Shown here: in pieces, positions 1 to 64,000 of the stretch
Numbering within the stretch: position 1 is the first letter of the stretch
Layout: every line of letters starts with the position of its first letter
Assembly: GCF_036373705.1 (NCBI RefSeq)
Contig: NC_089863.1
Location: 6,423,357 to 6,487,356 of the forward strand
DNA: 64,000 bases
Reading direction: 5' to 3'
DNA from: Amia ocellicauda
Taxonomy: Eukaryota; Chordata; Actinopteri; Amiiformes; Amiidae
Notes under the pieces: generated by a model
Database searches by the model: none
The model's input: only the letters and a program-made list of their open reading frames with translations
Told to the model about the DNA's origin: nothing
Position numbers and translations under genes: made by a program

Positions 1-2420
1 AGAGCTTCTGGAGGGAGACAAGATCCTGACCAAGAAGGGGCACTTAATAGAAGAGCTTACCTTCAAGATGCACTACCAAATGGGGGTGTTTGGAGACATC
101 AGGGAGACAGAGGTGCTCCTACCTGGGGGGGAGAGGAAGCACATTACTTATGATGAGCCCTTATTTAAGAAGGTGCTGGAGAACTTCTCAGGCGGTGCTC
201 CCAGTGCTGGCCATCTTCAAGAAGGTTCAGAGGGAGAGAGAGTCATTTTGAGTTTCAGGAGACGGCTGTTCCCTAAAGATGGGGAGCTCTGGACAGCATG
301 CGCTACTGCCCATTATTGACACTAAGCATATCTTACAGGAATTCTGCCTTATGGTTTATTTTTCCCTTTCTGATTAATTACTATTGTGACACTGTGGTAT
401 GCCTCCCCAGACCCATGAGTAGTTGAATTAACAGCCAGAACAGCTGACCCACTGTTCCCAACGTGACTGCCTCCCCACCACAATAAATCGGGGAAGTGCC
501 TGGCATCCCTTTGTGAAGGGGCAGAGAGGAGAGCCTGAGAGACAAGTGGAGTGAGTGCAAGTGCGGAAGAAGCATATCGAGGAGAATAGAAGTATATGGT
601 TACGGACCTTTGTTTACAGCTTTGACACCAGATTACGGATCATGGATTTTGGACAGGTTGCTATTGTGTTTGTTGTGTTATTATTAGTTATATGTGTAGA
701 GAGGGATCTGTTCACCAGTTTAGTTAGGCTCTAGAGGAGCTAGGTTCTTGATGTCTTTTTGCTTTGAGCACCATACAATAAATGAAGACCTTTAAGGCAG
801 TTTAACAAACAGAAATTGATTGATTGATAACAATGCTAATTACAGATTTTATGGCAGATACAAACAGCAGAAATACATGTTGAAAGTAAGCAACCCTACT
901 TACATCATGTATGTTGGTGGTTCAAATCCAGGCAGGATCACTAGAAAAAGGAGTGACAAACGGAATTGGAATGGAAGCTCTGGAATAGGGCCCGACCCTG
1001 TCTCTCTAGGTGGCCCCAAGACGGTCAGTGTTGTAGACAACAGCTCGGCCAACTCCAGATAAGGATGAATTTCTCTGCCTGTAAGCCTTCCCTTGTCATT
1101 TTACACTGTTGCTGCTTCTTCTTAAAATGTCACTGCTTTGGGAAAAAGGCCAATTAGTTCCATCTGTGTCGTTTACCTGGAAATGTAATTTGTTTTTAAT
1201 AAAGCATTTTAGAAAAGACTTTGCCGTACTTCCTGTATGTTGTGCTGTTTGACTGTCTGAGCCATCCATTAGCAGAAAAGCATTGTTCATGTTTATATGG
1301 GCTGGCAGAAAATAGGTCCATTCTGAAATATTGTGGCTGTTATGAACTGATCCTAGTCAGTTGTGGTTAGATCTAATTGGTTATATGTAGCCCCAGGGCA
1401 GTGCATGTGCATCTCAAACACTACAGATCCTGTGACACATAAGAAAGTAAATATGTAATTGCCACAATACAATCACCATTGAGATACCTGTGTATGCAGG
1501 GATCAAAGTGAAGAAGCAGAGGAAGGCAATAAAAAAGCGCAAAAAGCTTCTGTTACCACTTGCAATCCAGGAGCACAGGTGTCAACACAAACGTAGATGT
1601 TGTCAAATTGGGATTCAGCGTGAGAGCGCCCTCTGGAGCCCAGTGTGAAACTTACCACAAAGGCACAGATTTAATTCTGTTGGTGCTGGTAGTAGGTTTG
1701 AAATATCCCAATATTGTATTGGTTGGTCACAGTGCTGCACTCACACCCTCCCCTCTACAACAGCACAGCAGCCTGCGCACCACTAATGACAGAGGCATGT
1801 GTGGGAAAGAGTGAATATGATAATTATATTTTTATATTATTTATGATTATTAAGTTACAATGGTAATGCTATCAAAACCCAAGTATACATCAGGAGAGCA
1901 GATAAAAAGGATCAGGTACACAAGAAAGGACAGTTTATTTATTTTTGTATTATTATTCTGCACACGTACTTCCAGCAATGGGCCTGCCCTTGCCTCATGT
2001 TATTAATTGAGTTAACAATGTTTCTGTGTTTTTGTCTTAAAAGTGGATGGAATATTGTTGTGCAGCATGAGGTGTCCCACGCTGAAAGCTGACTCTCACC
2101 AAAGATACAGGCCCCATCTGCCTTCCAAACCTCGTTCAGTTCGTCCTGAAATCTGGGACCCAAATTTGGGTAAATATTATTTTCGTACATTGACAATTTG
2201 GTGATAAACTGCATGCATATGGCTGCGTCAATAAAATACAGTAGATGCTGATGCTGCTGTGTACGAGGCTGTGTACTGTTTCTACTACTACAACTTGTAA
2301 TAATAATAATGTAGTGTGTCACTGCACCCAATAATGGGTTATTGGTAGTGATGTTACACTAGAAGCAGGCTACACAATTGGATTGTGTGCTGTAGATAAG
2401 AATAATAATAATCTGTCCAG
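1..2420. repeat. Left unit of a tandem segmental duplication (partner about 8381-10420)
   Basis: The 3' coding end, 3' UTR and about 2 kb of downstream non-coding sequence recur at 8381-10420 in the same order and orientation, with many substitutions and indels. Clear shared blocks are 1190-1360 with 9015-9190, 1560-1800 with 9450-9690, and 1860-2200 with 9800-10320. The left unit has about 390 extra bases (roughly 384-773) between the 'gattaattactattgt' block and the AATAAA at 777. No other gene is seen in 320-2420. Confidence 0.75.
2..319 (+). pseudogene. C-terminal piece of a third copy of the CARD/PYD-associated gene family, frameshifted
   Basis: The reading frame enters from the left window edge and matches the C-terminal domain of gene A, with shared motifs such as FKMH-QMGVF, LPGGE-KHITY and EPLFKK-LENFS. 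After ENFS a 14-base segment present in gene A (around 8567-8580) is missing, so the frame shifts. The last 38 or so residues are unrelated to the family, and the normal stop (about 255) is bypassed until 319. The family's ending, which is ...ERDLF in gene A and ...ESELF in gene B, is lost. Upstream exons lie outside the window. It could still make a protein with an altered tail, but the simplest reading is a decaying tandem copy. The function of the domain is not recognised. Confidence 0.7.
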
Positions 2421-2947
2421 ATCATTGTTTCCATGCATTCTTTCTCACCACAAATTAATGAGGGATTGGGGAAAACAAGTCTTTTGTACTCCTCCGTTTG
2501 CAAGGTGTGGTCGACTCAGGTTTCCTTCCTCTGCCTTCTACATCTTTCAATAACACATTTGAGCGGGACATTTGAATTTCCTATCCGGAACAGTGCGCAT
2601 TAACCCCTGTCCACGGGACGTGTAGGTCGCCTTTTAACTTTCAGTACAGATGAACTGCATTGTATTACAGTGGGTTACACAGGAGTAAGTGTCAGTCCTT
2701 CACTTTAACCGTGCGAACCGGGTACAGTGCTGGATCATATTCATTTCAAACAGAAACTATTCAGCAGATAGAAAAATGTTTCGCAGTTTACTGAGTGTAT
2801 GTTTTTGTTATTTCAAGGTCGTCTCATGCAACAAAGAGGTTTGGTTCAATGCAGAGCAGAAAGCTAGATAAGCCTCCGAAAAAGGCTGAACGTGCTATAT
2901 GTACAAACCAGATTTGCTATATGCAATGCACACATGCATGATTGTTA

Positions 2948-3009
<62 letters not shown>

Positions 3010-3896
3010 TATACTCAAGAAAGCATACAAAAAATACGTTAATAGTTCTGTTTTCCAAAATGCACTAGCCTAAATAATTATTTTTCACAGGTTATACAGC
3101 GTTAAATTAATACATGCAAACTTTTAAGTGCTTGCCTTGCTTCTTCTCTTCAATGAAGAGTTGATTTGTTCTTCCGATAGAACAAAGATTTCAAGGCAGT
3201 ATGAGTACTCAAGTATGAGTCGTGTCGTGTGTAACTGCGTATGATTTTATAACTTCAGATATACATATTTAACTTAAATCTTAAATCTTCACTTCAGAAA
3301 TAATATTTAAGTTAAATATAAATCTTGTTTAGATATGTAATACGTCGGAAGTTTATTTGCTAATTGAGCCGCCCAACGGTGATTGACTGTGGAGATGAGG
3401 TGGGGAATGGCAGAGGGAACCATGTAGGAAAAACGTCTTCATGCCCACAGTCACTATTCCGTAATAAACGGGTCACTATACGTTTGTTACACTAAGCAGC
3501 TCTTAAGAGTATTATTAGTATCATTTACTTAGCAGACGCACTTAGCCAGGGCGACTTACATTTGTACCCATTTATACAGCTGGGTATTTTACTGAAGTAC
3601 TAAGTGAAGTTAAACTAAGTGAAGTACGTTGCTCAAGGGTACAACAAACTAAAAAAATAAACTAACTGACAGCATTGTCCTCAAGTCACAGCGACGAACA
3701 AGCAGTATTTGACTGGAGAATTGTGCAGAATTAACTGTTCATTTAAAGTGTGCTTAACCTCTGACAGAGGCAAACATCACCAGCACAGCGACAAAACAGC
3801 AGTCCCCTGCGTCTTCATAACGCACTCAAACACTATGAGCATCATTAAATGTGATGTCATTTTTTTAACCTCCCTTTGTTGTATTTTTTTTTTCAG
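2421..3896. other. Non-coding interval upstream of gene A
   Basis: No convincing exon is seen. It contains an AAT microsatellite (2948-3006) and, at 3512-3570, a SINE-core-like stretch ('ttagcagacgcacttagccagggcgacttaca'-type). It must hold any promoter and 5' untranslated exon of gene A, but I cannot place them. A polypyrimidine tract and AG acceptor lie at 3880-3896, immediately before the first coding exon. Confidence 0.4.
2948..3006. repeat. (AAT)n microsatellite
   Basis: About 19 uninterrupted AAT/ATA units are read directly. Confidence 0.95.
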
Positions 3897-3911
3897 TTGG
3901 CCTGTTTAAAA

Positions 3912-6900
3912 ATGAGTCAGGACAGCCTAGAAGGTGAGCTATGAAATCTGTCAACTATATATGGGTATCTAAGTTCCCCAGCAGTCAGTATTGCTTCATT
4001 CATACAGTAGAACTCCTCTGTTAAACGTGTCTGGTCAAAATGTGATCTTCATTTTTGACCATTAATAGATACATTTCAGGTTACTTTGCAGTTGAAATTG
4101 AGGGGATCGTTATAAAGGAATGAACACCTTATTAAGGGGTCCCCCAGTAAAACAAATGCATAAACTATCAGATATAATTGTTACAGACAGCTGGCAAGTG
4201 TTTAGCTCACTGCTTGCTGGATGAAGCTGACAAACACAATTGTTGATGGTGTTCCCCATAAGGACACTGTGATTGTTGTTACAGATTTTCATGAGGACCT
4301 TGAGATTACCCTTCAGGATGCATTCTCAGCCATCACTGATCATCTGAAACTACCCTGTCTCAATAAAATTGCTGATGTTCTTCTGGCCAAGAGAAGAATC
4401 AACCCTATGGAGTACGAGGAGCTGCAAGAGAAAGGAAAAGTCAATCTGTTCCTACTCATGATGCTGAAAAAGCCAAAACAAGACCAGAAGTTGTTCCTAG
4501 AAATCCTGAAAGAAAAAGACAAACGAATGTATACACAAATAATGAAAGAAGGTAGGAGATAAATTAAGAGGAGAGGAATGTCAGAGGAATAGATAGGATA
4601 GATTAAGGACAACTGAGCAGCAATTCCTGAAAACCTACATAAAAACAATTACAGAAAAGGCAATTGCCTTACTAGTATTAAGGTGATCTAGCATTTTTTG
4701 ACACTTAAGCACTTGTGCGCATTTCTGGGGAGGGGGCGGGGGGCAGCTTCGAGTAAAATTAAGTTTATTGGAAAAAAACAAATCCAGTACTACTAGTGTA
4801 ATAACCTGAATTAAAGTTATCCAATCACAGCACTAATACCACAGTCTTTTCTATTCCCTTCTATCACAGCCCATGATGTGATCGGCAGATCCTCACAGTC
4901 ACAGCCCACGAGTGACACTCAAGGTTGATGCTGATAAAATTGTTCTCTCTCTGTGTGTTAGCCCTTCCCGCTCTCTCGCTCTCTGTGTGTGTGCCATCTC
5001 TATTCAGGCTCTATAGTCCACACAGCACTGGCTCCAGTCTGGGCCCTATTATCCAGATTGTGCTGCTTGCATTCTGGGCCCCCTAGTTCAAACAGTGCAT
5101 TAAAACACTTGTATATTCTATCAATTATTGTTTCGATTATTTGAATAGTTGAGACACTGCATTATTGAAGATTTTAATCATTTGAACTCGTCATGGCTCC
5201 AATAAGCCCTAAGCAGTTCATTACAGTGAAGTGAGGCGATAAGTGAGACTGAAGACAGTTGACCTACTGTGATCTATTACAGAGCCAAGGAGGAGAAAAG
5301 GATCGAGCAACACAGAGGACAAAGTGGCAGCGAGTAAGAATCTGAAAATCTTTTAAACAGCAGATGTGTTCATTTAATGTCTTACCAATTTAATGATTTC
5401 AATGCATAGTGCTCACTGAAGTTTTAAGGCATTAGAGACACTGAACCAAAGGGAATTAATGAGCACATGCTTAAAAACTGCTCACTAGCATGAAACGTCT
5501 GTTGATTCATAATATTTTTTTTTCAATTTCTATTAAGCATTAAGGGCCATGGCAAGGAAATTCAAGTGTACTTGGGTATGGCTATGTGAGTGTACTTGAA
5601 ACTCTATAGACTGACAACAACATCCACACAAGGTGTCTATCTATCATGTGGTTTAAATATTGATTTATTATGTATTTATTTATTGGCAGGTGCCTTTATC
5701 CAGGGCAACCTATAACAATACAATTCAATACAAAATTCAGATTAATCTTCAATACAAAGTACAATTTAAGAAATACAGAAATGCAGAAGTACTGTTGGTA
5801 AAAAAAAAAAAAATACATCCTTAATTGAAGAGGTGAGAAGTGCAGATATAAAGTGGTGCTTCTTTTACGGTTATTCAGGAATGAGTCAAACTGTACAAAC
5901 AGTTATACTTTGATTGGACAGTGTGCAACAATAACCTGACTGTGTTTGGTTGCTCTAATTGAAATTGCAGTTGCAGAAAGAGAGCAAAGAAACTTGCATC
6001 CCACAATATGGTGCAGCATTCAGAGGAGTGGTTAGCTCCACTAAAAGATCTTGATTGATAGTATCAATAGTTTTCCTTTCAGCACCATTGCATAGTCAGT
6101 GTATGACTTTTCTGTAAAGGTTTTGCAACCAAATTGCAACTTTTTAATGTTAATTGTAACCTTTGGACCTAACTGTATATATAATAGGGCAGAGCATTTT
6201 AATCCAACAACTCTCTATCTCCCTCTATCAATGTGCTATTTCTGCAGGGTGGAAATAGTTTATGTATTAATATAGCACTCCTCAATATGAAAAGCAAAGA
6301 AAGCACATATTAACACTGAAAATTAATAATTTCATATTTTTTACATACTGTTGCAATTGACCTCTAAGAACAATAAAGCAGTCATTGCACAAACTGCCCT
6401 CCCGCAACTCACTCAGAGTAAAGTCATGGGCAGAGTCTACTTTGTCTTCTGTCGGAGGTCTGGTGTCAGCAGTGTCTGATCCAGAAGACTTCCTCTCTGC
6501 CATGAGACACACAACTCTACCGAACCCAGATGACACATTACATTTCGCTCCAAGAATAAGCAGGAACTAAAGGCAGCTGCAGTGCAGGCCTGGCAGAGCA
6601 TCACCAGGGAAGAAACCCATCATCTGGTGATGTCTATGGGTTCCAGACTTCAGGCAGTCATTGACTGCAAAGGATTTGCAACCAAGTATTGAAAATCACA
6701 ATTTAATGAATGATTATGTTTGTCCAAGTGATTGTTTCCTTTCAACTCCATTGTGGTGGCATACATAGACAAAATGATGACAGTTGTGTCATTGTCCTAA
6801 TATTTATGGACCTAAATGTATATATTTATATATTTTTTGTATCTCCAGGTTTGACAAAGATGGAGGAGTACGTGGACAAGTCAGAGATCAGCGAGCGACT

Positions 6901-8641
6901 GATAAAGGACTTGAGTGCCAGACTGAGAGCGGGAGAGATGGAGAAACTGGAAAGGCAGTTGATTAACAAGCAGTTGAAGAACACCTACGTTTTCACCCAC
7001 AAAGACATCAAACTACTTGTTGGCAACACGCAGCTGAAGGAATTCCTGGGAGGGGGCAGCCAAAGGGAATTCCCTGCCAACGTCCTGAAGCAGTTCTTTG
7101 CGAACAAGCAAGGGGTCAAGCCAGATGCCAATGCAGGAGAATGCTCTCAGCTGGAGGAGAGCAATGCTGGGTTAAAGGAAAACCAGAGTGCATGTGAAGA
7201 CTCCACTGTCCTCCCCTCTCCAGACACCTGCTCTCCACAGCCTGCAAATGGAAAGACTAACAGTAATGTAGCTCTATTTCCAATATTCACCCCATTGATC
7301 TCTGGTAGTAACACCTTCCTAAGGAAAACTAATGAAAAAAGCAACAGAAAGAAACGCCGAAACTCCAGCTGCACTGGATATGGCTCCCTTGACAGAGTAA
7401 ATCGACCAAAGCTCCAGAAAGAAAACAGAACCCCAAGGGGACAATCACATTCTGTTAAACGAAATCTGCTGAAATCAAATTTTACCAAAATTGACTGCTC
7501 CTCTGTGAATTGCAGGGGTCCTCTTAGACCAGCAGATATAAACTGCCGCAATATAAATTTACGTCAGTGTAAGCTGACCTATTGTTTCAAAAGAATAATG
7601 GGAAGTGTCAATGAAGTCAACAATAATCCCAAATATTACCCAATCTTTTTGAGCAATACTGACTTGCAGGAGAGGGTCTCATCAAATAACAATTACACTG
7701 AGCATCAACAGTCTCCTTTGCCAGTCCAGAAGGGTAGTGATTCTCTGCCCACCCGTAGGTCTGTGAGGCATCGGTCTGCTGAGGAGGGGGTGTGGATATC
7801 AGGAGATACAGTGTAGGAGAGTGGGAAACATACCCCTGAGACAGCATGCCTTTCTGTGGCTGGTTCAGAGGCTGTAGCAAAGTCTTATGGAAACCAGCTG
7901 GTAGCACAGACCCTACAATCCCAGGGCTCAGCAGTTACAGCTACAACAGAGGATGACAGCAATCACTTTCCCCTCAACTCTAAAATAGTTTCTACTGTCG
8001 AGAAAGAACCTTCACATAGGCCTACGGTAGCAATGCAGGTGGACACACCAGAGAGATCCCCACAGAGGCAGATTTTCTCCAATGCAGCATCTACTGAGGT
8101 AGATGGAGCTGCACTGAAGAGCAAAGAGCTGGACTACCGCAATGGTTCCAGACTGTCAGAGAAGCAGCCAGCACAGCAGACAAAGAAGAGGCTGACAGAG
8201 TGGGCAAAGCAACTCATGTTTAACAGGAAACAATGTGCCAGTGAGGGGGAGAAGATGGACACAATCAGGAAGGCTGTGTCCATTGTCAACGTTAGAAGGC
8301 ACAGTCTACACCCCTGTCTGGTGGCCCAACACTGCGTGGAGTTCCAGGACCCTGAGAGTGGGAAACACAGGATTATAGAGCTTCCGGAGGGAGACAACAT
8401 CCTCACCCAGGAGAAGGACCTTACAGAAGAGTTTACCTTCAAGATGCACTTCCAAATGGGGGTGTTTGAAGACATCACGGAGACAGAGGTAGTCCTACCT
8501 GGGGGGGAGATGAAGCACATCACTTACAATGAGCCCTTATTTAAGAAGCTGCTGGAGAACTTCTCAGAATGCATTAGTCAGGCAGTGCTCCCGACGCTGG
8601 CCGTCTTCAAGAAGGTTCAGAGGGAGAGAGACTTATTCTGA
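3912..8641 (+). CDS. Gene A: CARD-like death-fold protein with conserved middle and C-terminal domains (one internal TAG)
   Basis: The model joins 3912-3933, 4285-4551, 5283-5333 and 6849-8641. Every junction is AG/GT and phase 1, and the total is 711 codons including the final stop. It starts MSQDSLE. Exon 2 (residues about 8-97) reads as a CARD-like six-helix death fold, including IADVLLAKRRI, NPMEYEELQEK, LLMMLKKP and LFLEILKEKD. Exon 3 is a short basic linker (PRRRKGSSN). The last exon has a middle domain (about 115-210: EEYVDKSEISERL, REFPANVLKQFF), a long Ser/Asn-rich linker and a C-terminal domain (about 555-710) ending ERDLF. An in-frame TAG at 7814-7816 interrupts the linker, and the frame is otherwise open to 8641. 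It is therefore either a young pseudogene, a polymorphic or mis-sequenced codon, or a truncated protein lacking the C-domain. The architecture suggests a death-fold signalling adaptor or receptor. The C-domain's function is not recognised. Confidence 0.7.
5640..5830 (-). repeat. SINE 3'-domain fragment in intron 3 of gene A
   Basis: 'ttattggcaggtgcctttatccagggcaacctataacaata' is the reverse complement of the SINE tail seen at 17,495-17,540, preceded by an AT-rich tail. The 5' head is not recognisable. Confidence 0.55.
6060..6840 (+). mobile_element. Tc1-like transposon remnant in intron 3 of gene A
   Basis: The stretch 6570-6690 translates as the C-terminus of a Tc1-family transposase (HHLVMSMGSRLQAVIDCKGF, then ATKY and a stop). 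It is followed at 6710-6815 by a degenerate inverted-repeat end. The same end sequence occurs at 21,925-22,110. Part of the other end may lie at 6110-6180 (ggacctaactgtatata). The catalytic core is absent, so the element is dead. It ends a few bases before the acceptor of the large exon at 6849, so the element supplies or abuts that splice acceptor region. Confidence 0.65.
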
Positions 8642-10420
8642 GCCGTTTCAGGAGATGGCCATTCCTGACTTTGCAGGAGTTCCCCTGAAGACGGAGAGGT
8701 CTGGATAGGGTGCACTACTGCCCTTTTTTGACACTAAACATATCTTATAAGAATTCTGCCTAATGGTTCATTTTTCAATTTTTGATTAATTACTATTGTA
8801 CAATAAATGAACACGTATTTCCGCCCATCCTCGTCTTGTCTGTTACTTAAACCAGGCATGAGAGGCCCGGCAGTGCTTGACCTACCCCCCACACTGTCAC
8901 ACTGTGTTATATTGTTTTTTATTCTATGAAGTGCTCTAAGGTAACCTTGCATAGGGTGCTATAACAAACAAAAATTGATGGATTGACTGATTGATAACAA
9001 TGCAACGTGGAGTTGTAATCTCAGTTTTTAATAAAGCATTTTAGAAAAGACTTTGCCATACTTCCTCTATGTTGTGCTGTTTGACTGTCTGAGCCATCCA
9101 TTAGCAGAAAAGCATAGTTCATGTTTATTTGGGACAGCAGAAAATAGGTCCATTCTGAAACATTGTGGCTGTTAAGAACTGATCCTAGTCAGATGATCAT
9201 ATGGGTTAAATGCAGCCCCAGGGCAGTGCATGTGTATCTCAAACACTACAGATCCTGTGACACTGTTTCACTCTCAATATGTAACCTTGAGTCTGTAAGT
9301 GAGCAACATAACTGGTTACAAATCGGAGTCGGTGAGAACATTGTAAATACGTAATTGCCACAATTAACACAATCATCCTTGAGATACCTGTGTATGCACA
9401 GAGTGAAGAAGCAGAGGAAGGCAAAAATTAAACACAAAAGCTTCTGTTCCCACTCGCAATCCAGGAGCGCAGGTCTCGACACAAAAGCAGATGTAGGCAA
9501 ATTAGGATGCAGCACAAGAGTGCCCCCTGGAGCCCAGTGTGAGACTTACTACAAAGGCACGGACGTAGTTCTGTCAGTGCTGGCACAGGTTTGAAATATC
9601 CCAATATTGTACTGGTTAGTCACAGTGCCGCCCTTACACCCTCCCCTCTACAACAGCACAGCACCCTGCGCGTACACACCCCTAATGACAAGCGTGTCCT
9701 CGTATGTGTGGTAAAATAGTGAATATGGTAATTATATACCCAGTTCATCAAATTTAGTATTTTTGTATTATTTTTGATTATTATAAGTTACAGTGGTAAT
9801 GCTATCAAAGTATAACTGAGTATCGATGAGGAGAGCAGATAAAAAGGTTCTGGTACACAAGAAAGGACAGGTTTTTTTTTTTTTTTTTTTCTGCTGTGGT
9901 TTTTGACAGCTGCACTATGTCGCCTCTTCCTGTTTCTCACATTGCCTGTGTGTGAAGGTGGTCTGTGACATCAGAGGCAAAGTCCTGCTTATCTGTTCAT
10001 CTGCAATACAACTGCCTTCCCCCTAAACCAAAGCGTGTTTTCCAGCCTGCCTACGCGGACTTGCACACGTATTTCCTGCTCTGGTCTCAAGTTATTAACA
10101 AGTGTTCTGTGTATTTGTCTGTTAGTTTTGAGTGTCTAAGTTAGTTTTGTTTAATCTTCAAAGCTGATGGGATATTGCTGCACAGCACAAGGAGCCCCGC
10201 TCTTCTCTGATGTCATCCTCTGAAAGCAGAAGCTCAGCAAAGACACAGATCTGCGCTCCAAACCTTGTCCAGTTCGTCTCTGAAATCCGGTATTATTTAT
10301 ATTATTTATAAATAATTATTTCCGCACATAGATACTTTTGGGAGAAACTGCTTCCAATAGTACTACTGTTTCTACTACTACTAATTATTATCATTAACAT
10401 CATAATACATCATAAAACAT
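8381..10420. repeat. Right unit of the tandem segmental duplication
   Basis: This is the homologue of 1-2420. Beyond the 3' end of gene A it holds no gene. It contains a GATT-rich tail (8970-8996), also present at 815-827, from an older LINE/SINE 3' end, and a T-tract at 9870-9890. Confidence 0.75.
8812..8817 (+). terminator. Poly(A) signal of gene A
   Basis: AATAAA lies 171 bases after the stop of gene A. The homologous signal of the left tandem copy is at 777-782, further from its stop because of extra sequence there. Confidence 0.6.
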
Positions 10421-10425
10421 AAAGC

Positions 10426-10430
<5 letters not shown>

Positions 10431-10467
<37 letters not shown>
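10431..10467. repeat. (CT)n microsatellite
   Basis: About 17 CT units are read directly. Confidence 0.95.
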
Positions 10468-10469
<2 letters not shown>

Positions 10470-11102
10470 AATTAACATAGTGTGAGAGTGGTGAGTTGTC
10501 CAGCCCCAGGACTCTTGCCTGGGGACTATTGCCTTTTACTTTTACAAGACAATAGTATTTTATTTCTGTCTAGAATATTAGTGCAACTATCAGACCAGAT
10601 AAATAAACCCAGCACGAATCACAATAGGTTTTGTTCTTGCCAAAATCTGTCAGCCCAGACCCCACAGCAAAAATGAGCAGTGCTGGTTATCAACAATGAC
10701 TATTTTGTGGCTAACTGTCATATTGTATCTATCTATTAATTTGTTTAGATTTATGAAGCTGGAAAGCTGTATTTGTGCATTCCAACAACACCAATAAAAT
10801 GCACCGTTGCTCAGCCAATTGTATCATTTGTTCAGGTTGCCTGCATGTGTACCTCTTAGATGAATAGCGGTAATCAATACGTTTGTAGTGCTGTGTCAGT
10901 CCTAGGTTCTGACTGTCCCGATATAGGATTTTTACATCACATTAAAGTTGTGTATCCATTTATGTGTACAGGTATAGTTTATATGCTGTTTTATCTCCAA
11001 TGGTTTTACATTAACGCTCTACATGTTGAAATAAATAAATGAATACATACAATTTGAAATACATTACAGACCTTGTTTATTTTTAACGTTCTATCTCTCT
11101 CT

Positions 11103-13170
11103 CTCAATTCAATTCAATTCAATGCAAGCTTTATTGGCATGACATTTGTATAGAAGTATTGTCAAAAGCATGTGATATAGACCGATCAGCCATAACATTA
11201 TGACCACTGACAGGTGAAGTGAATAACACTGATAATCTCGTTATCATGGCACCTGTCAGTGGGTGGGATATATTAGGCAGCAAGTGAACATTTTATCCTC
11301 AAAGTTGATGTGTTAGAAGCAGGAAAAATGGGCAAGCGTAAGGATCTGAGCGACTTTGATAAGGGCCCATCTGACTGGGTCAGAGCATCTCCCAAACTGC
11401 AGCTCTTGTGGGGTGTTCCCGGTCTGCAGTGGTCAGTACCTATCAAAAGTGGTCCAAGGAAGGAAAAGCGGTGAACCGGCAACAGGGTCATGGGCGGCCA
11501 AGGCTCACTGATGCACGTTGGGAGCGAAGGCTGGCCCGTGTGGTCCGATCCAACAGACGAGTACTGTAGCTCAAATTGCTGAAAAAGTGAATGCTGGTTC
11601 TGATAGAAAGGTGTCAGAACACACAGTGCATCGCAGTTTGTTGCGTATGGGGCTGCGTAGCCGCAGACCAGTCAGGGTGCCCATGCTGACACCTGTCCAC
11701 TGCCGAAAGCGCCTACAATGGGCACGTGAGTAATAAATAAAAAAATTAAATTAAAAATGGTATGATTAGGAACATTTAAATACATGAAAGTAATATATCA
11801 TAGTAAATAATATTTATGAGAAAAAACTAGACATCGATAAAACGTTCCTTATTCCCAGTAAAGTCCCCCCTCTCTGACCTTAGAAAATAGCTCTAACACT
11901 ACCCCCCCTCTGATGCGCTGATCCTATATCAGACTATGGGCTGTGTGGCTGCCCCCCCCTTACCTGTAGCAATGGGCCTGTGCGGTTGCAGGCTGTCCAC
12001 CCACTGTACACACTGTCCCTACATTGTCCACCAATTGTCCCTCCGGCTGTGGCATGCAGACACATATTTGGCTGCTATACCAGCAGTGTTCTCCTCCTCT
12101 CCCAGAAGGATGGGGACCTTTTCAGTATCTGGGAGGAGTGTGAATTCTCTGATATGGTTCCGAAATTTGGGGGTGTATTCTTTTCGTATGTCTGTGTATT
12201 TCGAGCAGGACAGCAGGAAGTGTGTCTCTGTTTCGATCTCTCCCTGCTCACAGTGGCGCACAGCCGCTCCTCTCTGGTGACCCAGGACCAGCTGGCCAAG
12301 AGGGTCCCACTCTGGGGAGAGCTGGTTGCTCAGTAGTGCTTTGTGGTGGTAGGACTCAGGGTCCGCCTGCTTTAGGTGGGACCAGAACTTCACTGCCCTC
12401 TTCTGGATGGGATCAGCAGGGGAAACAGATCCATTGTTTTGGGCATTCCTGTGGACCTGCAGAATGTGCTTACAGAATTCAAATTGCAGTTTTTCTATCA
12501 GGCTTTTGTCCCAGACTGTATAGGTGGGGTTTGTGAGGGGACCCCACACCTCTATCCCATAGAGGGGGTTTTTATGGTGTAGAAAGCCTGACATGCCTTT
12601 TCTTTTAGTGTGTTGGTGGCCTGATTTAAACTCCCTGAGGCACTGAGGGTCAGGCCCAGGTAGCTGTGGCTGGTGCTGTGCTGTAGCACCGTGCTGCCCA
12701 GCGTGAGGCAGTATCTGTGTCCCTGAGATCTGGCTTTTGTCTGGAAAACCATGACTCTGGTCTTTTCCAGATTGACTGTCAGGGCCCATTTCTGACAGTA
12801 CTGCACCAGCAGGGCCAGGTTCCACTGCAGCCCCTGCTCTGTGGGCGACAGCAGCACCAGGTGTAGAGCAGGAACTTGATCTCTGTCATGGAGAGTGAGG
12901 CCGGGGGCGTCAGACTGCTTCAACACTGTGGCCAAGTCATTGATGTAGATGTTGAACAGTGTTGGACTTTTATCACCAATCTTCACTGCGCACTTATTTT
13001 CCGAGTAAATTGATTTGATGATGTCATAGACTTTACCCCCTACACCACTTTGGAAGAGCCTGTAAAGTAGTCCTTTGTGCCAGATTGAATAAAAAACTTT
13101 CTTAAAGTCAATAAAGCAAGCAAATATTTTACCTATTTTTTGGTAGATGTGTTTGTCTATGAGGGTGTGT
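11103..13170 (-). mobile_element. 5'-truncated non-LTR retrotransposon (LINE), minus strand, with nested Tc1-like fragment
   Basis: The minus-strand frames at 12,019-12,986 encode reverse-transcriptase C-terminal sequence: TLFNIYINDLATVLKQ, then a thumb region with YLGLTLSASGSLNQAT, and a carboxy region with ETHFLLSCSKY and GIEVWGPLTN. The frames are broken and the catalytic YxDD region is degenerate. The reversed 3' end, with an AATTG-type tail, is at 11,103-11,160 (CAAGCTTTATTGGCATGACA). It is separated from the body by the Tc1-like fragment at 11,179-11,730 and about 200 bases of AT-rich sequence. The clade is uncertain. Confidence 0.65.
11179..11730 (+). mobile_element. Tc1-like transposon, 5' portion only
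   Basis: It begins with the inverted-repeat end ('accgatcagccataacatta') beside a TA and continues through the N-terminal DNA-binding part of the transposase (frame 11,518-11,733: VNAGSDRKVSEHTVHRSLL). It stops abruptly at about 11,730 before the catalytic core. The longer relative is at 56,159-57,055. It is inactive. Confidence 0.8.
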
Positions 13171-13249
13171 ACGATTTAAATATAGTGTGATGTGTGGTGT
13201 TTTGGTAGGAAGCCAATCTGACTCTCTCTCTTTCTCTTTCTTTCAGGAA

Positions 13250-16200
13250 ATGGAGGTTGAAATTACACAGGGAAAGTGGACCCTGGCCCTGTCCAATATT
13301 ATAGAGGAACTGACAGCCAGTCAGTATAAGAGGATGCTGATGCTGCTCACTGACTTGCCTTCTGGGAGAAAGGAGAGTGACAAGGAGACCATCTGTGAAG
13401 TGATCATCTCACACTATGGCCTGCAGCGATCGGTGACTGTCATTCAGGAGGTCATGAGAAAAATACCCAGGAATGACCCCTGCATGCTTGAGATGCTGGA
13501 GCCCTTTGTGTCTGCGATCTCCAACAGAGGTACCACCCCCCGGAGAACACACTGTGTTCTGGCAGAGTTGTGTGAGGTCCTGGTTTGGATGCAATTTGGT
13601 TCTGCAAAATATGATGTCAGCAAAGCGTCACAGAAGTGTGTGACCCCTGAACACCCCTGAGTTTTCTGTCACACAATAACACTGCTTCAATACACATCAT
13701 GCACAATTCTGTTATTTTCAATACATAAAACTTGGTTCAGAGTTTCTCATTCCACTTAAATCAACTTATTCTTTGTGTTGAATTATTTGTCAAACACAAA
13801 TCCTGGAATACAGTTCTGTAAATATAATTTCATAGTGTTACTTTACAATGTTTTGACCACATCCCCTGGAGTCTAGGGAATGGGGTCTCCACACCAGCAT
13901 GCTGTCCTATGTTCACTTTATTGCGATGTTAACTTAGTTGCGGTGGCAACTTCTGGCTTTCTCCACTACTACACAGTGATGGACATCCAAAGCACTGTGG
14001 TGGTTTTGTTGTTAATAACCTATAGAATAAAAGTCACACATCTATGTCAGAACGAACTGTCTGCAGTCTTATAGTGACAACCCTATCTCTCTGTCCAACC
14101 CCTTAAACTTTCTCTTTCTTTCTCCATTGGTATTTCTGCTTCAAGAGCAGCAAGGCCCTGTGGATGAATGTGACAGACCCCCTCCTGAGAAACGGCATAA
14201 GAGAAACAAACCAGGTCAGTACTGCCACATTGTCACACACAGTCACCCAAACAATGTCTCTCACACACTGTCACACACATCTATCTCTCTATCTCTCTCT
14301 CTCTTTCTCTTGTTGTGCCACCTCAACTGTGCACTAATGATCTATCACCTGTGGGGGTTAATCTGTGCATGACTTAGAAATGTCTAGGTTTAGGATTATG
14401 ATCAGGAGTGTATCCTCAGTTGTCCCCAGGAAGGTATACACCTTCCACTTATTTTACTGGCTCCAGTGGTGCCAGTGGATGGAATTGACGCATGACAGCA
14501 AAACAATAACACAATAATACAGACAGACCCCCCACAAATACCCCCTAGCATGTGATCTTTTGAAGAAGACTCTTTGTTTTCCTTTTTTTACATTTTGTGT
14601 AAAATGTGCTAGTTTACAATTTGCTTTCGCTCTCACCTGTAGAGAAGAAGTGGACCAGACCTGATATCTCAACTTCAATTGCAGAAGGGCTCCAGAAAAC
14701 TGATCCCAGTCTTAGAGATGAAGGGGCTACAAGAGCCCAGCTAGGTGAGCATCGCAGGGTCCCGTGGGTGTGGACCAATAAACGATTAAGCACAAGTCAG
14801 GGATCCATGCAACTGAGTGGGATGATAAACATGGTGTGGAAGCCTCCTTGGGTAGCATGCAGAACACCTATGGTTTTTAATTGGAGTTTTAAACTGAAGT
14901 GGAGGAGGGGAGGAGGGGAGGAGGGGAGGAGGGGAGGAGGCCAGCCCCAATCTCGCACCTGACTCCCACCTTCCCCAGCATAAGTATCCAGCAAGAAGCC
15001 TACTTTCCCAGCATTCATTGCTTTGCCTCTCTCCTTCACCCCCCCTCATTCTACTTAGTTGGGGGGGTTCTGATGGCCTCATCCTCATGGCCAGGTCATT
15101 GTTCCCTTAGTCAAATCAAGTCTAGGCCAAAATAAACTCTATTAACCTTCTAATACGTACGTCTACTGGTGTGGCCCGAACTCCAGAAGTTGAAGTCAAG
15201 GTGTGAGGATAGTCAAAAGGACTGGCTGCCAAAAATGAGAGGAGGCATTTTTTCCAATCTAGATCACTTGGTTTGCATTGGTAAAAAGCCAGTGATCAGG
15301 CCATTATCTAGTTATTTATTCAGGGCTCATAGATTTGCTGTTTCAGACTCCCACAAAGCCTGCCTTCCTGAGATGCCACTATCTTTTGTTCCCTCACGAC
15401 TCTGTTTTCTTCTCCCCCCACTCAGCTGCCTACAGCCTGTCAGAACTAGACCAGCACCTGGAGAACCGCGAGGTATGCCACCGGTATGTCGCTGACCTGC
15501 GGGAGAAGCTGAAGGAAGAGGAGCTGGTGAAGCTGAGGTGTACCATCCAGGGCAAGAAGCTGAGGTGGGGGTTTATCTGCACCTGGGAGAGGATGAGGGA
15601 GATCTGCATCAACCAGCGGCTGAGGAAGCTAGTGGAAGGCGGCTGCCAGAAGGACTTCCCTTTCAAGATCGTGCTGAATTACATCTTCGAGAATAATGCC
15701 AAGTATGCCAAGGCCTGCAGTGGACGACCGGCTTCACTCAGCCAGACCAGCGCATGCTTTCGGTCCATCGATGACCCAACACAAGAGCAAGGGCAGGACC
15801 GCTCCTGTCCAGCACCTTCTCAGTCTGCCCGGGATGGAGTCGCTCACATTAATAGCAGCCTTCCCACAGAGGTCAACGTCGGCGGCAAAAGCTCAACTGT
15901 GGACCAAGGCGAGGCTGCCCCCTCAGAGAGCAGCAGAGGAGAAAACCCAGAGCCCAGTGGCAGAAGTAGGCTGTCCCCGGGAAGGCTATCCACCTCTCTG
16001 GGGGATGCGAGCCTTATCCCAGCCACAGATGCTAAAGGGCCTTCTCTTGAGCTGTGGAGGGGTGACAGCTGGGAAGATCCACAGGGAAACTGCAATGAAC
16101 CTTTGGGGACCAGAGATCCAGTAGAAATACCCCAACTCCAAGAAACAACCAAGAAAAAGGGCAGCTTGGTAAAAAGGGGGCAAAGGAAGAAGCCAGTAGC

Positions 16201-16702
16201 GAGGGAGGAGCAGCAGAGGAAGATGGAGAGTCTAAGAGAGTGGGCCAGTGCTAACAACCTCCTGGGGAAGAGGAGAAGTGAAGAGGAAGAGGAGGAGATG
16301 AGAGCAGTCAGAGATAGGATCACCTTCGTTAACATCAGGGGGCACAGGCAGTTCCCAACCTTGGTGGCTGAACGCTGCATGGTGTTCGAAGACCCTGACA
16401 CTGGCAAGAGACGGATCCTGGACATCCAGGTGCCAGAAGGAGATCGAGAGCGTCAGAAGATCCTGAACAAAAACCAGGATCTGACAGACGAGTTTTCCTT
16501 CAAGACGCAGTTTCACATGGGCGTGCTGGGGGACGTCTGTGGCACAGACCTGATCTTGCCAGGCCGTGTGATTAAGACCATCCCTTACAAGCCAAGGAGG
16601 TTTAAGGCCATGCTGGAGACGTTTGTGGAATATATGCAAGAGGCAGTCCTCCCAGCGCTGGCTGTGTTTAAAGAGAAGCAGCAGGAGAGTGAGCTGTTCT
16701 AA
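13250..16702 (+). CDS. Gene B: Pyrin-domain protein with the same middle and C-terminal domains as gene A
   Basis: The model joins 13250-13529, 14146-14214, 14643-14744 and 15426-16702. All junctions are AG/GT and phase 1, giving an open frame of 575 residues plus stop. The ATG lies 3 bases after an acceptor at 13,246, so an upstream untranslated exon is expected. Residues about 8-85 read as a Pyrin domain (IIEELTASQYKRMLMLL, ISHYGLQRSVTVIQEVM, MLEMLEPFV). Exons 2-3 are a basic linker (PPPEKRHKRNKP), a possible nuclear localisation signal. The middle domain (about 155-250) matches gene A (LSELDQHLENREV, GGCQKDFPFKIVL). After an acidic/basic linker the C-domain (about 420-575) is collinear with gene A (VNIRGHRQFPTLVAERC, DLTDEFSFKTQFHMGVL, AVLPALAVFKEKQQ) and ends ESELF. 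Its molecular function is not recognised. A PYD-driven inflammasome-like role is inference only. Confidence 0.8.
14903..14940. repeat. GGGAGGAG minisatellite in intron 3 of gene B
   Basis: Nearly perfect repeats of a 9-base GGAGGGGAG-type unit. Confidence 0.85.
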
Positions 16703-17330
16703 GGTATTCGGGACTGGGTTACGCAAAGCCAACTCCTCTTCCCAGCCAGTGTGGCTCCTTATGCATGTCTGATTTCTACTGTTAGTGTGTGATATTGTGT
16801 GAAATTACGTCTCTTATGCTACAACTTCTTATAAATCACCCACATGAGGATTACATAAAAAACATATTTCCATTGAAAAAAATATTGTATCGTATCGAAC
16901 ATAAAACTATTCAAAACAAATATACATCCCGTGAAACTGGCACCACTTGCATTAAGTGTCCTGAAATGTCCATAGAGAATTTTACAATCCTAATAATTCT
17001 CTGAATGGGGAGACATTTATTAGACAAGATGTATGGACATTGATGTTATGAAATTCTGCTCTGTGATTGGCTGTTTTCTTAAATATAAGATTTATAATTA
17101 ACATAGTCAGTAGTTTAATGCTAAATAGTGTATTTTTTGGCAGGATAATTGCATTTATTTTCACCACTTCATATCCTTTTGTTTTTATAACTTTTCATAC
17201 TGTACAACTATTCTTCTCAATAAATGTTTGTGAATCCAAGTCAGAAGTGTGTTTGTCCCTTCCGATAGTGTGTAAGCCACAGCAACACATGTAATGCTCC
17301 CTTTCCCGTAGCCCTTGACTGTGACCCTAC
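16703..17330. other. 3' flank of gene B, no gene seen
   Basis: AT-rich. Possible poly(A) signal AATAAA at 17,218-17,223. No coding, RNA or repeat feature could be supported. Confidence 0.4.
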
Positions 17331-17592
17331 ATCTTGACAGCACTTAGCTTTTACCATCCAGGATGTATGACCTCACTTACTGTACTTAACTGTATAAATT
17401 GGAAGTTGTAAAATGTATTTTACTTTGAATTGCTTTGTATAATGTAAATTTGAATTTGTAATGTTTGATGCCTTGTACTGAACTGTACTTTGTATAGCAC
17501 TTATGCTGTAAGTTGCCCTGGATAAGGGCATCTGCCAAGAAGAAGAAGAAGAAGAAGAAGAAGAAGAAGAAGAAGAAGAAGAAGAAGAAGAA
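17325..17592 (+). repeat. SINE-type repeat with (AAG)n tail
   Basis: The segment from 'cacttagcttttaccatcc' to 'ggcatctgccaag' recurs, interrupted, at 33,205-35,005 and in reverse at 29,498-29,600. It ends in an (AAG)n microsatellite (17,539-17,592). The closing core, 'aagttgccctggataagggc', resembles the conserved 3' domain of fish SINEs. No A/B-box head is evident, so this is the 3' part of a SINE or an untyped repeat. Confidence 0.65.
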
Positions 17593-17599
17593 TTTTTGT

Positions 17600-19165
17600 T
17601 TGTTTTTAAACACTCCACTGATCATTGGCTACGTATATCTAGATTTGATTTTACTACCTCATTGGGTGAATCATGTTTTGCATTTTGCCTTCATTTCCAC
17701 TGCAACGCTGAAAGCAAGGGGGCCAGAGAATAAAGGTAACACCATGTTTTAATGCATTTCTTTATATAATATTGAGGTGACATGGTTGCAGAGTTGCCGT
17801 AACAGGTCAGTGGGCAGTGATCTTTAATGTGACTTAATTGTCGAGTGCACACTATGCTCCTGTATGGCATTGGGTAAAACCTGGAACGCCAGAACAGTGG
17901 AAAGATTTACAAAGACGTCCAAAACTGAAAAATACTTATTTTGGGCTGTCGGAAACTTGTGTTTTAATTGAAAATATTATATTACACAGTGTAAATAATA
18001 CTAATACTTAACTTTAATACTACTAACAACAACAACAACAACAACAATTATATTGTATACACATTTTCTACAATTTGTTAAACTGAACAGAATTTGTAAA
18101 TGTAATAGTGGCATTAAGGTACAATGCTGGGGCCCAATGCATAGTAGAAAGGCCCCCCTTTAAACCAATGGTAGTGTTATGCTGGGGCACTGTTTATGGA
18201 ACTGGGAATAGACCTCCAAACTGGTGTCCCAGTGTATTAGGAACTAATGTACAGATATCGATACAAATGTATCTTTGTTTGTTTCTGACGGCCTGTAACA
18301 TGCCTTTTGCTATATTATAACTTAATAACTGTCTATATTCACCTGAGCTTTATGGACTATGCCTATAATGGAAGCTTGTTTCTGACATCCAGAAATTAAA
18401 CTAAAACAATGTACCACTACACACTTTCAGTAATTTAGCAAACAGCCAAAGCTCAAAACTCTACTTCTGTTCCTGTATGTATTTACTGCCCCCCTCCTGC
18501 AATACAGGCAAATACAGATGAAGGCTCTGAAGACCCCTACGAATCAGGCTCGCCTTCTGTTGTGTAGTGTAGTGTAGTCGTCTTTTGCACTGTCTGTTTG
18601 GATCCAATCGTATAGCCAATGCTGTTCACAGATTTTGTCTGCACTACCACCACTCGCCATTACAGGCAGGCATGCTAAAGAGCACTGGAAATAGGTAGCT
18701 GTGTAGAGCATAGATTTGTACAGAGGCAAACAAATAAAATAAAATTGAATGAACCTATTCAAGGTAAAACTCGGTATAGATGCAAAGGCACAGCCACCAT
18801 GTTAACTGGTGGCAGGTAAGGTGAACTTGGACTGTGCAGTGAAAATAATGAGAAAAAACCCTTACAGCCAGCCAGCTATCTAGTTTAGCAACACAATTAA
18901 TGTCATCATCATTAAAACAGTTACTTTAACCAGTATGCAAGCAAACCAAATTATATTACAATACCTTTCTCTTGTGCTTGTTTTTCCTTCCCAGTATTTC
19001 TATTTTTACGTTTTTTGTTCACGATTGATATGCTATTATAATTTGGTAGTTTTGCAATCCTAAAATATATTTATTCTTATTTTCTGCAACAACCAAACTC
19101 TAGCAGCTGGGGGCCAAGCGGCTACTTTTGTTGCTTATGCCTAGGAATGCTTCTGGTGTTACATC
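17600..19165. other. Intergenic, nothing supported
   Basis: AT-rich sequence with a short CAA run (18,030-18,048). The small open frames here show no family resemblance. Confidence 0.4.
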
Positions 19166-19186
19166 TCTATTTTCTCCCCAGACTGA

Positions 19187-19358
19187 CACTCCTCCTAAAA
19201 GTCAGGAGAGAGAGTTGAAATGCCTGTAGTGATTATTTCCCACTATGGCGTGAAAAAGTCTGTGGCTGTCATTCAGGATGTATTGAAGAAAATACATAGA
19301 AAAGACTGCAAGCTACTTGACATCCTGCAGCCCTATGTGTCTGCGGTCACACCCGGAG
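19187..19358 (+). pseudogene. Decayed PYD exon of the gene A/B family
   Basis: The frame reads VIISHYGVKKSVAVIQDVL, LLDILQPYVSAVTPG, and is plainly related to the second half of the gene B Pyrin exon (13,400-13,529). It ends at the same phase-1 donor context (g|gtac). The first half is missing: the expected helix 1-2 region is replaced by sequence with in-frame TGA and TAA codons just after the acceptor-like 'ctccccag' (19,180-19,187). No downstream exons of the family are found before the Tc1 element at 19.66 kb. Confidence 0.7.
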
Positions 19359-19662
19359 GTACAGTCAGCTGGGTGGCACAACCACAAACACGTTAGCCAC
19401 GGAGAAGCATAAACGGAGTAATGCCGGTTTGTCCACATAATTAGTATTTTGTCCCTCGAACTGCACATTTCGTTAATATAATTCACATTTCGTCAACATA
19501 ATTCACATTTTATCCCACGAAATGCCCACGTATTTTGTGCTTGGCAATTTTGGACGAAATGTAAAATGTTCTTTGCTTTTCGTGGACGGAATGAACAATT
19601 AGCATAATGATCGGACAGGTGACTGATCAAAGCATTGATCCAGAGACCTATAGTAACATATA

Positions 19663-21058
19663 CAGTGAGGGAAAAAAGTATTTGATCCCCTGCTGATTTT
19701 GTACGTTTGCCCACTGACAAAGAAATGATCAGTCTATAATTTTAATGGTAGGTGTATTTTAACAGTGAGAGACAGAATAACAACAACAACAACCAAAAAA
19801 AAAAAACGCATTTCAAAAAAGTTATAAATTGATTTGCATGTTAATGAGGGAAATAAGTATTTGATCCCCTATCAATCAGCAAGATTTCTGGGACAAGATT
19901 GTAGACCTACACAAGGCTGGAATGGGCTACAAGACCATCGCCAAGCAGCTTGGTGAGAAGGTGACAACAGTTGGAAGAAACACAAAATAACTGTCAGTCT
20001 CCCTTGGTCTGGGGCTCCATGCAAAATCTCACCTCGTGGAGTTTCAATGATCATGAGAACGGTGAGGAATCAGCCCAGAACTACACGGGAGGATCTTGTT
20101 AATGATCTCAAGGCAGCTGGGACCATAGTTACCAAGAAAACAATTGGTAACACACTACGCCGTGAAGGACTGAAATCCTGCAGCGCCCGCAAGGTCCCCC
20201 TGCTCAAGAAAGCACATGTACAGGCCCGTCTGAAGTTTGCCAATGAACATCTGAATGATTCAGAGGAGAACTGGGTGAAAGTGTTGTGATCAGATGAGAC
20301 CAAAATCGAGCTCTTTGGCATCAACTCAACGTGCCGTGTTCGGAGGAGGAGGAATGACCACAAGAACACCATCCCCACCGTCAGACATGGAGGTGGAAAC
20401 ATTATGCTTTGGGGGTGTTTTTCTGCTAAGGGGACAGGACAACTGCACCGCATCAAAGGGACGATGGACGGGGCCATGTACCGTCAAATCTTGGGTGAGA
20501 ACCTCCTTCCCTCAGCCAGGGCATTGAAAATGGGTCGTGGATGGGTATTCCAGCATGACAATGACCCAAAACACACAGCCAAGGCAACAAAGGAGTGGCT
20601 CAAGAAGAAGCACATTAAGGTCCTGGAGTGGCCTAGCCAGTCTCCAGACCTTAATCCCATAGAAAATCTGTGGAGGGAGCTGAAGGTTCGAGTTGCCAAA
20701 CGTCAGCCTCGAAACCTTAATGACTTGGAGAGGATCTGCAAAGAGGAGTGGGACAAAATCCCTCCTGAGATGTGTGCAAACCTGGTGGCCAAGTAAAAGA
20801 AACATCTGACCTCTGTGATTGCCAACAAGGGTTTTGCCACCAAGTACTAAGTCGAAGGGGTCAAATACTTATTTCCCTCATTAACATGCAAATCAATGTA
20901 TAACTTTTTTGAAATGTGTTTTTCTGGATTTTTTTTGTTGTTATTCTGTCTCTCACTGCTAAAATACACCTACCATTAAAATTATATACTGATCATTTCT
21001 TTGTCAGTGGGCAAACATACAAAATCAGCAGGTGATCAAATACTTTTTCCCCCCACTG
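19663..21058 (+). mobile_element. Tc1-like transposon, decayed copy
   Basis: Terminal repeats 'cagtgagggaaaaaagtatt' and its inverted partner are flanked by TA. The family is the same as the element at 33,255-34,837. Relative to that copy about 180 bases around the start codon and N-terminal region are deleted, plus a smaller deletion near 19,975. The first catalytic motif WTDE has TGG changed to TGA (20,286-20,288), and a TAA interrupts the C-terminus (20,794-20,796). The transposase cannot be made. Confidence 0.9.
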
Positions 21059-21285
21059 TATGTAGGTATACTCTCTTGTGTGACTGCCCTTTTCTTTTGG
21101 TGTAGTATTTGTGATTACATCATAGTTAAAGATTGTTTATGCACTATTGATTTTATGTGTGAAGCACTTTATATAAATACAATATGTATTTATTGGTATA
21201 TATGTATTTATATATGTATTTATATATATTTATATATTATATAAATATTTATAGACCTAACTGTTTGTATGTATGATTTTATATA

Positions 21286-21906
21286 CAGTACTGTGCAAAA
21301 GTTTTAAGCAGGTGTGAAAAAATGCTGTAAAGTAAGAATGCTTTCAAAAATAGACTTGTTAATAGATTATATTTATCAATTAACTAAATGCAAAGTGAGT
21401 GAACAGAAGAAAAACTAAATCAAATCCATAATTGGTGTGGCCACCCTTTGCCTTCAAAACAACATCAATTCTTCTGTCTTGCCATGGTGTATGACTTCTG
21501 ACCGTAAACTGTCTTCAGCAACCTCACCTTGTTAGCTGAGTTTGGCTGTTCCTCACCCAGTTTTATTCCTCCTACACAGCTGTTTCTGTTTCAGTTCATG
21601 ATTGTGTTTCTACCTACATATTGAATTGATGATCATTAGCACCTGTTTGGTATAATTGTTTAATCATACACCTGACTATATGCCTGCAAAATCCCTGACT
21701 TTGTGCAAGTGTGCCTTGAAGAATTGATTCTGTTTTGAAGGCAAAGGGTGGTCACACCAAATATGGATTTGATTTAGTTTTTCTTCTGTTCACTCACTTT
21801 GCATTTAGTTAATTGATAAATATAATCTATTTACAAGTCTATTTTTGAAAGCATTCTTACTTTACAGCATTTTTTCATACCTGCTTAAAACTTTTGCACA
21901 GTACTG
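21286..21906. mobile_element. 621-bp non-autonomous foldback MITE
   Basis: The two ends are inverted copies of each other over about 150 bases ('cagtactgtgcaaaagtttt' outward) and are flanked by TA. There is no transposase frame. The TA duplication and CAGT termini suggest mobilisation by a Tc1/mariner enzyme. The flanks at 21,251-21,285 and 21,907-21,945 are themselves inverted copies of another element's end. Confidence 0.85.
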
Positions 21907-21908
21907 TA

Positions 21909-22115
21909 TATAAAATCATACATACAAACAGTTAGGTCCATAAATATAGGACAGTGACACAATTGTTATCATTTTGGCTCTGTATGCCACCACAATGGAT
22001 TTGAAAGGAAACCATTTTTCTCCTCATCTGGTGATGTCTATGGGTTCCAGACTTCAGGCAGTCATTGACTGCAAAGAATTGAATCTCACAATTTAATTAA
22101 TGATTATGTTAGTTT
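21909..22115 (-). mobile_element. Tc1-like element fragment (terminal repeat plus transposase tail)
   Basis: 'cagttaggtccataaata' and the following end sequence are the inverted-repeat end seen at 6710-6815. The stretch 22,030-22,085 repeats the transposase C-terminal coding sequence present at 6625-6690. It is a rearranged remnant. Confidence 0.6.
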
Positions 22116-22195
22116 GCCTGTATACGTTTGAGCCCCTAAAATTGGGGGGAACACATATAAAAATGGGTGTAATTCCTACACCATTCACCCAATTT

Positions 22196-22850
22196 AAGAA
22201 CATAAGAACATACAATTTACAAATGAGAGGACATTCAACCCATCATGCTTGTTTGGTGTCCATTAATAACTAAGTGATCCAAGGATCCTATCCAGTCTGA
22301 TTTTAAATGTTCACAAATTTTCAGCTTCAACCACATCGCTGGGGAGTTTGTTCAGTTTGTGACGCCTCTCTGTGTAAAGAAGTGTCTCCTGTTTTCTGTC
22401 TTGAATGCCTTGAAGCCCAATTTCCATTTGTGTCCCCGGGTGCGTGTGTCCCTGCTGATCTGGAAAAGCTCCTCTGGTTTGATGTGGTCCATACCTTTCA
22501 TGATTTTGAAGACTTGGATCAAGTCCCCATGTTTTAAATTCTACACTTTTGACAAAATACCCTAGCATCCTGTTTGCCTTTTTTATTGCTTCCCCACATT
22601 GTTTGGATGGAGAAAGTGAGGAGTCCACATAGACTCCTAGGTCTTTCTCATGCATTACTTCATCTAGTTCTTCCTCCCATAGTGTAATTATAGTGGACAT
22701 TTCTGTTACCTGCATGTAATACCTTGCACTTGTCCACATTGAGTTTCATCTGCCAGGTGTCAACCTGAATTTTATCTAAGACCCTTTGAATAAGCTGTGC
22801 TCCAAGAGTATGGTTTTCATTGAGAAGCTCCTCTATTTTCTGTCTAATCA
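22196..22850 (-). mobile_element. CR1-like LINE 3' end, minus strand, rearranged
   Basis: Reversed 3' tail (aagaacataagaacatac) followed by the C-terminal frames (FKTENRRHFF-type near 22,390; NVDKCKVLHAGN near 22,720). A block present in the copy at 47,782-48,936 is deleted at about 22,535. 5'-truncated and dead. Confidence 0.8.
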
Positions 22851-23209
22851 TAGATAAGACTGTAACCTATTGTGTATCTGAAGATAAAAAATGTCTTCTC
22901 ACAATCCCATCCTTAGATATTTTCACTTCCTGTGAGGGGAGAGCTCTGACTTAACCTGTATTTGTTCTCTTGTAATAAACGTGTTACTACTCCATCGGGG
23001 TGTCCTGAGAATTCATGAAACCACTTCACAATTGTAGGGGGAAAATGGACCTTTAATATTTTTTAAATATTTTCAGGGAGTTGTCTGGCTTTGATTGTGG
23101 GATACTCTATATGTTTGTGCCTAAAAAGTCTGTTTTTACTTTAGTGGATGAAAGAGAAATCAAAATCCTATGGGGTTGCTCAGTATAGTGTATATTATAT
23201 CTCTTTACT

Positions 23210-23904
23210 GTTGGCTGCACTAAACAACTAGTAATATATGATCAAATCATGATTCAAATGTGAAAACATATATAGGAACAGGAAGGAGCAGTACACACAA
23301 AGAATAACCTGTCTGTGGGCCAGAACTGTCACAGAGAGGCACATGTAAAAGAGTGTTTCCATCCCGGTGGGGAGAGAAGGACAGTGGCAAAGTGAAAATG
23401 GCAGTGGAGGGCAGCAGGCTTTTCCACTACAGTGACAATGACGGATCAGTCTATTACAAACCTTCCCTTACCAACTACAACACTAAATAATTTGTGGGTG
23501 GAGAATCAATAAGAGCTCATGCAAATCAGTGGTCATAGAATAAGGAGACGTACATATTGTGTGTATGTTTTATGTCTCCTTATTCTATTACCACTGATTT
23601 GATTGCATAAGCTCTCTATGATTCTCCACCCACAAATTATTTAGTGTCGTAGTTGGTAATAGAAGGTTTGTAATAGACTGATCTGTCTTTGTCATTGTAG
23701 TGGAAAAGCCTGCTGCCCTCCACTGCCATTTTCACTTTGCCACTGTCCTTCTCTCCCCATCGAGACAGAAACACTCTTTTACATGTACCTCTCTGTGACA
23801 GTTCTGGCCCAGAGACAGGTTATTCTTTGTGTGTACTGCTCCTTCCTGTGTCCTATATATTTTTTTTTGTGGGTGGGGACACTGCTATGTTGAGTGCAGC
23901 CAAC
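23210..23904. repeat. 695-bp inverted repeat (long hairpin) with 24-base loop
   Basis: The arm 23,210-23,549 is complementary to 23,574-23,904, with loop 23,550-23,573. The innermost pairing is atagaataaggagac with gtctccttattctat, and the outermost is gttggctgcac with gtgcagccaac. Only scattered mismatches and small indels are visible. It lies 227 bases beyond the stop of the NXF1-like gene, on its downstream side. Confidence 0.9.
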
Positions 23905-24130
23905 TTAACACAATACACACTGCCGAGGGTAACATACGCACAGAGACCCACCGAGGGGCCGGGGGTGCAGTGGGGCTTCCATGGGAATATCAAAGCAGGG
24001 AAAAGGGTTCAAAATATGACATAAAAAAGGTCCATAATAAAAACAATGAGGAGTGAGAGAAGGGGTCTTCATAAAGGGGATCTTCACTGCAGAGATATCA
24101 TTGCATCTGTCTCTCTCTCCATTTCACTCT

Positions 24131-25559
24131 TCACTTGAAAGCCACATCTGGGATCTTCCTTTGAGTCTGAAGAGAAAGAGAGAGAGTGAGCAACAAAGAG
24201 TATGAGAGGAAGAGGGAGAGGGAGAGTGAGTGTAAGAGAGACTGACCTTGAGCTGGGTGAAGATCTGTGAGGCTCTGTTGAAATCCCATGCATTGTCCTG
24301 TAGACACCTGCAACAAGATCTCTACTGTGAACAACACTCAGCACACACAACACACACACTATAGTATATAATCGACACACTGCTGTTAACACACACTATT
24401 GCAAATGTCAATGTGGTGCAGTGGTCAGTGCGGTCAGCTGTGTCAGTGGTCCCTGTCCCACTGTGGTCAGTGTCCAGCAGTACATACTTCTGTGACCACT
24501 CCAGGTTCATGCGGGACCGCGTGGAGAAGATGGACAGCATCTTTTGCTGCTTAGCAGTCAGTCTGGGCACGGAGCTGCTGGGTGGCATGGGGGCCAACGT
24601 GGCGAACGCCCGTCTGATCATCTCCGGCTTCGCATTCCGCACAAACAGCTCATCGTTCACAATACAGAGCCTGAGAGATGGAGAGAGAGAGACCGAGAGC
24701 TCATCATTCACTATACATGGCCTGGAGTGAAGGACAGGGGGATGAGAGGCAGAGGTGAAGAGATGAGTGGAGCTCTTACCCAGAGTTTGCTGCAGGGACT
24801 GTGATGAACGTGCGCGAGAACATGCGCACTGAGTCTCCAGACTTCTCGTTCACTGAGAGAGGGAGAGGAGAGAGAGAGAGAAAGAGTCAGTGCCAGACAC
24901 TGCGGGATAGTAGAGTCCTCCCATCTTCCTTCAAACGGTATAGTCCACTATAGTACAGTCTAGTGCAATTTGCTGTAGTCTAGCTCAGCAGAATACTGTC
25001 CAGCCCCACCCCACTCACCTTCTTTAAACACTCCAGTGACGGTGAAGGACAGTATCTTTTTCTGGAAGAGAGAGAGACACCTGTCAGTCAATCCATCAAT
25101 CACTGAAACACTCCCTCTCTCACACACACTGTGACACCCAGAGAGAGCAAGAGAGACAGACAGACAGAGAGAGACACGCAGACACACATGGGTCAGTGGA
25201 CACTCACAGTGCTGGTGTGGACATCCACCACGAAGGAGCTGGGGTCGTGCTGCGTCTTGGGCAGCTCGTTCAGCAGGGACACCACGCCCTGGCGTGTTTG
25301 CTTCTGCAGATGGAACCACGAGGCTGTAGCAGGAGGGGATGGAGGGACATGTTAGAGGGGCGCACAGGAGTCCACCTCACTGCACACGCCATTGGTACTA
25401 TAGCCACCATTTGCACTATCAATGGCTTGCACTGCAGCAGATCAGCTTGTATTGTACATAACTTGCAACCTGCCATTATGCTGTGTATATTATGTGGAAT
25501 GCTGACATATTCTACTGAATACATTAGTCCTGTGAATTTGGACTGTGTCCATTTTACTG

Positions 25560-25596
<37 letters not shown>

Positions 25597-26634
25597 TATA
25601 CAGCTTGCACTTACTGTAAATACTGTAGATCTATTGTAGTGTATTTTGCTGGATTAGTGTTGTTGATGTTGTGGTGTGTGTGTGTGAGTGTGTGTGTGTG
25701 TGTGTGTGTGTTCAATGCCTGTGCACTTTCTGTGTTCCAGCACAATCACACTCACTGGGGTCTTTCGGTTCTTTGACATTGGAACTGGTCTTGTAACCTT
25801 CCAGACTGCACCTGTACACAGAGCAGGAGAGAGAGGGGTCAGCACTGTCACCCTGACCACAGTGAACTGACTGACAGACACACACAGAGGCACACACACA
25901 TACAGAGTCGCACACACACTCTTGTGGTACCTGTAGGGGTTCTGAGAGCAGAAGGGGTAGCTGAGGGAGAAGGTGGCTGCGTCCTGATATGCCTCGAGGA
26001 GCAGCCATCTGTTCCCCGAGTCGTACACTTTGTAGTACCTGACAGACACACAGACAAACAGATGCATTAACACACTGTAATAGCAGACAGACATATTAAC
26101 ACACTAAAACCAGACTGACAGACACATTGCACTCTAATAGCAGACAAGGAGGACTTTGATATAAAGACAGACACAAATAGCTACACAAACAATATCTGAC
26201 TTAGTCACTCACTCCTGCAGGAAGTGCTGAATCACTCTTTTCACCTTCCTACCCACAGAAGTACTGCCCTGTAGAGAGAGAGGGGCAGAGTGTTAGGCAA
26301 ACCCATCCTCACTCGGGGACATCAGCTGTAATCTTTATAGGGGGCATGGAATCGTGGGGGGCTGTCACTCACCTTGCAGGCCAGGAGTGTTGTTGGGGAG
26401 TCAATCTCAAATGTTATCAGTCTGGGGAGGACATGACCATCCTGACAGAGAGACAGAGATGTTAGTGTGCGTGTGGTTGTATGTGTGTGAGTGTCAGAGA
26501 AAGTGTGTGAGAAGTGCGTGCGAAAGTATATCTTACCAGCCTGAGCAGTTGGGGGAACTTCTTTCTGATGGCGCTGTCAGACAGGGAAACAGAGGAGAGC
26601 AGTGTGACTACAGAACCACAGAGCAACACTCTCT

Positions 26635-26690
<56 letters not shown>

Positions 26691-26710
26691 GCCACAGAGC
26701 AACACTCTCT

Positions 26711-26770
<60 letters not shown>

Positions 26771-29441
26771 GCCACAGAGCAACACACTCTCTCACACACC
26801 TGATGTACGATGGCTGGTCTTTGAAGTTTTCACACATGGGGTTGTGCTCCAGCCACAGCTCCTCCAGCTTGAAACCCTTCACCTTGTCCAGAACCCTCTC
26901 TGACTTCAGCTGGACACGGGGACAGACAGGACAGAGGGGCAGTATGTAGTCAGTGGGCAGGTGTGGACAGGGGCAGCGCGGGGGTGGACAGGTGCAGCTC
27001 ACGGGTGGGACTCTTACCTCGTTGTGGGAGAGGTTGAGGATCTTCAGGTTGGGCACTTTTCTCACCAGCTCAGAGACTTCGTCCAGTTTGTAGAGTCTGT
27101 TGTTGCTGAGGTTCAGAGAGAGGAGCTGAGGGGAGGGGAGAGAGAAGGAATATTAATATGCCCCATCCTTGTAAGCTGAGGATGACTACTTCTCGAGTAA
27201 AGGAAACACCCACCCCACCCCACAAACCGCCGTGTCCCCAGTGCAGGCTGGTTGCTATGGCTTACCTCAGGGATGTTCTCCTCGATGATGTCATTGACGT
27301 CCTGCATGCCGCACGTCCTGTTCAGAATCACCTCGATATTCCGAGACGCCAGGTCTGAGAGACAGGGGTGGATTAGAAGGGTGACTGTGAGAGTAACACA
27401 GTGTGAGAGATTGAGAGTGTCAGAGTGAGAGAGTGGGCAGTGACAGCGTGTGCTTACCTGGGTCAGTGCGAATGCTGCTGAGGTCCAGAGCTTGCGGAGA
27501 AGCATCAAAACGCTTACTCATACATTGCTGGAGAGAGAGAGAGAGAGAGAGAGAGTCAATTGGTCAATGGTGGCTATTTGATGACCTGCGTCAGGAGCAG
27601 TCGCGCATCTACTGTGATATTGCGCTGTATGCTTTAGTGTACGTCCATCCGTCTGTCTGACCTTCAGTTGCTCCAGGTCCTCCGGCTTCAGTCTGTGCAG
27701 CACGCTGGGGGGCGGGGGGCTGCGGTTCATGACGATGTACACCTGCGGGGAGGCGGAGCGACAGAGCGGTCACACCCCTGAGCCGATTAACCCTTAGGAT
27801 TAACCCAGAGACCAACAGACAGAGAGACAGACAGAGAGACAGACAGAGAGAGCTCTGCTCACCTTGTGTCCCTCAGTGGCAGTGATTTTGCCGGACACTT
27901 TGCACAGCGCGTTGGCTGTGGAGGCGTCATCCACGTAGAACACCACCCTATTACCCTTGTAGTGATACTGGAGAGAGGGAGGGAGGGAGGGAGAGAGGTC
28001 AGTACACAGTCCCACACACAGAGAACAGCTGTATTCATCGCTTTAAAGCCGCCTCCTCCTCTGTCACATGGTGCAGATGTCGGTTTCTGTCACCGTGACT
28101 CGCTGTGCTGTCCTGGGTCACAGACATAAACACAGGCTGAGAGAGCAGGACTCACCTGTACTGGGATGAAAGGCACGGTGCACAGGCCCCGCAGGGCGGT
28201 CAGCAGCAACGACTTGTCGTACTTCTCCCTGCAGAGGATCTGGAACCGGAGAGAGCAGCACAGTCAGCGCACAGCAACACACACACACACAGTCACCCAC
28301 ACACAGTGTCACTCACACAGCCACACAATAACTTACACTGCTCTGCTCTACTCACCGTCACTTTGAACCAGCTGCCTCCCCGGTCACGGTCGCAGTGATT
28401 CCTAATGAGAGGAGAGAGAGATGGTCACACAAGTCCCACAGTGGAGCCACAGCAGGTTACAGTCACTCACAATCTCCTCAGGGGGTTGCTGCTGTACTCC
28501 TTCAGCCTGGCCCTGCGCATAGGGCCTCCTGCGTCCAACAGGTCTCGCTGACAGCCATTGTTCAAGTACACTGGAGGGAGAGAGAGGATGAATCAGAATA
28601 ATGTGAAATAAAGGTGCTTTCAATATCTGCCATATACATAACAGCAGCCTTGGAATAACACTGCAGCCCTGTATTTCTATCATTCCTGCCATGTGTGATA
28701 ATTGGGACCAATTGTATCTTATATCCCTAAATATGTTTCACAGCCACCAGCTTCACACAGACTCTAAGTGTCCTCATTATTATAATTATTAATAATTATA
28801 ATATTGTAGGTTAGTTCCTTCATCAGCTAAATATTATTCATTTCTTGGCAGACAATTTACCGTTTAAACAAACATCACCAAAGTGCAAATCAATACAAAT
28901 TCCAATTCAAGCAAAACTGCCCCCTCAGAGTAAAACCCTGATCGATCTGATTTGCACAAACAAGCCAGAAAGTGACAAAAACATATCATTTATGAACCGG
29001 TTTGTCTGACCATAACATGATCCTGATTGTTAGAAAATGTATGAAAACTGTTTCCCCAATTTATTCTATAATGAACATGAACTGGGGAATGCAGGTATTC
29101 CTAAGAATGAAATGCAATTATTTAAATCAAACTAGAGAATATTGATTAACTTAGCTTAATAAAGAAATCCAATGCAATCAATGAAATGTTTCTCTACCAT
29201 AATCAAATAAGGATATTTGTCAGTTATGCTTATTTTATAGTTAAGATTGAGACAGATGAGATAAAGGAGCTTAATGATTTTTATTTTTTAGGTATCACAT
29301 TGGATTCTCAATTGAAATTTGATAAACATGTTAAGACACTTGGCAAAACCATGAAGGCAAATTTAAATTGTTTCCGAATGTTAATATATTATATCCCTCT
29401 TAATGCAGCTCAGTTGTTTATGCTTGCCATGGTATTCTCAC

Positions 29442-29478
<37 letters not shown>

Positions 29479-30106
29479 TTTTTTTTTTTTTTTTTTTCTT
29501 TCTTGGCAGACACCCTTACAAGGCAACTTACAACATAAGTGCAATACAATTTATCTTATTTCATTACAGTATGGATCCAAGGATCCCAGGCAACAATTTA
29601 ACCTTTGGCATTATTATATTAAACATTAGTATTTAGTAAACATATATTGTGCCAACTTGTTTTAAAACTGAGTAGTGATGGAGTTGCCACACGAATCTTG
29701 GTGAAGGGCAATTGCAGAGTGGCACAACATAAAAATTTTGGTCAATCATCTTTCTCTATGAAGGCACACATCTGTGGAATACTTTACCAACTGAAATGAA
29801 AATACAAACAGAATTCAAGGATTTTACCACAAATGTTAAATGATGGATTAATCATTGATCCATATGGATATATGTACATATAAAATATGCATATGTATGT
29901 GCATATGTGCGTGAGATATGATCAGTAAACATGGCTAATGTGACCACACGGTTAGCAATGATAACAGTTGTTTTGTAAGCAAATGCGCTTGTGTTTCAAA
30001 ATACTTTTACTGTCTTTCTTAGTATTCAAAATCTCTGTAAAGACTCACATTCGGCTCGGCAGTGCCTCTGGCAGTCGGCATCAGTCATTGCAATCCAGCG
30101 CGACAT
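24131..30106 (-). CDS. nxf1-like: NXF1-like nuclear mRNA export receptor, 21 exons
   Basis: Exons in transcript order: 30106-30049, 28570-28471, 28401-28356, 28239-28156, 27967-27863, 27742-27662, 27527-27458, 27354-27266, 27125-27018, 26909-26800, 26573-26537, 26441-26373, 26268-26213, 26038-25931, 25811-25756, 25323-25208, 25061-25019, 24852-24780, 24670-24488, 24307-24247, 24166-24131. All have GT/AG sites. The total is 1689 bases, exactly 563 codons. Regions: RNA-recognition fold about 62-145 ([25 protein letters not shown]); leucine-rich repeats 150-310 ([25 protein letters not shown]); NTF2-like 325-495 ([42 protein letters not shown]); UBA 505-562 ([17 protein letters not shown]) ending IPDVAFK. 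The family carries mRNPs through nuclear pores with NXT1. The N-terminus is about 55 residues shorter than that of mammalian NXF1. Divergence suggests an NXF1 paralogue. Confidence 0.93.
24160..28010. repeat. CA/GT and GA microsatellites in introns of the NXF1-like gene
   Basis: (CA)n at 25,561-25,593, (GT)n at 25,675-25,710, a paired CA-rich tandem block at 26,630-26,790 (two copies of a roughly 70-base 'gagcaacactctctcacaca' unit) and (GA)n at 27,531-27,554. Open frames across them are artefacts. Confidence 0.9.
28915..29850 (+). mobile_element. LINE fragment (L2/Rex-like reverse transcriptase) inside intron 1 of the NXF1-like gene, split by a SINE
   Basis: On the plus strand, 28,930-29,060 gives degenerate [14 protein letters not shown]. 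The frame at 29,240-29,430 gives [18 protein letters not shown] and [11 protein letters not shown]. The stretch 29,690-29,845 gives the C-terminal [10 protein letters not shown] region. The element lies antisense to the host gene and is interrupted at 29,441-29,640. Numerous stops. Confidence 0.7.
29441..29610 (-). repeat. SINE, reverse orientation, with (ATT)n/poly-T tail
   Basis: An ATT microsatellite (29,443-29,478) and T-tract (29,479-29,498) are followed by the reversed SINE core 'cttggcagacacccttac', matching the 3' end of the repeat at 17,325-17,540. It is inserted in the LINE frame right after the MVFSHL codons. Confidence 0.75.
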
Positions 30107-30220
30107 GTTTGCAGCTCGTCGGTCGGTCTGTTCTGTGCGCAGAATCAGATCTGCAGCCTCGGCGGCCCGGGTTGCTAGGTTACCGCACACAAGCGTCTTC
30201 CTTCATTATGACGTCATTGA
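30107..30220 (-). promoter_or_regulatory. Probable promoter of the NXF1-like gene
   Basis: Directly upstream of the start codon (30,106), this segment is richer in G+C and CpG than its surroundings. It contains a perfect CRE palindrome TGACGTCA (30,209-30,216) and an X-box/RFX-like GTTGCTAGGTTAC (30,171-30,183). No TATA box is obvious. The assignment rests on position and motifs only. Confidence 0.5.
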
Positions 30221-32160
30221 GCTAAATAACTTCATCCTCTCCTGTTTTACTGTACTGTGTCTAAAGACAGGGTGACCAGATTTTCAAAAGTACAAGCCAG
30301 GACATTTTGAAAAAATATGTATAAAACATATTACAGCACTTAGACGTATGGTATTGTTAAAAAATACATAAAATAAATATTACTTCCCAGATGTCTGCTG
30401 CTGTTTCATCAAGTTGCCTTGGCATGGCATTTGCAACAATAACAAATGTGTGTGACTTCTCCCTGCATCATGATCCCGATTATAGTTATTCACAATCATT
30501 GAAATTGGTTTGGTGGACACAATATCCCAAACCATTAGTTTAGGTTCCAAAAGAAAGACTATTTCAACAAAAGTATAAGCACACTGGTTTTCACACAAAT
30601 TTCAGATTCATGAAACTGTTTTTTCTAACCCCCAACACACAGTTCTCTACATAAAGCACAACCTTCATCAGTGACACCTAAGAACAGAAGAAAGTTTACA
30701 AACGAGAGGAGGCCATTCCACCCATCGTGCTCGTTTGGAGTCCATTAATAACTAAGTGATCCAAGGACCTCATGTGTTCATGTAGAAAGCACCGCCATTC
30801 AATATACCAAACTCCGATCACTAAAACTCAACACTATTAACACACTGTCCTCCAGGTGCAAACACTATTAAACTTACATTTCCAATCAGCAATCAGAACT
30901 TTGGCATGGATGAAAGGCCCGCAGACTCCACAGAGACTCCATAATAAAATAAAATCAAACAAGTATTCAGAGCTATTTAAATGCATTTTCACAGTAATAA
31001 TACATTAATTAACAGGTCGATTTCCTAATTATTGAATGTGTTTCGGTGAGCTCCCCTGTGTTTTGCAGCATCACTCTCTGTGCAGCTGTCAGCCACCATG
31101 GGTCCTCCAGCAACATGCCATCCTTGGCCCATATCACACAGGCCACCTACTCATATTCCTTGATGGTCCACTGCATGCTCTGCTCCAACAGGAGCAAAGG
31201 GAGCCAGGGGTGTTTCTCTGCTTTTCAACATGTCCTCTGTTTGTTGTTCTTAGGAAGCTGGTTGCTGGGTGTCCTGCTCTCTGACACTGATTTTATTTTC
31301 AGGGTAAAGCACTGTAAGAATAAGACGCACACAGTGCAGCTGGAAAACTTCCTCCTGGGTCAAGCCAAGCTGGCCATCCAGTCACCATACCAGTCATGAC
31401 AGCAACAGGGTAGAAGTCCTTCAGTGTGTTAAAACTGTTCAAAACATGTGACAGAAAAAACACTTTATGGGCTCACCTGTACATACATAAGGACTCACAC
31501 TAATGTATGGAGATGTGACTGATGAATTTGGGCATCACGACAGGAGACTTGCATTCATAGAAACTGATACATCAGCGTTGGAAACAGCTTATTTCCAATG
31601 AAGACGCACATTTATAGCAGGTGCATAAATCGCAAGTTGCACATCCTCCCCTGTTTCAATTCTCCACTGAAATAGATGATTTGGATGACAAGCACCAGAA
31701 ACCACATCTTTTGTTTGCGTAATGTCGGCTGACGTGATCTGTCCCCGGATGTGTCCCATATGATGTGTGGTTGTGAAGCAAAGATGTGTTTGAGTCAAAA
31801 TAGATATGATTTTCGATAATAAGTAGCTCATATTCCTTGTGTCTTATATTCATCCAAAGTTAGAGATTTTAAAGCTGCACAAGGACTTTATGTGTTCGAT
31901 ACACACAGAATCACTGCACTATTAACTCGCTGTTTAGCCTGCAATTAACCCTAGACATGTCAGATAAAGTCAAAACTATTTAAACAATATAAAGCATAAA
32001 CAGTATAATACAGAAGTGCGCTGTAATGTAGGTATACAGTATTACTGCAGTTCTTACACTAACGTGTTGGTGAGAAAAGTATGAATCCGATATTGTAGCA
32101 GCAAAGACAGTGCCGCTCGGGCTGATGTGGGTGAGGCTGTCATTATCCATAACAGCCATA
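30221..32160. other. Intergenic; short LINE tail and unassigned open frame
   Basis: It contains a CR1-like LINE 3'-tail scrap at 30,680-30,770 (aagaacagaagaaagtttac, then tttggagtccattaataac). A 117-codon plus-strand frame (31,046-31,399) has an acceptor-like 'ttttattttcag' at 31,290-31,301 and a plausible C-terminal peptide (VQLENFLLGQAKLAIQS, ending PYQS). I do not recognise that peptide and cannot call it a gene. Nothing else is supported. Confidence 0.35.
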
Positions 32161-32169
32161 TATCCATTT

Positions 32170-32173
<4 letters not shown>

Positions 32174-32204
<31 letters not shown>
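32174..32204. repeat. (AT)n microsatellite
   Basis: About 15 AT units followed by a T tract are read directly. Confidence 0.95.
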
Positions 32205-32213
<9 letters not shown>

Positions 32214-32934
32214 TTTCCAATGGCAGCTCAACTCGCTGATTTCCAGAAGCCATTTTCCTGTCACGCTTTACGCACAACTCACGTAATACGTCCGAGCCAG
32301 GTGTGCGAGTAAACGCTCAGTGCGCATGTGTGGCATCGGATGTGCGCAGAGAGAGTGAGTGTCTCAGTGGATGAGCTAGTGAGCAGCACAGTATTGCAGT
32401 GTGTAGTAGGCCTATATATCGGTTCAGTGTATGGTATAAACTACCGGTCAAGTTTAATTTGTTTTGCTTTATTATTTAAAAATAACTTACAATAGTTATC
32501 CAAAGACAATAGCAGACCAAATCTGGAACCATTTATATTAAGGTTCCATGAATTAAGAAAATTGCATTTTTTCTCATAAATGATTCAAAATTAGTGAACT
32601 AATTAGCAGACATTTTAAAAGGGTTGAATGTTGTATTACAGTGACAAGATTTAATGTGTGTAGCTGCTTAATCACACTGTTTGTCTACAAACTTCCTTAA
32701 GTAAATCTTATATATTGTAGTGCCTTCTCCCTGCCAAATGGCACTTTGCTGAGAAGGGGAGCTGCTCTGGCATTAGCATAAGCGGACAGAGGCATGCTGG
32801 GAGCAGCCCTTCAAAGGGAAACAGACCCTAGTGGTATGGGTTGGACTTGGGGGTTCGCCGACTTGTAAATGATTGTGTGGATGCTATTACTTGTCTGAGT
32901 TGTCCTGTGAGTCCCCTCTGAGTCCCCTCTGGTG

Positions 32935-32953
32935 TGCAGTGTGCAGTGTGCAG

Positions 32954-33001
<48 letters not shown>
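32935..33001. repeat. GTGCA/(GT)n microsatellite
   Basis: Four GTGTGCA units run into about 20 GT units. Confidence 0.95.
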
Positions 33002-33002
<1 letters not shown>

Positions 33003-33254
33003 TCTCTCACCCTGGATTTGTCAGAAGGAGCCTGGTATATTCCCCCAGCCCGTGTCTCTCTCAGTGTACAGTTCTACATGTTCTTGAAAGAGCTAGTTGA
33101 GCAGACATGGCAATAAATTAGTTTTTTGGTTCCTAAGTCAATGTTTTTTGCTTTGAACTTGTTCTGCGGAGTATGTGCTACAATATGTATAATTGCTTTC
33201 ACTCGTCACACACTTAGCTTTTACAGTCCAAAATGCAAGACCTCATTTATTGTA

Positions 33255-34837
33255 CAGTGAGGGAAAAAAGTATTTGATCCCCTGCTGATTTTGTACGTTT
33301 GCCCACTGACAAAGAAATGATCAGTCTATAATTTTAATGGTAGGTGTATTTTAACAGTGAGAGACAGAATAACAACAAAAAAATCCAGAAAAACGCATTT
33401 CAAAAAAGTTATAAATTGATTTGCATGTTAATGAAGGAAATAAGTATTTGATCCCCTATCAATCAGCAAGATTTCTGGCTCCCAGGTGTCTTTTATACAG
33501 GTAACGAGCTGAGATTAGGAGCACTCTCTTAAAGGGAGAAAATCTCAGCTTGTTACCTGTATAAAAGACACCTGTCCACAGAAGCAATGAATCAATCAGA
33601 TTCCAAACTCTCCACCATGGCCAAGACCAAAGAGCTGTCCAAGGATGTCAGGGACAAGATTGTAGACCTACACAAGGCTGGAATGGGCTACAAGACCATC
33701 GCCAAGCAGCTTGGTGAGAAGGTGACAACAGTTGGTGCGATTATTCGCAAATGGAAGAAACACAAAATAACTGTCAGTCTCCCTCGGTCTGGGGCTCCAT
33801 TCGAGATCTCACCTCGTGGAGTTTCAATGATCATGAGAACGGTGAGGAATCAGCCCAGAACTACACGGGAGGATCTTGTTAATGATCTCAAGGCAGCTGG
33901 GACCATAGTCACCAAGAAAACAATTGGTAACACACTACGCCGTGAAGGACTGAAATCCTGCAGCGCCCGCAAGGTCCCCCTGCTCAAGAAAGCACATGTA
34001 CAGGCCCGTCTGAAGTTTGCCAATGAACATCTGAATGATTCAGAGGAGAACTGGGTGAAAGTGTTGTGGACAGATGAGACCAAAATCGAGCTCTTTGGCA
34101 TCAACTCAACTCGCCGTGTTTGGAGGAGGAGGAATGACCCCAAGAACACCATCCCCACCGTCAAACACGGAGGTGGAAACATTATGCTTTGGGGGTGTTT
34201 TTCTGCTAAGGGGACAGGACAACTGCACCACATCAAAGGGACGATGGACGGGGTCATGTACCGTCAAATCTTGGGTGAGAACCTCCTTCCCTCAGCCAGG
34301 GCATTGAAAATGGGTCGTGGATGGGTATTCCAGCATGACAATGACCCAAAACACACAGCCAAGGCAACAAAGGAGTGGCTCAAGAAGAAGCACATTAAGG
34401 TCCTGGAGTGGCCTAGCCAGTCTCCAGACCTTAATCCCATAGAAAATCTGTGGAGGGAGCTGAAGGTTCGAGTTGCCAAGCGTCAGCCTCGAAACCTTAA
34501 TGACTTGGAGAGGATCTGCAAAGAGGAGTGGGACAAAATCCCTCCTGAGATGTGTGCAAACCTGGTGGCCAACTACAAGAAACGTCTGACCTCTGTGATT
34601 GTCAACAAGGGTTTTACCACGAAGTACTAAGTCGAAGGGGTCAAATACTTATTTCCCTCATTAACATGCAAATCAATTTATAACTTTTTTGAAATGCGTT
34701 TTTCTGGATTTTGTTGTTGTTATTCTGTCTCTCACTGTTAAAATACACCTACCATTAAAATTATAGACTGATAATTTCTTTGTCAGTGGGCAAACGTACA
34801 AAATCAGCAGGGGATCAAATACTTTTTTCCCTCACTG
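33255..34837 (+). mobile_element. Full-length Tc1-like transposon with TA target duplication
   Basis: Termini are CAGTGAGGGAAAAAAGTATT and its inverse. Inverted repeats of roughly 200 bases are flanked by TA (33,253-33,254 and 34,838-34,839). Between the left inverted repeat and the ORF lies a second, internal hairpin: 33,484-33,518 pairs with 33,543-33,573 (caggtgtcttttatacaggtaac). The element encodes an uninterrupted transposase and looks structurally intact. Confidence 0.93.
33617..34630 (+). CDS. Tc1-like DD34E transposase, intact
   Basis: The preferred start is the ATG at 33,617 ([10 protein letters not shown]), which has an optimal CCACCATGG context and matches the usual family N-terminus. 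An in-frame ATG 30 bases earlier exists. This gives 337 residues, normal for the family (about 340). The N-terminal half has two helix-turn-helix DNA-binding parts ([32 protein letters not shown]) with a basic hinge. The catalytic DDE triad is present: [12 protein letters not shown] (D), [18 protein letters not shown] (D) and [15 protein letters not shown] (E). It cuts and pastes the element at TA sites. No stop or frameshift is seen, in contrast to the sister copy at 19.7 kb. Confidence 0.93.
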
Positions 34838-35020
34838 TATTCACTTTTGTAAATTGGAATTTGTAAAATGTATTATGCTTTGAATTGCACTGTATTATGT
34901 AAACTCGAATTTGTAATGTTTTATGGCTTGTACTGAACTGTATTTTTGCACTTTGTATTGCACTTATATTTTGTATGTGTCTGCCAAGAAATAAATAATA
35001 ACAATAATAATTCAATCTCT

Positions 35021-35840
35021 GCAGCACAGGTTATTCAAAGGGACTTAGATCATATTCAGTTGTGGGCCGACACCTGGCAGATGAAATTCAATGTGGACAA
35101 GTGCAAGGTATTACATGCAGGTAACAAAAATGTCCACTATAATTACACTATGGGAGGAAGAACTAGATGAAGTAACGCATGAGAAAGACCTAGGAGTCTA
35201 CATGGACTCCTCACTTTCTCCATCCAAACAGTGTGGGGAAGCAATAAAACAGGCAAACAGGATGTTAGGGTATATTGTCAAAAGTGTAGAATTGAGAACA
35301 AGGGCAGTGATGTTCAGACTGTACAATGCACTAGTTAGAGCTCATCTGGATACTGTGGACAGTTCTGGGCTCCACACTTCAAGAAAGATATCGCTGCTCT
35401 AGAGGCAGTTCAGAGGAGAGCAACCAGACTTATTCCAGGTCTGAAGGGAATGTCCTACTGAGAGACTGAGGACCTGAACCTTTTCACCCTAGAACAGAGG
35501 AGACTACGTGGGGACTTGATCCAAGTCTTCAAAATCATGAAAGGCATCGACCACATCAAACCAGAGGAGCTTTTCCAGATCAGCAGGGACACACGCACCC
35601 GGGGACACGAATGGAAATTGGGCTTCAAGGCATTCAAGACGGAAAACAAGAGACACTTCTTCACACAGAGAGTCGAACAAACTCCCCAGTGATGCGGTTG
35701 AAGTGACAATTTGGGAACATTCAGAAATAGACTGGATAGGATCCTTGGATCACTTAGATATTAATGGACACCAAACGAGCATGATGGGTCAAATGGCCTC
35801 CTCTTGTTTGTAAATGTTCTGATGTTCTTATGTTCTTATG
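35021..35840 (+). mobile_element. CR1-like LINE, 5'-truncated 3' end
   Basis: It begins in the reverse-transcriptase region (IQLWADTWQMKFNVDKCKV) directly after the SINE tail and ends with the iterated ttcttatg tail (35,820-35,840). The C-terminal frames are broken by a frameshift (35,347) and a TGA (35,459-35,461) that also occur in the copies at 47.8-48.9 kb and 55.3 kb. Confidence 0.85.
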
Positions 35841-37140
35841 TATTTCCCAGGTTCCGCCTTGGCCTCCGTGTCCAGGTGTTACACAGGCAGTAGATTTAAT
35901 CTCCCACAATGGGTAACACACAACTCCTTCACTAATGTAATCCACAAAATCAAAACAAAGCATTCATCAGAGAACAATTCAGACAATCATTTCTATTAAA
36001 TTTATCAGACCTGGATTTTAACCTTTATTTAAAAACCTTTATTATTAAAACAAAAAACTATAATTACAATGAAATTGAAAGGGGGGTAACTGATGGTTGT
36101 GTATGGTTTGGGTATAGGGGGCTGGTGAGGCTTAAATGCCAGGGCTGAATTTTGGTCCCAGTCCACCCCTGAGGCAGAGCATAGAGAGAGAGGGCGGTGC
36201 AATATCGCAGTACAGCACCGCAGCCTGATGTGTGAGAGAGCCTGTGTGGGCGAGTAGTCGGGAACGATGGTGGGCAGAGAGAAGATCTCGTTCCCCAGGC
36301 TGCCGGGTCTCGGGGTCACTGAGGTGGGAGCTGCCATCCCGGGGGCAAACGTCTCCAGCACACTCTAATGAGTGTTGGCACAGACAGGGAGGGGTCTGAG
36401 ACCAACGTCTTGCGCAGCTTGGCCTGCAGCTCACTGGACAGAGCTAACACAGAGAGAGAGGGGTTAATACAGAACAGACACCCTGACTGCCTGACACTAA
36501 ACTGAGAGGGGGGTTAATAGAGGACACACAGATTATACAGTTTCCAGATAAAAACTGGTCTCCCAATACGCCACGCCCCTCCTCTCTAACCCCCCCTCTC
36601 ACCTGAACACGTCAACGTCAGAGCTGGAGTGTCCCCAGACTCCCTCCTGGGCTCCCCTCACTCGACCCCTATCACCAACCTTCTGTGATACTATTTATAC
36701 CAGAGACCCCTGCCATCAGCCAACTGTGTCCACTTTCTGTGAATCAGCGCACCCCTCAAGAGCATTTAGGGAGCCTGGACTTGTCCCAAACTGTGGAATA
36801 TTACCAGGGTGGAATTGTAAAGTTTTATTCTTTACAAATTGGATAATTTGGAATAACCAATGAATATTAATTAAATACTGATTATATTGTCTACTGAATA
36901 ACCCACAATATAGCTAATGAATAGATATGCCAAACCCTGTGGTATATTTCTACCTCACCACTTCTGTATCCTTGTGGAAAACTCTCAAAAACAACAGCAA
37001 GGTTTTTTTTATCAATATATCCATGTCTACCTCCTCAACATAAAGTGTCAAGGCAAGGGAGATCATGTGTTTTGAGAACTGAGTGTCTCTGTCTGCTACA
37101 GACTTCTCAAGACACATTCAAAAAATCAGATGCACACAGA
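35841..37140. other. Unassigned interval; possible minus-strand exon near 36,130-36,440
   Basis: On the minus strand, after an acceptor-like 'ctctctctgtgttag' (around 36,444-36,458), the frame reads LSSELQAKLRKTLVSDPSL and then, in a shifted frame, FAPGMAAPTSVTPRPGSLGN. The sequence is GC-rich and protein-like, but I recognise no family and the two parts are out of frame. It may be an exon of an unknown gene or a pseudogene. The rest is featureless. Confidence 0.3.
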
Positions 37141-37144
37141 CCCT

Positions 37145-37950
37145 GTATGAGCCAAAAAGTTCAATATACATGCTGATCAATTCTAGTAATTCTTATACCA
37201 CTGGAAGTCTTTGGGGTTAGTCTCTACCAACCTTACACACCGACTTGGTGCAATGTTTGCTTCTTGGTAGATTTGCTCAAGCTCTTTCAAGTTGCCTGGG
37301 GATTGCTTATGGACAGCAGTTTTTAAGTCTTTCCACTGATTTTCAATAGGATTCAAAGCAGGACTTTGACATTCACTTTCATATTCTGAAGCCACTCCAG
37401 TGGAGCTTTGGGATTTGGAAAACTGTCCAGCTGAAAGGTACATTTTCATCCCAGTCTTTAGCATCCTGAAACAGGTTATTTTTAAAAATTGTTATAAGTG
37501 TTAACATGGAGATGCCAGTTTGAGTTGCACTGCTGATAAAACTGTCCATCTGATTCTTGAGACATTGTTTGTTTTATCTACTGGCTTTAATGGGGTTTTG
37601 TTTGCTTCTGTCTTGCCCCCTATTATACAGGCTTGTTTTGTGAAGTGCTCTGGATATTATTGACTGATGCACATTTTCTCCCATCTCAGCCATTGAACTC
37701 TGAAGCTCTTTCAAAGAAATGTACTCAGCAGGACTTTACGCTTGCAGAACAACAGAAAAAGCCAGAGTTCTCTTAAGTTATCCTGAAAGTTATCCTGGCC
37801 AACTCTGTTATTGTAAGATTTGTTTTTCCTCTTCCTCCCCAGCAATGGCAAAAATTGAAACTTTAGTTTTGAGGCTATTAAAATAACCAAACCTGCTGCA
37901 GGGATTGCACTCAAACTTCAAACACTATGACAGAGGGCAGAACTCAAGAA
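37145..37950 (-). mobile_element. Tc1-like transposon remnant, minus strand
   Basis: The minus-strand frame 37,183-37,464 gives the third catalytic region and C-terminus of a Tc1-type transposase (ALNPIENQWKDLKTAVHKQ, NLKELEQIYQE). Upstream pieces with multiple lesions extend to about 37,950. Neither complete end is recognised. Confidence 0.6.
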
Positions 37951-39050
37951 TCTGGCTAAGTGTGACGTCACGCCCTTATATGAAACTGTGTGCGACACGA
38001 ACCAGCACAATAATTGTACCTGTTACAGGGATTCTGGTAATGGCTCCATGCATACCAACATTGATAATAATGGTAAGAAGAATATAATTAATATCAAGAA
38101 AAAAATAATAATAATAAAATATATACTGTATAAAGAAAACGATAATAAATCTATTCTGGGGCAATATTGTAAGTACATTAGTACACCATTTGATTATTGT
38201 TGAAGTATCAAATTGACTGCAAACCAATTAACCATTCCTTCAATTTAAACAAAACTTAGATTATTACACACATATAAAGTAAATAATAAGCAGATGCATT
38301 TCATTAAAGTCTCTTAAAGCTACATCTATCCTGTCTTGACCCTTAAATATTATTCTCAACTGCAAAAACGTCGTTTCTTCAGATCAGATTCTTCAATTTT
38401 ATATAAATGTGTCATGTAAAAGTGTATATTTCTCTATGTAAATCAGGAGACCTGATGGAATGTTTAATTATCAAAACTTATCAATTAGATATATACGAAC
38501 TAACCACCTTGCTTAGTAAGGCAAGAATTGTAAACCTGTCACGGTCTCCCTGCTCCTACCTTAGTTCACCACCAGAGGTCTCCCTCTCCCGAGTACTAAT
38601 CTAGTGCTTCTCCTATTCTCTATCCAGCACAACCAGTTTCTCCACATTCTTTCCTTCCAGGTGCACCTGTTCTGTCTTCCTCTTTTACCATTGGCTAATT
38701 ACTCCTTCACCTAGTTCAAACCCTCTCCCCTACATAGTATTTAAACCCCTCTGTTTCCCAGCATAATTGTGAAGTCTTGCATTCTCTCCTGGATCAATTC
38801 TGAGCATTGTTTCTTGATTGCCTTATTGTGTATAGTGACTTCTTGCTTCCTTCTCTCGTTTACCCCTTTTTGGATCTCCCCACTAGCCTGTTCGCTTGAT
38901 TGATTGACCTGGACTGTCCCTGTTTACTCTCTATCGGTTGCCCTTATCGGATTATCTGCTTCAACTCCAAGCCTGCACTTGGATCCTTTCCTTTGGTCCT
39001 TGAGGACGTTGCAAAACCTAAATAAACTCTGGGAGTTTTTTAAGTTACAC
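37951..39050. other. Unassigned; possible LTR-like or other repeat at about 38,535-39,030
   Basis: 'tgtcacggtctccctgctcc' begins a C/T-rich block of about 500 bases, unlike the surrounding AT-rich DNA, with a TATA-like 'gtatttaaacccc' at 38,738. It could be a solo LTR, but no terminal duplication could be shown. An AAT-rich stretch lies at 38,090-38,120. Confidence 0.25.
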
Positions 39051-39056
39051 ACCAAT

Positions 39057-39438
39057 TGCAAGTCTAAAGTAGCTGTATGTGAGTTGAGAAAATACAACTC
39101 TCAGAGTTCATTTCAGCTTCTTGCATCGTCTTACAAGAGCTTTATCTCACACCCAACAGAAAGAACTGCAGCAAAGTAAAGGTACATTTTTACTATAGAT
39201 TTTAGAAAAATAAGTGATTAATGCCATAGATGTGAAATCTACAAATTCAGTACCAATTCAGATTAGAATACAAATATGACTCAAATATAAACACTATAAG
39301 AGTTATCAGTCACATTTTAATAGCACTGTTAGAAACTGAAACTAACAGTTAATAATCATTCAAAAAAACATCAGAACACAATACATTGGAAAATCTATAA
39401 ACTAAGTCATCCTGAGTAAGAATTCTGGAAGGGTCTGC

Positions 39439-39469
<31 letters not shown>

Positions 39470-41440
39470 GTAACAATAACTGCATCAGTATTGCACTGAA
39501 GTAGTGTACTTAATGTGTGGTACAGATTAGTGCCGTTCACTGCTGGAGAATGGAGTCAGACACAGAACTGTGTGAATTTCCAGACAAACACTGATGTCTA
39601 ACTTCTGTGTCTGACAAAGATCTGCTCTGATCAGCTGCTTCACACTCCTGTCACTCAGTAGACAGAATGGACAGCTGACCAGTGTTTCTGATCAAAATGA
39701 ATGTATTTCTTATAATCTGCACATTAAAAACTGACTAACATATCACCAAAAAAACAACTGTTTCATGGTAGTACTTTCTAGCAGTCGCAGGTGTGTCAAA
39801 GTCAGCAGCTGTCTTCTGGAAGTTCTTAAGAATGCTTACAATCAGAGCTAATTAAAATTACTGTGGTAGAGACTACTTTGTGGTTTGATTTGGACTGCCT
39901 TTTCTGGGGTGTCAAATGGAGATGTAGTCGTCCATGAATTACACCCCCACCACGCTGATTCAGAATTGTATTTTTCTGTTGACTCTGAAGAAAAGAGAAT
40001 ATGAGCTGGCTGACTGCTACAATACAATGATACACAGAGCATACAAGGAACTATTAACATAACTGTTTGTGTAATTTTAATTTACAATCCAATCCAGTAC
40101 AGATTCTCTGTATTATGAATATACTGCTGAGATTTAAGGTTGCTTGCTTAATTGAAACTCATCCCACTCTGGGAGCTGCTGTGCAGTTTCTCTCCTGTGT
40201 GAATGCACTGGTGATATTTAAGGCTTGCTGCATAACTGAAGCTCTTCCCACACTGGGTGCAGCTGTGCGGTTCCTCTCCTGTGTGAATGCGCTGGTGAAT
40301 TGTCAGACTTCTTGCACAATTTAAGCTCTTCCCACACAGGGTGCAGCTGTCTGCAGTGTGAAGATGGGCTCTCACCCCTCACTGCACTGTCACTGCCTCC
40401 ACTGAGCTCCGTCCTCAAGTCAGTGTCACACAGTCCATCTACCAGAAGCTGTGGCTCCAGTTTACAGAGGCCTCCTGTAATAATCTCTATTCTAAGATTA
40501 CAGAGTTCATCTTTCAAATCTGCATGCATTTCCCACTCCAGCTCACTGTCCTCTGTCTTAATGTGAACAGACGCAACACTGGGCTCACACTGTGTACTGG
40601 TAGAGTCTGGCTCAACACCAGCTGCACTGTGTCCACACTCAGATCCCAGTGCACTGAGTCCCTGTGTTGAACCCACAGTCTGTGTCTCAACCATGTGGCC
40701 AGACTCCAGTCCACTGAGCTCCATTTCACCGTGTCTGCTCCCGTGCTGCTCAGACAGACTCTTGTTGTCTTCAGTAGCTGTGGGCTCTGTGTCCTGCCTC
40801 AGACTGGAGCCCCACTCCTGCTCACAGGGCTGCTGCTCAGAGTCAGGGAGAGCACTGGCCTCTACAGCTCCTGAGGGAGGACAAGACAGGAGAGCAGATT
40901 AGAATAGGGGCATCCCGGTAATTCATCACGTACAATAAGTCACCGACATATTGCACATTCACTTGAAAATTACATAAATAAATCCCCAAAAAAGCTATTA
41001 ATAAATCATACATAACAGATACAGTACGTATTTAATTAAGAAAATTAATCCCAGTCACTTACTGTCTCTTTTGATTTAGTTAACCATGGCGGGACACGCC
41101 TCTGACAAATATCCCTATTATATTGGCAGGGGATTTCAATCAGCTATTTGATCCAGTGTTAGATGCATCATACTCTTCACCCACACAATATCCCAAACTT
41201 ACCCAATTTGTTAAGGAGTTTACCTCTGATTTATGTGTTTGCGACCCCTGGCAAGTTCAGCACCCCTCTGACAGAGATTATACTTTTTCAGGTAGACTTA
41301 AAACATAGCAGAATTGACATTATATTAGGATCTTGCAACATGTTGCACTACCGACAGTCCACATACATTTTAAAACAGGCTGAACAAATTGCTTCTATAG
41401 ATGCAATCAAAGACAAAACAAAAAGGGTGGTTAACCAAAG
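39057..41440 (-). repeat. Inverted-duplication arm 1 (partner about 52,490-54,360)
   Basis: In reverse complement this segment matches 52,490-54,360 in order: the L1-like flank (41,390-41,440), the 'cagatacagtacgtatt' block (41,010-41,035), the zinc-finger exon (40,148-40,870), its 3' UTR, and the region ending 'aagtctaaagtagctgta' (39,060-39,077). Arm 1 also has an AAT microsatellite (39,440-39,468). Confidence 0.85.
40148..40870 (-). pseudogene. C2H2 zinc-finger gene, frameshifted paralogue
   Basis: After an acceptor at 40,871 the frame reads [19 protein letters not shown] and continues collinear with the 53-kb gene ([29 protein letters not shown]). Where that gene has its first finger, this copy jumps from 'cagctgc' in the linker to 'cagctgc' at the second finger. 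About 155 bases are lost and the frame is lost with them. Two fingers follow in another frame ([25 protein letters not shown], [17 protein letters not shown]), then a degenerate third with Cys codons mutated and a terminal TAA at 40,148-40,150. The intact ancestor was presumably a nuclear DNA-binding factor. Confidence 0.8.
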
Positions 41441-41460
41441 TTAACCAAATTTTCAAATCA
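41086..41460 (+). mobile_element. L1/Tx1-like LINE endonuclease fragment
   Basis: Frames read GDFNQLFDPVLDASY, then HPSDRDYTFS and SRIDIILGS, the C-terminal landmarks of an AP-type endonuclease of L1-group elements. Frameshifted (41,295) and truncated. Confidence 0.7.
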
Positions 41461-41489
41461 TTCTACTCTCAACTTTATTCATCAGTCAA

Positions 41490-41648
41490 CTTCTTTGAAA
41501 TGCATTTTTATAGATTTTGTTGTTGTTATTCTGTCTCTCACTGTTAAAATACACCTACCATTAAAATTATAGACTGATCATTCCTTTGTCAGTGAGCAAA
41601 CGTACAAAATCAGCAGGGGATCAAATACTTTTTCCCCCACACTATACA
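41490..41648 (+). mobile_element. Solo 3' terminal repeat of the 33-kb Tc1 family
   Basis: 'ttgaaatgcatttttatag' through 'ggggatcaaatactttttcc' matches the right inverted repeat of the element at 33,255-34,837. No left end or ORF is present. It sits between two L1-like fragments. Confidence 0.8.
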
Positions 41649-41649
41649 T

Positions 41650-41845
41650 GTGCAGATAGTCTTACTTACCTGGGCGTTAAAATGTACAAAACCTTGTCAC
41701 TAATCAGGAAACAAAACTTTGATAGTATGTTATCTAAACTGCAGTTAGACCTGAACAGATGGTTACCACTACAGATCACTCTTCATGGTAGAACATCTGT
41801 AATTAAAATGAATGTGTTGTCGCATGTCAAATTTGTATTCTCTGT
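41650..41845 (+). mobile_element. L1/Tx1-like reverse-transcriptase C-terminal fragment
   Basis: The frame reads LTYLGVKMYKTL and HGRTSVIKMNVLSHVKFVFS, a typical L1-group RT C-terminal block. A C-tract at 41,861-41,871 follows. Confidence 0.7.
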
Positions 41846-42019
41846 GTTGCCTCTGTCACCACCCCCCCCCCCACGACTGAATACTTCTTATTGTCCTACA
41901 ACATAAATAAAACCCCAATAGAGCTCTTAATCAATCATACTTAACAGATATAGTACTGTGGCAAGGAGGGGGTTAACATTCCCTCCCTGCCTGCTCATGG
42001 ACTGCAGGTGCTTGGGGTC

Positions 42020-43850
42020 GATTGACACTAATTGATCAATCAACCCCAGCCACCTGCTATAAAAAGATGTTTCAGCCTCACATTAGGGGAGGGGAGTGTA
42101 GGAAGCAAGAGGTGTGCTGCTGTTTTGGGGGGGGGTTGCTACACTGCAGAAGTCAGGGACCAGAAGGTGTATGTCTTGTATCTTGTATGTCTTCCATTCA
42201 CAAGTATTCATTGTCAGATCATACAAAAAATGTGGGATCATCGCATGGAAGCAACATGGAGGCGAACTCAAACACTGAGTCAACTGAGCAACAGGAGCAG
42301 CTTGTACCAAAGACAAATGCATTGTCCATCGATTGGACACATGTTGGCTTCAGTATGAAGACACCGAACAAAATGAAGTTAAATGTAAACACTGCAGAAA
42401 AACCTTTTCAACGACCAAAGGTAATACCACTAATCTGTTTCAACACTTGGAGCACAATCACGTTACCGACTATGAACAGTGCATGGCTCAAAAAAAGAGA
42501 GAGACTGACAAGCGCACAGCAACAAGAGCCTCCACAAGCAGGTGTCGATAACACAAGCATTTACAAATGCTACACAATATGAAAAGGATTCAAGAAGACC
42601 AAAAGAATTAACTGACGCCATTTGTTACTACATTGCAATGGATATGGCTCCCATAGCTACAGTGGAGCGCAATAGGTTTAAACGCCTCGTTAAAAATCTT
42701 GACATAAGATACACTGTGCCATCGCGACCATATTTTTCCCAAACTGCGCTGCCCAACATGTACAAAACATGTCGTAAAAAGGTAGCTGCTGAACTGAAGT
42801 CTGTTCAGCACTTTGCAGCCACATCTGATCTCTGGTCAAGTAGGACGATGGACCCATACTTGAGCCTTACTTTGCACTACATTGACGCTGCACAACAGAT
42901 GCCTTGATGCCTATTTTCCAGTCGATCACACGTCAGAGATGATTGCATAGGGCCTGAAAGACATGCTTTCAGCGTGGGAACTCACAGAAGAGAGCCTCGT
43001 GGCCATTACAGCGCTAAAGTTGTCAAAGCTGCAAAGCTCAATGGATGGACATGACAGCAGTGTTTTGGAACTGCACATCAGCACATTTGGTAAATGCACA
43101 TCAACTTAACAGACACAGTGCTATAATATCAATAATCTAATTGGGCATATCTGGGTGGTGACTGGCTGCTATATTCTTTGTTTGTATATGTCATAAATGA
43201 TAATGTCTATATGTTTTTATATGACTTGTTTTTTATTCTCATTTTCTTTTCTGTGCTGATGTTCTTGTTGAGCACTTTGTTACATGAGTTTAAAAAGGTG
43301 CTATATAAATAATATTTTACTTCAGCACACTAAATAAATACTGTGACAACAATAAAAAACTGTTCATATAGCGCCTTTCTTAATGTTACAATGTGCTTCA
43401 TATTACAATGTTACAATGTAAACTTCACATTACAATGTAACAAAACACTACATTGAGTCATCATTAGAGTAGACATGAAAAAATGCTCTAGAATTGTTAT
43501 TTATCTGATATTATTTAAGTAGTTTAAGAAGTTTTTCAAAGAAAGTGAGTCAACTCCTTCAACTGTACCCACTTTGTAACTTCAGCAAACACTAGAAGCA
43601 GAGCTGAGCAGCTACTTGGTGTCCCCCCATGCTGGAATGGTGGAGAAAGCATCATGTACACTTTCCCACTCTAAGTAAGGTGGCAAAAAAGTATCTCTGT
43701 ATACCAGCCACTAGCTCCCCATCAGAGCGGGTTTTCAGTTCAGGAGGAAACATTGTTACATGCCTCAGATCCTGCCTGAAACCTGAAAAGGTAAACATGC
43801 TAGTGTTTCTTAATCATAATCGAGGTAAAATGTTCAATTAATTGAGATTT
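42020..43850 (+). mobile_element. hAT-type DNA transposon / ZBED-like remnant
   Basis: Three broken frames in order: a BED zinc finger (42,330-42,500: VKCKHCRKTFSTTKGNTTNL, LFQHLEHNH); the hAT central region (42,610-42,905: FKRLVKNLDIRYTVPSRPYF, TSDLWSSRTMDPYLSLTLHY); and the C-terminal dimerisation block (43,660-43,830: YLCIPATSSPSERVFSSGGN). Frameshifts separate them, and an AT-rich stretch (43,090-43,590) without homology replaces most of the catalytic domain. No ends are identified. Inactive. Confidence 0.8.
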
Positions 43851-43957
43851 AGATTTTAGGTCATATTGTCCAGCCCTAGTTATACATTACTTAGTGTATC
43901 ACACTGATCAATCAAGCTATAACAAAATATATATTATTGAAGTGTGATGAATACATA

Positions 43958-44036
43958 CAGCTGTGGAAAAAAATTTAGAGACCACTTAACGTTGATTTCT
44001 GAACTTGGAGTGGTGTCTTAATTTTTTCCAGAGCTG
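43958..44036. mobile_element. 79-bp palindromic MITE with TA flanks
   Basis: 'cagctgtggaaaaaaattta' at the left end pairs with 'taattttttccagagctg' at the right end. TA lies on both sides (43,956-57 and 44,037-38). Coding capacity is nil. Confidence 0.75.
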
Positions 44037-44039
44037 TAT

Positions 44040-45775
44040 GTTGAGTTTAAATTCACAAGAAACCAAAAATACCAATTAGATAATTTTTTGTGACAGAACT
44101 TTTTCACTTCTGAAACCCTATCTGTCATCTGCTCTACTGCAGGGATGAGTTTAAGGAAAACATCAAGTTCTTTCAAAACTTACTTTTCTCAAAGCACATC
44201 TCTTATGACTGGGTCAGATGTTCATATACAGGGGGAGTCCTAGAAGTGCTCTTGGAAGGAATGAAAACAATGATACAGTTTTTAACAAAACAACAAGACT
44301 GTCTTGCAGCACAAGAGGCACATTTCAATTTCTCACAGAAAAAGACTAGTTGCAGCAGCTCACTATCTACTACATCACACTTATGAGTTTTTTCTTTACC
44401 TGAACTTAGAACAAGACTTGTAAACAATATTTGCCAGATGTACAAGCATGTGAATGAGCTCGTGGGTGAGACGGTTGAGTGTAGCACTGCAAATAAACAC
44501 AGATGTACAGAATTCAAAGAAAAACAGCAAGGATAGGATCTTTGGTGGAATTGAGTTTCCAGCAATACAGTGGAGCCTCTATTTCCTCACGTCTTATAGA
44601 AAGCAACTCATTTACTAACTGTTCTGTAGCAGATCTTGCAGAGCTGCTCCCAGCAAAGACCTGAAAACACAACTAACACAGGAATCACAGGAGTCAGTGG
44701 CGTCATGACATTGGGGCACGGGGGGCACCTACATCTAGTGATACTAACTAGGCCAACAGTTGCCTCCAGAATTATTCACATCCTTAACAGACTACAGTGG
44801 GTTTTAGTGACACAAAGTGTGCATTCAGTAATTGTTACTTAAATGAATGACAACTACTTATTAAATTATAACATATATTAGAGCATATTCAATTTATTTA
44901 TTTTTAACCCTGAGACTGTAGTATCAGCAGTAGCAGCACCAGTGAGGTTCAGAAAGGTAGGAGTGGTGATTATTGTTTAGGGTGACACAGTTAAAACAGA
45001 AACAGTACATCAAGACCAAATAAATGCTTTAGTAATAAAGTAAAGTTGATTATGCAAATGTAGCAGATGAGACGGGGTAGTCCAGGGGCATAAGTGGTTG
45101 CACCGGTTTGTGGACGATTGAGTCAATTAGGTCCTGATTGCCTGCCTTATAAAACGTGCAGTGGTTTTAGTGGTAGAGATTGCAGCTCGTAGCTAAATGA
45201 GGCAGTCCCTGTTGCAGCGCTTTCCCAAGTTTTCCAGTCGGTATTTCACCTGCGGCTTGGACGGGTGTGTGCAATATTTCCTGATCGATTGAGGAATCCA
45301 GGCGTTTAGTGTTTTATTTATTTTAAGATTGTATTTTGTGATCTCTTTGCGGAGTTAGTGAAATCCTGCTCTTGAAACCTGTATACTTATGTATACCCTT
45401 TAACGGGTTACTTGAGAAGTTTAGTGCTTGGTGTCTCTGACCACTAGATTAAGTTAATTTTATACTTACTTGAGATTTATGCACGGTGTGATTGGATTAT
45501 TATGGTATGTGGTTTCTTTTTGAAGTTGTTTGGTTGTAGTGGTGATTGAGTTATTGTTGTTTTTGGTTGTTGTGTGTATCTTTTGGTTTTGTTCTTTTAT
45601 GACCTGGGGGTTGACGGTTTTTTCGCCGGAGTGTGCCAGACCACATTTTACAAATTGTGGGGGGGATTTTGCCGCGGACCCCCTAGCACTCCCTCACGGA
45701 CCCCTAGTTGTCCGTGGACCCCAGTTTGGAAAACTCTGCATGGCTGCGGGGAAACAGCAGCTCGTCTCTAGTGCA

Positions 45776-45780
<5 letters not shown>
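44040..45780. other. Unassigned interval
   Basis: Mostly AT-rich. No coding exon, RNA gene or recognised repeat could be supported. The stretch 45,060-45,330 is less AT-rich and could be a repeat or promoter, but nothing specific is seen. Confidence 0.3.

Positions 45781-45782
<2 letters not shown>

Positions 45783-45832
<50 letters not shown>
45783..45832. repeat. (GA)n microsatellite
   Basis: About 25 GA units are read directly. Confidence 0.95.
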
Positions 45833-45835
<3 letters not shown>

Positions 45836-46179
45836 CATCTGTGACTGAGCACAGTGAGGTCAAACACGCGTGTCAGGGATATGAGTGATACATGTCATGT
45901 ACATATGATGGATACAAGTTTATGAGGAGAATGTCACCGGAACTTTAACAACCATTTTGTATATTCCAAGTAGTGACTTTAAAATGTCATAACTTTGAGC
46001 TAGATTATTGCTTTATATATAATAGTCAATCAGGAGAAGTAATCATCACATTTTTGAAAATGTTGGTGATATGACTGGTTTTGTCACTTTGATAACTTGC
46101 CTACTGCAGTTGCCATCCAGATGATGATAATGATTAGTAGTTAACTAATCTACAGTAGTTTGCCAGTTGTCCGCTAATG

Positions 46180-46460
46180 ATGTTTGAGAGCCGAGGACAG
46201 GCGCTGTGTGAAGCGCTGGGACAGAGACATGCTGCTCGGGCTGCTGGGCGGACGCGGATGAAGCGCTCGGTCGCGCAGTGCGGACTCTCTCTGTATTACG
46301 AGCCTCAGAGGCGCTGTGTGGAGTCGCGGCCGAGTCTCTCTGAACAGCAGGTTGCTGCCGCTTTTCAGGATCAGATGAGCTGCTCCGCAGCTTGTGTCCC
46401 ATCACCGGCACAAGAGTGAGCTCTGCGCTGTATGAGCGCCGGGATCCTCCCGAGGAAACA
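46180..46460. promoter_or_regulatory. CpG-rich island-like segment
   Basis: CpG is dense here (gggcggacgcggatgaagcg, gtcgcggccgag, gagcgccgggatcctcccga) in an otherwise CpG-poor neighbourhood. Both strands have open frames, but without a recognised product. A vertebrate CpG-island promoter or first exon is the likeliest meaning. Direction is undetermined. Confidence 0.4.
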
Positions 46461-46587
46461 GATGCACCGTTATCTTCAGTGCGTCTGGAGAAACACAAAC
46501 GGATCTCGCAGAACAGCTGTTTGCAGATCAGATTAGTTTGCTGACCATTAACATTAACTGGATTATTTTTAATGCTAATACAAAAAA

Positions 46588-46745
46588 ATGCAGTACAGTA
46601 TTGTGCTGTGCAGTGCAGTAGAGTACAGTATTGTGCAGTAGATTACAGTACAATATGGAGAGGTACAGTGCAGTAGAGTGCAGTATTGTGCAGTAGAGTA
46701 CAGTATTGTACAGTACAATATGGAGAAGTACAGTGCAGTAGTGCT
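46588..46745. repeat. CAGTA-rich tandem minisatellite
   Basis: Reiterations of 'cagtagagtacagtattgtg' with a higher-order unit of about 75 bases that includes 'tacaatatggagaggtacag'. Confidence 0.8.
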
Positions 46746-47337
46746 CTCAATACCCCCACTGTACTGTAATCTGCTTCAGCTTTCCTAGACACATTGTGTC
46801 TTTAACTTGATATGCAATCTTGTCGTCTCCCTGTTTGGGGCAGAGAGCTGTGCCTATCCCACCTGGCCTTCATCTCTGTGTTGTGTGTGTGCTCCACCGG
46901 CTGCCTCTTCTGAAACATCTGACCCTAGGCTACAAATGCATGTGTATTTTGTCAGATAGACACCCTGTTAGTGTTTGTTGTAGTATACACTAACTTGCAA
47001 AATAAAACGATTCCTAAATTGGCTTCATAAAGTAATTTTACCATTACAAATAGTATACATCCACGAATAAACACAACTTCACTGTAGTGCACACAGTAGA
47101 TGCTATTTGCAGAAACATTCTACCACCTGTTGGATTTGTGTTTTTTTTCCCCTCACTATAGTTTTTCAAATGTTTAAACAAGTGAAATTCTATTCAAGAT
47201 TTGTTTTTCTTCATACATTTTTCTCAGCAAACTTCTGCCATTAAAAGAAAAAAAAATGTTGAATCAATCTTCTACTTTCAAAATTAAAACAGGATAATGC
47301 ACACACTTAAATACAATATATGTGCAATTGTACAGAG

Positions 47338-47575
47338 ATGTACAGTGGCTCTCAAAAGTATTCACCCCCCTTTTCCACGTGTCATTGTGTTACAACATGA
47401 AATCAGAATGGATTTAATCAGCAGTTTTTGCCACTGATCAACACAGAAAATGGCCATTATGTCAAAGTGAAAAATATAATCTGCAAATCGTTCTCAATTA
47501 ATTATAAATACAAAACATAGAAAATAAAAGAATAATGCATAAGTAATCACCCCCTTTGCTATGACCCAGATAGCA
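47338..47575 (+). mobile_element. Terminal fragment of another Tc1-like family
   Basis: 'tacagtggctctcaaaagtattcacc' and the following 200 bases have the form of a Tc1 inverted repeat beside a TA. No transposase frame and no second end are seen. Confidence 0.6.
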
Positions 47576-47781
47576 CAGGACGTTGGGTCGACGTTGGCAT
47601 ATGGACAGCAGTCGACTAAATGCCGACAGATACGATATCAGTGCAACTTGTTTTACTAAATGGAGCTATATCACTTTAAAATGTCATACGTATGAATAAT
47701 AATTATTATACATATATTTGATACTGTCAAAAATGTCCGCAGCTTCATTACTTGAAAGCGCTCGTGCACTCAGATGACGTC

Positions 47782-48936
47782 ATAAGAACATAAGAAAGTT
47801 TACAAATGAGAGGAGGCCAATCGACCCATCGTGCTCGTTTGGTGTCCATTAATATCTAAGTGATCCAAGGATCCTATCCAGACTATTTTTAAATGTTCCC
47901 AAACTTTCAGCTTCAACCACATCGCTGGGTAGTTTATTCCAGATTGTGACGCCTCTCTGTGTGAAGAAGTGTCTCCTGTTTTCTGTCTTGAATGCCTTGA
48001 AGCCCAATTTCCATTTGTGTCCCTGGGTGCGTGTGTCCCTGCTGATCTGGAAAAGCTCCTCTGGTTTGATGTGGTCGATGCCTTTCATGATTTTGAAGAC
48101 TTGGATCAAGTCCCCACGTAGTCTCCTCTGTTCCAGGGTGAAAAGGTTCAGGTCCTCAGTCTCTCAGTAGGACATTCCCTTCAGACCTGGAATAAGTCTG
48201 GTTGCTCTCCTCTGAACTGCCTCTAGAGCAGCGATATCTTTCTTGAAGTGTGGAGCCCAGAACTGTCCACAGTATCCAGATGAGCTCTAACTAGTGCATT
48301 GTACAGTCTGAACATCACTGCCCTTGTTCTCAATTCTACACTTTTGACAATATACCCTAGCATTCTGATTGCCTTTGTTATTGCTTCCCCACATTGCTTG
48401 GATGGAGAAAGTGAGGAGTCCACATAGACTCCTAGGTCTTTCTCATGCGATACTTCATCTAGATCTGTACCTCCCATAGTGTAATTATAGTGGACATTTT
48501 TGTTACCTGCATGTAATACCTTGCACTTGTCCACATTGAATTTCATCTGCCAGGTGTCGGCCCACAACTGAATATTATCTAAGTCCCTCTGAATAGCCTG
48601 TGCTGCCAAGATTGTATCTGCTGAGCCACCTATTTTAGTATCATCTGCAAATTTGACAAGTTTGCTAACTATCCCAGAGTCCAGATCATTAATATAGATT
48701 AGAAAAAGCAAAGGCCCTAATACTGATCCCTGTGGACCTCCACTAACAACCTCACTCCAGTTAGAAGCGACTCCTCTAATCGACACCCTCTGTTTCCTAG
48801 ACATCAACCAGTTCATAATCCATCTACTTACATTACCCTGAATGCCTGCAGCTTCCAATTTGAGGATCAGTCTTTGGTGTGGAAGCTTATCAAAAGCTTT
48901 TTGAAAATCTAAGTATTTCATATCATATGCTCTCAC
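47782..48936 (-). mobile_element. CR1-like LINE with reverse-transcriptase domain, minus strand
   Basis: This is the longest copy in the window. The reversed tail is at 47,782. An uninterrupted 237-codon frame (48,936-48,223) holds RT motifs FQKAFDKLPHQRL, GGPQGSVLGPLLFLIYINDL and the catalytic FADD box (LVKFADDTKIGG). The downstream C-terminal part (48,109-47,849: FKTENRRHFFTQRG) is separated by a frameshift and a TGA shared with other copies. The 5' half (endonuclease) is absent. Confidence 0.9.
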
Positions 48937-49189
48937 ATGATCTACATACGCGAGTCAGACATCGTTTGAAAGTTCCTAGTCTCTAGTTTGATCTATATTT
49001 TATTTTATTTTATTATTTATATTTTGATAAATGTATCTGATACATGTATGCCCAGTTTCCACTGGCTAACCATCCAGACGTGTCCATGTTTTGTGGACGG
49101 TTAACAATCTGGTGCTGGAAGGGGCCGTAAGCGTCCGTCCCGCCGCTAAGGACATAATTCGCTTTCAAAATTGGAGGTGTGAGCTCGAC

Positions 49190-49195
49190 AGGGAA

Positions 49196-49233
<38 letters not shown>

Positions 49234-49255
49234 CGTCATTTAGCTGACGCTCTTA
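49190..49255 (-). repeat. (ATT)n tail plus SINE-core scrap
   Basis: An ATT microsatellite (49,197-49,232) runs into 'tcatttagctgacgctctta', a reversed SINE 3' core cut off by the next Tc1 element. Confidence 0.6.
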
Positions 49256-49257
49256 TT

Positions 49258-50450
49258 ATGCATCCAGAAAGTATTCACAGCGCTTCACTTTTTCCACATT
49301 TTGTTATGTTACAGCCTTATTCCAAAATGCATTAAATTCATTACTTTCCTCAAAATTCTACAAACAATACCCCATAATGACAACGTGAAAGAAGTTAGTT
49401 TGAAATCTTTGCAAATTTATTAAAAATAAAAAACAAAAAAAGCACATGTACATAAGTATTCACAGCCTTTGCCATCACACTCAAAATGGAGCTCAGGTGC
49501 ATCCTGTTTCCACTTTCTACAACTTGATTGGAGTCAACCTGTGGTAAATTCAGTTGATTGGACATGATTTGGAAAGGCACACACCTGTCTATATAAGGTC
49601 CCACAGTTAACAGTGCATGTCAGAGCACAAACCAAGCCATGAAGTCCAAGGAATTGTCTGTAGACCTCCGAGACAGGACCATGAGAAACAAAAGATTGAA
49701 CTCTTTGGCCTGAATGGCAAGCGTCATGTCTGGAGGAAACCAGGCACCGCTCATCACCTGGCCAATACCATCCCTACAGTGAAGCATGGTGGTGGCAGCA
49801 TCATGCTGTGGGGATGATTTTCAGCGGCAGGAACTGGGAGACTAGTCCGGATCGAGGGAAAGATGAATGCAGCAATGTACAGAGACATCCTAGATGAAAA
49901 CCTGCTCCAGAGCGCTCTGGACCTCAGACTGGAGCGAAGGTTCATCTTCCAACAGGACAACGACCCTAAGCACACCGCCAAGATAACAAAGGAGTGGCTA
50001 CAGGACAACTCTGTGAATGTCCTTGAGTGGCCCAGCCAGAGCCCAGACTTGAACCCAATTGTACATCTCTGGAGAGATCTGAAAATGGCTGTGCACCGAC
50101 GCTCCCCATCCAACCTGATGGAGCTTGAGAGGTCCTGCAAAGAAGAATGGGAGAAACTGCCCAAAAATAGGTGTGCCAAGCTTGTAGCATCATACTCAAA
50201 AAGACTTGAGGCTGTAATTGGTGGCAAAGTATTGAGCAAACGCTGTGAATAATTATGTACATCTGCTTTTTTTGTTTTTTATTTTTAATAAATTTGCTAA
50301 GATTTCAAACAAACTTCTTTCACGTTGTCATTATGGGGTTTTGTTTGTAGAATTGAGGAAAATAATTAATTTAATCAATTTTGGAATAAGGCTGTAACAT
50401 AACAAAATGTGGAAAAAGTGAAGTGCTGTGAAAACTTTCCGGATGCACTG
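49258..50450 (+). mobile_element. Tc1-like transposon (second family), inactive
   Basis: The ends 'gcatccagaaagtattcaca' and 'ctttccggatgcactg' are inverted, with TA at 50,451. The transposase frame covers only the C-terminal two-thirds ([35 protein letters not shown]). The N-terminal DNA-binding region is largely deleted after 49,655, a TGA falls at 49,815-49,817, and the third catalytic residue is changed ([11 protein letters not shown], Val where the family has Glu). Confidence 0.9.
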
Positions 50451-50452
50451 TA

Positions 50453-51546
50453 CATTGTGTCGGAAGATATAATCTTAAGTGCCATGTGCGATCACGAAGA
50501 ATTTACAGTTTTATTAGCAGCGTGGAGTGAAATCCACATACAGAAACAATTACTGCTTACAGTTAATATCCAAGTGTATTAAAAACTTGGATTTCACAGG
50601 ACCGGTGCAGTGCCATGACTAGTTAAAAATCAACTGAAGGATAATAATCGGATCATAGCAGCCGATTGTATTAATATTTTATGAATAACTGGCCGGTGTT
50701 TCAGGCTGTGTTTAATGAATGGTGTGCAGGACAATCCGCAGAGACTCACAGTAGGAAGGCGAACACGATTTAGATAATGTGTGCCCATTTACAAGTTAAA
50801 TTAATGAATAAATAAATACAGCAGATCTGGGTTTCCCTCTAAAACATTAAGACTGGTTTAATAAATGTGTCCATAAACGCCATGACTGAGACGCGCACAC
50901 TTTACTTCAATTATAACCCGTTATATTGTAGCTGGATGATTAATCGTTAAACGTGTGTATTTTGTTTCAACTGTAACTTGCCCGGGTTAAGGACGTCTGA
51001 TAAGTACATTATAAATAATACGACAAAAAGTATATGTTTGCAGTTACAAATTTGTAGTAAGAGTAATAAATTAAGGGAGTCACGCGGTGCCGTTTAAAAT
51101 ACATATATACTAGCACAAATGATGATGATAATACTAATACATATTTGCTATTTATTTTATTGTTGCACATGGAAACGTATGTGAACATGCTTGTCTGAAT
51201 ATAATGTTGTCTACACGTTTAGCTCTTCCTAATAGCTCTTAACAGAAATGTGTATTTATTACGCTGTTTACAATCATGTAAAGCACAAAGAATAAAATAC
51301 ACACAAAAGTCCTCTCCTCGTCAGGCTGTGTCGCTCGTAGTGTTTCCTGTCTCGGTTTTTAAAACGAAACACAATGTGTCCCATCAGAGGGACGGATCAC
51401 AGCGGCCTGGTTTTGCAGTAAAAGCTCTGGGACGCGTCTGAGGACGGCATGGCACGACACGACGCTTAAGCCAGTGGAACCGAGGCAGTATTTATAATGA
51501 TCTGAAAATATTGGGTCGGAGTGTAAAGGGTTAAGTTACACGTCAA
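50453..51546. other. Intergenic, with a modest CpG-containing patch
   Basis: No gene is supported. The stretch 51,310-51,480 has several CpGs (gtgtcgctcgtagtg, gacgcgtctgaggacggc), possibly a degraded promoter. Otherwise AT-rich. Confidence 0.35.
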
Positions 51547-51713
51547 CGGATGCTAATTAGTATGCATTTTTGATATCAAGAATTCAATTTCTGATGTCCA
51601 AAATAAAATTTCTGATATCAAAAATACAAATGTTGATATCAACAATTGGCAGTTAATTATTGATATCAAGAATTGTATTCTTGGTATCAAAAATGCATAT
51701 TAATTAACATCCG
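51547..51713. repeat. 167-bp palindromic element built of GATATC units
   Basis: The ends cggatgctaattagtatgca and tgcatattaattaacatccg are inverted repeats extending about 37 bases. The interior has four perfect GATATC sites plus a diverged one within TTGATATCAAGAATT-like segments in both orientations. There is no ORF. Confidence 0.8.
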
Positions 51714-52099
51714 GTTAAGGATTTAATGTCACAATGACGTGCCTTGGTAAACTTATTGTCAAACCTCAGGAAGTGTATTATCTCCAGGCGTGGCAGTTCG
51801 GCTCCGATTTGCTAATTGTTAAGGACCGGGCAATGGAGCAAAAACGTATAAAAACGTAAAGTTAAGGGAGTCACTACAAAATCAATTTCCACTGCCCTTC
51901 AAAACATTACAGGTTAGGTTATTCCCCAAACACCTGAATAGTCTTTCCAACACTCCCTAATGAATGTAAGGTAAAAGTAACTGACATTAACTCTAGCTAG
52001 CTCTTTAAATGAGCGACGTTACTAGTATCCTCCAAAATAAGCTGTCTAGTAGTAAAACTGCTCCAACGGTAACTGTGCAATCAGATAAACTATTCATTC

Positions 52100-52600
52100 A
52101 CATCACCTATGTCCTTATCCCGTTTCTCTTCTTCTTTTTCCTCCCTGCGCACCAGAGGGCCTTGGTCTTTTTGACATTGTTTGAGATGGCTGCTGATGCT
52201 AACTGCTTCAGATATCTGCCTATTCTGCTTAAACCACAGGCCGGCCCTGGGCATATACCTTTATATCTGCATTTAAAAGGGACGGGGCGAGAGCTGGAGC
52301 ATTCTAAGGGATCCTCCCTCTTCTTTAAAAGAAAGGAGATCAACACAGATTTCTGGTCTCTGTGAAATGAGCCAATTTCTAAGGAATAATTAATGTAATT
52401 TAGAAGGATGGGGCCAACCTGTTTCCATAAAAGTAACAAAAGTTCTGGAGGCAAGTCAGCTAAACCTGGGGCATGGCCTCAATTCATTTCTGTTTTGTCT
52501 TTGATGGCATCTACAGAAGCAAATTGTTCAGCCTGTTCAGCAAATTGATCCTATGTTGCATGATCCTAATGTAATGTCAATTCTGCTATGTTTTAAGTCT
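52100..52600 (-). mobile_element. L1/Tx1-like reverse-transcriptase fragment, minus strand
   Basis: The minus-strand frame 52,454-52,107 reads LLLLWKQVGPILLNYINYSL and KREDPLECSSSRPV, matching the RT N-terminal landmarks of L1-group elements. The adjoining 52,490-52,600 is the reverse complement of the endonuclease-side sequence at 41,330-41,440. Confidence 0.7.
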
Positions 52601-54360
52601 ATCTGACAGTGTAACACAGATATTTAAATATTTTCTTAATTAAATACATACTGTATCTGTTATGTATGATTTATTAATAGCTCTATTGGGGTTTTATTTA
52701 TGTAATTTGCAAGTGAATGTGCAAAATGTCGATGCCTTATTGTCCGTGATGAATTACCAGGACACCTCTATCGTGATCTGCTCTCCTGTCTTGTCCTTCC
52801 CCAGGAGCTGTAGAAGACACTGCCCTCCCTGACTCTTGGAAAAGGTCTCCCACTGAGCAGCATCCCTGTGAGCAGGAGTGGGGCTCCAGTCTGAGGCAGG
52901 ACACAGAGCCCACAGCTACTGAAGACAAAAACAGTCTGTCTGAGCAGCACGAGAGCAGACACAGTGAAATGGAGCTCAGTGGACTGGAGTCTGGCCACAT
53001 GGCGGAGCCACAGACTGTGGGTTTAACACAGGGACTCAGGGCACTGGGGTCTGAGTGTGGACCCAGTGCAGCTGGTGCTGAGCCAGACTCTACCAGTACA
53101 CAGTGTGAGCCCAGTGTTGCGTCTGTTCACATTAAGACAGAGGACAGTGAACTGGAGTGGGAAATGCATACGGTTGTGAAAGATGAACCCTGTGATCTTA
53201 TACTAGAGAATATTACAGGAGGCCTCTGTAAACTGGAACCACAGCTCCCAGTAGATGGGCTGTGTGACACTGACTCTGTTGCCTTAAAGACGGGGCTCAG
53301 TGGAGGCATTGACAGTGCAGTGAGGGGTGAGAGCCCATCTTCACACTGCAGACAGCTGCGTCCTGGACCCTCCAGGTCTGACTCTCACCCCTCAAACACA
53401 ACTAGGAAAACTCGGGGCTACCATCGCTGCCCCCAGTGTGAGAAAATGTATAGGAATTTTGGATGCTTAAAAAAACACCAATGCATTCTTACGAGGAAAA
53501 GAGTGCACAGCTGCAGCCTGTGTGGGAAGAGCTTCAGTCAGGCAGCAAATTTGACAATTCACCAGCGCATTCACACAGGAGAGAAACCGCACAGCTGCAC
53601 CCAGTGTGGGAAGAGGTTCACTAATGCAACAAACCTTAAATCTCACCAGCGCACTCACACGGGGGAGAAACCGTACAGCTGCACCCAGTGTGGGAAGAGC
53701 TACAGTCGGGCAGCAAACCTTAATGAACATCAACGCATTCACACAGGAGAGAAACCACACAGCTGCACACACTGTGGGAAGAGGTTCACTAATGCAACAA
53801 ACCTTAAATCTCACCAGCGCACTCACACGGGGGAGAAACCGTACAGCTGCTCCCAGTGTGGGGAGAACTTCAGTCATCCCGGAAGCCTGAAATCTCACCA
53901 GCGCACTCACACGGGGGAGAAACCCTACAGCTGCTCCCAGTGTGGGAAGAATTTCAGTTAAGCAAACAACCTTAAATCTCAGCATCGTATTCATACTAGA
54001 GAGAATCTGTACTGGAATGTATTGTAAATTAAAATTACACAAACAGTTATGTTCATAGTTATATGTATGCTCTGTGTATCATTGCATTGTAGCAATCAGC
54101 CAGCTCCTCTACACCAGAAAAACACAATCCTGAGTCAGCGTGTTGTTAGTGTTATAGAATATATGTTTATATTCTAATCTGAATTGTTACTGAATTTGTA
54201 GATTTCACATCTATGGCATTAATCACTTATTTTTCTAAAATCTAAAGTAAAAATCTACCTTAACTTTGGTATGTGAATAAGCTCTTGTAAGATGATGCAA
54301 GAAGCTGAAATGAACTCTGAGTATTTTCTCAACTCACATACAGCTACTTTAGACTTGCTA
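52490..54360 (+). repeat. Inverted-duplication arm 2 (partner about 39,057-41,440)
   Basis: It contains the zinc-finger exon and both flanks in the opposite orientation to arm 1. The arms are about 11 kb apart at their inner edges. Confidence 0.85.
52805..53961 (+). CDS. C2H2 zinc-finger protein, last exon(s)
   Basis: An acceptor (cttccccag) precedes 52,805. The frame is open from [14 protein letters not shown] through [11 protein letters not shown] (52,969) to a TAA at 53,959-53,961, with about 385 codons in this exon and earlier coding exons unseen. After an acidic, non-finger region ([15 protein letters not shown]) come a degenerate finger ([20 protein letters not shown], final His missing), five complete C2H2 fingers joined by TGEKP(H/Y) linkers, and a seventh cut short after CSQCGKNFS. 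Expected role: nuclear sequence-specific DNA binding, target unknown. It could be a tandem-family pseudogene, but the frame here is clean. Confidence 0.8.
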
Positions 54361-54429
54361 AGAAACCATACATTGTGTCCATATGTCATTGCTGTCAGTA
54401 CTAACAGTGCACCATACCCTTCTGTTTTT

Positions 54430-54870
54430 GTACAGCAGGTGCGCTATCCAGATTCCCCGCTCCTTTTCCCTTATGTTGGGCGAAATTGAATGACACCAAT
54501 GGCACCTACACTGCTGTTGGAAATCCTCCCCCAACCCTTTGTAACCACACCCGCACCCCTCCGGTCCTCAACAGTAACAGTTCCAGGCTTACCTGTAACA
54601 CCACCTTCCCACTTTGGGGAACTTTTATCATTAAAGACTGGTATTGGGTCTGTGGTAACAAAGCCTACTCTCAGCTGGCCACTGATTGGTTAGGATTATG
54701 TACTTTTACACACTTAACAGATGGCCTATACATAGTTCATAAAAATGACACTACAGGTAATGGGCCATCTCCAGCTAAGCACATGAGGCAACACAAGAGG
54801 GCCGCCTCTGTTGATAGATATGTATCTGAAATACCTGAGGAGCACCGTCTCACCACTAGGGCGCGATGAT
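54430..54870 (+). mobile_element. Endogenous retrovirus envelope surface-subunit fragment
   Basis: The 127-codon frame 54,486-54,869 is rich in N-glycosylation sites (NDT, NGT, NHT, NSS, NTT, NDT) and Cys. It has the envelope-like WYWVCGNKAYSQL followed by a WLGLC block typical of gamma/epsilon-type retroviral surface proteins, then a basic KRAAS stretch near the expected cleavage region. A preceding frame (54,292-54,489) ends at a stop. No gag, pol, fusion/transmembrane region or LTRs are recognised nearby. It is a broken fossil. Confidence 0.65.
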
Positions 54871-55335
54871 TTTGGACTTCGATGTTCTCTTCATTAGGAA
54901 CTGTACTATAGAGCATTTACACTATAGACTGGCAATGTACAAAAGCCTACAGATTTGCTATAGTTTGCGTCATTCTGCTTAAGAACTGTAGCTCCGCCTT
55001 TCTGTGACGTGAGTGCAGTGTGACTTCTTCCCAGTGCGACCAGCGGTGAGTAAAGAGAGAGTACATTCTGCTCGATCCCATTTAAGTTTAAGTAACCTCT
55101 GCAAACTGTAGTTAGTTATTCCCTTTATTTGGTGAATTATTACACTGCAAAGATAACCTGTTTAAGTCGCAATGTGTGCGCGATCATTCAGACTCCGGCT
55201 ATTATTATTATTATTTCTTGATTGATAATGTGTTACTATTTCTGTTATATCGATATATATTCAGGTTCTATACATACAGCTGTGACCCTGATGGTAAACA
55301 GGCAGGTTGCTTACCTTCATGTCTCATTATTGTTT
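54871..55335. other. Unassigned flank of the retroviral fragment
   Basis: No ORF or repeat could be assigned. The segment 54,960-55,045 (cgcctttctgtgacgtgagtg) is somewhat promoter-like and could be LTR sequence, but this is not demonstrated. Confidence 0.25.
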
Positions 55336-55339
55336 GATT

Positions 55340-55800
55340 ATCGCTGCTCTAGAAGCAGTTCAGAGGAGAGCAACCAGACTTATTCCAGGTCTGAAGGGAA
55401 TGTCCTACTGAGAGACTGAGGAACTGAACCTTTTCACCCTGGAACAGAGGAGACTACATGGGGACTTGATCCAAGTCTTCAAAATCATGAAAGGCATCAA
55501 CCACATCAAACCAGAGGAGCTTTTCTAGATCAGCAGGGACACACGCACCCGGGGACACAAATGGAAATTGGGCTTCAAGGCATTCGAGACAGAAAACAGG
55601 AGACACTTCTTCACACAGAGAGTCGTCACAATCTGGAACAAATTCCCCAGCGATGTGGTTGAAGAGACAATTTGGGAACATTTAAAAATAACATGGATAG
55701 GATCCTTAGATTACTTAGTTATTAATGGACACAAAACAAACACGATGGGTTGAATGGTCTCCTCTTGTTTGTACACTTTCTTATGTTCTTATGTTCTAAA
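55340..55800 (+). mobile_element. CR1-like LINE 3' end
   Basis: It starts at 'tcgctgctctagaagcagtt', carries the C-terminal RT-tail frame (FKAFETENRRHFFTQRVV) and ends in the ttcttatg tail (55,780-55,797). It has the shared TGA at 55,408-55,410. 5'-truncated. Confidence 0.85.
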
Positions 55801-56158
55801 TAATATTAGTTGTCATTGTAAATCATCTGTACATGCCAGTCCTGAATGTAGACTGCTGTCCCCTCAGCTTTACTGTACAACAATAGCTGTAATGCAGGTG
55901 TGATGCAGTTTCTTTCTCAACCATTGAGACTGCAACCACGTAAATTGACACCCCCCCAATAATGTATGCCTGGTTCTATAGCCATAGGGAACGCATCCCC
56001 ACCCAACTCAAAATGCACTTCCCAGCGATGTTTATATGGTGCCAAATGTGAAACAGCTCACAGTTTTTTTTTAAGTGTCTTTTTCACACATTTTACTTGA
56101 ATCTTGTGTGTTTTTCCATATTTGTAAATACTTAAGTCGTTTTTCCCACATCTATATA
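55801..56158. other. Spacer, nothing seen
   Basis: No coding, RNA or repeat feature could be supported. Confidence 0.4.
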
Positions 56159-57055
56159 CACCGATCAGCCATAACATTATGACCACTGACTGGTGAAGTG
56201 AATAACACTGATAATCTCGTTATCATGGCACCTGTCAGTGGGTGGGATATATTAGGCAGCAAGTGAACATTTTGTCCTCAAAGTTGATGTGTTAGAAGCA
56301 GGAAAAATGGGCAGCGTAAGGATCTGAGCGACTTTGACAAGAGCCACATTGTGATGATTAGACGACTGGGTCAGAGCATCTCCAAAACTGCAGCTCTTGT
56401 GGGGTGTTCCCGGTCTGCAGTGGTCAGTACCTATCAAAAGTGGTCCAAGGAAGGAAAAGCGGTGAACCGGAGACAGGGTCATGGGTAGCCAAGGCTCATT
56501 GATGCACGTGGGGAGCGAAGGCTGGCACGTGTGGTCCGATCCAACAGACGAGCTACTGTAGCTCAAATTGTTGAAAAAGTGAATGCTGGTTCTGATAGAA
56601 AGGTGTCAGAACACACAGTGCATCGCAGTTTGTTGTGTATGGGGCTGCGTAGCCGCAGACCAGTCAGGGTGCCCATGCTGACCCCTGTCCACTGCCGAAA
56701 GCACCTACAATGGGCACGTGAGCATCAGAACTGGACCACAGAGCAATGGAAGAAGGTGGCCTGGTCTGATGAATCACAAGTTCAAGGTGTTGACTTGGCC
56801 TCCAAATTCCCCAGATCTCAATCCAATCGAGCATCTGTGGGATGTGCTGGACAAACAAGTCCGATCCATGGAGGTCCCACCTCACAACTAACAAGACTTA
56901 AAGGATCTGCTGCTAACATCTTGGTGCCAGATACAACAGCACACCTTCAGAGGTCTAGTGGAGTCCATGCCTCGACGGGTCAGGGCTGTTTTGGTGGCAA
57001 AAGGGGGACCTACACAATATCAGGCAGGTGGTCATAATGTTATGGCTGATCAGTG
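56159..57055 (+). mobile_element. Tc1-like transposon with internal deletion
   Basis: Both inverted ends are present ('caccgatcagccataacatt' and 'gttatggctgatcagtg'), with TA at 56,157-58 and 57,056-57. The N-terminal DNA-binding frame is readable (VNAGSDRKVSEHTVHRSLL). After 'gatgaatcacaag' (56,782) the catalytic middle is deleted and sequence resumes at the third catalytic region ([18 protein letters not shown], frameshifted). Inactive. Confidence 0.9.
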
Positions 57056-57159
57056 TATATAGTCTATAGGAAGCCTATGCACTCATACAGTGTCTATAGG
57101 AAGTCAGTACCCTACAGTGTTAGGAAGTCTACACATGCATGCACATGTCCACCACACAC

Positions 57160-57300
57160 ACAATCAGTAAGCCATTTAGTTTGCACTATAGGATGTCCAC
57201 ACACCTTCTGTAAGCCATTCAGTCCCTACTGTAGGATGCGCACACACACACACACACACACAGTCAGTAAGCCATTCAGTCTCTACTATAGGATGACGTG
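57160..57300. repeat. Minisatellite of about 65-bp units with CA runs
   Basis: 'agtaagccatt(c/t)agt' followed by 'ctataggatg' and an acac run recurs three times (57,166, 57,209, 57,266). Weaker relatives ('ctataggaag') lie at 57,062 and 57,091. Confidence 0.7.
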
Positions 57301-57329
57301 TCCATAACAGTAAGATTTTTCCCATGTTT

Positions 57330-57395
57330 TGAGACAAAAGTGGTACCTACAGAATATTAGGCAGGCGGTCATAATGTTATGGCTGATTGGTGTAT
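57330..57395 (+). mobile_element. Second right end of the same Tc1-like family
   Basis: 'ggcaggcggtcataatgtta' to 'gattggtgta' repeats the right terminal segment of the element ending at 57,055. This implies either a tandem insertion or a duplicated end flanking the minisatellite. Confidence 0.75.
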
Positions 57396-58595
57396 ATTTA
57401 AATAAGTGCAAAATCTCCATTTTGAAAAATAAATATTTATCATCTGACAAAATATTTAGCTAAATCCTAAACATGGGCTTTGCAAACTAAGCATTAAACA
57501 TTTAAATAAATATTTAATTTAAATCTTAAATCTGTAAGTCACATAATAAATATAAATACAAAATAAATGTACAATGCAGTCCTGTGGTCAACCAATATAT
57601 CCAGTCTCAGTGCATATCCAAAATTAGGGCACATTCTGTTAGGCCAATGTAATAATAACAACATAGGCATTATTTTATGTGGGGGATTGGGGGACACGTC
57701 TCCCCCAGTTTTTTAAATATGGCAATTCGTCCCCCCTACTTTTTGAATGACCTAGAATCTGGGTTATGTGTTATGTTATGCCTATGTCTTTAGAGTATTG
57801 GGAGAAATACTGACAGACAGTGTTATGTGATACAGCTACCAGTCTAAGCAACTGAACAGAAAACATTGTTCATGGTTTTGTACATCAACTGAACACCAGC
57901 AATGTGTCAAAGATAGATGCTTCAAGACATGATTGCATGTTGCATGTAAACCATCCACAGCCCCAGCACGATCAGTGGGATATGTAACTTCCTGTTTATG
58001 TGACTCTCAGAAAAGAAGTGAAACTGCAGGTTGTGGTCTAGTGACAGATGTATATGTCTTAAGCACGTATCTTTGTGCTTGAGGTGTGAATTCAAAGAAT
58101 GCATTTAGAGAGAATGGTTGTAGGGTCCAAGTGCAAAACTCAAAGATAAAATATAAAACACTTTAGATATACACAAATATATTGGCCTTCATGCATATAG
58201 TGCCGTGGCCTAAATCAAATTAATATTTCCCGAATCTAGAATTGCAATTGTGTCTTTTAACCAACTGCCATCATAGAAGACATCTTCAGACTTTCTCCTT
58301 TACTATGAATACTAAATGCCATTACTAATTGCTGCACTGTTGGGTGTTTCTCGTGCTTGAGACCTCGGGATGCAGGATTCCAGAGGATGCAGAATATTAC
58401 ACATCATCATCTCTACCTTTAGTATTTTAAACAGATAATACATTTTTAAACGTTTTCATTTTTATTGGACAATGCAGCCACATTCAAGGTATACATTTAA
58501 TCATTGAAATTGGCCTACATGTATTATCTGTACAATTCTCTAGTTTGAGCCTAAAATAAATAAATAATACCAACTTTATCATTTAATCTATAGTT
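57396..58595. other. AT-rich interval, nothing supported
   Basis: Only short open frames without recognisable content. Confidence 0.4.
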
Positions 58596-58596
58596 T

Positions 58597-59465
58597 AGAT
58601 GGGTAATAACACTGTGTATTCTACTGTGATTATTCATGCTGGCACTAACGATATTAGAGATAGACAATCAGAGATTTAAAAAAAAACTTTACATCACTTT
58701 GCAAAGAAAAAAGATGTCAGAATCTATTTGTCTCTGGCCCTCTGCCAACATTACACAGAGGGGATGAGGCCTTCAGCAGGCTTTCCTCGTTAAATAGCTG
58801 GTTGACATCTGGTGTGCATCAAATAATTTCACTTCTGTGAACAATTGGGATTGTTTTTGGGAAAGGCCTGGCTTATACAGAAGAGATGGGCTCCACCCCA
58901 ACTGGAGAGGTGCCCTAATGTTATCTGATAATATAGCTAATTGTTTAAAAGCTTGACTCTTCAGAGCACCGGCCAGGCTGCTGGCTCGCAGTCCTACACT
59001 GCAGTCTGCATGTAACTCCCAGCATAGCCTGATCCCGATCCTAGATCCCTGCCTGGGTGCATCCAATAAAGTACATAGTCCTGAAATTAAATCTTATACA
59101 AACAAAATGAATAGTTATCCTATTAAAACAGTCATTTGTCCCAGGCTTGAATATATTCCTTCCTTAACATTAACAATCTAATAAAAGTTAAAACTACACA
59201 ACAGAAATTACCTGCTCACACTACTTCTCCTATGTATAAGCTTGCTGTCTTAAACATCCGCTCGCTACCTAGCAAAGCAGCACCATGTCTGGTGTGAAAG
59301 CTGAAGACTCATCGTTTTAGTTTCTTTTTCTAGCACATAGTGCTGCTGGCAAATGTATTATTTTATTTTGCTGTACGTTTGTTGTATGTTTACCACTCTG
59401 TAAAGTGCTCTGTGGCTACCCTGCGAAGGGCACTATACAAATAAAAATGTATTGATTGATTGATT
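58597..59465 (+). mobile_element. LINE ORF1 esterase-like fragment joined to a LINE 3' end
   Basis: The frame at 58,640-58,935 reads VIHAGTNDIRD, then RIYLSLAL and a PTGEVP block, the landmarks of the SGNH/esterase-like ORF1 of CR1/L2-group LINEs. The segment 59,245-59,280 (LNIRSLPSK-like) is the usual start of ORF2. The rest of ORF2 is missing, and the element ends with 'aagtgctctgtggctaccct' and a (TTGA)n tail (59,448-59,463). Internally deleted. Confidence 0.7.
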
Positions 59466-59507
59466 TACATGTTTCCTTCAAGACTTAATCAATTCTGAGT
59501 TCAGACA

Positions 59508-59660
59508 CTAACTCCCCAGTGATGTGGTTGAAGCTGAAAACTTGGGTACATTCAAAATAGACTGGATAGGATCCGTGGATCACTTAATAATTAATGGAGT
59601 CCAAACGAGCACGATGGATCGAATGGCCTCCTCTTGTTTGTAAACTTTCTTATGTTCTTA
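59508..59660 (+). mobile_element. CR1-like LINE 3' tail scrap
   Basis: 'ctccccagtgatgtggttga' through 'tttcttatgttctta' is the terminal 150 bases seen in the other CR1-like copies. Confidence 0.8.
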
Positions 59661-60350
59661 TCCTTTGGAACAGCAAATACCTTCAGAACCTTTGCAGAGT
59701 TCTGCCCAATGATGAGGTTAAAAGGAAGATTCAGACTGGATTGAGCTGCAATATTTGACCAGCGGGAAGAGCTGAAAGGAGATCTCGTGCCATACCAGTG
59801 CTCGTTAAAGTCCAAATGGCACTGGGAATTTACAATACTGGATCATGTTATTTCTGTTAGACCGATTTGGCACACACAAGGAACATCTGTCAGTTTTATT
59901 TTTGAGTGCAATAGCTCTACATGAATTTGAGACTTAAAAAAGAAGCGAAGCTACAGACCTGAACCGACCACAGAGGTGTCATACCACGTGCTTTCAGCTT
60001 CCACAGAAGCATGGTTTGAAGCACGTACCTTTGTGCTGTTTGTGGAGAATTCCTTCTGCGACTGCCATTAAACAGTATTACATGTGTGTGTGAAAAAAAA
60101 ATAGATGCAAATCTGAGAAGTATTGGATGGTCGATATTTTTTATTTGGGTCTCGCAAAACAAATATTTATCTCAATCTGAATCCAAATCTTAAAATCTGG
60201 GTTTTGCAAAACAAATATTCAGTTAACATGCAAATAAGTCCCACACCTGTTCTGCCTTCTTAGAGCAGTGGGGGTGTTGCAATAAGCCTGATAATTGTTT
60301 GATACCCTTTAACTCCACGATCCATCTTATTGTTTTCAATCCATAGACAA
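59661..60350. other. Unassigned interval
   Basis: The stretch 59,661-59,830 may continue a different LINE tail. No other feature is supported. Confidence 0.3.
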
Positions 60351-60357
60351 GAAACCA

Positions 60358-60438
60358 TTTCTGCACATCAGGAATCAAACCCACAACACCAGGCTCATAG
60401 TTGTGTTCCTTAACCACTATGCCAACTGAGCTAAAAGC
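60358..60438 (-). repeat. tRNA-like SINE head
   Basis: On the minus strand the segment reads like a tRNA: an A-box TAGCTCAGTTGG (60,433-60,422) and a B-box GGGTTTGATTCC (60,382-60,371), about 40 bases apart. An extra base in the D-loop and weak acceptor pairing argue for a SINE promoter or tRNA pseudogene rather than a functional tRNA. The SINE body would extend to lower coordinates. Confidence 0.65.
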
Positions 60439-60439
60439 T

Positions 60440-61249
60440 TTAATTTGAAACCTGTTTGAAGTAGCCTACAGCTGCCACAGCCAACTGTGCTGATTAGTTA
60501 AATAAGACTGAATTATTGGAGTTATAGTCTCAAATGAATTGATTAATTAAGAAAAGGAAAACATTATAATAAGTAATAACAAATTTGTGAATGTGTATAT
60601 TTTTGTGATAGATTTATTTTTCATTATTAAGTGTATTTTATAAGCACCAAACAAGTTATTGTTGTGTTTGAGTGAGGCGAATCTGCTGGAGAGCATAAAA
60701 AGTTAGTTGGGACAGTGACATCAGGAAGCAAGGGTCAGAGTGAAAAGGAGAAAGAGTTGAAAGTGAAATGGAGTTGAGTGTTGAATTGCATATTGTTCCT
60801 GTGCTAATGTGTATAATAAACTTGCTATATTTCTCTGGAAATGTTGCTTGCATTTCAGTTTCAATTTATATATCCTACATGTATATATAGTAGGCCTATA
60901 TGTGTTCTATGGCTCCACAATAAATTGATGCACTCATGGTTACAAATGCAAAAGTGGTCAACTAATCAACTGATTAAGCCAGGTATAAAGGAGGGTTAAT
61001 CTTCTAATTTTCAGGTTAGTCCAGTGCCACCAACCTAGTGGAGCAAAGGAAAAGACAGACAGATCCTGACTCCCCCCTCAACCGTGTTCTTTAACAGTAT
61101 AGCTTACACTTTCCTGAAATGAAAGCCCACCTCAAATGAAAAACAATTATTCAAACCATAGATTTCCTCTGTTACTGAAATATAATTATATAAAACATAA
61201 ATGTGGGTCTATGACCAATCATCACGAGCTGTTCATCACCAGTGACAAC
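60440..61249. other. AT-rich interval, nothing supported
   Basis: No coding or repeat assignment. AATAAA motifs occur, but without an associated gene. Confidence 0.35.
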
Positions 61250-61545
61250 CAACAATTCATCACAGACAATAAGTCACTGACAAAAATGTGTGATCAACAA
61301 CTTTTCTGTTAGATATCACTATTTATAGTCAGCATTTATGGCCAAAATATATCATACGCTGTGATAAAAACAAATAGTGCTATAATACATCATAAATTAC
61401 ACATACAGTACATAATAACTTACAAATGACATAAATAACCTGCCAAATAGAACTATTAATAAATCAGAAATAACAGATACAGTACATATTCAATTCAGTA
61501 GCTACATAAATAAAACACTTACTGTCTCTTTTAATTTAAAGATAA
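61250..61545 (-). repeat. Third, diverged copy of the segment upstream of the zinc-finger exons
   Basis: 'attcatcacagacaataagt', 'ataacagatacagtacatat' and 'acttactgtctcttttaatt' match 40,921-41,080 in the same orientation and 52,620-52,750 in reverse. A shorter relative is at 41,895-41,960. No zinc-finger exon follows here. Confidence 0.7.
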
Positions 61546-64000
61546 TATTTCTTAATGTCCTTCATTGTGTGCTGTGGCTGTGCTGTGGCTCTGAGTTTGT
61601 TTGCTTGTGCTGTGAATTTGAGTTTGCTATTTTGTGCTGTGGCTCCGAGATAGTGTGTGCTGTGCTTTTTGCACTTCAGTGCCACCATAGTACAGGATTA
61701 AGGATGTATTGCAAAGGTAACGTACTCAGCTGGACTAAGCTTGTTTCAAGGAATGGAAAAAGACGGACTTCTGTCAAACAATTCTGAGAGTTATCATTTA
61801 GCCAAGAGGAACCAGGCCCAGGTCGGCAGTGACTTATTAACCAATACGTCATGGCGTATGACAAACGCTCACTTTAATCCCTGCTTTCCTTTCTTCTCGT
61901 TCAATTTGCTCTTGGTTTGCATGTATATGGCCTTCTCCTTCCCATTAACTTCAATTATACAGCAACCAGCTAAATACGAATCCTATGTCATAAATTACAT
62001 GCTACGCTACATTAAACTAACAATATCTAGTGGTTATAGTAAATTCAAGGATACACGGTCAAAGAAGCAACAAATAAATATTTAACTTGGACATCTTCTC
62101 TCACATGAAGTGAAGAAAAGAAATAGAGATGTGAACTGGAAAAAGCCCCTTTGAATATTTTGATAGATAATAGGATACAGTCTTCTCAATCAAATCCAGT
62201 TGGAGGAGTTTGAGTTTCCCCATGCATACTAATACCGTTGTTGATTAAGTAGTCAAAAGACAATAGCTGTATACAATTCAAGAAACAATTAACCTTAAGG
62301 AGGAGGCAGGGTAACATGACTTTGGTACAGTTCTGTAGCGTCCTAGATTTGGTAAGAAGCTAAACATCAAAATGTTTTAGTAAAATAATAATTAAAGTAG
62401 TTAAGGGGTTAAATACAAACAAATGATTGCTTCATAGACAAAACTGAAACAATGAATACTATAACAACATGAAACAATGAATAATATAAAATAATATACA
62501 GAAAATAATACAAGTACATTTTTACCACTACAAATATTACGTTTGAATGTCACTATTGTGCACTGGACGCAGTAGAACCCATTGGTTGCCACTCCTAGAG
62601 TCCGCCGGACAATCCCTAGAGCTCTCTCTGTAGCTCTTCACCGCTGGTCTGTGGTCCCTGGAGTCCAGTCTCTGGCTCTTCATCTTCCTTCAGCTGGGGC
62701 TCTTCGCTGGCACCCTGTTTGAACTGCGCCTGGACCAATCGTGCGGTCTGCTCTGTGCTCGCTGTGAAAGCTGAATGAGCAGCTCTCCAGATCTACCCTA
62801 TGAACTCATCAGATTGATCAGGCCACTAGAACAGCCTGCTGAACCACAGCCAGCATAAACCACCCAACCATCCTTAGGGCAACCGCAATAGTCAGGTCTC
62901 CGCTGTCCCACTCTCTTCGTTGCACATGGCGAATGCATTTTTTGTTTTCGAAAGGATAGAGGGGTCGTGGATTCTATCGCTCATTTCTTGACCGGCTTTT
63001 TTGGCCTTCATCGTGATACCGCCACACCATGGAGCAATAACAGAGGAGGCACAGGGTGCAATCAAACAGGAACTTTATTTCAGTACAGGAACAGGATTTG
63101 ACTGGAGCAACACTCTATGCTGACTGACACTGACTCGAATCTTAAATCATCCTCTCAACTAAATCTCAGAACTCACTCGAAGGAACTGGGGCACCCCTAT
63201 TTATTAGCTCTTGCCCCAAGACTGGATCCCCCAATCACTGCCTCCCCCCCATGTTCCCAGAAGTTACTAAACACTAAAAAGTTACACAAGCATAACATGC
63301 ACAGAATACATGCCCCACATGACCCCCCAAGTCCCAGATCGCTACGGTACTTTTACTCTGTACTTCACTAACATAAAGCTGTGTCTGCATCTAACCTGCC
63401 CAACTACATAAAAATGTCCTTGTAAAAAAGGCTGTGATTAAATACAGAAAGTGTGACTTTAATCTGTTTTACAGGCTGTTAAAAACTAAAACTTAAAAAC
63501 ACACATTGATTAGACTAAAGATCAACGCTATCTGATCAGGTGATAAACTCAAAACATTGGTCAATAACACAATAAAACATGAATATCCTGTATAAAAAGG
63601 TTAATTATCACCACCAATATTTAGTTCCCCCTAACTTCAAATTCAGAGTGTAATACAATCCAGCAGTAAATATTTTTCTGCCACACGGAAAAACCAACAT
63701 TATTCAGAAACTGTGTATCTAATCCTGGATTTAAAAAAAAAACACACACACTCACACACTTTAGGGAATAGTAAAGTGAAAATTTGTTACAATGACGGTC
63801 AGGAAATGTATGGGAGGTGATGTGGTTTTTCATTACCCCTCACTACCACTATTTAAGCAGCCTAATACAATTGAGCGCCAAGTCATTCTGTACAATTTAT
63901 AAAACACTCTTCTCTCAGCAGAAAAGGTATTGTACGAATAATGGTCTTTGCTTTTCTCACTCTTTTACTGCATTATTTTGTGTAATGCTTTGAAATAGAA
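61546..64000. other. Right end of window, no gene supported
   Basis: AT-rich overall, with a somewhat GC-richer block at 62,570-63,060. Open frames (for example 61,741-62,085) lack recognisable content. Confidence 0.35.

Follow-up and report, generated by a model that had tools for sequence, protein, structure and literature searches.

A small predicted gene family of the bowfin, Amia ocellicauda, in which two shared domains stand behind either a CARD or a Pyrin exon

Genes in the window

The DNA analysed here (the window) is a stretch of 64,000 nucleotides of the bowfin, a holostean fish, and corresponds to C20 6423357-6487356. Two neighbouring genes, A and B, are found in its first part, together with a piece of a broken copy (Z) and a relic exon:

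1..187, plus strand: C-domain portion of Z (match C20:6423046-6423543), a tandem copy that is broken and has its remaining exons upstream of the window
3912..3933, plus strand: proposed first coding exon of gene A, 22 nt, with ATG and GT donor, ending in phase 1
4285..4551, plus strand: CARD exon of gene A, in phase 1 at either end; its Pfam CARD match (E 9.2e-5) falls slightly short of the cut-off
5283..5333, plus strand: small exon of gene A, 51 nt, with AG/GT borders and a frame that continues
6849..8641, plus strand: large exon of gene A (middle domain, linker, C domain), with an in-frame TAG at 7814-7816
13250..13529, plus strand: first coding exon of gene B, Pyrin, present in RefSeq protein P0001; its Pfam PYRIN match (E 2.5e-4) also falls slightly short of the cut-off
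14146..14214, plus strand: small exon 2 of gene B, model equal to P0001
14643..14744, plus strand: small exon 3 of gene B, model equal to P0001
15426..16702, plus strand: large exon of gene B (middle domain ~15428-15727, linker, C domain ~16260-16699), equal to P0001
19220..19358, plus strand: relic Pyrin exon of which the second half is left, its DNA ~75% identical to 13396-13516

The translation of the four exons of gene B is identical throughout to P0001 (LOC136768002, 575 residues). Both N-terminal exons lie where the initial annotation had placed them, that of gene A being 267 nt long between AG and GT, and that of gene B 280 nt long with an ATG start and a GT after it. An AATAAA is found at 8802 behind gene A and at 17219 behind gene B. 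The TAG of gene A falls between the two shared domains with a long open frame on either side, and the 274 open codons that follow it have a chance probability of ~3e-7. The stop could reflect a recent nonsense mutation, allelic variation, an error in the assembly or a truncated isoform; as it stands, the gene would yield the CARD, the middle domain and the linker only. Because of this premature stop, gene A taken alone is poor evidence.

Several other elements share the window with these genes. A LINE-type reverse-transcriptase piece (12019-13175, minus strand, by eye) adjoins the Pyrin exon of gene B, and another is found at 48226-48954 (minus strand; RVT_1 E 9.7e-20). In an intron of gene A, the segment 6235-6537 is inverted between A and Z (L009:5283-5607), and carries on the minus strand a 94-residue ORF with a sub-threshold Pfam FAM60A match (E 0.0065). 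The exons of an NXF1-like mRNA export gene lie at 24325-27517 (minus strand), of which the ORF 26637-27152 matches LRR_NXF1-5 (E 2.2e-30) and the rest was assigned by eye. These are accompanied by an open 365-residue frame for a Tc1/Sleeping Beauty-type transposase (33533-34627, plus strand; HTH_SB E 3.3e-26, DDE_3 1.4e-15) and by an exon of a C2H2 zinc-finger protein (52777-53958, plus strand; zf-H2C2_2 E 6e-49). An open, N-x-S/T-rich frame of 154 residues (54405-54866, plus strand), with no Pfam match at E <= 0.01, is perhaps an envelope-like remnant, as judged by eye.

Family members across the genome

The initial annotation had treated A and B as a neighbouring pair, and although they are indeed tandem paralogues, the family proved to be wider. 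With the body of gene B as query, a search of the genome (988 Mb, 385 contigs) gave nine matches in seven places, i.e. two matches each for A and Z and one each for B, G2, G5 and G6 (all on C20), in addition to a fragment on C6. A mere pair was therefore rejected in favour of six loci on one chromosome, of which G2, G5 and G6 denote those near 5.475, 8.134 and 5.391-5.395 Mb of C20, respectively. The bowfin thus has a small family of predicted genes in which two common domains stand behind either a CARD or a Pyrin domain. The layout opens with a CARD or Pyrin exon for the N terminus; one or two small exons come next, followed by a large exon that encodes the middle domain, a long low-complexity linker and the C domain. 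All six C20 loci have a death-fold exon, which is CARD in Z (assigned by its likeness to A), A and G6, and Pyrin in B, G2 and G5.

Only three of the copies are open (B, G5 and G6), the other three (A, Z and G2) being broken. The clearest cases are found beyond the window: the G5 model equals RefSeq P0002 (LOC136768528), an intact protein of 592 residues, and in G6 the frame stays open through the three exons that were located, beginning with the CARD exon and ending at the stop codon; its start exon was not located. In Z, a stop lies within the CARD exon and the body is spread over more than one frame, while G2 has a TAA in its C domain, the match ending at residue 372 of 424. A and Z are recent tandem copies, ~78-89% identical across their aligned pieces. 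In the Pyrin relic at 19220-19358, 23 of 41 residues are as in B. The fragment on C6 (L018:5165-5395; phmmer 1.6e-11) is a lone piece of the C domain on another chromosome, and no A- or B-like CARD or Pyrin exon was found around it (plus strand, 10 kb).

Relatives outside the bowfin were not found when the B body, the G5 body and a seven-row profile were compared with the word-sharing candidates of a large protein collection. Each of these searches returned a single protein, the bowfin's own P0001 or P0002; since the other bowfin paralogues were missed as well, the searches say little about absence elsewhere. Of 28 pattern matches to the C domain in viral_contigs, none was confirmed as a relative. 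The available portions of the open-licence PMC literature, including those of PMC8195603, PMC6721725 and PMC12436146, hold no description of the family.

Identity and predicted joining of the CARD and Pyrin exons

The initial annotation had called the N-terminal exon of A CARD-like and that of B PYD-like, which agrees with the present results. In both cases the Pfam match is approximately 1 bit below the cut-off (22.8 versus 23.9 bits for CARD, PF00619, in the exon of A; 21.6 versus 22.9 bits for PYRIN, PF02758, in the exon frame of B, and 19.5 bits, E 0.0011, in the whole 575-residue protein), and these two matches, taken by themselves, are suggestive only. At the same exon position, however, the cut-off is passed by the CARD of G6 (7.6e-11, 42.3 bits) and the PYRIN of G5 (2.1e-5, 25.0 bits), as a result of which a chance match of both exons was rejected. 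The exon of G2 stays just below the PYRIN cut-off (21.2 bits), the truncated CARD exon of Z has no Pfam match, and the CARD of gene A alone gave nothing at E <= 1 against PDB sequences. Among solved sequences, the CARD profile is nearest to NLRC4 (2.9e-6) and caspase-1 (1.2e-4), and the Pyrin profile to NLRP4 (0.0013), NLRP10 (0.0022) and NLRP12 (0.0074).

In phmmer searches of the flanks, B-like Pyrin exons were recovered before G5 (8.4e-29) and before G2 (1.5e-18), and Z yielded a CARD exon like that of A (4e-17). The CARD of A did not find the CARD exon of G6, to which it is 18% identical, and the two CARDs may therefore have separate origins. No member was found to combine Pyrin and CARD in one protein: P0001 has PYRIN only, and the death-fold exons of G5 and G6 are of one type each.

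The proposal that the death-fold exons are spliced to the body holds for Pyrin, which is joined to it in the RefSeq protein models of B and G5 (so that stray unspliced exons were rejected for these two genes); for CARD, what points to joining is the splice borders and the frame.

Shared domains and their constraint

The middle domain (~95 residues) and the C domain (~150 residues) that had been proposed as common to A and B are real, the aligned members being 24-51% and 28-46% identical to B in these domains, respectively, and A and B 45% identical in the C domain. The C domain is found at all six loci, and is complete and in frame in B, G5 and G6. That neither domain could be recognised was likewise borne out in the libraries searched: no credible family match was obtained for the C domain in Pfam, NCBIfam, PHROGs and PDB sequences, or for the middle domain in Pfam and PDB sequences. 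Structure prediction was uninformative, both for full-length B (three alignment rows, mean pLDDT 37.7) and for the C domain (two alignment rows, mean pLDDT 41.9), with sequences of the window and P0001 as the input, and a Foldseek search with the latter model gave no match better than E 1.3.

The substitution ratios (upper bootstrap limits in brackets) are 0.38 (0.89) and 0.42 (0.82) for the middle and C domains of A-Z, 0.23 (0.49) and 0.34 (0.63) for those of B-G2, and 0.30 (0.54) for the C domain of A-B. Constraint is not shown by the middle domain of A-B (0.56, limit 1.15) or the CARD of A-Z (0.78, from 47 codons and with no useful limit), and substitutions are saturated for B-G5 and for the linker of B-G2.

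Exon phases and the number of exchanges

The models built for A, B, G5 and G6 have phase-1 introns. The CARD exon is symmetric (1-1) in A and G6, while the Pyrin exon of B and G5 carries the start codon. According to established exon-shuffling logic, exons of symmetric phase can be exchanged without breaking the frame.

The tree of the middle and C domains together is ((A,Z),(B,G2),(G6,G5)), with bootstrap values of 94 for B-G2 and 92 for G6-G5, which are lower for the single domains (59 and 79, respectively, for the C domain; 89 and 60 for the middle domain). This tree pairs the CARD member G6 with the Pyrin member G5, and needs at least two CARD/Pyrin changes. A tree with one swap is disfavoured by the two domains together (AU p 0.042, 0.036 and 0.028 under three models); under three models each, its p values are uneven for the C domain alone (0.100, 0.096 and 0.033), and the middle domain alone (0.135, 0.12 and 0.141) does not disfavour it. 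The Pyrin exon of B differs from its body in the sites that it has in common with other members. In the C domain of B, 32 sites are common only with G2 and 6 only with G5 (28 versus 11 in the middle domain), compared to 12 only with G2 and 19 only with G5 in the Pyrin exon. Taken alone, the latter distribution has a p of 0.28; its contrast with the C domain has a Fisher p of 1.3e-4, and that with the middle domain a p of 0.008. The long branches of G5 and G6 (i.e. long-branch attraction), or unequal rates in the broken G2, could be behind these signs of a double swap. Repeated exchange of CARD and Pyrin within the family is therefore plausible but unproven.

Comparison with known systems

PYHIN proteins such as AIM2 have an N-terminal Pyrin, a linker and a separate C-terminal domain, a layout that the Pyrin members of the bowfin family share. 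The family differs from them in having a CARD at half of its loci and no Pfam match to the HIN domain in P0001, G5, G6 or the pieces of A and Z. Like ASC, the family uses both CARD and Pyrin, but in ASC the two are present in one protein (PMC6721725), which was found for no bowfin member. Fish NLRs, as described for zebrafish (PMC6721725, PMC12436146), resemble the family in their exchangeable N-terminal death folds and tandem copies, whereas the bowfin members scanned have no Pfam match to NACHT or leucine-rich repeats.

A parallel in kind is provided by the fish inflammatory caspases, for which PMC6721725 describes a Pyrin in caspase-1-like proteins (caspa, caspb and caspbl) where mammalian caspase-1 has a CARD, so that a conserved body is preceded by a CARD in part of the relatives and by a Pyrin in the rest. 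CARD/Pyrin exchange on one body is thus known in kind. The body of these proteins is a caspase, of which none was found in the bowfin family (Pfam, members scanned). Furthermore, the caspase swap is described there between lineages, whereas in the bowfin both forms occur in one genome and in neighbouring genes. The initial annotation had considered the arrangement a striking design; one body with either CARD or Pyrin is what is seen, but given the swap in the caspase-1 relatives of fish (PMC6721725) it is less unprecedented than was thought.

Proposed role and alternative explanations

CARD and Pyrin are domains of homotypic assembly. The reading that we put forward, with confidence that stands about midway between doubt and acceptance, is that the family consists of death-fold sensor or adaptor proteins of the inflammasome type. 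A death-fold role is suggested by the strong CARD match of G6 and the PYRIN match of G5 at the exon position that A and B also use. As an explanation it is further supported by the RefSeq joining of Pyrin and body, the ratios of 0.23-0.42 in four body comparisons and the precedent of the fish caspase-1-like proteins. Counting against it are the breaks in A, Z and G2, the lack of a relative beyond the bowfin in the insensitive searches described above, the ratios of the A-Z CARD and the A-B middle domain, and the low identity of the CARDs of A and G6. In such proteins, the C domain, together with the middle domain, would receive a signal or ligand, the long linker giving the C domain free movement, and once bodies cluster, the death folds at their N termini would start a homotypic filament. 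Partners with a Pyrin (ASC, or the Pyrin-bearing caspases of fish) would be drawn in by the Pyrin members, and partners with a CARD (caspases, or ASC through its CARD) by the CARD members. Exchange of a phase-1 exon would in this way connect one body to two pathways; the truncated product of gene A, if expressed, could be a decoy. Such routing of a single module to different partners is a reasonable deduction rather than an observed result.

What the C domain might receive is addressed by a reading in which it has a degenerate nuclease fold of the YqaJ/lambda-exonuclease type, which has lost catalysis but binds nucleic acid; this would make the proteins AIM2-like with another receptor domain. 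The order of strands and helices fits, by eye, and the C-domain profile aligns collinearly over 96 columns with nine phage exonucleases at a score of 22.9. When one profile was shuffled 300 times, no shuffle attained this score, and when the other was, 1 of 300 did; these counts are not corrected for the prior choice of the candidate family. The alignment nevertheless has a probability of only 3.8%, and a profile of the six-member core lowers the score to 19.1, attained by 7 shuffles out of 400 in one set and 11 out of 400 in the other. Among the 51 lambda proteins compared, lambda exonuclease by itself came 24th. Moreover, the E/D-x-K catalytic motif is not conserved (D-I-Q in B, G2 and G5, other residues in A and G6, and lysine in none), and neither the structure models nor the Pfam and PDB-sequence searches of the C domain lend the fold any help, so that we consider it very improbable. 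The least probable of the proposals discussed here is the combined one, i.e. a new class of fish inflammasome sensor with at least two CARD/Pyrin exchanges of its phase-1 death-fold exon and with a C domain that detects nucleic acid by an inactivated nuclease fold.

Proteins that have only a CARD or only a Pyrin domain cap inflammasome filaments or compete with them, and the bowfin proteins could be regulators of this kind rather than sensors, with a body that merely sets stability or cell location. The lack of a credible nucleotide-binding, repeat or ligand domain (Pfam, members scanned) and the shortened product predicted for gene A would suit such a role, but the presence of the C domain at six of six loci, three of them with the complete domain, suggests that it has a job of its own; mere regulation seems decidedly unlikely. 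The family could also be a decaying, lineage-specific one, with half of its copies broken, the rest weakly constrained, and a difference between CARD and Pyrin that has no current use. The stops and frame breaks in A, Z and G2, the half Pyrin exon at 19220-19358 and the C-domain fragment on C6 all fit decay; against it, B and G5 are intact with RefSeq models, the three exons located for G6 are open and the B-G2 ratios are below 0.5. Decay of the family as a whole seems unlikely.

If the family does not work as proposed, it would be a fish-specific family in decay. If, on the other hand, it does consist of death-fold sensors or adaptors, one sensing module would be plugged into two signalling routes within one genome, which would amount to a natural experiment that compares the contributions of CARD and Pyrin to the same sensor. 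It would also show inflammasome families forming by exon exchange, and would add two undescribed domains to vertebrate innate immunity.
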